Source of the DNA: Bolinopsis microptera
Taxonomy: Eukaryota; Ctenophora; Tentaculata; Lobata; Bolinopsidae
DNA length: 64,000 nucleotides
Assembly: GCF_026151205.1 (NCBI RefSeq)
Contig: NC_087072.1
Location: 14,608,169-14,672,168 of the forward strand
Direction: 5' to 3'
Part shown: one piece after another, positions 1 through 64,000 of the stretch
Layout of the letters: the number at the start of each line of letters is the position of its first letter
Numbering within the stretch: the stretch's first letter is position 1
The notes under the pieces: generated by a model
What the model saw: only the letters and a program-made list of their open reading frames with translations
What the model was told of the DNA's origin: nothing
The model's database searches: none
Translations under genes and position numbers: made by a program

Positions 1-165
1 ATCGCTGAAATAATATCCACCCGTCCACACTCAGTCAGTACCCAAACATGTGCTCACCGCCTTAACTTTCAGGTGCTCCCACGCGAAGATGTTTGATACC
101 AACGTTCCAGCCTTGGATACCGATCTAAGGTATGTTAATAAATCTACTCTATTCCAGTTTATTTT

Positions 166-284
166 ACAATTATGATGAAAAGCTGACAGTCTTAGCTGGC
201 AACTAGGCGGCTCCAGTAAAATGGAAGAACCTACTGCCTTGATGCCAGTTTTATGGTGATACTTTGTCGGTCTTATCTGATTGT
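166..284 (+). ncRNA. C/D-box snoRNA with internal hairpin (host intron 1)
   Basis: C box ATGATGA at 172-178 and D box CTGA at 277-280 are closed by a terminal stem ACAA/TTGT (166-169 with 281-284). Between them lies an internal hairpin with CTGGCA (196-201) pairing TGCCAG (243-248), so the RNA is longer (about 119 nt) than ordinary methylation guides. The D box ends 71 nt before the 3' splice site at 351. I could not assign a target or a named family. Confidence 0.7.
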
Positions 285-496
285 CTTGTTTCATCTTCCG
301 AAAATATATGTTAATGATTGACGTAATTGAAAACTAACCAGTTAATTTCAGATGTCGAACTTCAAAATGGAAGGTACACGCCACACCTCTTCACAGAGTA
401 GCTTGGTGCTGGCACACAGACATAAAACTCTGCAACCCATCACTAATCAGGTACACCCTAAGATTTTTCAATATTAAATGAATAAAATAAAAATAT

Positions 497-560
497 AATA
501 ATGATGAGATAGTCCCGCTTGCCCTCCAGCTGATTTCATTGATGAAGTGGTTCTGAATAC
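497..560 (+). ncRNA. C/D-box snoRNA guiding 18S, copy A (host intron 2)
   Basis: C box ATGATGA 501-507, D' CTGA 530-533, C' TGATGAA 540-546 and D CTGA 553-556. The guide before D' reads CTTGCCCTCCA, an 11-nt complement to the conserved 18S rRNA stretch UGGAGGGCAAG just before the helix-18 (530) loop. By the D'+5 rule the modified base would be the A of GGAGGG. Only 6 nt separate C' and D, so this is a single-guide RNA. The D box ends 65 nt before the acceptor. Further copies occur at 2637 and 3150. Confidence 0.85.
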
Positions 561-705
561 GAATACTCATTTACTGAAATCTTGACACCTCAGTATTGTA
601 GAATAACCAAAACTTTCACAGGCCCAATCCTCCTGCTGTCAGCTGAACGGACTGGTCCAACTCAGGTGTGTAACATTTTAATTGTTTTAAAATAATCTCC
701 TCTTA

Positions 706-773
706 TTTTAATGATGACAATAAGGTCCGTGTTTCTGATTAAAATGAAGCCACCCTTAACCTTCCTGACAAGA
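706..773 (+). ncRNA. SNORD18: U18-type C/D-box snoRNA, copy 1 (host intron 3)
   Basis: C box ATGATGA 711-717, D' CTGA 735-738, D CTGA 765-768. The guide GGTCCGTGTTT directly before D' is the guide of U18/SNORD18 and is complementary to the conserved 28S sequence AAACACGGACC; the D'+5 rule points to the A after AAAC. The D box ends 73 nt before the 3' splice site at 841. In vertebrates U18 sits in ribosomal-protein introns; here it is in a dedicated non-coding host. Target complementarity is from remembered rRNA sequence. Confidence 0.85.
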
Positions 774-961
774 TTCAAATTACATTACACTTAACAGCAG
801 TTATTCTGGATTTATAGAGAAGTAAAACTTGTTATTTTCAGAAACCTGGACATTGAAAAATTGGATTTCTTTTTCTACCTGCTACAGTGTTTGCAAATCT
901 CTTCTACACGAGGAGTAAAAGTAAGTCTCGCAGAATAAAAAATTATCTCAGCTCCGTAATA

Positions 962-1033
962 TTCTAATGATGTAAAATTTTTCCGTGTTTCTGATAAAAA
1001 TGAAGCCAACCTTTAGTCTTAACATCTGATTAG
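962..1033 (+). ncRNA. SNORD18: U18-type C/D-box snoRNA, copy 2 (host intron 4)
   Basis: Tandem paralogue of the preceding U18 copy. C box is ATGATGT (967-973), D' CTGA follows TCCGTGTTT, D CTGA is at 1026-1029, with a short TCTA/TAGA terminal stem. The 5' part of the guide has changed (TTTT in place of AAGG), shortening the 28S complementarity to about 9 nt. The D box ends 67 nt before the acceptor at 1096. Confidence 0.75.
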
Positions 1034-1215
1034 ATTGAAATCACATTACACAGCAGTTATCTGGATTGATAGAGAAGTAAAACTTGTTATTTTCAGGAAC
1101 CTGGACATTTAAAAATTGGATTTCAATTTCTACCTGCTACAGTGTTTGCAAATATCTTCTACACGAGGAGTAAAGTAAGTCTCGCAGAGTAAAAAATTAT
1201 CTCAGCTCCTTAATA

Positions 1216-1287
1216 TTCTAATGATGTACAATTTTTCCGTGTTTCTGATAAAAATGAAGCCAACCTTTAGTCTTAACATCTGATTAG
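1216..1287 (+). ncRNA. SNORD18: U18-type C/D-box snoRNA, copy 3 (host intron 5)
   Basis: Near-identical to copy 2: C box ATGATGT 1221-1227, D' CTGA 1245-1248 preceded by TCCGTGTTT, D CTGA 1280-1283, 67 nt before the acceptor at 1350. Exon plus intron were duplicated together (254-bp step), so copies 2 and 3 are a recent duplication. Confidence 0.75.
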
Positions 1288-1469
1288 ATTGAAATCACAT
1301 TACACAGCAGTTATCTGGATTGATAGAGAAGTAAAACTTGTTATTTTCAGGAACCTGGACATTGAAAAATTGGATTTCTTTTTCTACTTGCTATAGTGTT
1401 TGCAAATCTCTTCTACACGAGGAGTAAAGTAAGTCTCGCAGAATAAATAGCATCTCTGTAGTTTAAAAT

Positions 1470-1541
1470 TTAAATGATGATCACATACCCCATTCTTACC
1501 AGTCTAACTGGACGTTGCTGACTAAACAAATGTCTGATCTG
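1470..1541 (+). ncRNA. Candidate C/D-box snoRNA (host intron 6)
   Basis: C box ATGATGA 1474-1480 and D box CTGA 1534-1537. The D box lies exactly 70 nt before the 3' splice site at 1607, matching the other introns. A second CTGA at 1518-1521 is too close to serve as D'. No rRNA target recognised. Confidence 0.55.
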
Positions 1542-1773
1542 ATTTGACACAGAATTTTTGAATTCCCAGTCTTATTTAACGTGACTAATAGTGTTACTCT
1601 CCTTCAGCTACAACAAAAGCATCTGCTCTGATCCACGGAATAGACAATAAAACACATCTTCTCGCTGACACCAGTAATCTGGAACCTCCAAGTTATTTGG
1701 ACAACAGGTACGTGGTTGACAGTAAGATTTATTATAAGTTAGTAAAATACCCTTCATTGCAACTGAGTGTTCC

Positions 1774-1965
1774 CTGCAGTTTCGCCGCTGTCAGGGCAGC
1801 TCGGCGGTGTTTGGTCGCGTCCCTGTGGATGAGGCCTCCGCACTGTTGCAAAACAAGAGATACTTTCCTCTAATTGAGATTAAGTGTCTCCATTGCATAT
1901 TCCTTGCGTCTCGTGGAGACTCTAGTAGTCGGTTACCACGGGGATAAACCATGCAAATGACATTC
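1774..1965 (+). ncRNA. Candidate H/ACA snoRNA (host intron 7)
   Basis: This intron is longer than its neighbours, has no good C/D pair, and holds a block richer in GC than its surroundings. Hairpin 1 (1774-1850) contains CGCCG/CGGCG and CTG/CAG stems. An H-box-like ACAAGA is at 1853-1858. Hairpin 2 contains GTCTCC/GGAGAC with an internal loop and a GATTA/TAGTC lower stem. An ACA is at 1960-1962. The tail after the second stem is longer than usual for H/ACA RNAs, so the call is tentative. Confidence 0.38.
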
Positions 1966-2145
1966 CTCTTCTTTAATCTTTCTTCAAACTGATTCCTAAC
2001 AACTTATCGTGTTTGAAATCCATCTTTAAATGTGTACCCTTGTTTCAGGTTCTTACCGATAGTTCAAAGCCGAAGACTTCGAAGCCTAATCAACAGGTTA
2101 GAGTTTCTTCTAATTTCATTTACTTATTTGATTTTCCAACATTCT

Positions 2146-2210
2146 ACCAAATGATTTTACCGTGGGTACAGACATCGCAAAACATGGTGAACCTCATATT
2201 TTCTGATGGT
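2146..2210 (+). ncRNA. Candidate C/D-box snoRNA with ACCA/TGGT stem (host intron 8)
   Basis: A perfect terminal stem ACCA (2146-2149) with TGGT (2207-2210) brackets a relaxed C box (ATGATTT, from 2151) and a D box CTGA (2203-2206). The D box ends 70 nt before the acceptor at 2276. The internal GGGTACAGAC resembles the GGGCACAGAC of the family at 2889, suggesting distant paralogy. Target unknown. Confidence 0.55.
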
Positions 2211-2410
2211 AAAAATTCGTAGTTGTAAATTTTAACTTAATCAGATTGTTTTAACTTAATCTTTTTTATCCTTCAGGATATGGCGCAGTGTAAAATAGAA
2301 ACCTAATCTGTCGAACAAATGATCACTTGTACGCACTATTGATAAGGTACGATTTCAGATATCTTAAAAATAGTTGCTGTGTGACTTGCAACCCTAGCAG
2401 TTGGAAATCT

Positions 2411-2480
2411 TTACTTATGATTACATCACATGCACTACCATCTGAACCAAGATGACAGATACAAACATAATATGAAGTAA
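2411..2480 (+). ncRNA. C/D-box-like snoRNA, ATGA-D-box family 3 copy A (host intron 9)
   Basis: Relaxed C box ATGATTA 2417-2423, D' CTGA 2442-2445, C'-like GATGACA from 2451, D-position ATGA 2472-2475, closed by a perfect TTACT/AGTAA stem (2411-2415 with 2476-2480). ATGA ends 67 nt before the acceptor at 2542, exactly where canonical D boxes sit in this gene. The guide before D' (ACTACCAT) complements 8 nt of 18S AUGGUAGU, which is short. Copies are at 3974 and 4247. Confidence 0.6.
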
Positions 2481-2636
2481 TATTATGTTTTGTGAGCTTC
2501 ATGCTTGATCAATAACCAAATTTCTAAAGTACAAATCTTCAGGTAAACGGCCGGATTGAGAAACCTTGGAACCGCATTATTATCCCAACTTGGTAAGTTA
2601 AAGACATTTAACCTTCAATTCATGCCTGTTAATTTA

Positions 2637-2700
2637 ATATATGATGAGATAGTCCCGCTTGCCCTCCAGCTGATTTCTTTGATGAAGTGGTTCTGATATT
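2637..2700 (+). ncRNA. C/D-box snoRNA guiding 18S, copy B (host intron 10)
   Basis: C box ATGATGA 2641-2647, D' CTGA 2670-2673, D CTGA 2693-2696, with the same guide CTTGCCCTCCA as the copy at 497. It differs by one base between D' and C'. The D box ends 68 nt before the acceptor at 2764. Confidence 0.85.
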
Positions 2701-2888
2701 ATTACTCATGTTCAATTGAATTTCCTGTTATGTTCCCTTTTTCAAACATAACCTATTTTGGCAGGTACTGAAGTTATTTCCAGTCCAACATGAACCGCAC
2801 TGATTATCAGCCTCTAGGTCCTCGTCACTTCAAGAACCAAGATAGTAAGTTATTTCTAGAGATGATAGTTTATTGTTTGGTTATTTTA

Positions 2889-2952
2889 ATTGAATGATTA
2901 TAGCATTGGGCACAGACTTCAACTGATGACATTGTTTTAATTTATGACCATA
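2889..2952 (+). ncRNA. C/D-box-like snoRNA, possible 28S guide, copy A (host intron 11)
   Basis: Relaxed C box ATGATTA 2894-2900, a CTGATGA D'/C'-like block, and ATGA at 2944-2947 in the D position, 66 nt before the acceptor at 3013. The segment AGCATTGGGCA, followed by ACAGA or CAGA, can pair over 11 nt (one G-U) with conserved 28S UGCCCAGUGCU. Boxes depart from consensus, so function is inferred from position, conservation of three copies and complementarity. Confidence 0.55.
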
Positions 2953-3149
2953 TTAATGTTACATCTTCTCTCTGTATAACGAGTCTTCCTTGTTTAACAT
3001 AAAACCCTTTCAGAACCCAAGAAGGAGGTGAGATTTGACATGTCGACGTAGTATAGACACCTGTAGTGTGCCACTTGCGATAGTTGCCGAATTTAGGTAA
3101 GTTACATTTATAGTCTGGTTTCAATTTTAGACTCTGTTTGAGCAATTTA

Positions 3150-3213
3150 ATAAATGATGAGATAGTCCCGCTTGCCCTCCAGCTGATTTCATTGATGAAG
3201 TGGTTCTGATATT
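3150..3213 (+). ncRNA. C/D-box snoRNA guiding 18S, copy C (host intron 12)
   Basis: C box ATGATGA 3154-3160, D CTGA 3206-3209, identical guide CTTGCCCTCCA before D'. The D box ends 67 nt before the acceptor at 3276. Third copy of the 18S helix-18 guide in this host. Confidence 0.85.
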
Positions 3214-3390
3214 TCACCCTGAATAAGTGGAATTTACTGTCCCCTTGCTTTAGTTAAACAAACTTCAATGTCACAGGTGTTCTGAGTGCAAGTCTGATTC
3301 GAACCAAGCTGATCACTGGACTTCAGCTCTACTGTACTGCCTCACAATGATGTAAGTCACTTTTGGTTTTCATTGCTGGATCGAGACTTA

Positions 3391-3454
3391 ATCGAATGAT
3401 TACAGCATTGGGCACAGACTACTTCTGATGACATTGTTTTAATTTATGACAACA
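3391..3454 (+). ncRNA. C/D-box-like snoRNA, possible 28S guide, copy B (host intron 13)
   Basis: C-like ATGATTA 3396-3402 and D-like ATGA 3446-3449, with the same AGCATTGGGCA segment as the copy at 2889. ATGA ends 69 nt before the acceptor at 3518. Confidence 0.55.
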
Positions 3455-3651
3455 TTTGTGATGAATTCTTTCCTATAATTCAAAAGGTCGTCCTTTGTAT
3501 AACAAAAAACCGCCTCAGAACCCGAAAAGAAGCCTGCACATAGTTCAGAGAAACACCGATATTTATTTTCTTGTGGCCTAACGATCATTACCAATACTGG
3601 CCTGGGTAAGTTAAAACTTGAGATACAAGTAATTGTAATCACAAATTTCTT

Positions 3652-3715
3652 ATTGAATGATTATAGCATTGGGCACAGACTTCATCTGATGACATTGTTT
3701 TAATTTATGACCATA
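3652..3715 (+). ncRNA. C/D-box-like snoRNA, possible 28S guide, copy C (host intron 14)
   Basis: C-like ATGATTA 3657-3663 and D-like ATGA 3707-3710; same candidate guide as the copies at 2889 and 3391. ATGA ends 68 nt before the acceptor at 3778. Confidence 0.55.
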
Positions 3716-3887
3716 TTTTTGTATTATTCTTGAATATGATTTAAGTGTCTTCTTCGTTTAACATAGCATCCTGATCAGGACCCAAAAGTGTGGCATTGAA
3801 AACCTGATGTCGATTCTTTGACTAGACTGTCGTGGTCTTCAGTACTACTTGGTGAGTTTTAATCGATGTAATATAGTCTGGGTGAAA

Positions 3888-3966
3888 CAACCATTCTCCA
3901 GTCGTCCTGGAATTGTATAAACTGGAGATGGTCGTTGCAATCCCAAAATACTGAGTATGCTACTCA
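3888..3966 (+). ncRNA. Paired hairpins, possible H/ACA relic (host intron 15)
   Basis: CCAT-CTCCAGT (3891-3902) pairs ACTGGAG-ATGG (3921-3931) with one bulge. A second hairpin, TGAGTA/TACTCA (3952-3957 with 3961-3966), follows, separated by AAAATA (3945-3950), which fits the H-box pattern ANANNA. The second hairpin is too small for a standard H/ACA RNA. It shares the intron with the C/D-like element at 3974. Confidence 0.3.
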
Positions 3967-3973
3967 TAGAATT

Positions 3974-4041
3974 TTCAAATGATTACATCACATGCACTAC
4001 CATCTGAACCAAGATGACAGATACAACATTGTATGATTATA
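3974..4041 (+). ncRNA. C/D-box-like snoRNA, family 3 copy B (host intron 15)
   Basis: C-like ATGATTA 3979-3985, D' CTGA, GATGACA, and D-like ATGA 4033-4036, 65 nt before the acceptor at 4101. The guide is the same as in the copy at 2411. Confidence 0.6.
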
Positions 4042-4246
4042 AACTAACTAATTATTCAGTTGTAAAAACACTGCATATCAGCTAAAATTTAATATTTTCA
4101 GAACACCAACAGAACGTCAAAGAACTGTACCTGTCCGGCACACTAATAAGGTGATTATAAAGAGTGATCGTTTTACTATTTATAATCGCCGTGAAAAAGA
4201 AGCAATGATTTGAATAATCTGCAACCACCGACACCAAAATAGAATT

Positions 4247-4314
4247 TCCAAATGATTACATCACATAGAGATCCATCTGAACCAAGATGACAGATACAAC
4301 ATTGTATGATTATA
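4247..4314 (+). ncRNA. C/D-box-like snoRNA, family 3 copy C with altered guide (host intron 16)
   Basis: C-like ATGATTA 4252-4258 and D-like ATGA 4306-4309, 65 nt before the acceptor at 4374. It is nearly identical to the copy at 3974 except in the D' guide, where TGCACTACCAT is replaced by AGAGATCCAT. The change is confined to the guide, as expected if the copy retargets. Upstream in this intron, 4204-4238 is a truncated relic of the element at 4470. Confidence 0.55.
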
Positions 4315-4469
4315 AACAAACTAATTATTTCATTGTAAAAACACTGCATATCAGCTAAAATTTAATATCTTCAGAACACCAACAGTACGTTAAAGAACTG
4401 TACCTATCCGACATTTCAGGTGATTATAAAGAGTGATTTTTAAACTATTGATGATCGCCGTGAAAAAGA

Positions 4470-4537
4470 AACAATGATTTAAATAATCTGCAACCACCGA
4501 CAACAAAATGCGGAATAGATTTAAGTATATGAGAATG
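4470..4537 (+). ncRNA. Candidate C/D-box-like snoRNA (host intron 17)
   Basis: C-like ATGATTT 4474-4480 and D-like ATGA 4529-4532, 67 nt before the acceptor at 4599. It has no clear D' box and no recognised target. The call rests mostly on position. Confidence 0.4.
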
Positions 4538-5014
4538 ATTTAATAAATAACGTTTTCACGATGTCAACGTATTTAGTTAATAATCTACTAAAATTTCAGG
4601 AAGCACAAACAGCAAAATATTCAGCACTCAAGACAACTTAGACGACAAATCATCTTCTCTGACTGATGTCCTTCTCTTTGATAACAAGCACAAAGTGCTC
4701 TCAGAGAAACGTAGCTCAACTCTTAGAAGGACCAGGATAACCGTAAAAAGAACGTTGATGTATGAAATGCATTATGTTATGTTTAAACGAAAAGAATAGT
4801 TACAATTATTAAACTTGTTTAATTTTGTCTCATGCAATATCTTGGTCGCGTAAAAGCGGGATAATCAATATTGAAATAATACCCATTTTCAAATATAAGC
4901 ACAAAATGAAGGGGCTACAGTTTAAATTTCTGCCAAAAAACTGGGAAGAAGCCTTGTTTAATTCTCTAAAAAACATATTTCTAATTTCTGACGATCCATG
5001 TTCTCACAATCTAC

Positions 5015-8000
5015 CTTTTGGTGTCATATGCCACCTAAAGTTGACTTACTAATTGGTTGCAGGTGAGAAATTCAGTCAAAACTGTAAAATTTCGGTCCTG
5101 GAAATTTCATCTTCAAAAACTGAAAATGGGACAGAGATTTGGACAAAATGATTTTACAATTTTATTCGGGATTTTAACTTCCAGTACCCCAATATGGTTT
5201 CATACCATCATCAATTGACTGACTAATTGGTGTCTGGGAAAAAATTTCATCTTATCTGTCAAATTTGTGTTCAGAAAATTTCATATTTGAAAATGGGACA
5301 GACTTTTGAAAATACAACTTTTCGATTTGTTAAGCTTTCTGCTGTGGGCTTCTTCCGACCGAAATCAAACTTCCAGCACCTCTATCGTGTCATATGCCAC
5401 CTATAGTTGACTTACTAATTGGTTGCAGGTGAGAAATTCAGTCAAAACTGTAAAATTTCGGTCCTGGAAATTTCATCTTCAAAAACTGAAAATGGGACAG
5501 AGATTTGGACAAAATGATTTTACAATTTTATTCGGGATTTTAACTTCCAGTACCCCAATATGGTTTCATACCATCATCAATTGACTGACTAATTGGTTTC
5601 TGGGAAAAAATTTCATCTTATCTGTCAAATTTGTGTTCAGAAAATTTCATATTTGAAAATGGGACAGACTTTTGAAAATACAACTTTTCGTTTTGTTAAG
5701 CTTTCTGCTGTGGGCTTCTTCCGACCGAAATCAAACTTCCAGCACCTCTATCGTGTCATATGCCACCTATAGTTGACTTACTAATTGGTTGCAGGTGAGA
5801 AATTCAGTCAAAACTGTAAAATTTCGGTCCTGGAAATTTCATCTTCAAAAACTGAAAATGGGACAGAGATTTGGACAAAATGATTTTACAATTTTATTCG
5901 GGATTTTAACTTCCAGTACCCCAATATGGTTTCATACCATCATCAATTGACTGACTAATTGGTTTCTGGGAAAAAATTTCATCTTATCTGTCAAATTTGT
6001 GTTCAGAAAATTTCATATTTGAAAATGGGACAGACTTTTGAAAATACAACTTTTCGTTTTGTTAAGCTTTCTGCTGTGGGCTTCTTCCGACCGAAATCAA
6101 ACTTCCAGCACCTCTATCGTGTCATATGCCACCTATAGTTGACTTACTAATTGGTTGCAGGTGAGAAATTCAGTCAAAACTGTAAAATTTCGGTCCTGGA
6201 AATTTCATCTTCAAAAACTGAAAATGGGACAGAGATTTGGACAAAATGATTTTACAATTTTATTCGGGATTTTAACTTCCAGTACCCCAATATGGTTTCA
6301 TACCATCATCAATTGACTGACTAATTGGTGTCTGGGAAAAAATTTCATCTTATCTGTCAAATTTGTGTTCAGAAAATTTCATATTTGAAAATGGGACAGA
6401 CTTTTGAAAATACAACTTTTCGATTTGTTAAGCTTTCTGCTGTGGGCTTCTTCCGACCGAAATCAAACTTCCAGCACCTCTATCGTGTCATATGCCACCT
6501 ATAGTTGACTTACTAATTGGTTGCAGGTGAGAAATTCAGTCAAAACTGTAAAATTTCGGTCCTGGAAATTTCATCTTCAAAAACTGAAAATGGGACAGAG
6601 ATTTGGACAAAATGATTTTACAATTTTATTCGGGATTTTAACTTCCAGTACCCCAATATGGTTTCATACCATCATCAATTGACTGACTAATTGGTTTCTG
6701 GGAAAAAATTTCATCTTATCTGTCAAATTTGTGTTCAGAAAATTTCATATTTGAAAATGGGACAGACTTTTGAAAATACAACTTTTCGTTTTGTTAAGCT
6801 TTCTGCTGTGGGCTTCTTCCGACCGAAATCAAACTTCCAGCACCTCTATCGTGTCATATGCCACCTATAGTTGACTTACTAATTGGTTGCAGGTGAGAAA
6901 TTCAGTCAAAACTGTAAAATTTCGGTCCTGGAAATTTCATCTTCAAAAACTGAAAATGGGACAGAGATTTGGACAAAATGATTTTACAATTTTATTCGGG
7001 ATTTTAACTTCCAGTACCCCAATATGGTTTCATACCATCATCAATTGACTGACTAATTGGTTTCTGGGAAAAAATTTCATCTTATCTGTCAAATTTGTGT
7101 TCAGAAAATTTCATATTTGAAAATGGGACAGACTTTTGAAAATACAACTTTTCGTTTTGTTAAGCTTTCTGCTGTGGGCTTCTTCCGACCGAAATCAAAC
7201 TTCCAGCACCTCTATCGTGTCATATGCCACCTATAGTTGACTTACTAATTGGTTGCAGGTGAGAAATTCAGTCAAAACTGTAAAATTTCGGTCCTGGAAA
7301 TTTCATCTTCAAAAACTGAAAATGGGACAGAGATTTGGACAAAATGATTTTACAATTTTATTCGGGATTTTAACTTCCAGTACCCCAATATGGTTTCATA
7401 CCATCATCAATTGACTGACTAATTGGTTTCTGGGAAAAAATTTCATCTTATCTGTCAAATTTGTGTTCAGAAAATTTCATATTTGAAAATGGGACAGACT
7501 TTTGAAAATACAACTTTTCGTTTTGTTAAGCTTTCTGCTGTGGGCTTCTTCCGACCGAAATCAAACTTCCAGCACCTCTATCGTGTCATATGCCACCTAT
7601 AGTTGACTTACTAATTGGTTGCAGGTGAGAAATTCAGTCAAAACTGTAAAATTTCGGTCCTGGAAATTTCATCTTCAAAAACTGAAAATGGGACAGAGAT
7701 TTGGACAAAATGATTTTACAATTTTATTCGGGATTTTAACTTCCAGTACCCCAATATGGTTTCATACCATCATCAATTGACTGACTAATTGGTTTCTGGG
7801 AAAAAATTTCATCTTATCTGTCAAATTTGTGTTCAGAAAATTTCATATTTGAAAATGGGACAGACTTTTGAAAATACAACTTTTCGTTTTGTTAAGCTTT
7901 CTGCTGTGGGCTTCTTCCGACCGAAATCAAACTTCCAGCACCTCTATCGTGTCATATGCCACCTATAGTTGACTTACTAATTGGTTGCAGGTGAGAAATT

Positions 8001-11000
8001 CAGTCAAAACTGTAAAATTTCGGTCCTGGAAATTTCATCTTCAAAAACTGAAAATGGGACAGAGATTTGGACAAAATGATTTTACAATTTTATTCGGGAT
8101 TTTAACTTCCAGTACCCCAATATGGTTTCATACCATCATCAATTGACTGACTAATTGGTTTCTGGGAAAAAATTTCATCTTATCTGTCAAATTTGTGTTC
8201 AGAAAATTTCATATTTGAAAATGGGACAGACTTTTGAAAATACAACTTTTCGTTTTGTTAAGCTTTCTGCTGTGGGCTTCTTCCGACCGAAATCAAACTT
8301 CCAGCACCTCTATCGTGTCATATGCCACCTATAGTTGACTTACTAATTGGTTGCAGGTGAGAAATTCAGTCAAAACTGTAAAATTTCGGTCCTGGAAATT
8401 TCATCTTCAAAAACTGAAAATGGGACAGAGATTTGGACAAAATGATTTTACAATTTTATTCGGGATTTTAACTTCCAGTACCCCAATATGGTTTCATACC
8501 ATCATCAATTGACTGACTAATTGGTTTCTGGGAAAAAATTTCATCTTATCTGTCAAATTTGTGTTCAGAAAATTTCATATTTGAAAATGGGACAGACTTT
8601 TGAAAATACAACTTTTCGTTTTGTTAAGCTTTCTGCTGTGGGCTTCTTCCGACCGAAATCAAACTTCCAGCACCTCTATCGTGTCATATGCCACCTATAG
8701 TTGACTTACTAATTGGTTGCAGGTGAGAAATTCAGTCAAAACTGTAAAATTTCGGTCCTGGAAATTTCATCTTCAAAAACTGAAAATGGGACAGAGATTT
8801 GGACAAAATGATTTTACAATTTTATTCGGGATTTTAACTTCCAGTACCCCAATATGGTTTCATACCATCATCAATTGACTGACTAATTGGTTTCTGGGAA
8901 AAAATTTCATCTTATCTGTCAAATTTGTGTTCAGAAAATTTCATATTTGAAAATGGGACAGACTTTTGAAAATACAACTTTTCGTTTTGTTAAGCTTTCT
9001 GCTGTGGGCTTCTTCCGACCGAAATCAAACTTCCAGCACCTCTATCGTGTCATATGCCACCTATAGTTGACTTACTAATTGGTTGCAGGTGAGAAATTCA
9101 GTCAAAACTGTAAAATTTCGGTCCTGGAAATTTCATCTTCAAAAACTGAAAATGGGACAGAGATTTGGACAAAATGATTTTACAATTTTATTCGGGATTT
9201 TAACTTCCAGTACCCCAATATGGTTTCATACCATCATCAATTGACTGACTAATTGGTTTCTGGGAAAAAATTTCATCTTATCTGTCAAATTTGTGTTCAG
9301 AAAATTTCATATTTGAAAATGGGACAGACTTTTGAAAATACAACTTTTCGTTTTGTTAAGCTTTCTGCTGTGGGCTTCTTCCGACCGAAATCAAACTTCC
9401 AGCACCTCTATCGTGTCATATGCCACCTATAGTTGACTTACTAATTGGTTGCAGGTGAGAAATTCAGTCAAAACTGTAAAATTTCGGTCCTGGAAATTTC
9501 ATCTTCAAAAACTGAAAATGGGACAGAGATTTGGACAAAATGATTTTACAATTTTATTCGGGATTTTAACTTCCAGTACCCCAATATGGTTTCATACCAT
9601 CATCAATTGACTGACTAATTGGTTTCTGGGAAAAAATTTCATCTTATCTGTCAAATTTGTGTTCAGAAAATTTCATATTTGAAAATGGGACAGACTTTTG
9701 AAAATACAACTTTTCGTTTTGTTAAGCTTTCTGCTGTGGGCTTCTTCCGACCGAAATCAAACTTCCAGCACCTCTATCGTGTCATATGCCACCTATAGTT
9801 GACTTACTAATTGGTTGCAGGTGAGAAATTCAGTCAAAACTGTAAAATTTCGGTCCTGGAAATTTCATCTTCAAAAACTGAAAATGGGACAGAGATTTGG
9901 ACAAAATGATTTTACAATTTTATTCGGGATTTTAACTTCCAGTACCCCAATATGGTTTCATACCATCATCAATTGACTGACTAATTGGTTTCTGGGAAAA
10001 AATTTCATCTTATCTGTCAAATTTGTGTTCAGAAAATTTCATATTTGAAAATGGGACAGACTTTTGAAAATACAACTTTTCGTTTTGTTAAGCTTTCTGC
10101 TGTGGGCTTCTTCCGACCGAAATCAAACTTCCAGCACCTCTATCGTGTCATATGCCACCTATAGTTGACTTACTAATTGGTTGCAGGTGAGAAATTCAGT
10201 CAAAACTGTAAAATTTCGGTCCTGGAAATTTCATCTTCAAAAACTGAAAATGGGACAGAGATTTGGACAAAATGATTTTACAATTTTATTCGGGATTTTA
10301 ACTTCCAGTACCCCAATATGGTTTCATACCATCATCAATTGACTGACTAATTGGTTTCTGGGAAAAAATTTCATCTTATCTGTCAAATTTGTGTTCAGAA
10401 AATTTCATATTTGAAAATGGGACAGACTTTTGAAAATACAACTTTTCGTTTTGTTAAGCTTTCTGCTGTGGGCTTCTTCCGACCGAAATCAAACTTCCAG
10501 CACCTCTATCGTGTCATATGCCACCTATAGTTGACTTACTAATTGGTTGCAGGTGAGAAATTCAGTCAAAACTGTAAAATTTCGGTCCTGGAAATTTCAT
10601 CTTCAAAAACTGAAAATGGGACAGAGATTTGGACAAAATGATTTTACAATTTTATTCGGGATTTTAACTTCCAGTACCCCAATATGGTTTCATACCATCA
10701 TCAATTGACTGACTAATTGGTTTCTGGGAAAAAATTTCATCTTATCTGTCAAATTTGTGTTCAGAAAATTTCATATTTGAAAATGGGACAGACTTTTGAA
10801 AATACAACTTTTCGTTTTGTTAAGCTTTCTGCTGTGGGCTTCTTCCGACCGAAATCAAACTTCCAGCACCTCTATCGTGTCATATGCCACCTATAGTTGA
10901 CTTACTAATTGGTTGCAGGTGAGAAATTCAGTCAAAACTGTAAAATTTCGGTCCTGGAAATTTCATCTTCAAAAACTGAAAATGGGACAGAGATTTGGAC

Positions 11001-13336
11001 AAAATGATTTTACAATTTTATTCGGGATTTTAACTTCCAGTACCCCAATATGGTTTCATACCATCATCAATTGACTGACTAATTGGTTTCTGGGAAAAAA
11101 TTTCATCTTATCTGTCAAATTTGTGTTCAGAAAATTTCATATTTGAAAATGGGACAGACTTTTGAAAATACAACTTTTCGTTTTGTTAAGCTTTCTGCTG
11201 TGGGCTTCTTCCGACCGAAATCAAACTTCCAGCACCTCTATCGTGTCATATGCCACCTATAGTTGACTTACTAATTGGTTGCAGGTGAGAAATTCAGTCA
11301 AAACTGTAAAATTTCGGTCCTGGAAATTTCATCTTCAAAAACTGAAAATGGGACAGAGATTTGGACAAAATGATTTTACAATTTTATTCGGGATTTTAAC
11401 TTCCAGTACCCCAATATGGTTTCATACCATCATCAATTGACTGACTAATTGGTTTCTGGGAAAAAATTTCATCTTATCTGTCAAATTTGTGTTCAGAAAA
11501 TTTCATATTTGAAAATGGGACAGACTTTTGAAAATACAACTTTTCGTTTTGTTAAGCTTTCTGCTGTGGGCTTCTTCCGACCGAAATCAAACTTCCAGCA
11601 CCTCTATCGTGTCATATGCCACCTATAGTTGACTTACTAATTGGTTGCAGGTGAGAAATTCAGTCAAAACTGTAAAATTTCGGTCCTGGAAATTTCATCT
11701 TCAAAAACTGAAAATGGGACAGAGATTTGGACAAAATGATTTTACAATTTTATTCGGGATTTTAACTTCCAGTACCCCAATATGGTTTCATACCATCATC
11801 AATTGACTGACTAATTGGTTTCTGGGAAAAAATTTCATCTTATCTGTCAAATTTGTGTTCAGAAAATTTCATATTTGAAAATGGGACAGACTTTTGAAAA
11901 TACAACTTTTCGTTTTGTTAAGCTTTCTGCTGTGGGCTTCTTCCGACCGAAATCAAACTTCCAGCACCTCTATCGTGTCATATGCCACCTATAGTTGACT
12001 TACTAATTGGTTGCAGGTGAGAAATTCAGTCAAAACTGTAAAATTTCGGTCCTGGAAATTTCATCTTCAAAAACTGAAAATGGGACAGAGATTGGGACAA
12101 AATGATTTTACAATTTTATTCGGGATTTTGACTTCCAGTACCCCAATTTGGTTTCATACCATCATCAATTGACTGACTAATTGGTTTCTGGGAAAAAATT
12201 TCATCTAATCTGTCAAATTTGTGTTCAGAAAATTTCATATTTGAAAATGGGACAGACTTTTGAAAATACAACTTTTCGTTTTGTTAAGCTTTCTGCTGTG
12301 GGCTTCCTCCGACCGAAATCAAACTTCCAGCACCTCTATCGTGTCATATGCCACCTATAGTTGACTTACTAATTGGTTGCAGGTGAGAAATTCAGTCAAA
12401 ACTGTAAAATTTCGGTCCTGGAAATTTCATCTTCAAAAACTGAAAATGGGACAGAGATTGGGACAATATGATTTTACAATTTTATTCGGGATTTTGACTT
12501 CCAGTACCCCAATTTGGTTTCATACCATCATCAATTGACTGACTAATTGGTTTCTGGGAAAAAATTTCATCTAATCTGTCAAATTTGTGTTCAGAAAATT
12601 TCATATTTGAAAATGGGACAGACTTTTGAAAATACAACTTTTCGTTTTGTTAAGCTTTCTGCTGTGGGCTTCCTCCGACCGAAATCAAACTTCCAGCACC
12701 TCTATCGTGTCATATGCCACCTATAGTTGACTTACTAATTGGTTGCAGGTGAGAAATTCAGTCAAAACTGTAAAATTTCGGTCCTGGAAATTTCATCTTC
12801 AAAAACTGAAAATGGAACAGAGATTGGGACAATATGATTTTACAATTTTATTCGGGATTTTGACTTCCAGTACCCCAATTTGGTTTCATACCATCATCAA
12901 TTGACTGACTAATTGGTTTCTGGGAAAAAATTTCATATAATCTGTCAAATTTGTGTTCAGAAAATTTCATATTTGAAAATGGGACAGACTTTTGAAAATA
13001 CAACTTTTCGTTTTGTTAAGCTTTCTGCTGTGGGCTTCTTCCGACCGAAATCAAACTTCCAGCACCTCTATCGTGTCATATGCCACCTATAGTTGACTTA
13101 CTAATTAGTTGCAGGTGAGAAATTCAGTCAAAACTGTAAAATTTCGGTCCTGGAAATTTCATCTTCAAAAACTGAAAATGGGACAGAGATTGGGACAATA
13201 TGATTTTACAATTTTATTCGGGATTTTGACTTCCAGTACCCCAATTTGGTTTCATACCATCATCAATTAACTGACTAATTGGTTTCTGGGCAAAAATTTC
13301 ATCTACGTAATCTGTCAAATTTGTGTTCAGAAATAT
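5015..13336. repeat. 366-bp dimeric satellite array, about 22.7 copies
   Basis: Units start at 5041 and recur every 366 bp without drift (5407, 5773, 6139 ... 13093); the last is partial. Each unit splits into two related halves, about 174 bp (5041-5214) and 192 bp (5215-5406), which share TTGACT-ACTAATTGGTT starts, a TTTCATnTT / AAAATGGGACAGA core and CAAACTTCCAG-type ends, so the unit is a diverged dimer. Copies 2-19 are almost identical. Copies 1 and 4 share two private variants (TGTCTGGG; CGATTTG), and the last four copies (from 11995) are diverged (GATTGGGAC, TTTTGACTTCC, CATCTAATC). No coding potential is evident. Confidence 0.97.
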
Positions 13337-15315
13337 TGAGATATTGATTTATAATTTGGGGCTGGGACTTTGGTTGATTATGAAGATTCTCTTGAGTGTG
13401 ATAACATGAGTCCTCCTTCCCCCTCTTTTATAAAATATATAAAAATAATACAGTACGATATCATTTCAAAAAACTTTAGGAAATATCAATATTTGTATTA
13501 ATTACAATGGGAATATCACGATTGTTTTTACATACATTTCAAAATACAAGCATAGCGAGAAATACATTTGAAAGAAATATTTCTGATCATCCTGTACGGA
13601 AGTAAGATGGTCATTGTGCACTGGTCAGCATTCAAATATATTTTATATATTTAAATACAAAAATAACATGTAAATAACAATATCATAACATTTATTTCTG
13701 GAGGATTAAGTAAAGTGTATGATAACGTAAAAAGTTATTCACCATGTTCAAATAAATTTAAACCAATGTCGTCATCCTCCAAGAAAATAGTAAAATTTAA
13801 ACGAAATCAACGAAAAATCAAATTGACATGCTTTTCACACTCATTCCTTTTCTTGTCTGAAGATGTGAAATAATTTAATTGAAATCGAGAAAAGTAGAGA
13901 GTGAAAAGATGAAAAGCCACTTAAATTTGCGGCCCACGGGTTTGTGATTGTATTTTTGTAATGAGAAATTGTTCTGCCTTAAGAAATAAGAACTGATAGG
14001 AAGGAAGGGTGATGTACCAACATTAACAGGATTGGGTTACCGGTCAATTCGTATATAGTAAGAATTTACATTTTATATCTTATCGAGTTTTTTTTCGTCG
14101 AGTATTTGAATAAGTGTTTACTTAGATGATCACTCTATTTAACACAAAAACCTGAAGAAGAATTTCGTTGGGCTTTTCTTGAATATGAATAATGAAGGAT
14201 GCTTAGATGTTCCATTTCCAAATGATCATCGATGTTCATTCAATATTAAAAAAAAACCTGAAGAAGCATTTCGTTGGGCTTTTCTTGGATATGAATAATG
14301 AAGGATGCTTAGATGTTCCATTTCCAAATGATCATCGATGTTCATTCAATATTTAAAAAAATATTTTTCGTACGATAAAATTCCTTCGATATCATTAAAG
14401 TTCACCAATAGTTTGCTTTTCATAGAGTTAATATATTGTACGACAATACTGGGCCATTTCGTTTCAAGACTGGTCGTTTAACACAGTGATTGCACATTCA
14501 GATTAATAACAATGTGCAATAAGTTGAGCGTTATTTACAGATCCCAAAAAGTATTAGTTTCATGAACCCTCAGTAATAACGTCTTGAAGAACAATATTAG
14601 TTTTAGGAACTTTCTCACTCCCATCCTGTGAATAACAGGAACGAAATTTGGTTGAGACTTGAGAGTTAGGACTTCTTCATATCTGTTATTTTTATATCCA
14701 TTAGATCAAAGTTTATTTTTTCAACCTTCTTTTATTCATTTCTGAGAAAAATGTTCCCATTTTAATGGCCGTACATGGAAATATGAGTGTGAAAGAAACT
14801 TCTGTGCATCTGTCATGATTACTAAATTACTGATATTTTCATTAACCAACATGAATGTCTAAGTATTGTATCTTACTTCAAATTTCCCTTAAATCAGTGC
14901 CCCATATCTTTCAGCAGAGATTCGTGGCCAACGGGATTTAATCATTTATTAATTTACAGAGGTACCTATCACCCTTCCATGGCTTGACAACAACAGAATC
15001 TGTCGCAGTAAGCAATCATATGTAATATGTATCTTATATCAGCATAACAAAACCCTCTGTCATAAACAACAGTATTTCAAGTGACCCTGCAAGGGCTGCA
15101 TTCCAAAAGGAGCCCAACTTGGGCAAACATACTATTAACGAGTCAATAAGTCCGCTTGGCGGCTTCAGTCAGGATATAGTGATCTTTCTTTCCCCTTATC
15201 TCCAATTGTCAGTAGCATATTCAAGCCGAACTATTTGCTTCATAGGAGACACTCGGCCTCAGATACGGCCCAGTACTGATCATAATCTGATCAGTTCTTA
15301 TCATTCAAATCTTGG
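13337..15315. other. AT-rich intergenic DNA with one 106-bp tandem duplication
   Basis: No gene seen. A 106-bp segment starting AAACCTGAAGAAG is duplicated in tandem at about 14145-14250 and 14251-14356. Confidence 0.6.
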
Positions 15316-16359
15316 TCAGTAGTAGATCCCAGCCGAACTGTCTTCTTCAAGAGATACACGAGGCATGAGGTGAATCCCACCATTTATCAGATCGTGTAGA
15401 CCTCTGGATTTGGGCGGCATGAGAAGACACTCAATCTGGTAATTCCTGTCGAAGTTGCTGTCCCAAAACTCCTGATCTCCAAGAGTAGCACAAACACAGA
15501 GCTCTACACGAGCCCCGGGAGGGAGGGTACTAGGGAGAGTGAGACTGAACGAGAACTTGTCGATATCACCTGCAACCGGTGCACAATAGTTTGATACCAC
15601 CTCCTGGTGGGTCAGCCAGTAATCCCGGGTATATCGCACTTTAACCGTCTTCTCGAAGCAAATGTTGTGAATGAGGATGGTGCCTGTCAGAGTGAACTTG
15701 TCAACCAGCACATTCTCCAAACCAACACGATTCCGTCTGATTGTGTCTAAATAGTTTAGACGGGAGATGGGCTGAAATTAGGTCTAGTTATAAAATAACA
15801 TATGTGATGTAAATTGTACCATGTTCAACATTCAACTTTTAAATCTTGATACGAAACCAGCAGCTTTACTTCCAGAAACCGGATTTCAAATAGAAACTCA
15901 TTTCCGACCAGGATCATTACATAAACCTAGCTATTTTGCTTACCTGGGCAAAGTTGAGTCTGAGGCCAGGTGATAGGGAGATAGAGGGAGAGTGTAGTGG
16001 GGTTGAAGGTCTGGATGCTAATCTGGGTCGTTGTGGCGGGGGAGCAGGCTCTAACTCCTCTACTTTCAACATCTTTACCTGTCATTATTTCAGTTAATAA
16101 ACTTATAGAAACAAATTTTAAGAAATTGATCAGGAGAAGTGACCTTGATTTGAATCCTAACGATCAGAGTATTGTTTTGGAATTCTACCTGGGTAAGAGG
16201 TAAGCCCATGCTATCTGCAAATACCACAGACTTTTTCCTCCTTACGAAGGAGAGTGTAGGTCTGAAGGATTTGTCAGGCAAAGGAGCAGGCTTGATGACT
16301 CTGGGAGGGGTGACACAAATTTCTCCATCGGATGTGTTTCTGTTTTTGATGCTGTGTTC
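15316..16359 (-). CDS. PPP1R3-like glycogen-targeting subunit of protein phosphatase 1 (5' partial)
   Basis: Three phase-0 exons on the minus strand: 16359-16189, 16078-15944 and 15771-15316 (stop at 15316), all with AG/GT borders, giving at least 253 residues. Exon 1 carries the PP1-docking RVxF motif as KSVVF followed by ADSMGLPL, the spacing seen in PPP1R3 proteins. Exon 2 is a proline-rich linker ending LRLNFAQ. Exon 3 continues PISRLNYLD and holds a CBM21 starch/glycogen-binding domain with FEKTVKVRYT, DKFSFSLTLP and the hallmark WDSNFDRNYQIE. The family brings PP1 to glycogen to dephosphorylate glycogen synthase. Exon 1 begins at a splice acceptor (TTTCAG), so one or more 5' exons are missing; an open stretch near 16670-16800 is possible but its phase does not join directly. 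I cannot say which vertebrate paralogue is closest. Confidence 0.88.
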
Positions 16360-19300
16360 CTGAAACAAAATTTTGTTTGGAATCGCTATTTGAGCGAACG
16401 ATTTAACTGTTATCCTTAAATAATATAACGAGTGCTCGGTTGATCAATTCAATTCCCTAAAGACTAAGCCAATTTCTTTATTAGCAATAATTTTATTCGG
16501 TTGTCATGACAAAGATTCCCTATTTCTAGAGAAAAAAGCCCCGAAAACTATATAATGATGACTTTTTTAATAAAAGTTTATATTTGAAATAACCTCCAGG
16601 TACATAAACCCAATATTGTAGTATGTAAACAATATACTAAACATCTCACTTCTCTTATTCGCAACCTTGGGAGAAGCCCAACAACTTTAAGCTTGGCAGA
16701 CGAAGTAAACTAAACTGATCTTTGTACGAACCTGGTAAAGATCTAGGAAGAGAGAAGAAATAGGAGGGGAGGATGATATCAGGACACTCATGGGCTGAAA
16801 TCAGTAGCTTAGTTAACAACTTGCAGGTGGTCACAAATCTATGTAACATAGAAAGAAAGAAAGACATTACCCAATACCCATAGTGGCAATACACTATACA
16901 GGTTGTGCAGGTAACTACTACAAGCAGTGAGGTGATAATATGCTAACATATGTTATGGAATATGGAGGATATTAAGTATAATATTAATATACGTCTGTGA
17001 TCAATGATAGCACATGTTATAGTTGCTTTGTTTCATTAGCATATATAATCAGACAGCATGAACAGTTGGTCAGCGTTGTAAATTGTAAAATCACGAACGG
17101 TATGCTGAATGGCGACTAAGTGCTAAGTAGTTATCTAGAAAACTAGTACAGAACTCAGCATCATAATCAACAAGGATATGGTGGGTGAAGTTCCCTTACA
17201 ATGTACAGATCGCGAAACTATAACCTGCCAAAACTCCCTCCCTACTTAGCAACCTATTAACGATAATTCCGCCAATTAACCACGTTTAGCGGGATATCTC
17301 ATTACAAATAATATCTCATTAGAAATGATAACAAGTCATTGAATCTTGATATGGTTGATTCGTAGCCCTAATTTTCTCACAAGCAATCCAATTAGGAACC
17401 TCGTTTTTCAAAGTAAACACATTTTGTGTGAAGATTTACAATGTAAATATATTTTGTGCAAGGTATAACAATATCACGACTAGTTTATTGCACTCAACAT
17501 GGTTGTTGGCAAATTACAAAAAGGCAATCCTCGTGCATAACTAAGTTATTACTATTAGTGAATAAAGTTAATAAATTCTTGTAAATCGAGGTTTATACCC
17601 AATTCTCACGAGGAATAAACGTCATGACTAATCTGGCGACTCTTCGGAGTCCTGGTATGTAATAACTTTATTTGTAAGAAAAGGTCACGCACAAATATAC
17701 GTAGTGCCTGGAGGTCATTTTCCATTTACCACATGGAGCAAGTCATAATAGCAATTAGTCACTAGTTGTAATAGCAAACTTTATCTGTTCCAACATTAAG
17801 GAAGCACAGTAAAATTAAAATAATTCCGGTTTACTAAACAAATAAGTCTCTTAAACAAAGAAACGTGGATGAAAAACACAACTATTTTCAGTGAGGGGGC
17901 TCTTTAAAGCAATAACATTTCAGCAAGGCGTTTTCATGGCTCAGTAACTGGCGCTTTGCGACCAGACGCCGAGTGGGCATAAGGCAAAATCACTGAAGCT
18001 AATGATGCAAACTTACAGTGCAAAAAGGTTCATGACTGGACACAGTTTTTGATACCTAGTGTTTCTTGAACTGCTCTTATTAATTATGAATGAATTAACA
18101 GATTTGGAAGATATGATGAAGTGTCGCACATGAACACTGAACTAAACTCACTGAACTACCTAACATCAATTTAACTTTCAAATGATGGTTTTAAAATCAT
18201 TACACTTACAAAAAACTAAAACGTTGTGTACAGATTATGGATTGTAAGAAAATTTGATGTATGAAATAAAATAATGGAATGTCATGTAATAAATCGTCTT
18301 AATAGACACAAAAATAACTATGTTTAAATGTTCGACTTCAATAGAAGCACTGAACTTGAAATGGCAACGAATAGAAGTCCAAATTATCGAAAAAATGTTG
18401 TGACCTTAATAAAAACCTTCATATATCAAATATCATTGAGCAAACTTATTTGTCATAAATTATGGTTTAAACAATTCTGGACGAAGTCAATTTACGTTCA
18501 GGTGTCCTTTGAAAATGTCCGGCTTAATTTTGCCCTTCACGCAAATTCGGATACTTTACCGTCGGCAGCAGGAAGGTGATTAGGAGTGTGGTTAAGAAGG
18601 TGGTTAGGATGAGACCGGCCAACGGATGAGCATGAAACAACTTTTATTTAAAACAACCCCAGACTCACTTATCACCGCTGCTCGCCAATAAACATGGCAT
18701 AAATGTAATCACAAGCGCGTTGGTTCCCCTCTACTGTCAAGAAATTTCAAACAATATCCGTATGGTTATTATTTAGACTATCAAATGGCGAGTGGCGACG
18801 ACAAACCCAGTTGCCATATGAACCATTCAACCAACCGGCCACATTCCACGTACGCACAAGCTGACAAGCTGCAAGGTCACATACGGCAAGAAAAGATGCG
18901 ACAGCAAGGTCGGTAAAGTAGAGCACGGCTCTCTGTGGAAATAACGATACATTCAGCAATCTGACACATAATTCTGATAATTACTCTCTGCGTTACTTAA
19001 AGTTAAATAAATGAGCTGGGCTTGAGCGATGAATAGTGATAAGATTAAGAAAAGATAAGAACACCGGATAAACTGAATTAAGTTACATTAGTTAAATGGA
19101 ATGCAAATTCTTGAGTTTGCATTTTATAAAAGGTAAAAATACGATATTAGGACAAAAGACAAAATTAGATCGTGCTTTAAACAAAATATTGCATTATAAC
19201 TACGACCGCTGTAAGTGTAAATGACGGACCAGTAAGAAAACCTTCAAGAATTAATACATATTAAATGTTATTATATAGATTAAGCGACGGTTCGGTTTAT

Positions 19301-22104
19301 TAATCAAGATAAAGCTTCCAGGGCTTAGAAGTCCGAGAGCAACGTAACCTTCAGAACTACAACATGAAATTGAAATGAGACATGCTGTTTTCTCAATCGG
19401 GACAAAGAGTAAAATGAAACCTGCGCGACAGCACGCCTCTGCGAGATATGTGGCGTGCAGAGAAATGAGTACATGGCAGTAAGTAGCACTGAGTAAGTAG
19501 CACTGAGTAAGTAGCACTTCCATTTCACGCCTATTTCACTTCAATTTGTCCGGATGTTGGGCCCTCTATTACACCACACTACACAGAAAAGAGGCTATTT
19601 GACCCTCATTAACAATGACATGTAATCTTATTAACCTGGCCTCTATAGGGTTATCCGTAATGATAGCTATCACGCCTGGAAAAGTAGGACAAGGTCAAAT
19701 ATCACGCCGGATAGTGGAAACGTATAACTATATATTTGTCTCATCAGTCGATTGAAAAGTTGGTTGAAACTGAAAGGTCGGTTGAAACTTGAGACGATTA
19801 GTATATAATGAAGACGGAAATGAACAATATCTGATAACATTGGTATTCAATAACTGGTGACAAACGATCTCGAGTTTGTTCTAGGTTTTCTTGAAAAAAT
19901 ACGAATTAGAAATCTCTATCTAGCATAATATCAAGGAAAGTTGAACAAACAGACTACGAGACTATCACGCCGGATATACACCTAGTTCCTTGTATTCGTG
20001 GCATTAACAAGGTCCTCACTAAAAATAATCTCGTAAAAATAGAAACTCGGGACATATGATTAATTTATATGCTCTCAAGTCCTATAAACCTAAAATCAAA
20101 TCAAAACATTAACCCATTTGTCCAGCCTTAACCAATTCAGGTACTTGAATCCTAGAGGCTATAAGCCCATCACCTGGACCACGCAGCCATCCAATGTGTA
20201 GTGGAATCTTAAAGAAAAACCTACAAAATATCACGTACAACACAGAAATAACAAAATATCACATAAATGATCACAATATATCACATTGGAGTAAGAGGTG
20301 GGACTAAGTGCGGGTCCGGTGTTACACAGACGCGCGCCATCTGGATAACAAGGTAACTCATCACCTGGCCCAGCAGCCTTGTGGTAATAGAGTCAGCAAT
20401 GGGTATTATAACCATATATGATAATACTATTTAAGGTGCTGAGGCATGCTTGGTTGCGCTCGAGCTGTCATAATAGTATCGAAGGGGTATAGGACGCAGC
20501 GGCGGAAGTCACTGCGGCGGTGTACAGTCCGGCGGAGGACGGTACAGCGGAGGTCGGTACGGCGGTAGTTTCCAAAAAGGTTGGACGGTACGGCGGATCA
20601 CATGACACCAACTTTACTTTGGACAGTACGGCAGTACTACTACTAGTACTACTAGAAACTGTACCTATAAGATAGACCTAGCACTGCTAATATAACAACA
20701 ACGTTGCTATGTTGTAACGCACAAATGCAATAACTATGAAAAAGCAAGGCGACACAATTTGAATCATTATATTTCAAATATAATCTTTAGATCATGTAAT
20801 ATTTCACAATCTGGGCTGTCAGGCTCGGGCACTAAATTTTAATTCTATGTAGTTTTGTTCGGATATTAATAATAAAACTTAGTTCGTTAAATGATAATTA
20901 TTTCTTCTAGCAGTTTGACTGTGGGAAGAATTAACGAATTGACAAGAAGGAATAAATAACTAACTTAAGGAATAAATAATTAACTTATTTAATAAGAACA
21001 TATAAAATGCAGCTAATAATCATTCAACTTGAAAACGGCAAGAGCAGATAAATATAATTACATGAGAAGATTGCGACTAGAATACAGACAATATCAAGTT
21101 GTACAGTTAAGAATAAAGACATTGCCCTATTAACAGTGCTTTGTGTTCACTTACGTGTATCGGTATACACATGTACGAAAAGAAAAAAGTGGTGATAGGA
21201 TCTCGAGTTTGTTCTAGAATTCTATAGATAATATTCTCTAAGAATAGCTGTACAATAAAGACCGTACCAACAGTGCCATGTTATCTGTTATAACGCAAAA
21301 ATTCAAGCCAATAATTAAGAAAAAACAAGGAGACACGCCTGAAATGCGGTTAGTATCACAGATTTAATCAAAGTGAACCCTTGGTAACCTGAGTCATACA
21401 AATCAAAGTTTGGTTTATTGTGCTATTTGAAAATTTACAAATTGAATTTTGAACCGTTATCTTTCAAATTTAATTTTGAAGTCATTTATTTTGAAATATT
21501 ATGCTATTTAATATTTACAAATCCCACAATTTGAGCTGTTATCTTTCAAGTTCAATCCTCAAATTATGTTACATGTTAAAATGAGGAAACGTAGCAGACG
21601 TATTTCAGTGTACGCAGTGTAATTCTAGAGAAACAAGCCTTTGTTTAATAAAAATTTGCAAACTTTTAACGGAGTGAAATTTGAGCGTTATAACTTAGAC
21701 CCAAAACTAAATTGAGAAAACTTTTGGCATGAATCCTTCAATTCATTTAGTAACTCTCTTTAATAATTAAAGTGGTCGTGCCGAGGAAGTCAATAAAGTA
21801 TGCGCTCGGTAACTAGAATGCCTGAGCAAAGATCAGTAGTCCAGACTCCAGATATCATAATCTCCCCCAAAGCGTTGTATAAAATCGGTGAGAATAAAGC
21901 AACATTTACCAGGAGGCAGGAGCTGCGGTCACTCTCAACCACTAAGTACGATAGCAATCTGACGAAAAGTATTGCGTTCGCTATCAGACTTCCATTTCAG
22001 ACAGAACAAATGGGAATTATAATGGCTGGCCGCATGATAGGTTCAATCATATTCATATTCAAGTATGGTCAAATTAGTAGTTATGTTTATTGCATATATA
22101 AGTA
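16360..22104. other. Intergenic DNA without a convincing gene
   Basis: Short open stretches only, none with recognisable protein. A 16-bp tandem repeat around AGTAGCACTGAGTA lies at 19482-19516. A GC-rich GGTACGGCGG-type minisatellite lies at about 20483-20620. Upstream exons of the PPP1R3-like gene may lie at the left edge. Confidence 0.5.
20483..20620. repeat. GGCGG-rich minisatellite
   Basis: Imperfect repeats of CGGTACGGCGG and relatives, strikingly GC-rich in an AT-rich region. Confidence 0.6.
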
Positions 22105-22464
22105 GGGCCTGTCATGATATCATGGATCGCTTAGGTTCCACCAGGATCTGGTAGTCCTCATAATTCTGCGGCCTCTATGTATCGTTATCTCGCACAATTC
22201 CGTATAAGACCCTTGTGAGTTTGGCATGTGAAAATTTGCAGCCTTCCAGACATTGATTGGGTTAACGAGGTGTCGTACGTCACCTCAAGATCGGGTGACA
22301 GGGGGCTGACCAGGCCAGAACCCAATTGATTGGGTCTGAGGTAACGTTATTATGAGCCTGAGATCACGTGACTGTGACGTCACCAGAGCTTGTTATCCGT
22401 TTCCCGCTCATTGGACCAGGTGAGCTTGCATGCTTGTGAATGTGGGTGTAAGTACAGCTGTACT

Positions 22465-23083
22465 CAGGGGTGTAGGAATGATTTTCTTCATGGGGGGCCA
22501 AATTCTAAATATTTTTTGGCGCTTCGCGCCAAAGCCTAATTTTCGAGGGTAAGGACGAAAGGAAATTGCAGCATGTGCGGTATCGCGATTTTTCACCTTT
22601 GCCGCGACAAATCGCGATTTTTAAAATCCTGGCCTCACGACAAATCGCGATTTTTTCAGTTCTCCGCGTCAAATTGCGCATTTTCCTTTAAATCTGAGGA
22701 CTAAATTCGCGTATTTTCCTTCAAATCTGTGGGCCAAATATTACGTTTTCTATAATTAGTAATAGTACATGAGACCAATCAGTATCACATCCACAACCTT
22801 CCGAATGTAGGTACGGACTTCGAAAACCGAAAAAAAATATTTTTGGCTCATAATGATCAGGGTAGCATGAAACATGTACAAAAGTACATAGTTTCCAAGA
22901 TAACCTTGAAAATTTTTGACTTAGAAAATTTTTGACTTCGGGGGAAAAATGTTTTTCCCCAAAAATTTTTAGAAACCTAAATTAAAAAGTTGGCCCTTTT
23001 TGGCCCCTGACCAGATTTCATGGGGGGGGGGGGGGGGGGGGGGGCGATGGCCCCCCTGCCCCCCCCCGCTTCCTACACCCCTG
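22465..23083. mobile_element. hAT-type MITE with 8-bp target duplication
   Basis: Terminal inverted repeats CAGGGGTGTAGGAA / TTCCTACACCCCTG bound 619 bp, flanked on both sides by the 8-bp duplication GCTGTACT (22457-22464, 23084-23091). The 8-bp duplication and CAG..CTG ends are hAT hallmarks. The other arm of the host element shows the uninterrupted site. The interior repeats CAAATCGCGATTTTT-like motifs and holds a run of 23 G (22022+1000, i.e. 23022-23044). No coding region. Confidence 0.92.
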
Positions 23084-23345
23084 GCTGTACTGTAGTTTAT
23101 ATCTAATCTAATTACCCCCTATTATAGAAACCGTAAATTTATTTCCTGACAGAAAGCTAGAAATTTACCAAAATATCGACATTGTTATAAAATTATTTTG
23201 ATGAACATTCCTTAGCTAAAATTGCACGAGAAATCGATTAAACTTGGTTTCAGAGCTCAACAATGCTTCCTTATGCCTTAAAATCCATGTTTTATCGATA
23301 CAATCAATATTATGATCCTGTTTATTAATTAGTAACAGGTAACAA

Positions 23346-24409
23346 TTTTATTTACTGATCCTCTTATTTGTAAAGCTATCCTCAATACATTATGCAGTTA
23401 CAAAGTGTGATAACCGTTTCAACAGGGGTCGAATTCACAAAAATAACGTAAACCATTGATTTAAAGCAACCGCCTCTCCTCAAGGACAAAAGAAAATTGC
23501 GATTATTTGGGCCAAAAATCGCGGCGCCGCAACAAGTCAAACTAGGCAAAATCGCGGCGAATTTGCGGTGAAAGATAATGTATTTGCAGAGCTAAGTTAG
23601 ATGTCATAAATTAGTTAACTAGCTTGTTAGTATAGATAGATTCGGGAGCGACAGACTCGTCAGGCAAAACAATAGCATCTATATTAATAATCTTAAGTGT
23701 TAAGATCTAAACAGACTCTTTTTCATGATGTTGTTACACGAATTATGAATTAGGGATGCACTGGTTCATAGGATTAGGGTAATGAAAATTACTAGTTGGT
23801 TTGTGTGTAGATAGTAGGTCTGTGCGGCTTCTAGTGATAATAGAAAATTATTATAATTATTACGTAAAAATTATTATAAAAGTTATGTTTATATAGAAAT
23901 AAGAAGAGTAACTTACATATTGAGGCACTTTCCTAATTGTACCTATCGAGAATGACTCGGACCGAAACTTTTCTAAATCGAAATTATTTTCAAAGTTTTT
24001 CTGGAAACTACTTTTGTTCATGTTTCAAGCTTTTTCGGTCCGTACCCACATTCGGAAGGCTGTGGATGTGATTAGTTCCATATAATTATAAAGAACGTGA
24101 TATTTGGCCCTCGGATTTAAAGAAGAATGCGCAAATTTGGTCCTCAGAGAACTGGAATAATCGCAATTTGTCGCGAAGATCTGTTTGTCTCGGCAAGCGT
24201 CAAAAATCGCGCTTTGTCGCAGGGAATGGGAAAATTCGCGATTCTGCAAGTGACGCGATTTCCTTTTGACCTTGCCGCTCCTGTCTCTTGATTGCTTATG
24301 ATATGATGATCAGGAACACATGACGTATCATCACGACGATTATTGGTCACTCGAAATCGACCCGTTATTGTTAAGAATGCAATGTTGGTGTGATGGTTGT
24401 TTCTGCGTA
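23346..24409. repeat. Spacer of the TIR element with inverted hAT-family fragments
   Basis: The stretch at about 24005-24290 (TTCGGTCCGTACCCACATTC, CAATTTGTCGCG, TCGCGATTCTG) is an inverted relative of the interior of the hAT MITE at 22465, and 23480-23575 has similar CGCGG-rich pieces. This suggests an older, eroded copy in opposite orientation. Confidence 0.6.
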
Positions 24410-25024
24410 TTTTTTACCTGTTACTAATTAATCAACAGGATCATAAATCATAATATTGATTGTATCGATAAAACATGGATTTTAAGGCATAAGGAAGCAT
24501 TGTTGAGCTCTGAAACCAAGTTTAATCGATTTCTCGTGCAATTTTAGGTCAGGAATGTTCATCAAAATAATTTTATAACAATGTCGATATTTTGGTAAAT
24601 TTCTAGCTTTCTGTCAGAAAATAAATTTACGGTTTCTATAATAGGGGGTAATTAGATATAAACTACAGTACAGCTTTACTTACACCTACATTCATAAGCA
24701 TGCAAGCTCACCTGGTCCAATGAGCGGGAAACAGAGAACAAGCTCTGGTGACGTCACAGTCACGTGACCTCAGGCTCATAATAACATTACCTCAGACCCA
24801 ATCAATTGGGTTCTGGCCTGGTCAGCCCCCTGTCACCCGATCATGAGGTGACGTACGACACCTCGTTAACCCAATCAATGTCTGGAAGGCTGCAAATTTT
24901 CATATGCCAAACTCACAAGGGTCTTACGGAGTTGTGCGAGATAACGATACACAGAGGCCGCAGAATTATGAGGATTACCAGATCCTGGTGGAACCTAAGC
25001 GATCCATGATATCATGACAGGCCC

Positions 25025-26880
25025 TAATAATAATATATAAGTTAAATATATATAAAAGTAAAATAAATAAAGTAAATACAAATAAAATATAAATAAAAGT
25101 AAAATAGGTTATTCTTGAGAATAGCATATCTCAGAGTATTTATGGATCAAAGTTAAGTTGTACAGTAATACGATACAGCTTTAGCTTGCTTCATATCACC
25201 TTATCAAGGAAGGACAAGTTTCAAGAAACGAAGAACTATCTCTGTAATGTTTCTGGGGCGTTACCAGTTCTAGTAATATATTGCATGCTTGAGAATTGAG
25301 CAATGGTAATTTGCGTCACAAAATCAAACTTAATTAAATGTTACATCATTTTCTGCACAACTTTTACATTGAAAACCGTTATCTTCCAAATTTAAGACGC
25401 AGATAAGTTACTAGACCGCAGCGTAATTCTGCACAAAACCATTTTTAAAACAGTGTTAACGGAAACTTGAGTAGCTAACGCGAAAATGAACCCAAATAAA
25501 ATTAAAAGTAACAAATATTTTAATACTTTTGGAATGTGGATTAACTGTTTTTATATATATATGATATAATCTAGAACCATCGCATATTTATAGAAACACC
25601 CTGGATCTGGACAATGAACTTATTATTAATTATACGAATAAAACTGGCATCATAATTTAAAGTGAAGCGTGACACCTCAACTGATCATTGGGGTAGGTAG
25701 GATTATTCTAGAATGTTCATTGACATTATTGAAATTCCTGCTGTTACGAAACATGACCACAGCGTTGGATATCAATATAAAGCTGGTCTCATGACATAAT
25801 GTGGAGCGGGAAATCCCAACCGATCATTGGCCCCGGACTCGTGTAGAAGGTTCAGAACCTTAATTAAAACTCTGGCTAGCTGTAACGAAACAGAGCTGGT
25901 GCTGAACCAGGTGGTACTTTGCAGGCACGTGTAAATAATGGTTATTTTCAGCGGTAAAAGATGATTCGATGACTCGATCGTTGACTTCAGACTTATAGGG
26001 CCCTAACTGAATAAGGCCCTAGATAGGGCCTTAACTCGATCGAAAGGCGGATTTATGTACTTAGATTCATTTTACCTTGATGAGACTTCAAAATATAAAA
26101 TAAAAAATGAATCTAGGAAGGCGATTTGCCTTGACGGACAAATCGATCAATAGTGTGATGCTTCTCAACATAAAATAGCACGTACCATGGCCATGAAAAA
26201 GTAAAATGATCATTGACTTTCATACTCAAGCACGACAAAATTGACGATTGTATCATGCTAACAATATTAAACATTCTATATTTGGCTGCATGCAAAATAA
26301 ACAGATACGGAAATGGAGTCTCGAGAGAGATCGAAACAAATAATGCTTGAAATAGGAGCTACTAGCCAGGTAAGTTTAACTTTTCTACCATTCTATAGAG
26401 GATAATTTGTTGTAACAGCGATGAAGGTATTATCACAGTGTGACAGAAATAAAACATTCCAACACGTACAAGGCGTCAAATAACAGGTAAAATAAAGGAC
26501 AGACATCGGGATATTATAAATTTATGATCACGAGTTCTGTTTTGGTGAGATATTTCAGTAATGGTATTACAAAAATGTAATAGTATTACAAAAACGTAAA
26601 AAGATAACAAAAACATTCCCAACAAATCTCACGTACCTACAATATAACTTTATGGAAGAGAGGCCTACGGAAAATTTGCTAAATTTTGAGTACCTGTTAT
26701 ATATTATGAGAAGCATTTAAAAAGCATTTAAAATAAAAAGGAATAATTATAAAATAGCATTCAGAATGGATAAAGATAAAAGCAGCCAAAGGCTGCAACG
26801 ATTTTTCAAATCGTGATAGGAGTAGAATTCACTGAATTCTAGAGCAGAACTTTTAGAACACGATCTGTAAATAATGAATA
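25025..26880. other. Intergenic DNA
   Basis: No gene recognised. A perfect three-unit heat-shock element occurs at 25706-25718. Confidence 0.5.
25706..25718. promoter_or_regulatory. Heat-shock-element-like site
   Basis: TTCTAGAATGTTC fits TTCnnGAAnnTTC exactly. There is no gene nearby, so function is unproven. Confidence 0.3.
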
Positions 26881-27483
26881 CCTTACAAGACATATTTATA
26901 ACGTACGAAATGTGGCGGTTTTCCGAAAATTTCGCCATATTTTCGGACCGCCAAAATTTCGGTCGTCGTAATAGAATCCGTCGCATTATCTTTTAGCTTA
27001 TTTCAATGACTGTGCCTTCACTGCTTTATATTGTTTCTAAAAAGTAATATCAAGTAAAATAAATAAATAAATTCTGGCATCTTTGGACAAATATTATCAC
27101 CACACCAATGACGAATTGAATGTCAAGCAATACAGTTTAAATTTGCATTAAGATACATGTATGTGCTAACATGAAAGTCTTACAGTCTTTATACAGACTA
27201 AGTTTGAACATGATTTTACTTAACGGGTGATACTCGTAAAATATCTGTTCCATATATTGGACCGTCGACGAGTCCAACTCGTCCTGGTAGGTTGTAAACC
27301 TACAAGATTTTACCGAATTTCAGAAATTTCCTTACTGCTTACTGTCACAAAAAATGATGAAAAATACCCTTATTTTCTGTGACGTCCGAAATTTGACGGT
27401 TTTTGTTCAATTTCGCCATATTTTCGGACCGCCAAAATTTCGGTCGTCGCAAATTAGGCCGCCATAAATATGTCTTGTAAGGT
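26881..27483. mobile_element. TIR MITE with TA target duplication
   Basis: CCTTACAAGACATATTTAT at 26881 and its inverse ending at 27483 are flanked by TA. Near each end lies a direct copy of TTTCGCCATATTTTCGGACC continuing into CGCCAAAATTTCGG (about 26929-26967 and 27410-27449). There is no transposase. The interior hairpin GTAGGTTGTAAACCTAC at 27287-27303 recurs at 30631. Confidence 0.8.
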
Positions 27484-28480
27484 ATCACGTACAGGAGATA
27501 GAAAGGGAGCAAGATCGGATCGGAATGTAAAATAGTTTAACTTTAGGTCTTGGGAACCAGTATTACACAAACACAAATTGTATTGTTAGTAGACTTTCTG
27601 AACGGTCAATATCCAACAACGAAGTAAGAACTTATGAAATCCGAATAAATTAAAGTAAGGACGGCTCAAAGTCTTGCCTCAGGTGGATAATCGTTATTTT
27701 TCAAGGAAATACCGGATACCACGAGCACCATATAGAAAGGGAGTAAGATAAGGTCTGCTTTAAGACTTTAAGATATGTGAAATTAAGTTAGCAGAATAAT
27801 GAATTTCATTACCGCATAGCAAGAGTTATATTTGAATATTTGTTCATTAATGTAAGCTCATTGCTCAATGGTCTGCACACGCCGGATCCCAGCTTGTACA
27901 ACCCAACCTAGCAATCATTACAAAGAAGGTGCCATTATGGGCCCAGTGATTTGATTTAAGGGGGGGGGGGGGGGGGGGGGGGTTCAACCTGAAACTTTTG
28001 TGAAACTTGATTCTGACATAGCAGTTGACCAACAAACTAGGACCCGTGACCAAACTTTTGAGGGGATCCCGGACTTTTTGGGGAAGTCACTTTTGCGAAA
28101 ATCGCGAACTGAGATGTGGGGAGTTTTCTTCATTTTTAGTGGTCTTTTGGCTTTAGTTTCCACATTTCTATAAATATTAAGCAAAAAAGTCAAATTACAA
28201 GTCAAGTTAGGTTAACGATGCCGCACGAAAAAATTGATCGCTTATAAAAAAACTTACCCGAAGAGAGTCTCTTTCAGAGTTCGCAGCCATTGAATCAAAA
28301 TCAAATAAAAACAAATGAAAAATATAAACAGGAGACAAAAGACGACGAACATGAAATGCAGACGAAGAAAATGCAATTGCAATGTTGATGCGATTGCATG
28401 AATAATGAATAAGCAGCCAGAGGTTGCATATCAAGCTTGAAATACTGCCAGGTGGTTCTGGACCTTCATTAATCTAGAAG

Positions 28481-28493
28481 TTCTAGAATATTC
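28481..28493. promoter_or_regulatory. Heat-shock-element-like site
   Basis: TTCTAGAATATTC, an exact TTCnnGAAnnTTC. Confidence 0.3.
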
Positions 28494-28689
28494 CCTGCTA
28501 CTCTGCTGGCTTAATAAATGCTGGCGGGGCACAGGAAAGTTAGCGTACTCTTCTGGCTGGGAATCTTAAAGTACTGTAACTACCAACTATTGATACTTAA
28601 TATGTGCTAAAAGGACATATGTCCTATGTATATTATAACTTATATGGTCGATTTCCATTGAACATACTATTCATTTATTGGTAGACGTC

Positions 28690-28702
28690 TTCTAGAACAT
28701 TC
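28690..28702. promoter_or_regulatory. Heat-shock-element-like site
   Basis: TTCTAGAACATTC, an exact TTCnnGAAnnTTC, with a further GAAATGTTC nearby. Confidence 0.3.
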
Positions 28703-28897
28703 TACCTGGCGAAATGTTCTGGAAAAATCGAACAAAACAAAACATAGCCACCACGAATGCCAAAATATAACATATTTACATAATTATCTATCAGGTATAA
28801 CTATCGCGTAGTTGTATAGCTACGAAGTACGATGTCAGACATATAATAGAAAGTTTAGACCCTCGTAGCTCATCTTGGAGCTTCATTAATTAGGATA

Positions 28898-28910
28898 TTC
28901 TAGAAATTTC
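28898..28910. promoter_or_regulatory. Heat-shock-element-like site
   Basis: TTCTAGAAATTTC, an exact TTCnnGAAnnTTC. Confidence 0.3.
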
Positions 28911-29083
28911 TACACTAGCTTATATTATTATATATATTAGTGCACTTTGCTGAATACTAAGTACTAAAAGTGCTATTAAGCAATGAGGACATGATAACTG
29001 ATAAGGATATTATTACTTAATAAAGATAATTCCTTTTGTTCTGTTCCAGGAAAGTTATGTAATATTTTGAAATTTGATAGGGA

Positions 29084-29636
29084 GGGACCCCTCCCTATCA
29101 TATCACAAAAAACGATAATCGTAATATAAGTTATACTGCCAACTTGCGTGTTGATCAACACGCGGGCGGGAAGCAGAACTACAGCAATTTTTTTGATCGA
29201 CAAACTTTCAAAGTTTTTACACAAAGTATTATCTACATTACTCTATTGTAAAAATATTAGCCGAAAGACATGTACGTGCCTTGACAAGTGACCAAGTGTA
29301 AACAAAATTAGGGACACAGAAACACTAGATGACCAGTTAACTGGTCATAGCAATTACTATACATCGGGCCCTGAGTGCACCTATGAGTGGAGCTATGCTG
29401 CAACCAAGGCATGCTAGGTTTATTCAAATGGACTAAAAGGTCACAGTTTAAAATATAAATATCATAGAAACGGACCACAAACATATAAGATTTAAGAACT
29501 TAATATTAAGATAATATCTCATTACAATTAATTTAAAGATATGCTCACTATAAACAAATATAATATCACTATCATGAAATTTAGAGTTCACAATTTTAGA
29601 GTTTAAAGATTTAGAGAATTATGATATTATTTATAT
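29084..29636 (+). repeat. Direct segmental repeat, left copy
   Basis: About 550 bp from GGGACCCCTCCCTATCA to GAATTATGATAT is repeated with few differences at 31177-31717, same strand, about 2.1 kb away. Confidence 0.93.
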
Positions 29637-29758
29637 CTGATATTTATTTATTCTGAAGGAATGCACACATATTTAATCGGTAAAAGCAGTGAAATTGTGC
29701 GATGGCGTGCAGCAGCAGCATTGTTAACCAGCTCTTAGTAAGTCATATCTCGTTTTAG

Positions 29759-30515
29759 GGGACACACGCCAAAACCTTCTTTGCCGGGATTCGGGATTTG
29801 GTTTCATATTATGTCTATGAAGATACTAGAAAGCCCGTGGTAACAGGGATGAAGCTAGTAGGTTTCTATTTTTTGGTAGTCAGTTTTTATAGCATCAAAA
29901 AATATCCGTCATAATCGAGTATACAGCCCATTAAAATGTAGCTCGCACTGAACACAATGTAATTACCACAAAACCGATCAAAATGATGTTAAAACAATCA
30001 TTGCACGTGCACGTGCACATTTCAACACCGTTACCATGGTTACTTTGCAACTACATATTTCTCGTCTAATTTGCACGTGGGCGGTCGTACAACAGAAATA
30101 ATTCTTTGAATTATAGTAGAGATAGAAAACCCGTGGTCACAGCTTCACAAGGAGGAAGCTAATAGTATTTTTTGTTAGTAAGTTTAAATCGCGTCAAAAA
30201 ATATCCTACACAACCGAAGATACAGCCAATTAAAATGTTGCTCGCACTAAACACAGCGTAATATCAACAAAACCGATCATAATGACGTTAAAACAATCAT
30301 TGCACGTGCACGTGCGTGTAACAATCCTCGTTACCATGGTCACTATGCAACTTCATATTTCTCGTCTGATTTGCACGTGGGCGGTCGTACATACATCAGA
30401 AATAATTCTTTGAATTATAGTAGAGACTAGAGATAGATAAAAAATAAGATTTGATACATTGATAGATGATTTTAGATGATTTTAGAAGAAAAATTGTCTT
30501 AAATAATTTTCTAGC
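29759..30515. mobile_element. Rearranged copy of the 31776 inverted-repeat element
   Basis: 29759-29840 matches the left arm of the element at 31776 (CCGGGATTCGGGATTTG), and 30433-30515 matches its subterminal part (AAGATTTGATACATTG). The interior between them is replaced by the tandem duplication at 29825-30420. Confidence 0.6.
29825..30420 (+). repeat. 299-bp tandem duplication
   Basis: Two copies, about 29825-30117 and 30120-30420, share CATTGCACGTGCACGTG, GTTACCATGG and TTTGCACGTGGGCGGTCGTAC in the same order, diverged by point changes and small indels. Confidence 0.85.
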
Positions 30516-30539
30516 TCGAACACAAGGGTCCCCCCTTGT

Positions 30540-30581
30540 ACAAGGTTTACAAGGTTTACAAGGTTTACAAGGTTTACAAAA
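30540..30581. repeat. 9-bp microsatellite (CAAGGTTTA)n
   Basis: Four clean repeats of CAAGGTTTA. Confidence 0.9.
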
Positions 30582-31176
30582 ATAGATCTATATATTATAG
30601 TATAACGAGTCCAACTCGGCGCAGGTCTTGGTAGGTTATAAACCTACAAACCAGTGCCCGACACCAGGCTTTTTAGATACCTCATTTATTGGACCTCTGC
30701 GCATGGAAGAAGATCCAGTGATCACCCGTAAAAGAATTGATTGAAATGTTTGCTGGAAGACGCTGCATCGTTCTCAGGAAACACAGACACAGATATCGAC
30801 AGATAGTGTGTTTGCTGGTGACCGCGCAAGCACTAAAAAGAAATGATACGACACAAAGGGGAGTTCATTGTTGCAGCCTGAAGGCTACTCTATAATGATT
30901 GAGGAGACCTAATCAAGTTCAAGTAAGGACATGTGATATATTTTATAGAATATGAAAATTCGAAAGCTTGCATTTTTGTTTATTTGTCTTAGTCTTACAG
31001 TTACTCTTACAGTCTTACCACTGGGCAATCAATGACCAGCAGATAATTATAGCCTCATGAAATAGAGTCTTATATGTGTAACGGGAGCACTTTACAATGC
31101 AAAACCTTCTAGTTTTGGATTATGTAATAATTCATTATTATTATATTTTAATAATTTATTTTTTCAGACTTCATCT
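30582..31176. other. Intergenic DNA
   Basis: No gene seen. The hairpin GTAGGTTATAAACCTAC at 30631-30647 matches the one in the MITE at 26881. Confidence 0.4.
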
Positions 31177-31717
31177 GGGACCCCTCCCTATCACAAAAAA
31201 CGATAATCGTAATATAAGTTATACTGCCAACTTGCGTGTTGATCAACACGCAGGCGGGAACCAGAACTACAGCAATTTTTTTGATCAACAAACTTTCAAA
31301 GTCTTTACACAAAGTATTATCTACAATACTCTATTGTAAAAATATTAGCCGAAAGACATGTACGTGCCTTGACAAGTGACCAAGTGTAAACAAAATTAGG
31401 GACACAGAAACACCAGATGACCAGTTAACTGGTCATATCAATTACATCGGGCCCTGAGTGCACCTATGAGTGGAGCTATGCTGCAACCAAGGCATGCTAG
31501 GTTTATTCAAATGGACTAAAAGGTCACAGTTTAAAATATAAATATCATAGAAACGGACCACAAACATTTAAGATTTAAGAACTTTATTAAGATAATATCT
31601 CATTACAATTAATTTAAAGATATGCTCACTATAAACAAATATAATATCACTATCATGAAATTTAGAGTTCACAATTTTAGAGTTTAAAGATTTAGAGAAT
31701 TATGATATGATTTATAT
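31177..31717 (+). repeat. Direct segmental repeat, right copy
   Basis: Partner of 29084-29636. It ends at a run of C (31723-31737) and then resumes with the shared CAGCATTGTTAACCAGCTCT sequence that also follows the left copy. Confidence 0.93.
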
Positions 31718-31775
31718 AATCGCCCCCCCCCCCCCCCATCACCAGCATTGTTAACCAGCTCTTGGTAAGTCATAT

Positions 31776-32520
31776 CACACCAAAACCTTTTTTGCCGGGA
31801 TTCGGGATTTGACTTCATATTATGAAGATATAGATTAAAAAAATAAGATTTGATACATTGCATTGATAGATGATTTTAGGATATTTTAGAAGAAAAATTG
31901 TCTTAAATAATTTTGTACAAATTGTAGACATTTAAAAAAAAATTTTGTGTCTTGAATTGAAGTATTATAAATTTGGTACTAAAAGATCCGTCTTACGATT
32001 CTGTACAAATTATTTCAAAAAAAACTTTGATACTTTTTGAGTTATAGGCATTTTAAGCCTTAAATCTGCCATTTTCGGCCCTTTTTTTACATGAAATTTA
32101 CTAAGACCTTTGAGGCCAGATTTCATACCCTAAAACTCAAAATTGAGAGAAATCCTGTTTTTGAAGCGATATCTTAGACCTGGGTGATTTGTAAAATGTA
32201 CAACTTTAATAGTAGGCAAAAATTTCAATTTTGCTTCTCTCGACCTTGTTTGGTTTGTAACTTCGTCATTTATTGTTCAATTATATAATCCTTTGGAGGG
32301 CTTCTTGTACGGATTGTAAGTGATGTTCAGTAAAAATTGTCTAAATTATCGGTATTTCAGTGACAGACTTTACCAAATTAAAAAAATTCCTAAAAGAAAA
32401 TTGTTTTTTTCGAAAGTGCGTACTCTAAAAAAATTTTCAATGTATCAAATCTGATTGTTTTTATCTATATTTTCATAATATGAAGTCAAATCCCGAATCC
32501 CGGTAAAAAAGGTTTTGGTG
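31776..32520. mobile_element. Inverted-repeat element with ~85-bp arms
   Basis: The left arm 31776-31864 (CACCAAAACCTTTTTTGCCG..., CGGGATTCGGGATTTG, GATTTGATACATTG) is inverted at 32437-32520. No coding region between. Target duplication was not resolved. Confidence 0.75.
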
Positions 32521-34650
32521 TATGTCCCCTTAATTTGCTCCAGAACTTTTCGGATTGATTTTTTTTTTGTAATTTTTAAAGTGGCTTCACCTTTATTTAA
32601 AAATTCAACCGTTTATTTATAAAAAAATGTCTTTATTTCAACAATATTCCCGTTCTGACTTCTAGCTAGAGCTTTAACTACAGATAAAAAGCTGTCTTAA
32701 TACGAAAATTCAAAATTGTGTGTTGCCGTCCTGGTCGATCCTTGTTTGCAATGCCAAGTACAAAGTTAACACGAACATAGCTCACTGTACGTGTAAAACC
32801 ACGAACATAGCACTGTACGTGTAAAACAGTCCCACGAACCAGAGCACAACCCATTGCTCTGGAGTCTGGAGCACTTATCTTAGCATAATAGCTATAACAA
32901 GACCGTTTAGTAATATTGTGAAATTTAGTAACCGACTGACCATGTCTGATGGCGCTTCCTCCAGTCTAGCAAACAGAATATTCTTCAGAATTGAGAAATT
33001 ATATGCAGATTGCAATCCAACGGAATAATATGCGATCTAAAGAAATGTTCTAGAAGGCGCCAATGGCTGGTCATGGTGTTCAAACCACTTACTACGGGCG
33101 TTGGTTTGCCAGGAAAATTAGTGCATTATTAAGCTGAACATCTCCAAAATTTCCAATGCTCAAATTGCGAGTACTAATAGTTTGGTAGCTACTCTTACAG
33201 AACTACCAGGTTAGTAATTATAATACATTAAATTTAAATGACTAGAAGATAGCGAATAAGTTTTAACTTAAAATAAGTACAAGCTACTGTACATATGAAC
33301 TTAATAGAAGGAAATAATATTGTCTTTTCGCAATAACATCCGTTAAAAAGTTAGCTTTGTATATCTATTATCTAGTACTTTGTTAATCTAACTTAACAAG
33401 CCTTGAACAAAATGCACACGAAGGTGTCAGAATTTAAGGATTGCACGTTCAAAGAACTAAACTTCACTGCTACTCAACGCTAGCTTAGCACTTCCGCGTG
33501 TTTTAAAAGCATTCCTAGCATATTTCACAACAGAGGGTGTGTCAGGAGGTGTATTCAGTATCTAAAAGAGGTGTTGGCCTATCTACTCACATCGCGGATA
33601 GAAGCCGGGAGAACTAATGCGGAGAAGGCTTGTCTGCAGATCTGTTCGGGATTACCAGAGCTCAAGGGGCCGTCAAGCTCAACAGGAGAGTAAACAATGT
33701 GGCGAGGATATTATGGTTGGCAGTCTTTGAATTTTGGTCGAGTGTGAGGTGGTTCTTCAATACCTCACAAAATTCGGTTTAAATGTTGATAATGGGTTTA
33801 ATTTTTAACAGGTTACATCGTCTAGTAAAGCTGTTATATATTTAAAATGAAATTACGTTATTTTCCAATGATAAGCTAACAAATTCTTGGAAATAAGGAC
33901 CGAAGATTCATGCGAATCCCGCCATCTTTTATGAGCTTACAACTTTATAAGAATTAAGATGCTACAGAGCATATATATTATATAATATAATAAACTTGTA
34001 GTCAAACCTATACAGGATAATGGTTAGGACATTATGGATATTTTCTGGGAACTAATTTGCCACGACCATTTCTGTTCAGGAATGTGTTGTCCCAAACACA
34101 ACCACGGAGAATTAAAGGTAGATCTGATGGGCACAACTAGCTAGAGCATAAAATGACTGTTACCTTTCCAATAATCAGCTAACAAATTCTTGGAAATATG
34201 GACAAAACGTGTATTATGTGTAGTATGCGAATCCCGTCACCTTTTACAAGCTTACAAGGAGCTACAATCTACATACCATATAAGGAGCTAGATATCATAC
34301 TATAAATCACATACTTTTGAAAACGAGACCTGTATTCTCATTCAAAACTGAGAAACATCATCCAGACAAAATTATAGAACTAAACATTCGCTTGTGAGGC
34401 GTGGGTCATAGAGGCTAACATTCACGTAATCAGATAAACCAATAGAGCAACTACACCGTCTCTCTTCGTAACCTAATATCAATTAACCCAATCACTAACG
34501 GCTGTATAGCTGCTCCTGGAATGATTTCTAAATGAACGAAGAGATCAACATATTATTATGCTAAGAAAATAGCCGATCTATAATTTAAAGCTTTCTCTTT
34601 AATATACGGTTTCCGCTGGAAGCTTCTGACATACTTATAAGCAAATATAT
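32521..34650. other. Intergenic DNA
   Basis: No gene recognised. There is a small tandem repeat of CACGAACATAGCWCACTGTACGTG type at about 32770-32835. A related pair of segments around CAATAATCAGCTAACAAATT lies near 33866 and 34166. Confidence 0.4.
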
Positions 34651-34803
34651 GGTACGGCACCAGCCAGTCGGGCACGTGGTCACCGAGTGACGCAGTCACG
34701 AGGTATAGTCAGCTGATAGATAACGTGACCAATATTAGCCAGTGAGAAGGGCTGGATTTCACGCTTAAGCAAAATTAGATTCACAGCTCACAATTTGCTT
34801 GAC

Positions 34804-34890
34804 GCAAGCTTCTTCTGTGACATCGATACTTACCACTTACATTTATTCCGTACTGTACTCAATAAATGTAACTCACGTGACAAAAGAGCG
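34804..34890 (+). repeat. Left 87-bp direct repeat with lox-like palindrome
   Basis: It contains TTACATTTATT (34837-34847), a 13-nt spacer, and AATAAATGTAA (34861-34871): a perfect 11-bp inverted pair. It is matched by the repeat at 36677 in the same orientation. Confidence 0.9.
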
Positions 34891-35031
34891 GCCACTTGAA
34901 AAATGAATTATCATCTCAAACGTTTTAAATTAGTGGAGTAGATCGGAACTCGGAAGGAACTACTTTCATAAATTGTAACAGGAAATGGTGACCAACAATT
35001 TGAAATTAAATCGCACTGTTTTGTTTACATA

Positions 35032-36612
35032 ATGACGTCTCGTATTGTTTTGATAGAAAAAGATGAACTTGAAGATCTCAGGAAAGGTCGAATACCGGAA
35101 AATACACGAAAATCGACTCAATTCGCGGTCAATTTGTACAACACCTGGAGAGAGGAGCACGCCCGTTTGGGGCATAGGTATGCCCCGCTGAACTGTGGTG
35201 TTCCTTCAATGATAAACACTATGGTGGCAAAGTTCATAGTTGAGATAAGAAGAAAGGACGGACACCACTATGCACCTGAAAGCTTAATAAGCATTTTTCA
35301 TGGAATAAACAGATACTTGGTGGAGCAGGATGCTACCATGAACCTAAGCCTTGCTCCAGAGTTTCTGACTTGCCGCCAGAAAGTGGACGGCTACATCAAA
35401 CATCTGGAGAAGGAGGGTCCACCTCACAAAAAGAAGAAGGCACCTGCTGTAGACCCTGGTGTACATAGGGAACTTTGGCTGAGTGGACAGCTAGGACCTG
35501 CTACGCCAATATCGCTAGTAGACGGTCTACTGTGGCTTTGTGGCTGGTTGTTCGCTCTTCGCGGTAAAGAAGAGTTGCGAAACGCCAGATATTACAATTT
35601 TCAGTTCGAAGATTGTGTATTGAAAGAAGGTGGACCAATAATGAACAAGGTCACATATACAGAAAATAAATCAAAAGCTAATCAAGGAGGTCTGCACAAG
35701 AAGAATGACCCACGTCCTGTACAACATTACGAAAACCCAAGTAATGAGAATTCATTCACGAATTTATTCAAGTTTTATTTATCAAAGCTACCTGATAAAG
35801 CAGATTTGAATAAAGCACTGTTTTTTACTCCCAAGAAGCTAGAGAATCCAATTCATGATGATGTGTGGTACACAAATACTCCAATAGGTATCAATACATT
35901 AAACAAAACAGTGAAACGAATAACTGAAGATGATATGGCGACTAATCATTCCTTAAGAACAAGTACCATCAACACACTGTTTGATGCAGGTGTAACGGAA
36001 ACTGATATCATTAAGAGGACCAGGCACAGGAGCGTAGCAACATTAGCAACTTATCGTAGAGATAGTGTGGATGCTCTTACTACAGTTTCCGAGGTTCTGT
36101 CGGCTCCAAGTGAGTCACTTAAAACATCAGACGTGACTGATGGGGTAGCTACAACAAGTAAAGCGTCTGAAATGCTCCCAGGTCCAAGTTCAACAACGAC
36201 TGCTCATTCTACACATATCATAGAGACACCAAAAACATCACGCATGAATACTAAGAGAAAGGTGGATAAGTGCGTGTCCCCAAAAGAAGCAAAGAAATCT
36301 AAATTGGATAAAGAACTCGCCGAAGCACTTATTTGGCTAAAAACATCTGACGGTTCCCAACTAGTTACAGACTTTGACGACTTTGAAGTAGAACAAGTAC
36401 AATCAAGATGGACGGAAACGGTTTCAATAGATACAAACACTCTGATTACTTTGCCCAACCAGATAGGACACGTCGAAATAAGTATGAGATTTGACTGCAA
36501 CAATATGTCTATTGGAAAGGTGCCAAATAAAATTGAAGACAATGATAAAAATGTAGGAACAGAGCTGTCTTTTCCCGCGAGAGCGGAAGTTCATTTCACT
36601 GTGAAGTATTAA
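35032..36612 (+). CDS. Tyrosine recombinase, Crypton / KIAA1958-like (DUF3504)
   Basis: A single 526-residue open frame from an ATG at 35032, without introns. The N-terminal ~130 residues resemble the core-binding region of these recombinases (TRKSTQFAVNLYNTWREEH). A basic stretch HKKKK follows at 132-136. The catalytic part has Arg177 in LFALRGKEELR, HSLR at 306-309, His332 in RTRHRS and the nucleophile Tyr341 in LATYRR, so the R..HxxR..H..Y set is complete. The last ~180 residues are Ser/Thr-rich, then acidic, as in host-domesticated and element-borne members. Family members catalyse strand exchange through a 3'-phosphotyrosine. The intact frame and flanking direct repeats suggest recent mobility; a domesticated gene is the alternative. 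Confidence 0.85.
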   Translation: MTSRIVLIEKDELEDLRKGRIPENTRKSTQFAVNLYNTWREEHARLGHRYAPLNCGVPSMINTMVAKFIVEIRRKDGHHYAPESLISIFHGINRYLVEQDATMNLSLAPEFLTCRQKVDGYIKHLEKEGPPHKKKKAPAVDPGVHRELWLSGQLGPATPISLVDGLLWLCGWLFALRGKEELRNARYYNFQFEDCVLKEGGPIMNKVTYTENKSKANQGGLHKKNDPRPVQHYENPSNENSFTNLFKFYLSKLPDKADLNKALFFTPKKLENPIHDDVWYTNTPIGINTLNKTVKRITEDDMATNHSLRTSTINTLFDAGVTETDIIKRTRHRSVATLATYRRDSVDALTTVSEVLSAPSESLKTSDVTDGVATTSKASEMLPGPSSTTTAHSTHIIETPKTSRMNTKRKVDKCVSPKEAKKSKLDKELAEALIWLKTSDGSQLVTDFDDFEVEQVQSRWTETVSIDTNTLITLPNQIGHVEISMRFDCNNMSIGKVPNKIEDNDKNVGTELSFPARAEVHFTVKY

Positions 36613-36676
36613 AATATCAATTTGCATGCCAAACTATTTCATTCTTTGTAACATAATATCTTACTCCTTTTAGAAT

Positions 36677-36763
36677 GCAAGCGTCTTCTTTGACATCGAT
36701 ATTGATCACTTACATTTATTCCGTACTGTACTCAATAAATGTAACTCACGTGACAAAAGTGCG
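36677..36763 (+). repeat. Right 87-bp direct repeat with lox-like palindrome
   Basis: TTACATTTATT (36710-36720), a 13-nt spacer identical to the left copy, and AATAAATGTAA (36734-36744). Starts 65 bp after the recombinase stop codon. Confidence 0.9.
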
Positions 36764-36979
36764 CTGTCCAATAGCAGTTAGGTAAGCTGTCATGTGGCAA
36801 CCACGAGAGTAACACGATGGTAGCAGCATGGCAGGATGCTCATTGGACAATGAACACTTTGTGTCGGAAGTAGATACAGTTTTTTGCCAATTTGACACTG
36901 TTAAAATGCACCAAATTTCAAAATTTTGGTCGGAAAATGTTCCCAAGACTGTTGTCTTGTGCCGTACCATAAGCAATTT

Positions 36980-37040
36980 ATAGAACTCCTGACAAAACTC
37001 GTGCCTTCGGCACTCGTTTCGTCAGGAGTTCTATAACTTA
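36980..37040. repeat. Perfect-arm hairpin (palindromic repeat)
   Basis: TATAGAACTCCTGAC is inverted as GTCAGGAGTTCTATA, and an inner CGTGCC/GGCAC stem makes a cruciform of about 60 bp, immediately outside the recombinase element. It looks like a palindromic interspersed repeat. Confidence 0.85.
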
Positions 37041-40000
37041 CCTTATTACATAAATATGCGAGCACAACATGTAATTGCATGGGCAGGAAAGTTATACGAA
37101 CATGTTGTAATATTCACTGGCTACAGTCTCTCAATAACAAATACTAAGTGATTATTCCACGAAGCTTGCATGTCTCGGACTGAATGAGGTCAGGAAACTG
37201 CAAATTTAAGACGGGGCCTTCTCACCCAACTGCAAAAATCATTAAGTTTCAACATTCCAAACTTTGCAACATTTCTGAACATTTGAAACTGAACAGTTTA
37301 ATCTTAACTTTCTTGTAGGAATACAAATTTCTGGATTGTTACCAAACGGACAGTAATTTTAAATTGCGAAGCTCCGAACTTCTGAACACTGTAATTTCAT
37401 GAAGCTATCTCCGCAGCTGGCCTGTGTACCTGACTCCTGCCCAAATCATACCTACACCTGGCCTATTCTGGCCTCTCGACATTTCTAGTTTCAATTTTGT
37501 GGTGGTCGGTTACCATGGTCACGAATTGTTTGTAACCAAGGTGTCATGTTCTGAGTCTTGAGGAGCGGTTGCATGTGCCGTGATCGCATTACAGTACAGG
37601 TGCCCAGTTCCTAATCTCTTCGGAATGTAATCTTATTTCAACAGGACTCAATCATCAAAACTAACCAGCCTTTTTTCTAACTGTGTTTGATCCATGACGA
37701 GTTTTACTTGCTCTCAAGTTACCTCTGCTTACACAAAATTGAATCATCGTTAGTGTTGAATAATCTTGATTGAACAAGCAAATATTTTGGGAACATATCA
37801 AAAATTCTGTCGAATAATCCACTTAATGCATTCAATGCTCTGTTGCCGTAGCAACGTGTGACATGACCTGATATTACTATTCGGGCATGATGTAAGACCA
37901 CCGTTACTTGTTTGCGTTATTTGACTACAAAACTTTCTCACCCTCGTCTCGTCTTCTTGTCGCGTCTTTTGAGTTTGATAAATTGTGATTGTTTACCAGC
38001 GAGCCTACGTGTTTTGCCTGTGTTTAAGAGTTTTGCCTGTGTTTTGCGAGGAATGTCACATGCCGGCCCCCTGTGTGCTTCTCCAAAAACGAGTCAAAGC
38101 CGCATTGCTAACAGCTTGTTAGCAATTACTTTTCAGGAAGCATCGCTTTTTTTCGATTTTCTGAAACCGTTTTGTTTTTCTCGGAAGAAACGATTATGTT
38201 TCGATAAATGCGCTCGGTGAATGTTTCGTACTATACTTTTTAGTAAAGCATACCGGTTTCAGAGTGATTCTAAGGAACAAGTAATATAAGATGTGTGAAT
38301 TCCTAGGCACAACAATTAAACGTCACAACTAAGCGTCACTATTATGCAAGTCAATATCAATTACACGCCGACTGTCAATTTGAATTAGAAGTGGAGGGTA
38401 TACTGTGTTACCTTGACATCAATAATCAACCATACATGCTTTTCGAACAATTTACCTACTATCCTAAAAAATGCATGGAACGTGTCGTACAGTGCCACAT
38501 TACTTTTAATCTAACCGTCTGTCAAGAAAAACTAATAAATTTTTATTGCTTGCTAAAGTTTTCTTGATTATCATCACGAGCCAACTCCTCAGCAAAATAT
38601 CGCTCTACAACCAATCATGAAGCAGCATTTATAATGGCAGGAGATATTTTGTCACATGTTCATTGTTGAGCATGAGGCTTGCTTCTATCAAATTACCGAT
38701 TATAGTATGCTGACTCTCTTTCCTCTTGACATGATATCTGATTGAGTTCCAGGGACGTTTTGAGATGATGCTCTTAAATCTGGCCGTTGACGACTGCACA
38801 ATTACATAATGTTTTTTTGAATGTTGCAAGTGCGATTTCAAAGTGCAGATATTGTGACGTTGGCAGGTTGGCTGCTCTGAAGGAAGGGTGGGACCGGATA
38901 TTTTCATAGCTTTATCAGAGCTTATTAAATAGTTTAAAGTGCTTTTTATAAAGTTTAAAGTGCTAAACATTTGTAAGCTTCTTGATTCGTGTTTTCGATA
39001 TAGAATATATTCGCTTGCTTTGATACTATTTAAAAATACCATTTATTCCTAAATAACGCTTTTTATTTTTGAATGCTATTTATTTTAAATGTCACCTATG
39101 TCACCATACCACTTTTTCTTATCATACTCGGCCATTTTTATTTGCTTTTCTCACTTAAATTCCGATTTTACATTGGGCCAAAGGAAATAGGAAACTTAAG
39201 ATATTACTTAAGCAGCTTAAGTTAAATAGCTTACTCAGTGACAGTCATTCCAATCTAAATCCCATACCACTGATAAGTGATAAGATAAGAATTTACATCT
39301 CACGTTAAACAAAGTAACTAACGTATCTCATATCAGGGAAGATAAATGGAGTATTACACGACAAGTCACAACTTTTACGATAAATTGTACGACACTGCAG
39401 GAAAACCTCATTTTGCGGGACATCTTCCCGGGTTAGTGTTATAAACTTAGCGATGGTAATATTACAAAACTGAGATTGTATTGGTTATGAGAGAAACATT
39501 TATAATTGTAGACTAAAATGGCTTCTCATTGGTAAAAGTTGAACGACAAAAACATGAATGCCCAGCAAGCACCACACAAACAATAAGCACGTTAACAATT
39601 ACATGTCGCATAGCAGTACTACAAAGCAGTAAAATTAAGACAACAGAATAAAGAAGCAATGCACACTATGCTAGTGTATAATAAAAGAAACGTACGACCT
39701 TACCTAATCGTACTCAGTTACCACATGGTAAAATGGCTCTACAAATCTAAGAATAATAACACACATACAGTAGTTTAAAATATAGTATAAGAATAATAAG
39801 TAATAAACAAATTGCGAGGACCATGTAGAAAATTTGGTTATTAGTTACGATTGTAAATCTTGCGTTATTCAATATTAGGTGGAACTGCACTAAAATATCT
39901 GAATATATAAAAGGGCCTGCCAGTGTGCACAAACGTGTTATTGTGCAATCTCCGGTCACCTGACATATACGTCAATACTTGACATCAGTTATTACTTCGC

Positions 40001-40560
40001 AACAATATACGTAGGTTTACAACGTGTTTTGTTGTGAAATTAAATCCAATATTTTAGTTATGAAAATGTCACGTGATTACTGATTAGACAATAAAAACAC
40101 ATACGTGTTCTTAATGGTTATGAATATGTTCTCTAATAACTAATTTTAACCAGCGTTACGGGGTTATCATAGAAACTAGAACATGATCGACCAACTAACA
40201 TTACAGGAACTAACTAACATTACAGGTAACATTACAACTAACATTACAGGTACTAACTAACATTACAACTAATATTACAGGTACTAACTAACATTACAAC
40301 TAACATTACAGGTACGCCGGCTACAGTCCCGGTAAGAGGTATACTGAGGGATTGACATTCGGGGCTGCTACTGAGAAGATTAATAAGGTACAGTGGTACA
40401 CAATAACTACACATAGTAGAACTGTACAGGTTGAGCAATGTCGATGGTATTAATGTCAATCACGATTTAAGTCGAGTGTTGGTTTCGTCATCATAGCGGC
40501 TAAAATTTAAATATATCAACGATCATATTCTCACTGTCTAGTGTATGATAAAACGTTTCT
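37041..40560. other. Intergenic DNA
   Basis: An open frame of 137 codons at 38629-39042 (minus) has no recognisable domain and no supporting context. A minisatellite at 40195-40318 is listed separately. Otherwise nothing recognised. Confidence 0.45.
40195..40318. repeat. AACATTACA-type minisatellite
   Basis: Repeats of AACTAACATTACAGGTACT and shorter versions, seven or so in 120 bp. Confidence 0.85.
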
Positions 40561-40657
40561 ACAGAAAGTAAGGTCGGAGATTGAGAGTCGGTTTACGGAG
40601 CCACGAGGACCAAAATGTACGCTAGTTCCGAGATACTCCGCCTGTCATGGTCTCCCA

Positions 40658-41423
40658 ATGGCTAGTACGTAATTCTATTAACTTTTGTTGAAATATCCAT
40701 AGTGACCAAATGCTGTTATAAGTTTCACAATATGATCCTGTTTTCAATGTGCGAAATGTTTTAATTCTTCACACAATGTTTTAATTCTTCACACAATGTT
40801 TTAAAGTTTTCACCCTTTTTAACGTTGTCTAATAAAATGTTCAGTGTACAGGGAGCGACCCCAGTCAGGGACAGTGTTTGCAAACAAGCAGGAAATGGAC
40901 AGACTTGTAAAGTCTCTGTCTTGGTACAGTAGATCAGCAAAGGACAGGGCCATGCAGGGCCAGAACAAACTGCTACCCCACCGATACAAGCACAGGACAT
41001 ATTCCAGTGCAACAGAAGCGGGGAGTAAGGGTGAGTGAGATGGTCATTTAAATTAGAGTCACAAATGATTAAAGCTTACAATCGGCAGGAGTAAACCATT
41101 TCGATTGAATGTTATATTAATATTGTATGAAGATTAAGGTGCAATTATTGAAATGAGAGGATGAGACTCATTCCTATTTCTAGAGAAACAATGATAGTAA
41201 ACTACTTACAGGTTCCGATACATCTGAGAGAGAGCCGGTCCTCGAAACACCACTGAAGTTTCAGCGAGAGTCACGTAACAAAGCGTCCAAGCCCAAGTCG
41301 ACGAGTTGTACTCAGTCCGAATACAGCTTCATCTTGAACAATAGCCAGCCTGCTCATTCTAGGGGTACAAGGAGGATCAAGAGCAGTAAAACGTTGAGAC
41401 AAAAACCTGTCGGAGGCTTTTGA
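40658..41423 (+). CDS. Small basic protein of unknown function (3 exons)
   Basis: Exons 40658-40668, 40852-41030 and 41212-41423 join in frame (11 + 179 + 212 nt = 134 codons with stop) across GT/AG introns, starting MASTERPQSGTVFANKQEMD. Two of three exons are fully open and the splice phases agree (2, then 1), which argues for a real gene. The product is basic and Ser/Lys/Arg-rich, with no membrane segment and no signal peptide. The most protein-like part is residues 5-45. A polyadenylation signal AATAAA is at 41687-41692. I do not recognise the family. The first exon is short and its ATG is the least certain point; an upstream ATG at 40614 runs into a stop. Confidence 0.62.
40760..40804. 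repeat. 21-bp tandem repeat in intron 1
   Basis: ATGTTTTAATTCTTCACACA repeated about 2.3 times, just upstream of the exon 2 acceptor. Confidence 0.85.
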
Positions 41424-41692
41424 GGCTGAACTTTGAGGAATCAGAGATATTCTACAATCTACATTCTGTTCTCAGTGATTCTTCCAAGATCAAGAATCGA
41501 AATGAAACCTTAAGTTAATATGACGTGCAAAACCTGAATTTACTTCAAACGGACTACAGACTAGCATCGACATTATGCTGCTACTAAGGGCACACAATAC
41601 ACAATATCTCATTTGTTATCGAATCGTGTCTATGATTTTAATTACTAGTTATACAATTATGTTCGATTCGTCAGGTAATGGTGATTAATAAA

Positions 41693-42881
41693 GGAATTTG
41701 ATTACATCCATGTGTAATTACATTGTATTATGATTTTGAAAATTAAATTAATTCTTTCTCTGTGTTCTAGCGAATAGCTCTTTATTCTCTGTTCAGGAGC
41801 AGCACTCTAAAATAAGATCAGAGGTGACCTCCAGTCTAACACCTAAACAACTGTCAAATATGAAGTATTACTAAAGCCTCAATACAATGTCCTCTGTGAA
41901 CCCTTATTATCGTGTATAGTACTCTGTTTTAACACGTGACATTGTCGATTCAAGTGTCCGTCAGCACATGTCTTTAAACACATGCCACAATAGCAAAGCG
42001 ATAGGTTCATGTTGTGCCGTGTGTTTTTCTGAGGAATTGAGCAATATGCCAGTAAACGAGTGTTATGAGAAGTAAAACTACCGGCCAGTCAACTACGACC
42101 AGACGGCCGTACGTGGTTGTATGGGACTATGCAATTAATTGGCTTCATCGCGCATCAAGCGTGGACAAATTCATCGCAGTTATTACTTACGCGCGTTCCA
42201 AAGCAGCGGAGAGTAGACCCTTTTTCTCACCTTTTCCTGTTGTGGCACACTATGTATGCATGTGCAGCGCAGAAGGCGTACGTGAATTTTCAACTGTAAA
42301 GGTAAAACTTTTCACGCGCAAATAATTTGTACGGAATACAGGTAGCTTTTCCGTAGCAATGGACAAGCATATCTGAAATAACTTCAGTTCTCTCGAAGCT
42401 CAGGTAAGTAGCAAGATTGACCCAATAATGTCGCCAAATTAGTTCAACGAAAAACAGAATCACATAATGCGTTATTCAGGTTGAATATTAAAACAATTCC
42501 ATCAAACAATGTCAACAAATAATACAGAAAAACCATCTTATAATATACAGCATACAACAACAAAGTTATGAATTGAAAGTTATGAGTTCAATTCGAAACG
42601 CCTCGCCAAAATGACATTCTTTCGTTTTTCGATCATATCTAGTAAACCCAGTAAAACGTAAAAAGAAACAGTATAGCAGCTCTGCATCAAAGTTTTCCCA
42701 AACTGAATGAGTAATTATTAAAGCAAAATTCATGTGCATCAAGCAAAACATCAGCTATACAGTAAACAACTTCCCATTTACTAGTCGCATGTTTTTTTTT
42801 CCTAGGGAAGTGAACGTTCAGCTCACAATGGAACAGCTTTTTCCTGATTCACAAACTTTTAAAGCCCCAGTTCAGTTGGAA
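41693..42881. other. Intergenic DNA between convergent genes
   Basis: Lies between the ends of the small basic gene (+) and MAEA (-). A splice-acceptor-like CTAG at 41767-41770 precedes a short stretch that could be an alternative 3' exon. The open frame at 42065-42325 shows no protein-like features. Confidence 0.4.
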
Positions 42882-45800
42882 CTACATGACATAAACTTTC
42901 TGAGCCTGATCAAGCCAGAACTTCTCGTTGGTTCTGGGACATGTGACAATACCCTCAGAGGCCATCATTTCGGTCAGAGCTTTCTCTCCGTACACATTGC
43001 CGTTTGGCAGCATCATTGGCGCGTTGTGTTCGTTCATCGGCTGGGAAAGAAAAATATTTAGAATGGGGAAGTAAGACAAATAGGGGGTTGTAAAATAGAA
43101 ACTCAGACGGAAATTTCAACTAAACATGACAAAGTAATTATGAATTTATATTACGTGTGCAATGATAAAAAGAGACAAGATTGAGGTGCAAGAGACATGA
43201 TGTGCTAAACATACAGTAAAAAGACAACTATTGATAATAATACTACTGTGAACTATACTGTATTACTAGTACCTGTCCAGATATACGGCAGATGAGTCTA
43301 CTCTGAGTACAATGCGAGAAGGGTAGAGGAGTTGCAAGGGAGTTTAGTGGTTCGTTGCAGACCGGGCAGTCACCTGACTTCTCACTACTGTAGAGGTTAA
43401 GTTTGGTTACTTGGTTACTTATTTACTCGGTTACTTGGTTATTTGGTAACTTGATTAAATGATCAAGTTGGTTACTAGGTTACTTTTTAAAATTTTTATC
43501 AAGACACTTATTTTACTTCGGAGTATTCCAACAGCCACATTGTTACACAAGTGCAACCAGCCAATCAAGGAAGCCGAAGGATTTGTTTTTAGCCAGTGAC
43601 GGTTAAGGTAGTGTGTACCATACTTTCTTCGCCCGACACTTTGCTGCAATGTGCAGCTCCTCATTTAACCCTCACACCCGATTTCTCGAGTATTCGGCTG
43701 AGTAGACCGGGGGCTGCATAGACCACTCAGGATCCTTAGCTGAACGTCAATGACGCTCACCCCACGACCAGGCAGACAGTGGGATTTAAACCCGCAACCT
43801 CACGATTGCAAAGCTGGCGTTCTAACCAACTGCGCTACCTGGCCGATAAAACTTGATAACTTAGTTACCATAATTAATATGACAGCTGAAAGAGCTTGTT
43901 AGTTGTTATCTGTAATATGTTTAATTTACTTTAAACACATTACTTTAGATTTTAAGTTAGTCGTAGTGTGTAGGGCATTGTATTAAGTCAATGTTGCCAG
44001 TGAAAAATATGTGGCCCACATTCCAAATTCCCACCGAAATGTGCACTGTAACACACGTATTAATTTACCTGTAACACTGATGAGTCTTGATAGCAGAAAG
44101 GCCGGACTGTAGGACTGTAGACATGAGACTGTCAGTGTGTAAATGATGTAACTCATAATTACTGGCTCTGAATTCCAACACTAGTTCCTGCCATCTGTCC
44201 TCACTGAACAGCGCCTGGGTGTTTCAGTTGTCAGTATTGACTGTATTATTAATTATACCCGGCTGCAAAAATCTGGCATATATGGATCTTAAAATTCTAT
44301 TCAAAGAAAAGACAATATCTATAGTTGTAAACATGCCAATTGTTATAATCTTTTGTAAAGATGATCAATATGAAACATCAGTGTTGTAACTTGCAGCAGG
44401 AAGGGTAGTAAGTGAGAGAAGTGTCTTAAAATAGTGATCCTAACATTCCACTAACATTACACTAACCTTGTATTTCTCACACTCTGTAGATGGTTTGAAT
44501 GCTAACAGCACCATAGTTTCCTGCAGCTTCTCTTTGCTCATCCCCTCGCTCTCCACAAGGAAGCGCTGCGCGTACTGTATAGCACCCATGTAGTCCTTTG
44601 TGCGGATCTGCTCTATGAAGCACTGGGTGTGCAGGTTGAACTCCAACGTGCTCTGAGTGTACGTTAATATTTAACTATAATTAAATTGAAAGATAGCAGT
44701 CATTTTATTAAATAAAACATCGCAACAGCTAAAAGTTCAATATTCGAGACATCAAGTTTATTATCTATTTTAAGTACCCTTGTTTTCTTTAGTCTGCTTC
44801 TGTTTTCATGACACCACTGCAGGCAAGGACCCACATCATGAGCCCCCAGAGAGTTTTCTATGTCACGTCCGGAAATAAACAATTCAGTGTCAACAATATC
44901 CTGGTAATGAGAAGTACGTGACTTTGCGGTAAATCTTCAATTTCCCACGGTACAGTCAGAGGGAACTAATGACGGTATTATTGATGAAATACGTGACTTT
45001 ATCTACCTGCCGTTTGTGATGTAACTTATATCAGGGTATTTCATACAGTACGTGTATCGTTATCAAGTTAATAATAATAATACAATTTGAAGTTTACTGG
45101 GATCCCTTTCGAGCCCTCATGTGTTTCAACTGAACAGTAAACATCGGTATAAAATATGAACATAAATATTAAATAAGGAATGGAAGCTTAATGAGAAAAT
45201 ATATTAAGCCAATTGTAACTAAAATAGTTTATTGTTATACAGATATTGTGTCTGAATTTCATGTAGGGACAGTTCAAATAGGAAAACGTTTTCAGGAAAG
45301 CTTTAAAGAATTCCAAGAATTGAAATTCACTAAGTTTTACTATCTATTGTCCGTGACTTGTAAGTTGTAACCTACGGCAGGGTATATCATACCTTCATCA
45401 GGGTAGATCATACAACACGTATATTAAATTAAACCCAATAAAGCAATTTTTCGTTGCAGCAACTTGCAGCCTGCAGGACATTTCTGTGCACGTAATAGCA
45501 AAACTGAAGAAAACAAGTTAACTCTCAAATTTCCCAGAAATTTGACTTTCACATTTACAATCCGAAATTACCTCGATTCCCCCTGATTTGACCATTTGTA
45601 AGGCCGTCTCGTAATGGCTGTTCCTCAGAAAGTAGTCCACCAGTATCTTGTCAAGACGTTGTTTTCTCCAGATAGCCTCTGTTTTGGGGTCCGAGTTGGA
45701 AGTGTAGTCTGACAAGTGGTGCAGCCTCTGTAAACACTTGTCAGCGTATCCTCCTTCCTTCGACAAACAATCTGCGTACTGAGGGAGGGGGTGAGCGTCA

Positions 45801-46643
45801 CTTCTTTTAATCTACTATCATAATGCATACATTTATTATTTTGAAACTTTTAAACATGTGAATTAATTAGAGATTATTCAGAGGATCAGGTGACAACTGT
45901 AACACGTCCGTAGTTTAACATGGCTAGTTCGTGTGGTCATAAAATATTAAATATGGTGGTGGTACAATTTATTAAGTTAAATTTATAAAACATAATACAT
46001 GATTATCTGCTGTTTAGTACGTGGCTATCTGCTGTTTAGTACGTGACTATCTGCTGTTTAGTACGTGACTATCTGTTGTTTAGTACGTGACTATCTGCTG
46101 TTTAGTACGTGACTATCTGTTGTTTAGTACGTGACTATATGTTGTTTAGTACGTGACTATCTGATGTTTGGTACGTGACTATCTGTTGTTTAGTACGTGA
46201 CTATCTGTTGTTTAGTACGTGACTATCTGCTGTTTAGACCGTGACTATCTGTTGTTTAGTACGTGACTATCTGTTGTTTAGTACGTGACTATCTGCTGTT
46301 TAGTACGTGGCTATCTGTTGTTTAGTACGTGACTATCTGTTGTTTAGTACGTGACTATCTGGCAATAGTACGTGACTATCTGTTGTTTAGTACGTGACTA
46401 TCTGACAATAGTACGAACCCTTTTTCTGAAAGAAGTAAGTTTCTCCTTGAAAGCAGGCATGGCTTGTCTCTGTAGTTCTGGTGAAGGTAATCTCATGATG
46501 TTAGTAATTTGGTTACTCAGCTGGGATATTTCTCTGTCTATTATCTTCTGAGCTTGACGGAACTTCTTGTTTAGTACCTCGTATGGCACTTTGACGGTGG
46601 TGTACTCCAAGGCAACCACTTCCGCACATTTAGTCGTCGTCAT
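42882..46643 (-). CDS. MAEA: MAEA, RING-type E3 subunit of the CTLH/GID complex
   Basis: Seven exons on the minus strand: 46643-46419, 45778-45572, 44900-44778, 44652-44467, 44214-44069, 43387-43273 and 43040-42882. They total 1161 nt (386 residues), close to human MAEA (about 396), and all phases agree. Exon 1 opens with an ATG (46643) and [16 protein letters not shown], a MAEA signature. Residues ~116-144 form a LisH-like helix pair, followed by CTLH ([23 protein letters not shown]) and CRA segments ([21 protein letters not shown]). The C-terminal degenerate RING has CPVC at 303-306, HC at 321-322 and NGNVYG, ending VYVM. With RMND5 it forms the catalytic pair of a ubiquitin ligase. The exon 1 donor reads GTTCGT, weaker than the others, with a minisatellite starting in the intron only a few bases away. 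Intron 5 carries a SINE. Confidence 0.95.
43385..43490. repeat. Degenerate TTGGTTAC microsatellite (MAEA intron 5)
   Basis: Repeated TTGGTTAC / TCGGTTAC / TTGGTAAC units next to the exon 6 acceptor. Confidence 0.75.
43495..43844 (-). mobile_element. tRNA-derived SINE in MAEA intron 5
   Basis: Read on the minus strand, it starts GGCCAGGTAGCGCAGTTGG with a pol III A box TAGCGCAGTTGG (43837-43826) and a B box GGTTTAAATCCC (43792-43781), 34 nt apart as in tRNAs. The head resembles tRNA-Ala (loop TTTGCAA), but the anticodon stem does not pair, so it is not a functional tRNA. The body continues to roughly 43495. The 3' boundary and target duplication were not resolved. Confidence 0.75.
46001..46413. 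repeat. 22-bp minisatellite, ~18 copies (MAEA intron 1)
   Basis: Unit GTGACTATCTGTTGTTTAGTAC in perfect 22-bp register with point variants (CTGCTG, TATATG, GGCTAT) and two short CAATAGTAC versions at the right end, which abuts the exon 1 splice donor. Confidence 0.95.
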
Positions 46644-47832
46644 GGCAACGGTTGGGAATTATCTCGCTTCGGTACAATCACATGCTAGGATTGGATCCTG
46701 TAAGAGAGGATTTAGCTTTTATCATCAAACACTAGATTTATCTAACTTTATGTAGTGATCTGGTAAAAAGAATGATATTTTAAAATAACTATTGAGTATA
46801 TTGATGGGGATGGGATTCTAGCCACAGCCGTAAATTTCATGCCATGTTTTAAGTAGCCGAAGAATCCAGGACCCAGGTCCAAGGACTCCAAGGTTGCAAC
46901 TATGCATGCATAGTTAAATGCATATACTCAAATGAACTATTGAGTATAATTGTTCATATTCTAATTATAATTCTAATATTATAGCGTATACCAATGGAAA
47001 GGAGTGAGACACTGGAGATTTTATAATTTATATTAATGTAGCATAATAGATTAACACTATGTACCTCATGTGATATTCTTTTGGCTGGACAAATGATTCC
47101 ATAAGTATCATGATCAAACAAATTGAAAAAACATATAATTTAACTTTGTGTAAACAAAAGCAATGTATGATAATACAACGTCGACACGTCGCTTTGCTCA
47201 AGCGATTAAGACCCCAGGCCCCATGTTCTCGCTCAATTATAAAGCTCTGGATACTGGTGGGGAGGTGATCCGTATTTTCCTGACACGGGACAGTGATAAA
47301 CCAATAAGCTTACAGCATTTACCAATCATGACCCAGATTCACTGTAACGTGTCATTTCCACTATTGTTCACCTCCCTATCAATAGGTAGGTTCCACATCA
47401 TGATCAGGTAGTATCCAGATCTTTAAAAACGTGCATTTCATTTTAACATAAGTAAATAAGATTCTTGATTTTAAATGCTAAAATAATTAGCAAAATTATA
47501 GAAATTTTGTTATAAACATTAAAGATTTGTATAATGCTGGTCATCATTGTAAAAACTTTGGGGCACTACAAAAGAGTTCCTTTACACACCTTTTTAGGAG
47601 ATATATCAGCATCGATCATAAGGTCACAATTTTTTAGTGCTCCAATATTTTAGAGATTAAAGTACAAGGTTCATTATAAAGTCAGTGACCATAAACCAGC
47701 GTAGTAAGAAGACTAAACGAATTTGAAATATATTAATTGAAAGTGGTTCTATTTAACAATCATAAAAGTTTCACACCACGTATCATGCTGAAAACAAACT
47801 CCAAAGTGAAGTCAATAGTTCAATAAATATCA
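46644..47832. other. Intergenic DNA, includes the MAEA promoter side
   Basis: The MAEA start codon lies at the left edge, so its promoter should be in the first few hundred bases. No gene was recognised; an 82-codon frame at 47163-47411 has no family signature. Confidence 0.4.
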
Positions 47833-48975
47833 TTAAGAAGGAGCGAAGAACCTGAACGAAGGATTCTTCTTTCTAAGACGAGTTTGAGCTTGCTGTATGT
47901 TCTTACGTTCACGCTCAGTCATTCTTCCTTTCCTCTCAAACTCACATGCAGCACTAGGTCTCTTGAAGACAATGGAAGCTACTTTAGTTGAACGGACAGA
48001 CTCTGCTTCAAACTCTTCAGAGTACCTGTCAAGATACTCTTTCTTCTCGTACTTTGGTAGGTCAAACGTCTGCTCAGTCAGGAAGAAAATCCTCCGTAGT
48101 CCACACCAGTAGGCAAGTTCATTTATAGTTTCAGTGCACCCCGACTTGGCAATGTCAATATAAACTAAGAGGGCTCCTGGTTTCATGCTCTCCAGAACTG
48201 CCTGAAGTGCGGCTGAGCATTCCTCTTGTTCTTTTATAGCAGAGACAACAAATGGTAGTAGGATTATGTCTGCCTGAGCCAATGCCATTGCCTCAGCAGA
48301 ATAAGCTTGAAGAAAATAAGCTGGGGCTCTAATATCAGACTTGTGGTATTTAATTCCACCATCCAAGCGTCTCCAAAGGTTCTGAAGATATGCCTGTTGT
48401 TGAGTTAACTTATCCTTTTCTATCTTAACATCGGCTCCTTGAGCACTGTTTAATGATTTGAAGATGCTATTCATGGTCTTTTCCCATGCACCACATTTAT
48501 CAGCAACTGCTCCAGAAACTTTGGCATTAAATCCATGACGATGAAGAAACATAAGAACCCCTAGGATGTCGTCACCTGGACCTCCACCAAGACTGAACAC
48601 AGACAATCTTCCCCAGTCAATTGCTTTCATGACTTCATTGAAAACAGTTGTGCCAGAGGGTATGTGAGTACATGCAGCATAGGCATCAGAGAGGACACTG
48701 TTAACCAAGTAAGCGTTCTTAATGAAGTGAAGGTAAACATGTGCCATTCTAGCTGCAGGATCCTCGAGTGAACCCTTGACTCCAAGAGGACTGATTGCCT
48801 TCTGGGCCATGCGCTTCTTGCAGGCTTCAGCACACCGTTTCTCCAAAGACTCCTCAGAGGAACCTTCCTTGTTGCTCTTAACTTTATCTTCCAAACAAAG
48901 CGCATCAAATACTTCCTTGATCATCCATGTGATGGAAGGTCTTTCCGGCATTTCTTTTGTTTCTTTATCAACCAT
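47833..48975 (-). CDS. Putative SAM-dependent methyltransferase-like protein, intronless
   Basis: A 380-residue frame in one exon. ATG at 48975 lies in context GCAATGG, shortly after a possible 5'-UTR acceptor (CTACAG). Residues 126-140 (FSLGGGPGDDILGVL) look like the glycine-rich motif I of Rossmann-fold methyltransferases. ILLPFVVSAIKE (~236-247) and GALLVYIDIAKSG (~269-281) fit the later strands of that fold. The N-terminal ~80 residues are helical and charged (a Lys/Glu/Ser stretch at 31-60), and the C-terminal ~35 residues are very basic (MTERERKNIQQAQTRLRKK), suggesting nucleic-acid contact. The substrate is unknown. No signal peptide or membrane segment. The lack of introns among multi-exon neighbours could reflect retrocopying, but the frame is intact. 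Confidence 0.7.
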   Translation of the reverse strand: MVDKETKEMPERPSITWMIKEVFDALCLEDKVKSNKEGSSEESLEKRCAEACKKRMAQKAISPLGVKGSLEDPAARMAHVYLHFIKNAYLVNSVLSDAYAACTHIPSGTTVFNEVMKAIDWGRLSVFSLGGGPGDDILGVLMFLHRHGFNAKVSGAVADKCGAWEKTMNSIFKSLNSAQGADVKIEKDKLTQQQAYLQNLWRRLDGGIKYHKSDIRAPAYFLQAYSAEAMALAQADIILLPFVVSAIKEQEECSAALQAVLESMKPGALLVYIDIAKSGCTETINELAYWCGLRRIFFLTEQTFDLPKYEKKEYLDRYSEEFEAESVRSTKVASIVFKRPSAACEFERKGRMTERERKNIQQAQTRLRKKNPSFRFFAPS

Positions 48976-49603
48976 TGCAGAGATGAGATAATACCTGTAG
49001 CAAAAGTCGATGATCAGGATATTATAGAGTATTATTTAATGTAATGATAACATTGTTCTGAAGAAAATTTACCAAATCCAATCAGGTTGGTTAACAGAAC
49101 GAGTTGCGATTATCAACTTTTTGAATTAATAGTCAAAGTTATTTATTTTGGAGAGAGAACAATTCATTATATTTATCGAATTTCAATTAAAACTATGGCA
49201 AATTGAATACAAACTTCACATCTTTTTATTATGCAAAACTCGTCACACAATGTTATTCATATAATTTATCAAAATCTAAGAACACAGTGCAGCAATATCA
49301 TAAAATGTAATGTATAAACTTTCAACAAATAAAACTGAAAACATTTTACATTAATTTGGCTGGTTTGGTACACTTCTTCAAAACATGATATCTTCACCCA
49401 AAAAGATACCAAGATCTCATGCAAATAGAAAATTATGCTGATGCAGCCAGTAGTTGTATGATTTGGGTCACTAATTGAATAAGATTGAGTTATAGACAAA
49501 ACTTTCATGTTGATAACAGAGTTGATAAATTCAAGTAGGGTAAATTAGTTGGGTCACGTTACATAAAATCTCCTGTCCATGAATATTGTTGATGTCCATT
49601 GTA
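48976..49603. other. Intergenic DNA between same-strand genes
   Basis: Contains the 5' flank of the methyltransferase-like gene and the 3' flank of SDHAF4. Nothing else recognised. Confidence 0.4.
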
Positions 49604-49873
49604 TCAGAAATCTGAAACTCGTCCTTTCCGTTCCCAATCCCCATATCGAGTAGGCTCTGGTCCACGAGGTCCACCTCTTTCACCCGTGTCTTTGTTGACA
49701 TGCTCATATTCAGTGTCATCTGGTTCATCAGCAACAGACTTTTCTGTTACATCTTCAGGATCATTGTCTGTTGTTTGGCTAAGATTTCTGGCTGTGGAGT
49801 TGTTCAGTTTGATGATGGACCTGGTGCAGACCACACAGAGTCTAGCAGTTAACAATTTCCGGATGATAGGCAT
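49604..49873 (-). CDS. SDHAF4: Succinate dehydrogenase assembly factor 4
   Basis: An 89-residue single-exon frame. The C-terminal block [19 protein letters not shown] is the conserved signature of SDHAF4 (yeast Sdh8), which binds flavinated SDHA and protects it until it joins the complex II heterotetramer in the mitochondrial matrix. The N-terminus ([19 protein letters not shown]) is Arg-rich, without acidic residues, as in a mitochondrial targeting peptide. A low-complexity acidic linker (residues ~36-60) follows. Human SDHAF4 is slightly longer (about 108). Upstream (50040-50160) is CpG-rich (GCGCGCGCGAGCGC) and includes TTACGTCG, a plausible promoter. Confidence 0.93.
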
Positions 49874-50039
49874 ATCAGCATTAACTACCTATTTTAGAGG
49901 TGTGTTTAATGTTGAAATACAATCAATGAAACAATAAGTTTTCAATGAAACAATGAGTTTTATTTTACATTCCTCTAATCATAAATAAAATAAGTGCTTA
50001 AACCACGAATTAGGCAAGTGGTTGAATTTAGTGAGACAA

Positions 50040-50160
50040 GTTCAGTTTCTCTACGTAACGCGTGATTTACGTCGTGGTAGCTAAATTATTCAAGCGCTAC
50101 TTGTCAGAGCGACACAAATGCGCGCGCGAGCGCTTGCGCGGCTCACTTATCCAACACTCA
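50040..50160 (-). promoter_or_regulatory. Possible CpG-rich promoter of SDHAF4
   Basis: A local CpG cluster (ATGCGCGCGCGAGCGCTTGCG) and a CRE-like TTACGTCG, about 170-290 bp upstream of the start codon. Inferred from composition and position only. Confidence 0.35.
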
Positions 50161-51539
50161 CGTTTACATCATATCAGGCAATGGTTCAGTTTAATTATGG
50201 TAAGGGCACAGCCTGTCAAAAACCCTTTTCGCATGATCCGTCGACACCGCCAGAAGGTGACTGCATAATAACGGATCAACGTGGAATCAAACGTTAATAA
50301 GCTTGCAGCTTCCGATGACAATGTGTTCAACCTGGTGTCATGCTTGAATTGGTTTTGGACCTCTTCTTTCTTTTGATTTATTTATTATTGTTATTTGGTA
50401 TTATGAGCTAATATGTACATATACATACGGTATCTAAAAGTTAAGTGTATAGCGAGCATATTTAACAAATTTTAAGCAATATTGTATTGCGAGCAGCTGT
50501 AACTTAAATATCGCATAAAATCATATAACTAAAATTTTACTGGAATATAGGGAAAACTAAGATAAAATTAATGTCAGACCTGTCGCCACTCTCAGCAGTC
50601 AACCAGGGCTCATAAAAGCTTAACAGCGCCTGGGTCCGTTCACCAACTGTGCTAATGTGAGTGGCGGTGTGGTAAGACCCATATTAACAGCGTGTATATA
50701 CAAGCGCGCTAGCTGCTAGCATACTTGTATCATTTAATTTTAAATCAAATTTATTCGGATATATATTTATTGATTATGTATTGAATTGGTGATAAATAAT
50801 AAAATTGTCTTTTCTCAAAAATTGTCTTTTCTCTCTATTGTCTTAGAAAAATTTCTACTTTACAGTAGACAATGCTGAGTGGCAGGAATGAGGGACCAAA
50901 CCGCTTGGGGCTAACAATGGCCCAGGGTATACACATGACCTAGGGTATACATATATTATGTACGATAGAATAAGGATATGCAGTATTAAACATTGATAAC
51001 ATTCAATCAAATCATGGAATACAATTGGCAGAGCTAAGCACACAGGTAGCAACAGTGGTCCATAGCTATCAATAATATTTGTAAATGTGAAAAGTAAAGT
51101 CATTGATATTTTTGGGGACAAAGGGAGAGTCTCCGCTCAGTTTTTCAAACAAATAGTTGTCCCACGCCTTTGTCATGGACGAGACATTACAATTACGTTA
51201 GATAGCTACAATTTACAATGTTAAAAGAAATTATTCAAACAATATACACATAATATAACAATTACCCTATATAAAATTCAATAGAAATTCAATAGAAAAC
51301 CCTTGAACACCCTTTAAGTAGTATAAGTAAGCCAGTTTAAAGAACTGGCTCCAAATTTACAATGTTAAAATGATCTTTTATATAACTATAATTTTGTTTT
51401 ACTATAAACATACCTATTCGTTTAATCTTTCTTTATTTTTATTAGTCGGCTGACATTTTGGGTTGTACTGGATGTAACAAGTTTATTATCGGATGTCTAC
51501 TTATATTTATTATGATATAATTATTCATTGTAATGGCAA
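50161..51539. other. Intergenic DNA
   Basis: No gene recognised. The stretch around 51228-51260 (ATTCAAACAATATACACATA) reappears in the insert at 54131 and, more diverged, near 55667. Confidence 0.4.
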
Positions 51540-51672
51540 TAAAATTAAAATTTTGTTTTACTAATTTGTTTTACTAAATTTTGTTTTACTAAATTTTGTT
51601 TTACTAAATTTTGTTTTACTAAAAAAAATACTAATATCTTAGTGAAACAAATTTTAGTGAAACAAAAAATTT
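51540..51672. repeat. 15-bp TTTTGTTTTACTAAA repeats with inverted flank
   Basis: Four or five tandem copies of AATTTTGTTTTACTA are followed by the inverted form TAGTGAAACAAATTT. This may be the tail of the LINE, read on the minus strand. Confidence 0.8.
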
Positions 51673-52287
51673 AGCCTCTTATCCACCGTATTTATAAAAA
51701 TGTTTCTGGACCTTAACATCACATAATCAGCTGGGGAAGGGAGGGGGTTTCCCAATGATTACACTAGTGTAATTTTGACACAATAGCTAAGTGTAAGACA
51801 GAAGACTTACTAGGCCGCGCTCAGCCTGTCATTCCGCCGAATCTCTATTGATTAGCCTGACCAGTTCCTTGATTTTTTATTAAATACTTTTCAAATTTTA
51901 CAGAGTACAGCAATAGATGAATATAAAATATAATCGTTCAAAATATCGCCCCATCTGTAAAATATGATGGGCACCCAAACACGGTAAACACATAGTGAAC
52001 TATGTCCGCAGTAACTTGGACCCATTACATCGAATCAATCTAAATCCAAAAATTTATGAAAAACTATTTAATAACAAACAAATCCATGGTGAATAACTGT
52101 GGATATATAGTCAAAATTGGTATTTCAATACGTCAAATTCCAGATACATAAGATACAGGTCTGATATGGTCATTAATGTGTGAGAAGGTGTGCGGGTGAA
52201 GTGTGATATGATGTTGAAAGTATAGGAAGGTAGATAAAAAGTTAATAAAACAAAAATAATAATAATATGGGGAGCAAAGAAACTAGG

Positions 52288-53692
52288 CTAGGCTGTTGTT
52301 TCACTATCCAATAAACATTTCCATAGATGCTTAGTGACCTCAGCTTTGAAAACACTAGTAGACACAATCTGTCTTACCTGTAAAGGGAGTCCATTCCACA
52401 GTATATGAGTTCTGTAGAAAAATGACTTTGCCAGTGGGCTATTTGAGGTACATAAGGTGTGTGAATTCTGACTTAACTTAGGTAAAATTGATGACACAAT
52501 AGACAGACTGTCGAGGTGGCAACGTCTTAGTCGAGAAGTGCCCTGATATAAAGTGAGATAGTGAGGCAGCGATACAGGAATTAAATTGTTCAGAACTTTG
52601 TGGAAAAAAATAAGATCATTCAAGTCAAACTTTTGAGACAAAGGGAGAATGTCGACAAGCTTGCACTTTTTGACATATTGCTCAGGTGGATAACTGCGGC
52701 CCTCTTCAGACAGAATCCATTTAATAGCTCTCTTTTGGAGACTTTCTAATTTATCACTAAGTGATTTATTACAAGGGCGCCAGATTATGGAACAATTTTC
52801 GAATTGGCTACGAACTAGGGAGAGGTAAAGCGCCCGGCGACGTTTCAGATCAATGACAATATGGCCATCTCTTCTGACCATACCAAGTTGTTGGCAGGCC
52901 TTAGTATAAATTCTGTCGCACTGACTATTCCAACTTAGCTTAGGAGTAACATCGACTCCAAGATCTTTTTCTAACTCTACATACACAAGAGGAGAGCCAT
53001 CAAGATTATATGCGAATGGAGGAGATAAAGATGGTTTTCCTGAAACAATAAGCACTTTACATTTTGCTGGATGGAATCGCATTTTGTTTCTAAGTGCCCA
53101 GTCAGAGAGATAGTCTATATCCATTTGTAAATTGGTATTATCAGAAGATGAATTTATTTTACGCCAGATTTTTGTATCATCGGCATACAAAACAATATCA
53201 GTATTATCCGAAAGGCCAAGAGGAATATCATTGATAAACAATACAAAAAGTAAGGGACCAAGGATAGAGCCCTGGGGGACACCAGAATTAACTGAGAGGG
53301 TAGATGACATCTCATTACCAATAACCACTCTTTGGTAACGGCCTTGAAGGTAATTGGTAAGAAATTTGAGAAGTGTACCATCAATGTTATATAAGGTCTT
53401 TAGCTTATGAAGAAGGATATCATGATTTACAGAATCAAATGCCTTAGCAAAATCAAAATACACAACATGATTGATAATGTTTTCGTTAAGAGACAATGCC
53501 AGGCTATCACAAAAATCAACCATATTGGTTGTGCATGACTTGTGCTCTAGAAAACCATGCTGCCTGGGATCAAGAAGGGTACTTGTCAAAGAAAGCAGTT
53601 TACGTTTAACAATGCGCTCAAAAACTTTCATGACTAAACAAGTAAGGGATATTGGTCTATAGTTTTCAACCTCACTTTTCTTACCAATCAAC
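52288..53692 (-). pseudogene. LINE reverse transcriptase domain (5' broken)
   Basis: The meaningful frame starts near LIGKKSEVENYRPISLTC, inside RT block 1-2, and runs through YFDFAKAFDSVNH, GVPQGSILGPLLF and the catalytic YADDTKIW, then the thumb and C-terminal tail to a stop at 52288. The N-terminal ~90 residues normally found between the linker and VENYRPISL are missing: the upstream frame stops at YDTDISYVNDVDW and this frame begins only at IGKK, so a deletion plus frameshift separates them. Residues upstream of this point in the same frame are not LINE-like. Confidence 0.9.
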
Positions 53693-53699
53693 ATCATTG

Positions 53700-54120
53700 A
53701 CATAGGAGATGTCAGTGTCATAAAGTGAAGGATCCGAAAACTGGTTATAAAAGAAAGAATTGAAAAGTTCAGCTTGATCTTTGGGATTGAACCGAAGCTG
53801 TCCAGAATAACTAACACAATTAGGAATACGGCAGGAGTTAGATTTATACTTAACATGTGACCAAAACTTCTTAGTTATAAGCGCTGGATCATCACTATTA
53901 AAAAGATTATCTCTTATTTTGGCTGATGAGAGCCTCTTAAAATCTTTACGGCTAGTAACAAACTTTAACTCATCAGAAATAGAACCAGAAATTTTAAATT
54001 TAGCTCTGAGTCTATCTTTTTTACGGCATGAAGAAAAAAGTTCACTATCGAACCACGGGGGTTGGAACTCTGATTTAATAATTACTTTAGGAATATGTAT
54101 ATCAACTAAATTCATAATGC
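53700..54120 (-). pseudogene. LINE linker region between endonuclease and RT
   Basis: A frame reading PPWFDSELFSSCRKKDRLRA to FNSFFYNQFSDPSLYDTD is typical of the segment between endonuclease and RT in CR1/L2 elements. It is separated from the endonuclease part by the 257-bp insertion and from the RT by a frameshift and deletion. Confidence 0.85.
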
Positions 54121-54130
54121 AGTCTTTAAC

Positions 54131-54387
54131 TTTTTTTTTAACGGAAAAGAATATTCAAACAATATACACATAATATAGCAATGGCCAATTGGCTGACAAG
54201 GTCATGGCCTGAACAAACAATTTTTTTAAAATAGTCAAGTGATGCTAAAGCAGAGCACAAATGTGTAATAAGTTAATAGATTAAAAAACTGATTCATGTG
54301 ATGCATTCGCAGAGCACAGATAAAAATACTGATTCAATGATTAAAATTATAGCTGTGAGTGTCAATAAATTACTGTGTCGTAAAAAA
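54131..54387 (-). mobile_element. SINE-like insert inside the LINE, 10-bp target duplication
   Basis: Flanked by AGTCTTTAAC on both sides (54121-54130, 54388-54397). On the minus strand it ends in a run of nine A, so it inserted by target-primed reverse transcription in the LINE's orientation. It interrupts the codons between KLVKD and CIMNLVD. Its 3' part shares TATATTGTTTGAATA with sequence at 51230 and 55667. Confidence 0.85.
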
Positions 54388-54388
54388 A

Positions 54389-55639
54389 GTCTTTAACTAA
54401 CTTCCAAGACGAATCAGGATCTAGGCATTCTAGGACTTGCCAATTAATCGAGCATAATTCACGATTTATCATGTCCCAGTTTGCTTTCTTAAAATTATAG
54501 ATTTTACGTTTAGGAGTTTTCTTACGGGAAAAGGAGCTTTTAATTGAAAAAGTGACAGGAAAATGATCAGATTTGCACACGGAATGAGGATCACAGACAT
54601 TCAAGTTATCGATTGTGTTATCATAATTACTGAGAAGAATGTCTAATGTATTACCACTTTTATGGGTGGGTGATGTGATCAACTGGGAGAGAGAAAGATC
54701 ACTGAAAGAATCTATGAAGGATTGCTCAATAGGTACGGTACTGGATGAAGATAGCCAATCTGTATGGGGGAGATTAAAATCACCAATAACATAGATTTTA
54801 GGGGGATTCTTTTTGGAAACTAGCTTGCGAATATAACTAACTATGACATCATGATTAGGTAACCCAAGAGTTCCTACTCTATAACAAGTACAGATTACAA
54901 TACTCTCTTTGTTAGGAAAAGAAATTTTAACGGCAAGCATTTCTGCACCTAGGCTAACTGGTAGTCGGGTTGTAGTGGCGTCGAGATCAGACCGAACAGC
55001 CAAAAAAACACCACCTCCATTTTCCGTAAACTTTTTAGGGTTATTAGGATCTTGAGGATGAGTCTTTCTCGTGCGGTCATTGCGGAAGATTTCATATTGA
55101 GAAGAAGGAAAGATTTCGTTGCTAGAAATAGATTTTTTGAGCCAAGTCTCATTTAGGGCAATTATGTCAGGCTGCTCTATGTTAGCAAAGGATTGAAGTT
55201 CGGAAATCTTATTACCATCAAGAAGGGGATGGGAGGAGCTTAGGTTACTGAAAGGAATGAGACCTTGGACATTTTGGTAGAGTACAGATAGGGAGTTGGG
55301 ACCTGGATTAAGCATAGAAGGATTAACAAGAGTTATCAAAAGAAAGTTAAGAGAGAAAACCCAAAGAATGAATAAAGAGACTAGACGCCTGAGGCGGCTG
55401 GAATACTTGACTCTATTCATCTTACCAGGGAGAAGAACATTTCTTATAAACCATGAGGAGATAATTACAAAGAAAAGTTTGATGTGGGAGCAAGCAAGAA
55501 ATGGTATAAGATAACGTGGGCTGTCAAGGAGTAGAGAGGAATGAATATTAGAATCTAGGGGGAATACGGTGTTCATGGACCTAGTCGTGGAGAGAAGAAT
55601 TGGGAGAAATATTGAGTTGGCTGAATTGTGAGTCACCAA
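54389..55639 (-). pseudogene. LINE apurinic-like endonuclease domain
   Basis: A hydrophobic N-terminal ~100 residues, then LSVLYQNVQGL, DIIALNETWL, NGGGVFLAVRSD, YVIGDFNLPHTDW, NTLDILLSN and SDHFPVTF, the ordered motifs of the exonuclease-endonuclease-phosphatase domain of non-LTR elements. Catalytic E, D, N and H positions look intact. The frame continues into the insert and stops at 54362, so the polyprotein is cut here. Confidence 0.9.
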
Positions 55640-55640
55640 G

Positions 55641-58057
55641 GAGATTTTTCACAAACAGACGAACAATTATTTCAAACAATATGCACGAATAAATTTATCC
55701 ATTGTAATGATTTAATAATAATGTTAGCGGACACCCTCAAAAATATTGACGGGTAATACTTTTATATATATTAAAATCATTTATAAGCAATAAGTGTAAA
55801 TTGAAGTTTGATACACGTTCACGTTGCAAATGTTGCGTTTTAAACGTTTCATCTATGATCAAGCAAATAAAATAATTATATTCATATTTTGTTGCAATAA
55901 AATCACATTTACGTTTGTCCTATTTGTGTAAAAATTATGAGATAGATAAACAATGCTTGCGATCATAAAGCTGGGTGAAATTAATATGAACGCGCGAGCC
56001 AATCTGCATAAAACAGTAAATGCCGCTGTTTTTTGACGTGATGTTGTCGCGTGAAAGTTTTGGCAACAACGCTTGCGCTATAGTTGAAAATCATTAATTC
56101 GTTAGAAGTAATAATGACGTGGGTTACTGTTGGAAGGAGTTTAGCAAACACTGTGATCTATAGTTTTGTTGATATAATACAATTGTTAAAAAAGTATTAC
56201 AAACTTCAAAAAAAAGTCAAAATTTTTTACTAGCAGTTTTTTTGATTTTTACCCCCAACAAGAATCAAAAAGCGCGGATTAACAACTTTTCAGTATCATC
56301 GATGCGGTTGATGTTATTGCATTCCCCTTTCGCGCGCAAAGCGCGCGCCTGCCGGCCAGCCAAAAGTTATTTGGTAAGTTATGAATCAACAATTAAGCTT
56401 GCCAACTTTCTTTCACGTATAACCTATGTTGCGATGTAATAATCGCCGTGCAAGCCGCACGAGAAAAAAATAAAAAGATTTGAGATTCACGATTGCAAAG
56501 TTTTGTTGCGTTGTGTAAAAGTTTCATCAATGATCAACAAATTTAAAAATTTATCATTTTATAGTTAAATTTTTTGTTGTTTAATTAAAATTATACGTTT
56601 GCTCCCATATATGTAAAAAACTTAGTGAGAAGATAAAAATGTTGCAAATGCAAAAAGAATGGCGCGCCAAATAATAATTTGACTACCTAGCCATTTTCAT
56701 CGGTGCAGTACACAGTAGAATGCACGCGTGTTGTATTATGACATGATTTGTTGGATTTGCAGTTGTCACACAGCTTGCTAGTCTATAGTTTTTGAAAAAT
56801 CATTAATTGTTGGCTAATGTAAGGTTATATTGACGTGATTTGTTGGATTTGCAGTTGTCACACAGCTTGCTAGTCTATAGTTTTTGAAAAATCATTAATT
56901 GTTAACTAATATAAGGTTTATTTATACTAGCAACATTTTAAACCACTAACATTATTGTTTCTTTAAACATTTGGGTTTTACTTAGCATGTTAGTTTTTGC
57001 CCCATGCTCGCTTCTCTCACCTATACTGCAAGAAGTTCGAAAAAGCGCCGCGCATACAGCGTAGGTACTGGCGTTTCAGGTAAATCTGATCGATCCGGGT
57101 TAGATTAGTTAATAAAAATACTCACCATTTCCTTCTTTTTTTGTATACTTTCGATCATTACATTGTATTACACATTTGGTGTGTTTCATTGATGAGTTCT
57201 TAAAAACATACCTAAAGTATAGTCTGACATACACATAATAAATACCACCGAGTTCTGAGATCTTAATTTATAAACAAAATTGTTTCGTTTGCCGTGACTG
57301 CTTCTGAAAGAAATGATCATTCTTTTGAAATTTGTATCTTCTTGAAATTGTCTTCTTAAGTTAAGAAGAATCTTAATCCCCAATATTTGCATACTGAAGG
57401 GTACCATGCAAGATTTAAAACCTTTTTCTAGAGGCTCTATAACTGCGATTTCCCTATTATATCGTGAAAAGGCAAAGATCCCACACATTTTCATTCTATA
57501 TGTCACGTCCATTCTCTTTTCTATATATTCAACACACATTCTGTGTGCTGTTGTTCAGTGTTAGATTGTTCCGTATTACTTTGATTCAAGTGTGTATGGC
57601 TCTTATCTATGGCTCATGTGTGTATTTTTTGATTTCGGCCGATAACGAGGAATCTTATAATTGTGAGTTATAAAACCGCAACCGTGATTGTAACTTGGGT
57701 ATGCGATGATTTGTAGATCACACATTGCTGAATAGCAATCGCGACGCAGGTCTCAGGCCAGTTTTATTAAGGGCTCTTTTCTGAGGACACTCTGCCAGTT
57801 GTTAATGTTTTGTGTTGTGTGTTAAGTGTCCTGAGCTAAGGGAATTTATATTTATCTAATTTTATGTGAGTCTTCTACAATCTACATTATAGTAAACATT
57901 AACCAGTGTACCAAAAGCTGGTCCCAAACCAAACCTTGTTTGTGCCTTAATCATTTCCATGTGTATGAGGCCATTAATTGCCCTTTACCTCTTAATTGAG
58001 CCTTATCACGTAGATTGTGGACTGTTTTTCAGCGTGCCATTTTTTGGGATAGAGAGG
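55641..58057. other. Intergenic DNA
   Basis: No gene recognised. It includes a 93-bp tandem duplication and short GC clusters such as GCGCGCAAAGCGCGCGCC near 56332-56348. Confidence 0.45.
56739..56921 (+). repeat. 93-bp tandem duplication
   Basis: GATTTGTTGGATTTGCAGTT ... TTTTTGAAAAATCATTAATT occurs twice head to tail, with a few differences at the ends. Confidence 0.92.
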
Positions 58058-58065
58058 ATTATTAA

Positions 58066-58104
58066 CAGTGGCGTAACTTAGGGCCCCGCAGACCCCGCTG
58101 TGCG

Positions 58105-58136
<32 letters not shown>

Positions 58137-58405
58137 TATAAGGGGGGCGCAATTTTCCTGAATTTTAGGCCCTTTCACTGAAAAAACGCCTTGTTTGTGT
58201 ATTTCCCTGTCCAATTTAGCGTTCGGCCGACGCGAAAAAAATATTTGGGGTACCCTTTTTTGCTTCAGGGGGCGCAAAAAGCTGTAGGGGGGCGAGAAAA
58301 AAAGTACCCGACCTTTTTTTTTTTTTTTTTTTTTCTAAAAATTTTAGGGGGGCGCTTTTCGTCACTGAGCGGGGGGGGGCGCCAACAAGCAAAGTTTCGC
58401 CACTG
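58066..58405. mobile_element. hAT-type MITE, 340 bp, 8-bp target duplication
   Basis: Ends CAGTGGCGTAACTT and AAGTTTCGCCACTG are inverted repeats with one mismatch, flanked by ATTATTAA on both sides (58058-58065, 58406-58413). The interior has runs of 28 G (58104-58131) and about 20 T (58315-58334), and no coding capacity. Confidence 0.93.
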
Positions 58406-58519
58406 ATTATTAATAGATCTAATAGTAAATTTTACAGAGCTGGCTTTGGACTTAGGTAAAATTATAATTTAATTTTTAAAACCACGGAGAGTTTTTGGTT
58501 TTAAATTTACGTTGTCGTA

Positions 58520-60322
58520 TACTGCCGTTCCCTGAGAAAACGCATTAAGTCCATTTTTTCGAAATTTTGAGATATTTGTACAACTTAAGCTATGAATCAA
58601 GTTATCAAAATACTGTTTTAGCTGCCGCGAAAGGCATTAAGTCACACAAAACGTGAATATTGAGCTCGTTATTCCAAAACCTTCCCTGAGAAAAGGCATT
58701 AAGTCCATTTGTAATGCCTTCTCTGAGGGAACTTTTTCTGTTCCTTGAGATTCCCTGAGAAAAGGCATTAAGTCCAGACTTTATTTGCAGTTTTTATAGT
58801 TTTTGGCCTATAACTTCCACAGTTTTAGATATATCGAAACAATTTTTATGTGGTCGTAATCAGCTCAGCAAGCAAACAATTTTGGTACTAATATTTCAAA
58901 AATTAAAGAAATATTATTTTCAAAATTTTTGAACCTGAACACAAGGGTCCCCCTTGTGTGAATTATTGAAACATTTTTTGAAAAATTTGGTGCTTTAAAT
59001 ATTGTATGTTTAAATATTTTTACCCAAATTAATGCGTCTGACCGAGCTGAATACGATGCTGTAAAAATTATTCCAAAATATTTGATGTTTAAGAAGTTAT
59101 AGGCATTTTGAGCGAAAAATTATCCATTTTTCGTCAATATTACTTACTTGCAATGCACAGGAGGCCCACATAATTATATTGCAAAGATATGATCAAAAAT
59201 ATAGAAATGTTGTATTTTCTGTGTTGACTTTATCTGAGAAAAAATGGACTTACTGCCTTTCTAGAGAGGAATCGGTTGAAATCGATTCTGATAAAAGGCA
59301 TTAAGGGGGCCGGGGGGGGGGGGGGGGGGGGTCTTCATCAAAATTATCTCGAAATTGACTTTGTAGTTGTTTCTGATGGAGGGGAGTGATATCTATCAGC
59401 TGTTTTTGATCCCATGGAAAAATATTGTTCCTAGCCGAAAATATTGCCGGTCAAAGGTCAGCGCTTATGTGTAATTGTATTGCGCGAGCGATTTTCAATC
59501 GCGCGCCCTGAAAATCGAGTCTAAAAATCTATCTTCTCCTACATTTTTTGAGCAATCACCCTGAAACTTTCAGGATATGTTCTAAGGACCATTTAGAAGA
59601 GATTGTCGGGCCAGAATTTTGAGATAGGCCTTAGAAAAATGTTTATTCGATTTTGAAAATCTTGGACCTCGTATTTTGATGATTTTTTCAGGTCCAAGAT
59701 TTTCAAAATCGAATAAAAATTTTTCTAAGGCCTATTTCAAAATTCTGGCCCAACAGTCTCTTCTAAATGGTCCTTAGAACATATCCTGAAAGTTTCAGGG
59801 TGATTGCTCAAAAAATGTAGGAGAAGATAGATTTTTAGACTCGATTTTCAGGGCGTGCGATTGAAAATCGCTCGCGCAATACAACTACACATAAGCGCTG
59901 ACCTTTGACCGGCAATATTTTCGGCTAGGAACAATATTTTTCCATGGGACCAAAAACAGCTGATAGATATCACTCCCCTCCATCAGAAACAATTACAAAG
60001 TCAATTTCGAGAGAATTTTGATGAAGACCCCCCCCCCCGGCCCCCTTAAGTCCGCAATTCCCTCAGAAAAGGCATTAAGTCCAATGCGGATGGGAAAATA
60101 GTTCAGTTATTCTGGAGGAAAATGGTTTTTGTAGATCAGTGTTGGTAAATTCATGCATTCAAGCATGTTTAGGACATATGACAATAATTTATTTACAAAT
60201 AGATGTCAAAATTAACCCCGTTTTTGCGAATAAAATTACTTAAAAAACGACGAACACATTTGTCCCATTTTCTCAAAATGACATCGATGTGACTTAATGC
60301 GTTTTCTCAGGGAACGGCAGTA
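58520..60322. mobile_element. TIR element with TA target duplication (mariner-like MITE)
   Basis: TACTGCCGTTCCCTGAGAAA at 58520, continuing to CGCATTAAGTC, is inverted at 60290-60322. TA flanks both ends (58518-58519, 60323-60324). Internally, CCCTGAGAAAAGGCATTAAG occurs at 58683, 58752 and, changed, near 60060. No transposase frame. A foldback element has inserted in the middle. Confidence 0.85.
59305..60045. mobile_element. Foldback element with 360-bp arms inserted at TTAA
   Basis: The left arm 59305-59669 and right arm 59690-60045 are near-perfect inverted copies separated by only 20 nt. Ends GGGGGCCGGGGG and CCCCCGGCCCCC are flanked by TTAA (59301-59304, 60046-60049). It sits in an AAAGGCATTAAGTCC motif that occurs intact elsewhere in the host element, so the empty site is visible. 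TTAA targeting suggests a piggyBac-type source. Confidence 0.92.
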
Positions 60323-60324
60323 TA

Positions 60325-62544
60325 ACTGTAAACAAGTTAGTCCTGTTTTCAAGAATGCGCGGCTTTGGCGGCCAGTTATTGACTTATATATAAAAGTGAA
60401 TCTTAAATAGAAATGTGAATATATTAAAATTTAAAACTTTCAAAACGGAGGCTTATAAATATTATTATATTATGATTGTAAAAATAAAGGATGAAATTTG
60501 TTCACTAAAATTTGTTTCACTTAAATTATATGAAATCGGAATAAATTAATTTAAAATAAGGTAACAAGTTCATTTGTCAACGAAATACTCTATGCAAATA
60601 TTAACTTTGAACTGTCCAAGTCTGCCTGACTAATTACCATACTTAAACCTATAAATATCCCATGGTCGGTATTTTCATCAGATTATTCTGTAATTCATTG
60701 CAGTTGCTGGTGATGCTTACCAGCAAACTTGTCCATACAGGTATGTCTGATTTTCATATTCTCTGTAGCTTAGATAAATAGTTTTGGAAATCGATTTTCC
60801 ACCATGGCTGGATAATTTTGGACAATGACCTCACATAAAAGTTGACACTCAAAATCAGTCTGCGCTATCCTCGATAGGCCCTGCTGAAGAAGCAGCAAGA
60901 GCACCATCAATCTTAGCTTAGATTAGGTCTAAATAAATTCCAACATTCTTGAAACACACCTACATACTCTGATAGTGTCTAGAAAGTATCCCTGTACCAT
61001 CAAATTACATTGTGGAATCTTTTTTCCTCTGTCTGGCACCAATGAAACCCCAATTATGTGTGTGATAAATCAAATCAAATCAAATAATAATGACACAAAC
61101 GTCATCACATGTCATCATAGATATTTCTAAACATTTATCAATCATAACTGAAATTATCTTAAATCTTTCTAATTTAGCTTAACAGCTTATAACTCTATCT
61201 TTGTTTCAACAAAGTCTAACTCTCTCCAAAAGAGAAGAATCCTTGAGATTCCTAACTTTAGTATCACTCTTATTACATCTAGATCTACTGCATGACACTA
61301 CGTTTTGATTGAAGCTGCTCATTGCAAACATATAATAGGATCATGTCATTAGGATCACCAATAACAGCATTTAGACAGTGCTCTGCCAGCATCGTTAGAT
61401 TAAAGATTTCCTGCCGACGGGTGTATGAACGAGTATCCACCTCATCAATCAGATGGGTAAACCGCCTCTGGACATTCTCCAGCTCCAAGATGATCCCCCA
61501 ACTTCCATACGCTTGAACTGAATTCCACAATTGAATAATCCAATCTGTTCATTCCAAAGCAAGGAATTATGGGTTATAACCCTTAAGTATTTTTCCTGTA
61601 CATAGATTCTTCTAAAACAAATCCATTAATAAGTCTAAATGCATAACTGTACATTTGGTAGGACTGAACTTTTAAAAGCCACATACTTTCCCACATTTAT
61701 AGTTCCTTTAATGTCAAAGTTCTGTAACTTATACATTCCATCTATTTAGGCTGCAAAAAGATCTCTTTTGAGTGCTGCTGAAATGTTCATAGCCTGGAGA
61801 TTTTGTGTTGAATTGTAGAAAAGTGTGTCTTCTGAAATGATTAAAAATTTCACGAAAAAGCAAGAATTTACCATAAAGTGAAATTATGCATCCTTTAATC
61901 CTTACATAGGTCTCGTTCACATAAGTCAGCCTTACTCAGAGGCTATGTCTAAAGTGGCTTAGAGGGGGTCTAAAATAGCAAAAACTTGGCTTACACGATT
62001 TGAACGATCCCATATAGCTTTTTTATAAAACATTATGAAATTTTCTATCAAAATCATATGTTCATACATTTTCCTACATTTTTAGCTTGTTAAAGTGTCA
62101 ATGAGATCATCACAAAAGATATTTGTTTTGGTGAGTTCAGATTTCATGATTAATATTATTTCAGCAATCAATGTCATTGATATTATTATGTACTGATGAG
62201 TTGCTATGTCTTAGTTTCTCAGAGAGTGCTCAAATGACAAATAGAAGCTTTTCAATAACACTTAAAACAGTTAAAATTAGCTAGCAAATAATTGGTTCTA
62301 TAATAATAATACGAAAATATGCAGATGCCAGATCATTGAAATTGTAAACGGCTTTATCATAACCATCTCAAACAGAATCGTTTGTTCGATTTTTCATTCA
62401 ATATTATGATAAGAATATTCTTCACCTGTGCAACATGTAATAAGAAAGTCGATTCATTGAATAATTGATTAATCGAAAACTTATATTATGGATGACCTCC
62501 AAGTTAAATCTGAATATTAAACAAGCCAATAACAATTATTTCAG
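60325..62544. other. Mostly unannotated DNA, probable introns of the gene ending at 62622
   Basis: A short stretch at 60702-60741, bounded by TTGCAG and GTATGT, could be an exon (AGDAYQQTCPY in one frame). Apart from the RT remnant at 61285 nothing else was recognised. Confidence 0.35.
61285..61530 (-). pseudogene. Fragment of a LINE reverse transcriptase thumb region
   Basis: The frame reads ELENVQRRFTHLIDEVDTRS and YTRRQEIFNLTMLAEH, close to the (L)E.VQRRFT..I......Y..RL..L.L..L..R motif found after the RT core of CR1/L2 elements. No catalytic motifs remain; it is an isolated relic. Confidence 0.5.
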
Positions 62545-62622
62545 TTCCTGTATGTGGCTGTTGGGTTTTCTTGGAGTGTCGTCCTCTACGCTGCATACAC
62601 AAAAGGAAAACTGCTACTGTGA
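62545..62622 (+). CDS. Terminal exon of an unidentified membrane protein
   Basis: After a good acceptor (AATTATTTCAG at 62534-62544) a 25-codon frame reads FLYVAVGFSWSVVLYAAYTK then GKLLL and stops at 62620-62622: a single hydrophobic span with a short basic tail. A polyadenylation signal AATAAA lies at 62768-62773, about 146 nt after the stop, which supports a true 3' exon. The upstream exons were not found with confidence, so the protein cannot be named. Confidence 0.42.
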   Translation, partial: FLYVAVGFSWSVVLYAAYTKGKLLL

Positions 62623-62767
62623 AACATCTCTTTTGTGCTGATTTTGCACTTTGAATATCTATGTCAGACGCTTGCTGCTGCTTTGTTGTAGCCTTGGCAT
62701 CAACATATTATACAGTATAATTGTTAAGTGTATTTTATATAACGTATTATAATATCATATAAGTGTA

Positions 62768-62773
62768 AATAAA
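62768..62773 (+). terminator. Polyadenylation signal AATAAA
   Basis: Canonical hexamer downstream of the terminal exon at 62545-62622. Confidence 0.5.
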
Positions 62774-63073
62774 CTGTCCAGATTTTTAACCTCGATGTGA
62801 AAAAGCGTAGATTTTATTTTATGACTTATTTAAATAACTTATTTGTGTTTTGGGTAAACTCAGCAATTATTGTTTGTGTTATCAGTTCTGTAAATATTCA
62901 GATTTATGTGTGAGTATTATTGCATAAGAACACCACACCATAAAACTTAACAGCTATTTTATCATGTGCTGAATATTATTCAATATTTGCCATTTAAATT
63001 TAAATTATTCCGACAAATAAAAACGTAGGATTTGAACCATCATTTAAATATAACCCAACTTGTAGTAAAGACC

Positions 63074-63691
63074 ATGTATCAGAACAACAAAAGAAAACTG
63101 GAGGACATCAACTCCAACTTTACGAAATCCTTCATCTTCAACACGATCAAAGAAACCAATCCTCAAAAATCAGACATAGCAGCTGCAAACCTAGTCAACA
63201 ACCACATAAAAACCAACTCTCACATTTTCTTGAAAGAGCCCTACAAAAAGAAAACATCAAAAAAGAACTGCCTTAAACAGCCGTTATCTCACAAAGAACG
63301 GAGAGAGTTAGGACTGGATACGTTGAAACAAGGAGAGGTGACATTTAAAGAACTAGTCCCAATTCATAAACTGTGGTGTCAGTACGTCTCTCAGATTGGA
63401 AGTAAGGAGGAGGATATAGCACGAGCAGATCTACATGGTTGTTTTATGACTGTTACTAAAACTATGTGTCCTCCTCTGCTCAGGAAATGTGGGATTGTGG
63501 CGATGGAGTCCCTCAATACTTTTACTGTGGTGGATGAAAGTGATAAGGTTCATGTTCTTCCCAAACGTGGTAGTGTGTTTAGTTTTGTTATAAATGATTG
63601 TGTTGTTAATATTTTCGGAAATAATTTCATTTTCAGACCAGGTGAAAGGATTATGAAGAAAATTTCTAAACAAAAGCTCGTTTCCATTTGA
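63074..63691 (+). CDS. POP4: Ribonuclease P/MRP subunit p29 (POP4)
   Basis: A 205-residue single-exon frame from the ATG at 63074 (ACCATGT context); an upstream in-frame extension has no ATG. Residues ~72-81 (SHKERRELGL) match the conserved linker before the Sm-like barrel of Rpp29. The barrel follows with ELVPIHKLW, ARADLHGCFMTVTKTMCP (~116-133), GIVAMESLNTF and the final RPGER (~188-192) ahead of a basic end. The protein binds RNase P RNA and helps mature the 5' ends of tRNAs in the nucleus. Length is close to human POP4 (220). The N-terminal ~70 residues are poorly conserved, as usual. A 5'-UTR acceptor (ACTTGTAG) may lie just upstream. Confidence 0.93.
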   Translation: MYQNNKRKLEDINSNFTKSFIFNTIKETNPQKSDIAAANLVNNHIKTNSHIFLKEPYKKKTSKKNCLKQPLSHKERRELGLDTLKQGEVTFKELVPIHKLWCQYVSQIGSKEEDIARADLHGCFMTVTKTMCPPLLRKCGIVAMESLNTFTVVDESDKVHVLPKRGSVFSFVINDCVVNIFGNNFIFRPGERIMKKISKQKLVSI

Positions 63692-64000
63692 AGTTTAATT
63701 TGAACAATGGGGTGATTTTGATTTGATTTGAGCAAATAGTATAGTATTTTGTATACATGAATTCCAGATAATAATTGATCGTATTATTTTCACAATTATT
63801 GTGCCGTGTGTCAATATATTGAACTTAATGGAGTTAATTAAACAACCGTTACAACTTGTATTATTTTTAACATTATTTTAACATGTTGTTATATTACATT
63901 ACAATTAAATATTGTTATGTTGTTGTCTGATTCCCTCGCTAACTCGTTTCTAATAATTTCATTTCTAATAATTATCTTAATATTACCTCATTATCATTTC
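63692..64000. other. 3' flank of POP4
   Basis: AT-rich. ATTAAA near 63837 could serve as a weak polyadenylation signal. Nothing else seen. Confidence 0.4.

Follow-up and report, generated by a model that had tools for sequence, protein, structure and literature searches.

The first 5 kb of the window (the whole stretch of 64,000 nucleotides analysed here, from the ctenophore Bolinopsis microptera) almost certainly belong to a non-coding snoRNA host gene of the UHG, GAS5 and Drosophila Uhg kind, a prediction made from sequence. We call this gene HG1. In the curated structure, 18 exons that lack coding capacity alternate with 17 complete introns on the + strand between positions 73 and 4830. 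An initial annotation had proposed about 18 non-coding exons and 17 introns for this interval, and both the splice chains and the curated structure bear it out. The annotation had also named a multi-snoRNA host gene. It was right about the kind of gene, which is longer than the part it saw: the window holds the 3' portion of a gene with 28 introns that starts about 2.8 kb to the left, the splice chain placing 11 further introns partly or fully outside the window.

Introns of HG1 and their snoRNAs

By reading of the boxes together with Rfam matches, 16 of the 17 introns in the window carry a snoRNA, as do about 27 of the 28 in the whole gene (Table 1). The claim that every intron contains a C/D-box or H/ACA-like element therefore fails at intron 28. 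There, box search, Rfam and inspection gave no convincing snoRNA, and an rRNA match of score 10 needs three G-U pairs formed with a T-run.

Table 1. Exons and introns of HG1 in window coordinates, with the elements found in each intron
Feature	Positions	Strand	Content
Intron 11, 3' end	1-72	+	5' end about 100 bases before position 1; holds a SNORD24-like C/D element that ends at 8
Exon 12	73-129	+	first exon fully in the window; splice chains
Intron 12	130-351	+	long C/D element 172-280
Intron 13	451-621	+	C/D element 501-556; D' guide pairs own 18S, nt 551
Intron 14	666-841	+	SNORD18-like C/D 711-768; Rfam SNORD18 706-772, 30.6 bits, E=0.011
Intron 15	921-1096	+	altered SNORD18-like copy 967-1029; guide now fits 18S nt 1197
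Intron 16	1175-1350	+	altered SNORD18-like copy 1221-1283
Intron 17	1429-1607	+	C/D element 1474-1542; weak 28S match, score 10, three G-U
Intron 18	1708-2048	+	U17/SNORA73-like H/ACA snoRNA 1759-1965; Rfam
Intron 19	2097-2276	+	C/D element 2151-2206; box C degenerate, terminal stem strong
Intron 20	2347-2542	+	SNORD33-like C/D 2417-2475; Rfam SNORD33, 28.9 bits, E=0.057
Intron 21	2593-2764	+	C/D element 2641-2696; snoRNA shared with introns 13 and 23
Intron 22	2845-3013	+	SNORD88-like, box C at 2894; Rfam SNORD88, 26.8 bits, E=0.013
Intron 23	3097-3276	+	C/D element 3154-3209
Intron 24	3352-3518	+	SNORD88-like, box C at 3396; Rfam SNORD88, 29.2 bits, E=0.0027
Intron 25	3606-3778	+	SNORD88-like, box C at 3657; Rfam SNORD88, 24.2 bits, E=0.076
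Intron 26	3852-4101	+	SNORD33-like C/D element 3979-4036
Intron 27	4151-4374	+	SNORD33-like copy 4252-4309, altered guide
Intron 28	4420-4599	+	repeats 5' part of intron 27, without the SNORD33-like element
Last exon	4600-4830	+	splice chain; putative transcript end

The Rfam search that had been suggested for these introns found a U17/SNORA73-like RNA over the full model length (RF00045, 1-219; 70.9 bits, E=5.6e-16) and weaker matches to SNORD18, SNORD88 and SNORD33. Nothing in the window exceeded a gathering score, the U17/SNORA73-like RNA falling just under the curated 74 bits. A strict C/D candidate search, run at two thresholds, returned 3 and 4 candidates on the HG1 sense strand and 0 on the antisense strand. 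Across 52 kb elsewhere in the window, each strand gave 0 to 3. For intron 22, the candidate of the scripted box finder was set aside as wrong, and the SNORD88-like element was preferred. Left of the window, H/ACA RNAs were considered for introns 7 and 9 of HG1. The fold of intron 7 shows two hairpins, with AAAUAA as the hinge and an ACA close to the end, both boxes picked out by eye (z = -2.63, with 1 of 200 shuffles equally good); the Rfam search of the HG1 locus extract (L003) matched no H/ACA family at E up to 1.

As a group, the C/D elements have the features of methylation guides (boxes C and D, a terminal stem and rRNA pairing upstream of D or D'), with variation among single elements. 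When identical copies are counted separately, 24 of 116 strict D or D' guides reach a duplex score of at least 11 against the animal's own rRNA, whereas 21 control rRNA sets averaged 2.8 such guides. The guide of intron 20 pairs 18S nt 1270, and those of intron 24 pair the animal's own 28S next to non-canonical boxes. The search of own 18S and 28S gave no target for introns 12, 14, 19, 22 and 27, with U18-type 28S targets outside the scoring for intron 14. All 28S copies found are rich in sequencing errors and were used uncorrected. Hence, the 28S targets are incomplete and under-called, and some are possibly false.

Could HG1 be a decaying array, in which most copies are dead duplicates and few snoRNAs still function? 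Introns 15 and 16 (flanks 93 and 100% identical, with a 254-nt unit repeat in the intron 15 region) stem from a recent duplication of the unit, as do introns 26 and 27 (3' flank 91%, exon 82%); the guide of intron 27 is altered and intron 28 lacks the element. However, the guides of introns 13, 15-17, 20, 21 and 23-26 pair rRNA at a score of at least 10, and splice sites are retained along the whole chain. We therefore regard decay as very unlikely.

Splicing, coding capacity and box D spacing

The splice signals noticed in the initial annotation are real. We built a chain of splice sites without knowledge of the snoRNAs over 8 kb containing the whole gene. This first-pass chain scored 142 with 28 introns, against a maximum of 28 in 30 Markov shuffles. 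One of these introns lay upstream of the putative start and one merged two later introns. After retraining on the first-pass introns, the chain scored 325 (maximum of 50 shuffles 18.7; opposite strand 17.9). Thirteen of 14 control 8-kb stretches of the window scored between 12.8 and 36.9 with the first-pass chain. The exception, the + strand from 6000, scored 92 and consists mostly of a 366-nt tandem array (5021-13333). The two chains differ at two 3' splice sites in Table 1: for intron 12 the retrained chain gives 351 (396 in the first pass), which a 71-nt spacing also favours, and for intron 21 we list 2764 from the first pass, where the retrained chain picked 2783. Across HG1 and its sister gene HG2 (below), 46 of 73 introns are 160-185 nt long. 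The last exon contains ATTAAA at 4808, a possible polyadenylation signal. A pyrimidine-rich stretch, seen by eye before the first donor (about 4190-4215 of L003), may be a candidate for the 5'-TOP start that the initial annotation had suggested looking for.

The missing reading frame also holds up. A many-intron protein-coding gene, with snoRNAs in some introns by chance, would find an argument in a 104-aa ATG frame in the spliced exons of HG1, which comes near the 95% point of the shuffles (110 aa). Yet this longest frame lies within the shuffled range and spans tandemly duplicated exons; in HG2 the longest is 72 aa (95% point 111). Stops interrupt all three frames in 10 of 27 internal exons of HG1 (15 of 44 in HG2), and exon lengths modulo three are spread as 11, 10 and 6 in HG1 and 17, 10 and 17 in HG2. 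A coding gene is thus highly improbable, and the spliced exons, without detectable coding content, are probably discarded.

In 25 of the 30 introns called without snoRNA knowledge, a count that is not circular, box D precedes the 3' splice site by 60-76 nt. In the curated set the range is 60-78 nt for 53 of 68 introns, a figure that is partly circular because some splice sites were chosen with the spacing in mind. For vertebrates, an optimum of about 70 nt has been reported (PMC1821038). The spacing in HG1 is above controls, as are the splice signals, the boxes, U17 and the guides. Many small RNAs in tandem on a single strand would also fit independent or polycistronic snoRNA genes with spacers, as in plants or trypanosomes, but such clusters would need neither the splice chain nor the narrow box D spacing, and chance splice sites are hardly credible here.

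For a spliced host gene, RNA polymerase II would produce one long HG1 precursor. The spliceosome would then excise the short introns; in most of them box D sits some 60-78 nt upstream of the 3' splice site, close to the distance at which snoRNP assembly is reported to be coupled to splicing. Debranched introns would be trimmed down to the snoRNP-protected core, as in other members of the family. From what is known of these families, the C/D RNAs would guide 2'-O-methylation of 18S and 28S rRNA and U17 would function in 18S processing.

Sister genes and copies of snoRNA cores

The assembly (13 chromosome-size contigs, 264.65 Mb in total) appears to hold at least two further host genes of this type, HG2 and HG3. 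Host genes were sought genome-wide by similarity to HG1 and HG2 only, a search that would pass over hosts whose snoRNAs are unrelated to theirs. HG2, on C3, has about 45 introns. Its retrained splice chain scores 342 on the sense strand; the opposite strand, at 61, is above the shuffles (maximum 33) but far below the sense strand. HG2 includes a second U17/SNORA73-like copy (62.5 bits, 80% identical to that of HG1), and its other H/ACA RNAs were assigned by eye. C/D and H/ACA RNAs, U17 among the latter, occur together in both HG1 and HG2. Intron 34 of HG2 is without a clear snoRNA. HG3, located through two similar snoRNAs on C6, has eight or nine snoRNA introns, and its splice chain scores 98.4 where the best of 50 shuffles reached 41.7.

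Rfam gathering scores are exceeded by snosnR60_Z15 in HG2 and HG3 and by SNORD36 in HG2. In the same searches SNORD57, SNORD14 and SNORD27 matched under the gathering score. The SNORD57 match predicts a site at 18S A99 and the SNORD14 matches one at 18S C416; both fit the human equivalents that these Rfam names imply.

Upstream of the first exon, HG1 and HG2 share AACGCGT, seven bases and AACGCA. This motif has 12 matches genome-wide, against 3 for a reversed control. Nine of the ten other motif loci were scanned (all except L037, which overlaps L036), with no snoRNA match at E up to 0.5. We dropped the motif as a shared promoter element because it was spotted by eye after the comparison and its chance expectation is, by a rough estimate, near one. 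Matches to miRNA families at these loci fall mostly on both strands of the same places and were taken as palindromic repeats.

Several snoRNAs occur as copies in different introns of these genes. Inside the snoRNA the copies are 91-100% identical, but their flanks and exons resemble each other at, or close to, the level expected by chance; the cores copied in this way measure 56-78 nt. The comparison covered copies within the genome and used nulls for flanks and exons and an all-against-all list. One snoRNA has two copies in each of HG1 and HG2, with 97-100% identity within each gene and 80% between the genes. The SNORD24-like element of intron 11 has a 97% identical copy in intron 8, itself an Rfam SNORD24 match (E=0.19; 6125-6193 of L003). 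The SNORD88-like trio, considered as clean core-only copies, dropped out against the flank nulls and the all-against-all list.

Identity of this kind suggests copying or gene conversion of the snoRNA core. Many within-genome pairs fit the pattern of a conserved snoRNA and diverged exons, but the unit duplicates 14/15 and 14/16 run opposite: their snoRNAs are 73-78% alike and their exons 92-95%, which counts against a conserved payload in unconserved exons. Tentatively, and with a little less than even confidence, we propose that this ctenophore keeps a large set of rRNA guides in a small number of giant non-coding hosts, of which the largest has about 45 introns with one snoRNA each, and that the mature snoRNA rather than the exon-intron unit is often copied or homogenised. 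This could occur by reinsertion of the RNA at an intron position tolerated by splicing, or by core-confined gene conversion, gene by gene. The core-only copies offer a testable case of snoRNA spread between introns, and HG1 to HG3 together chart the 2'-O-methylation sites predicted in a ctenophore.

Comparison with known host genes

SNHG14 and MEG8-type arrays also carry a very large number of C/D snoRNA introns within a single non-coding transcript, but they repeat a few orphan snoRNAs in tandem. HG1 and HG2, in contrast, hold many different elements, a good part of them with predicted rRNA targets. In U17HG (SNHG3), the comparison concerns U17, which here has many other snoRNAs beside it, with a single copy in HG1 and another in HG2, both of them large and rich in C/D elements. 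Mammalian UHG/SNHG1 and GAS5 have a 5'-TOP start, whereas the start of HG1 is putative, and HG1 has more introns. All three mammalian genes are described as non-coding like HG1, U17HG as a host of U17, and UHG and GAS5 as spliced hosts with 8 and 10 snoRNAs, the C/D RNAs lying in introns (PMC7277114).

The initial annotation had presented the design of one snoRNA per intron as a vertebrate one, and a longer invertebrate version as worth describing. The vertebrate premise fails: Drosophila has seven Uhg genes with 48 snoRNAs in all (PMC4430873), and UHG-like hosts are reported in Neurospora (PMC2780460). What is new is the ctenophore hosts themselves, and among the matches listed in the open-access literature no title or abstract concerned ctenophore snoRNA hosts. 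Chromosome-scale synteny is reported to place ctenophores as sister to other animals (PMC10232365). Predicted non-coding snoRNA hosts with splicing-coupled placement would then occur in ctenophores as well as on the other branch of the earliest animal divergence, either as an ancestral arrangement or as one that arose again. As described (PMC4430873), Drosophila Uhg1-5, 7 and 8 share with HG1 the lack of a recognisable open reading frame and one snoRNA per intron, two introns excepted; they have up to 16 introns in an insect, compared to 28 in HG1 and about 45 in HG2 in a ctenophore.

Splice signals and coding capacity of the host genes

Short exons and short introns alternate on the plus strand over window 73-4830, the 3' part of the host gene HG1. 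A splice-site chain with generic donor and acceptor weights, blind to snoRNAs, places 28 introns in the 8 kb spanning the whole gene and scores 142, compared with at most 28 in 30 Markov shuffles. As a control for this first-pass chain, 14 further 8-kb stretches from elsewhere in the window were scored: 13 lie at 12.8-36.9 and one, over a tandem array, at 92. Every copy of the array carries a splice-like TTGCAG/GTGAGA stretch, which likely raises the naive splice score there. Retraining the weights on 59 introns of the first pass, taken from HG1 and a second host gene, HG2, lifts the HG1 chain to 325; the opposite strand gives 17.9 and the best of 50 shuffles 18.7.

The retrained HG1 chain has 29 introns. 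Curation discarded the first, which precedes the putative start, and set one acceptor at window 2764, where the first-pass chain has it, instead of 2783. The window start falls within intron 11 of the resulting 28, and the first donor lies ~2.75 kb left of the window (L003 4256 = C1:14605424). Inside the window the curated structure consists of 18 exons and 17 introns, the count that the initial annotation had proposed. Visual inspection left of HG1 suggests two genes, one RPL36-like and the other with a BRCT-like end.

A DNA search with HG1 finds one similar place elsewhere in the genome, a U17 on contig C3 inside HG2. HG2 also holds two U14-like RNAs and H/ACA-like elements besides this second U17. 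Its chain scores 229 in the first pass (at most 33 in shuffles) and 342 after retraining (at most 33.4 in shuffles; 61 on the opposite strand). After retraining, the HG2 chain breaks off at a weak acceptor with 32 introns. Its first intron was removed, and the missing part was supplied by reading and by the first-pass chain, which has 45 introns, some fused pairs and a spurious start. Curation leaves HG1 with 28 introns and HG2 with 45 (73 in total); their median length is 180 nt, and 46 fall within 160-185 nt. The motif AACGCGT-N7-AACGCA stands upstream of the first exons of both HG1 (L003 ~4106-4125) and HG2 (L009 4787-4806, minus strand). It has 12 matches in the genome versus 3 with a reversed control, and its sharing may be chance.

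Two HG2 snoRNAs have copies on contig C6, at HG3. The HG3 chain, extending over introns of the RPS15A-like neighbour as well, reaches 98.4; its antisense strand gives 24.8 and none of 50 shuffles exceeds 41.7. Hence the genome holds at least three snoRNA host genes, counted by sequence similarity to HG1 and HG2; hosts unrelated in sequence would escape.

In the spliced exons, the longest ATG frame is 104 aa for HG1 (2195 nt) and 72 aa for HG2 (3177 nt); the shuffle 95% points are 110 and 111. Stops in all frames occur in 10 of 27 internal exons of HG1 and 15 of 44 of HG2. With both longest frames inside the shuffle range, the lack of a reading frame noted earlier is borne out.

Among the other features of the window, we take the 546-aa protein to be of the tyrosine-recombinase-related kind linked to Crypton elements. 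The CBM_21 module is presumably an exon of a glycogen-targeting phosphatase subunit.

Features of the window and of the further host genes
Feature	Location	Strand	Details
HG2	~C3:15825200 down to ~15813300	minus	~45 introns
HG3	L050 (C6:12741001-12751000)	minus	eight or nine snoRNA introns, by eye; close behind RPS15A-like gene (by eye)
U17/SNORA73-like	window 1759-1965		Rfam full-length match, 70.9 bits, E=5.6e-16; below curated threshold of 74 bits
SNORD18-like	HG1 introns 14-16		weak Rfam match
SNORD88-like	HG1 introns 22, 24, 25		weak Rfam match
SNORD33-like	HG1 introns 20 and 26		weak Rfam match
366-nt tandem array	window 5021-13333		22.7 copies, 99% matches; immediately 3' of HG1
CBM_21 carbohydrate-binding module	window 15316-15777	minus	E=5.9e-25
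546-aa open frame	window 34972-36609		DUF3504 and QRICH1-domain matches
LINE-like parts	window 52291-55648	minus	reverse transcriptase E=2.5e-29, endonuclease E=2.3e-13; separate open frames
RNase P/MRP subunit p29 (POP4-like)	window 63029-63688		Pfam E=4e-21

snoRNA content, spacing and predicted targets

No match in the window reaches its Rfam gathering score, which we judge normal when short C/D families are sought in distant animals. Elsewhere, both HG2 (47.1) and HG3 (56.7) carry a snosnR60_Z15 match above the gathering score of 41, and HG2 a SNORD36 match (33.1) above that of 30; matches there to SNORD14, SNORD57, SNORD27 and SNORD53/92 stay under theirs. A strict C/D box finder, run at two thresholds on the sense strands, returns 3 and 4 elements in HG1 and 8 and 13 in HG2, compared with no more than 1 on either antisense strand and at most 3 per strand across 52 kb taken from elsewhere in the window. 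A relaxed finder gives candidates in 68 of the 73 introns (HG1 27/28, HG2 41/45), some of them wrong picks: in HG1 introns 18 and 22, for example, the true element is the one that Rfam shows. Five introns have no candidate. HG2 intron 37 is the second U17, HG2 intron 24 contains the C/D RNA of HG2 intron 38 in degenerate form, and we read HG1 intron 7 and HG2 introns 5 and 9 as H/ACA.

Most elements occupy a narrow range of positions within their introns. We took from the snoRNA-blind chain the 150-200 nt introns with NTGATGA and CTGA suitably spaced (n=30). All 30 place the start of box C 45-61 nt downstream of the intron's 5' end, and 25 of them leave 60-76 nt between box D and the 3' splice site. 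In the curated set, where some splice sites were picked among alternatives with spacing in mind, box D lies 60-78 nt before the 3' splice site in 53 of 68 introns (13 of 17 in the window). For intronic C/D RNAs of vertebrates, PMC1821038 reports an optimum ~70 nt before the 3' splice site, seen too in a Drosophila cluster. Of the signs in the sequence, the narrow spacing between box D and the 3' splice site points most strongly to splicing-dependent processing.

Targets were predicted from the stretch immediately upstream of box D, or of a box D' reading CTGA, which had to pair with rRNA such that the fifth base was covered. The rRNA was the genome's own: an 18S that is clean and ends before its 3' end, an error-rich 28S, and a 5.8S from the same error-rich copy. 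Sequence errors abound in the rDNA copy at L006 1886-7402, and the 18S beside it is clean as far as a 5000-base N run. Among 116 strict guides, with identical copies counted separately, 57, 35, 24 and 5 score at least 9, 10, 11 and 12, versus control means of 24.9, 8.5, 2.8 and 0.9 (21 rRNA sets: 20 Markov shuffles and one reversed).

The predicted sites agree with the Rfam names of the snoRNA-like elements. The SNORD57-like RNA of HG2 intron 8 would target 18S A99 (16-nt pairing). Guide pairing also predicts C416 for SNORD14-like (HG2 introns 15 and 35), A28 for SNORD27-like (HG2 intron 4), A620 for SNORD36-like (HG2 intron 40) and U1270 for SNORD33-like RNAs (HG1 introns 20 and 26), all in 18S. 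The human sites, in the same order, we take to be A99, C462, A27, A668 and U1326.

In the window, introns 13, 15-17, 20, 21 and 23-26 have an rRNA match scoring at least 10, some of them beside non-canonical boxes and outside the strict count. Introns 12, 14, 19, 22 and 27 have none against the 18S, the error-rich 28S and the 5.8S, and the match of intron 28 looks like chance. The SNORD18-like RNAs of introns 15 and 16 (window 921-1350), whose exons and introns were duplicated together, have lost part of a 28S-type D' guide and match 18S nt 1197 at score 11. A target change after duplication is possible; by chance, about 2% of guides would be expected to reach this score.

Copies confined to the snoRNA core

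We compared 67 C/D elements all against all, excluding U17 and the introns devoid of a candidate; six cores were set by hand. Pairs with cores below 60% identity served as nulls, with means of 0.51, 0.49 and 0.46 and 99% points of 0.66, 0.62 and 0.60 for 5' flank, 3' flank and exon. Core identity is at least 0.70 in 32 pairs and at least 0.91 in 16 of these. Two of the 16 are duplications of exon and intron together: HG1 15/16 (exons 0.92) and HG1 26/27 (exons 0.82). The SNORD88-like elements of HG1 22, 24 and 25 form three pairs that look like old copies of this kind, because their 3' flanks (0.64-0.70) exceed the 99% point.

The remaining 11 pairs are alike mainly in the core. Their 3' flanks (0.33-0.61) and exons (0.29-0.58) never go beyond the 99% points, and the 5' flank is at its 99% point in two pairs, HG2 19/20 and HG2 25/39. 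Four cores are identical, over 56, 60, 61 and 68 nt. In most pairs the likeness stops 0-7 nt beyond the boxes; it extends further upstream in HG1 21/23 and in HG2 25/39 (19 of 25 bases upstream of the core). Older paralogues have cores of 0.70-0.86 and flanks at chance, and the U17 RNAs of HG1 and HG2 are 80% identical.

Such a core-only pattern could arise if a snoRNA were reinserted into another intron, or from gene conversion confined to the core. PMC3412847 cites snoRNA retroposition in nematodes and platypus.

Strong selection alone may also lie behind the core-only likeness. Judged from sequence, the most telling case among the copies is the SNORD24-like RNA, found twice in HG1 (introns 8, 11) and, as a relative, twice in HG2 (introns 25, 39): identity is 0.97 within HG1 and 1.00 within HG2, versus 0.80 in all four between-gene comparisons. 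HG1 intron 14 counts against a simple story of a conserved payload. Compared with the unit copies 15 and 16, its exons are 0.92-0.95 identical and its cores just 0.73-0.78, which could reflect core replacement or fast guide change.

Comparison with known host genes

The initial annotation had presented the design as one known from vertebrates. This premise does not hold, because the Drosophila Uhg genes, as described in PMC4430873, already have one snoRNA per intron, with up to 16 introns and 48 snoRNAs overall. A non-coding invertebrate gene of this type is thus established. Human UHG and GAS5 contain 8 and 10 snoRNAs (PMC7277114). For sponges, the snoRNA work in PMC3412847 dealt with ribosomal-protein introns.

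Literature searches of limited extent returned no paper on ctenophore snoRNA host genes. A Mnemiopsis microRNA paper touches on snoRNAs in passing (PMC3563456). A study of RNA interference in early-branching animals used snoSeeker snoRNA predictions as a cluster filter, and its accessible portion mentions no host gene (PMC6211395). HG1 is a known kind of gene, notable for its size, its snoRNA mixture and probably its phylum. The core-only copies are a more original observation than the host gene itself.

Follow-up and report, generated by a model that had tools for sequence, protein, structure and literature searches.

A 2396-bp element of Bolinopsis microptera, very probably a CryptonA-like DNA transposon, with an internal inverted copy of its own end junction

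A tyrosine recombinase gene in the genome of the ctenophore Bolinopsis microptera is flanked by two direct repeats, each containing the same palindrome. This raises the question of which DNA the recombinase moves: the gene, cut out between the palindromes, or a larger unit with ends of its own. The window, i.e., the whole stretch of 64,000 nucleotides analysed, corresponds to C1:14608169-14672168 of a genome of 264.65 Mb in 232 contigs. An earlier sequence-only reading of this DNA took the palindromes for crossover sites. The features of the locus are as follows (window coordinates).

34647 to 37042, plus strand: the complete Crypton element of 2396 bp, starting with the core ATATGG and ending with CTTACC, delimited by ends common to copies with differing flanks and by the empty site of a related copy.
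34647 to 34652, plus strand: left 6-nt crossover core, ATATGG here and TTATGG in most of the 16 copies compared.
34648 to 34795, plus strand: conserved left end, present across the genome both in copies with the gene and in gene-less ones (at least 45 matches to 34648-34803 in the own genome).
34804 to 34890, plus strand: 5' 87-bp repeat, secondary and subfamily-specific by repeat and copy comparison.
34837 to 34871, no strand assigned: 5' 35-nt palindrome with 11-bp arms, from repeat and palindrome searches.
35032 to 36612, plus strand: open reading frame of a Crypton-type tyrosine recombinase with DUF3504, 526 aa, uninterrupted.
36677 to 36763, plus strand: 3' 87-bp repeat, where the palindrome was probably placed ancestrally, as judged from repeat and copy comparison.
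36710 to 36744, no strand assigned: 3' 35-nt palindrome with AATAAA on both strands, from palindrome searches.
36953 to 37005, minus strand: internal complementary region, an inverted copy of the circle junction (score of 66, compared with shuffles).
36975 to 37039, plus strand: terminal hairpin formed by the right half of the internal junction copy and the right end (z -9.51 for 36940-37045).
37009 to 37042, plus strand: right end, ...GTTCTATAACTTACC, by alignment of ends across copies.
37043 to 37048, plus strand: 6-nt core that comes from the target and adjoins the right end (TTATTA in the window), identified by end alignments and by the empty site of the related copy.

The gene is intact and its product is a Crypton-like recombinase, as had been proposed. 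Among Pfam families the protein matches DUF3504 (E 9.4e-22) and QRICH1 (E 1.8e-7); the Phage_integrase match is below the cut-off of that family (E 0.019). R177, H306xxR309, H332 and Y341 are all present, and they are likewise kept in the full-length relative P0001, the nearest of five proteins found (52% identity, 99% query cover). The R-H-R-Y residues together with DUF3504 are the expected signature of animal Cryptons. The coding capacity is that of a Crypton as well: the recombinase is the sole coding-strand ORF of at least 80 aa in 34647-37042, with no reverse transcriptase or RNase H, and the opposite strand carries one ORF of 112 aa. The predicted structure of the protein has a mean pLDDT of 42.7 and is left out of the argument.

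Several other features of the window may be listed here. At 5021-13333 a 366-bp unit is repeated in tandem (22.7 copies, 99% matches). Large nested inverted repeats lie at 22094-25036, where 22094-22464 pairs with 24667-25036 (95%) and a second nested pair is formed by 23084-23345 and 24411-24674 (94%), with the inner arms abutting on the right side. On the minus strand, ORFs at 52288-55639 resemble parts of a non-LTR retrotransposon (endonuclease and reverse transcriptase), judging by the look of the translation alone. Rfam gave 0 matches in the 64-kb window.

To find the ends of the mobile unit we compared copies from the same genome. Searches with the left and right outer parts returned at least 45 matches (best 40 of 61 candidates scored) and at least 42 matches (best 40 of 64 candidates scored), respectively. 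The 87-bp repeat gave 14 matches, 49 stretches matched the protein, and the palindrome is present without mismatch at 10 places. The 68 fetched loci were assembled into 42 regions for the comparison. Similarity among copies at other loci begins at (N)TATGG (34647/34648) and runs to the end of CTTACC (37042); most of the copies compared, which have differing flanks, start at or near NTTATGG and end with CTTACC. In the window this end lies 71 bp past an inverted repeat that had earlier been used as the end. The boundaries 34651-36968 given at that time trace this inner inverted repeat and are wrong, because the copies stay alike out to 37042.

An insertion could be read directly in one case. The joined flanks of 16 copies were used as queries for empty sites, which gave 878 candidates (best 40 scored). 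All of the matches listed fall on the flanks of one copy, C2:2.954M, which is the single source of the empty-site evidence for this family. This non-autonomous copy is inserted within an abundant repeat. Five of the six fetched copies of the target repeat read ACATTGTC-GTATGA-AAGT, and the sixth has ATATGA. The occupied site reads ACATTGTC-TTATGG-TACGG on the left and TTACC-GTATGA-AAGT on the right. At this site insertion exchanges a 6-nt core: the core of the element stays on the left and that of the target on the right, with TATG on both sides of the inserted copy. The flanking TATG and the swap of cores at the outer ends thus fit a tyrosine recombinase acting on those ends. Terminal direct repeats of 4-6 bp, as expected for a Crypton, are represented by TATG in this copy and by TTATAA in a second lineage described below. 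A Crypton would be expected to have neither terminal inverted repeats nor long direct repeats. Here long terminal repeats are absent, and no inverted repeat of at least 14 nt is listed between the two outer ends, but both ends have an inverted copy inside the element, and one subfamily has the 87-bp direct repeats internally.

The inner copy is an unexpected part of the element. Positions 36953-36971 mirror the left end and 36975-37005 mirror the right end, and when the right end is placed directly before the left end, the reverse complement of this junction aligns without gaps to the whole of 36953-37005. The score of this alignment is 66, compared with a mean of 18.1 (sd 2.1, maximum 28) in 500 shuffles; the left half scores 28, which equals the shuffle maximum, and the right half 42. 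As a harder control we used 1500 overlapping, and hence non-independent, 2.4-kb segments of the window. A score of at least 53 was reached by 43 of the 1500 through other inner inverted repeats, which is more often than in shuffles. When the match had to cross the joint with 8 nt to either side and score at least 40, 3 of the 1500 segments remained, two of them inside the inverted repeat at 22-25 kb.

The inner copy is common but not universal in the family. Of the 18 copies in which both ends could be recognised, 14 reach a score above 30; both halves, at 20 or more each, persist in 11, one half alone in three, and four have no recognisable internal copy. The terminal hairpin is collapsed in three further copies (C8:8.70M, C3:8.22M, C8:17.89M), and part of the internal-copy region is missing from C1:22.2M and C5:9.98M. 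A 243-bp copy, C13:11.36M, consists of little beyond the ends and the internal copy, which is present. In a folding calculation for short single-stranded DNA constructs (left end, 12 A, right part) the two ends pair with the internal copy, each with one half of it, and abut one another.

The same arrangement recurs in other recombinase lineages of this genome. DUF3504 matches number 14, and nine of them belong to three lineages, the window family being the first. The loci L075, L076, L089, L091 and L092 were looked over for repeats and ends; no ends were defined there and they are outside the lineage count. Intron-like sequence suggests that L075 is a host gene. The protein of lineage 2 (C12:5.80M, L073 from position 1075) is 28% identical to the window recombinase, and the termini are TTATAAACCCC and ...TATGTGTG. 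Its internal copy, at 3282-3332 of L073, matches its own junction with a score of 58 (shuffle maximum 29; halves 37 and 30). In lineage 3 (L077, L090) the protein is 26% identical to that of the window and 46% to that of lineage 2. The junction copies of L077 and L090, two of the three loci of this lineage (L078 was left out), score 53 and 58 against shuffle maxima of 27 and 28, with halves of 42/25 and 44/20, so that the right half in L090 scores only 20. Both lineages thus share the internal-copy arrangement of the window family and have different termini. Because lineages 2 and 3 are related (46% identity), we count about two independent instances, not three.

Some further observations concern these lineages. 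All three have hairpins close to the right end whose tip resembles CTCGTGC...GCACTCG (window 36975-37039; L073 3370-3412; L077 around 3300). The recombinases of L073 (lineage 2) and L077 (lineage 3) read NLSLR and NLSLK where the window protein reads NHSLR, i.e., the HxxR motif lacks its first histidine there. In L078, an 889-bp direct repeat (5-893 and 2901-3788, 99% identical) surrounds the lineage 3 recombinase gene.

Lineage 2 also informs on the way of insertion. Its elements enter TTATAA with 6-nt direct repeats, as read from one empty site: a copy is inserted at TTATAA within an inverted copy of itself, where the empty site is readable. L084 is a head-to-tail dimer sharing one TTATAA, so an end-to-end junction is present in the genome. 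Such a dimer is expected when a circle enters an end, and it is an indirect trace of a circular intermediate.

Lineage 2 includes a young non-autonomous family, about 940 bp long (L079-L088, L099-L103), whose right part gave 236 candidates (best 40 scored). Ten lineage 2 copies keep the internal copy, but they were retrieved by a query that contained it. Five copies were chosen by the left end alone, all of the T variant defined below; the right end falls within the fetched stretch in three of them, and the internal copy is present in 3/3. The 33-nt left-end pattern has 101 exact matches; at one position, 78 of the 100 listed carry A, 22 carry T and none C or G, and the internal copy matches T there. 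All eight A-type copies examined (8/8) score as mismatched with the internal copy. The A type (8 copies) looks younger than the T type (7 copies), a suggestion from divergence values that are inflated because the rows for L100-L102 ran into flanks. We considered whether the left end had received sequence from the internal copy; this is unsupported, the T copies looking like the older set. Since the A mismatch persists in the younger-looking set, the ends do not appear to be recopied from the internal copy in each round, a step that a template model of the DIRS kind might predict, and this copy is probably not a template for rewriting them.

Could the internal copy be a functionless leftover, produced when an element inserted into itself or formed an inverted dimer? 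Tandem and self-nested copies do occur (L084, L074), so such by-products arise, and several copies have lost the internal copy or half of it. Against this, lineages with different termini have the internal copy in a similar place and in the same orientation, and its sequence follows the terminal sequence of each. It is retained in the 243-bp C13:11.36M, although this copy may not have moved in that form, and it is present in young lineage 2 copies, part of which were found with a query containing it. We regard a mere leftover as unlikely, though worth keeping in mind.

A second possibility is a derivative of a DIRS1-like element that has lost its reverse transcriptase and moves via RNA with enzymes from elsewhere. 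DIRS1-like elements are described, in the cited part of PMC3266345, as having a 3'-side internal complementary region that is the inverse complement of both ends, with an overlap at the junction. The window element has such a region matching both ends, and it fits the descriptions of DIRS1 (PMC3266345 and PMC8969392, as far as cited here) in place and orientation. However, the recombinase is of the DUF3504 Crypton type, and the coding strand has no other long ORF, whereas the same part of PMC3266345 gives DIRS1-like elements reverse transcriptase/RNase H and methyltransferase ORFs, inverted terminal repeats of 66-316 bp and a size of about 4-6.3 kb. The window element is 2.4 kb long, and its outer ends have no long inverted repeats, none of 14 nt or more being listed. 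The A mismatch that persists at the left end of lineage 2 also counts against such a cycle. A DIRS derivative is therefore very unlikely.

It remains to explain the palindromes. The 87-bp direct repeats around the gene are real, as previously reported: they are 93% identical, all six differences lie outside the 35-nt palindrome, and the palindrome TTACATTTATT-13 nt-AATAAATGTAA has two matches in the window (up to 3 mismatches) compared with 0 in 100 shuffles. The whole 35-nt palindrome, its 13-nt spacer included, occurs unchanged at 10 places in the genome. When two copies with unalike 5' parts are dropped from the 12 aligned, 1 of the 35 palindrome sites is variable among the remaining 10, compared with 13 of the 52 other sites of the repeat; with all 12 copies the numbers are 2/35 and 27/52. 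The P value of 0.006 for this difference is a rough guide only, as the copies are related.

According to the sequence-only reading, the palindromes are lox-like sites between which the recombinase excises the gene as a circle, leaving one repeat behind. The identity of palindrome and spacer at 10 places, their higher conservation than the flanking repeat, and the existence of gene-less copies with one repeat agree with this. Cre/lox and Flp/FRT sites have palindromic arms around a short spacer. The palindromes here are similar, also in their direct orientation. However, spacers of such tyrosine-recombinase sites typically measure 6-8 nt in the relevant part of PMC3212892, compared with 13 nt here, and the junctions of the transposon lie elsewhere.

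The copies themselves argue against excision between the repeats. The window, C7:11.50M, C9:4.86M (gene internally deleted) and C1:22.2M (3' repeat lost) are the four copies with a 5' repeat, and all share an identical junction from it to the following sequence. Nine gene-derived copies keep the sequence behind this junction and have no 5' repeat: C1:3.52M, C7:15.15M, C8:15.008M, C8:15.013M, C3:14.87M, C9:5.63M, C5:13.56M, C12:1.98M and C10:8.995M. Two of these nine, C8:15.008M and C8:15.013M, share flanks and count as one event, and four (C3:14.87M, C9:5.63M, C5:13.56M, C12:1.98M) are weak matches of 69-74% identity. Gene-less occurrences of the repeat exist as well, within the same transposon family. 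The sequence-only reading had itself named gene copies without repeats, and unrelated interspersed repeats, as observations that would speak against it; the former is at least partly what we see, and the latter holds as far as the repeat is found apart from the gene.

The copies with a single repeat (C2:2.95M, C8:8.70M, C3:5.90M, C3:8.22M, C9:8.93M) are not what excision would leave. One-site products of a lox cassette should have the cassette's own flanks, whereas the left linkers of these copies are absent from the gene-bearing copies and partly unlike each other, and several left breakpoints differ. These linkers rule out the solo repeats as excision products. In a related subfamily (C10:8.995M, also C4:1.83M) a longer palindrome stands close to the 3' end and differs from this one in sequence, and the insertion junctions that could be read sit at the outer ends. 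The common ends and the empty site show that 34647-37042 is what moves, and the idea of the palindromes as crossover sites of the recombinase finds no support; we consider it highly improbable.

The 5' repeat was apparently added once, in one young subfamily. Judging from the sequence on both its sides, a single-repeat derivative most likely came to lie in tandem with a full element, and a deletion between them would then have produced the two-repeat form; tandem copies do occur (C3:5.90M, L084). The palindrome may bind something, given its higher conservation than that of the surrounding repeat. Because AATAAA is present on both of its strands, it could as well function in polyadenylation as bind the recombinase. 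The explanation that we prefer leaves the conservation of the palindrome unexplained.

The reading of the element as an ordinary transposon with terminal inverted repeats (TGGTACGGCAC ... GTGCCGTACCA) and the recombinase as a passenger can be dismissed, together with the earlier boundaries: the TA-flanked inverted repeat 34648-34666/36953-36971 exists, but the end alignments show most of the copies compared to be alike beyond it, to CTTACC, and the empty site fits the outer end.

We consider it very probable that the locus is a CryptonA-like DNA transposon of 2396 bp with an end-joining cycle and an internal copy of the junction, in which the 87-bp palindromes are not crossover sites. What is observed are the ends, the exchange of a 6-nt core (read at one empty site), numerous non-autonomous derivatives and the inverted junction copy. 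In the cycle that we propose, the recombinase would join the two ends of the element into a circle, and the circle would insert at NTANNN sites. As folding places the paired ends side by side, the internal copy could, within a single strand, pair with the two ends simultaneously and so bring them end to end; alternatively, it could be a complete docking site for the recombinase. We infer for it a role in joining the ends, perhaps as such a splint or docking site.

Animal Cryptons (CryptonA and CryptonI; Kojima and Jurka 2011) likewise have a single DUF3504-type tyrosine recombinase and non-autonomous derivatives, and the part of that paper cited here (PMC3212892) reports no terminal repeats and mentions no internal junction copy, whereas in the window family the ends, the 6-nt exchange and the junction copy are resolved. 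CryptonS elements share a further detail: their termini are given as TATGG in the same source, as cited, and the window element starts with (N)TATGG. They are described there from oomycetes and a diatom, with terminal direct repeats of 5 or 6 bp, compared with 4 nt (TATG, one empty site) here. In the cited parts of PMC3212892 and PMC8969392 the ends of Cryptons are short direct repeats or none, and an internal complementary region is treated as a mark of DIRS in those of PMC6681497, PMC3266345 and PMC8969392. Within the open-licence literature searched, in the parts cited, no such region is described in any Crypton; subscription reviews and Repbase reports are outside this scope. The suggestion that the direct repeats mark a distinct subclass of Cryptons is unsupported, and what is distinct is the internal copy of the circle junction. 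The novelty lies in this copy; the recombinase and the derivatives belong with known Cryptons.

Little is known about the way in which Cryptons find their ends and join them. In practice, the ends of a Crypton could be located by looking for the inner copy of the junction. For DIRS1 the internal complementary region has been proposed, in the cited part of PMC3266345, to bring the ends together within a retrotransposon cycle. If DNA elements with only a recombinase have such a region, the explanation by a retrotransposon cycle is incomplete, and the region may serve the recombinase and not the reverse transcriptase. We tentatively suggest, as a possibility short of an even chance, that the internal copy is a working part of animal Cryptons that aligns their ends, and that such a Crypton passed it on to DIRS as the internal complementary region, either before the reverse transcriptase was gained or at the time of that gain. 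If so, the internal copy would be a structural trace of the proposed origin of DIRS from Cryptons.
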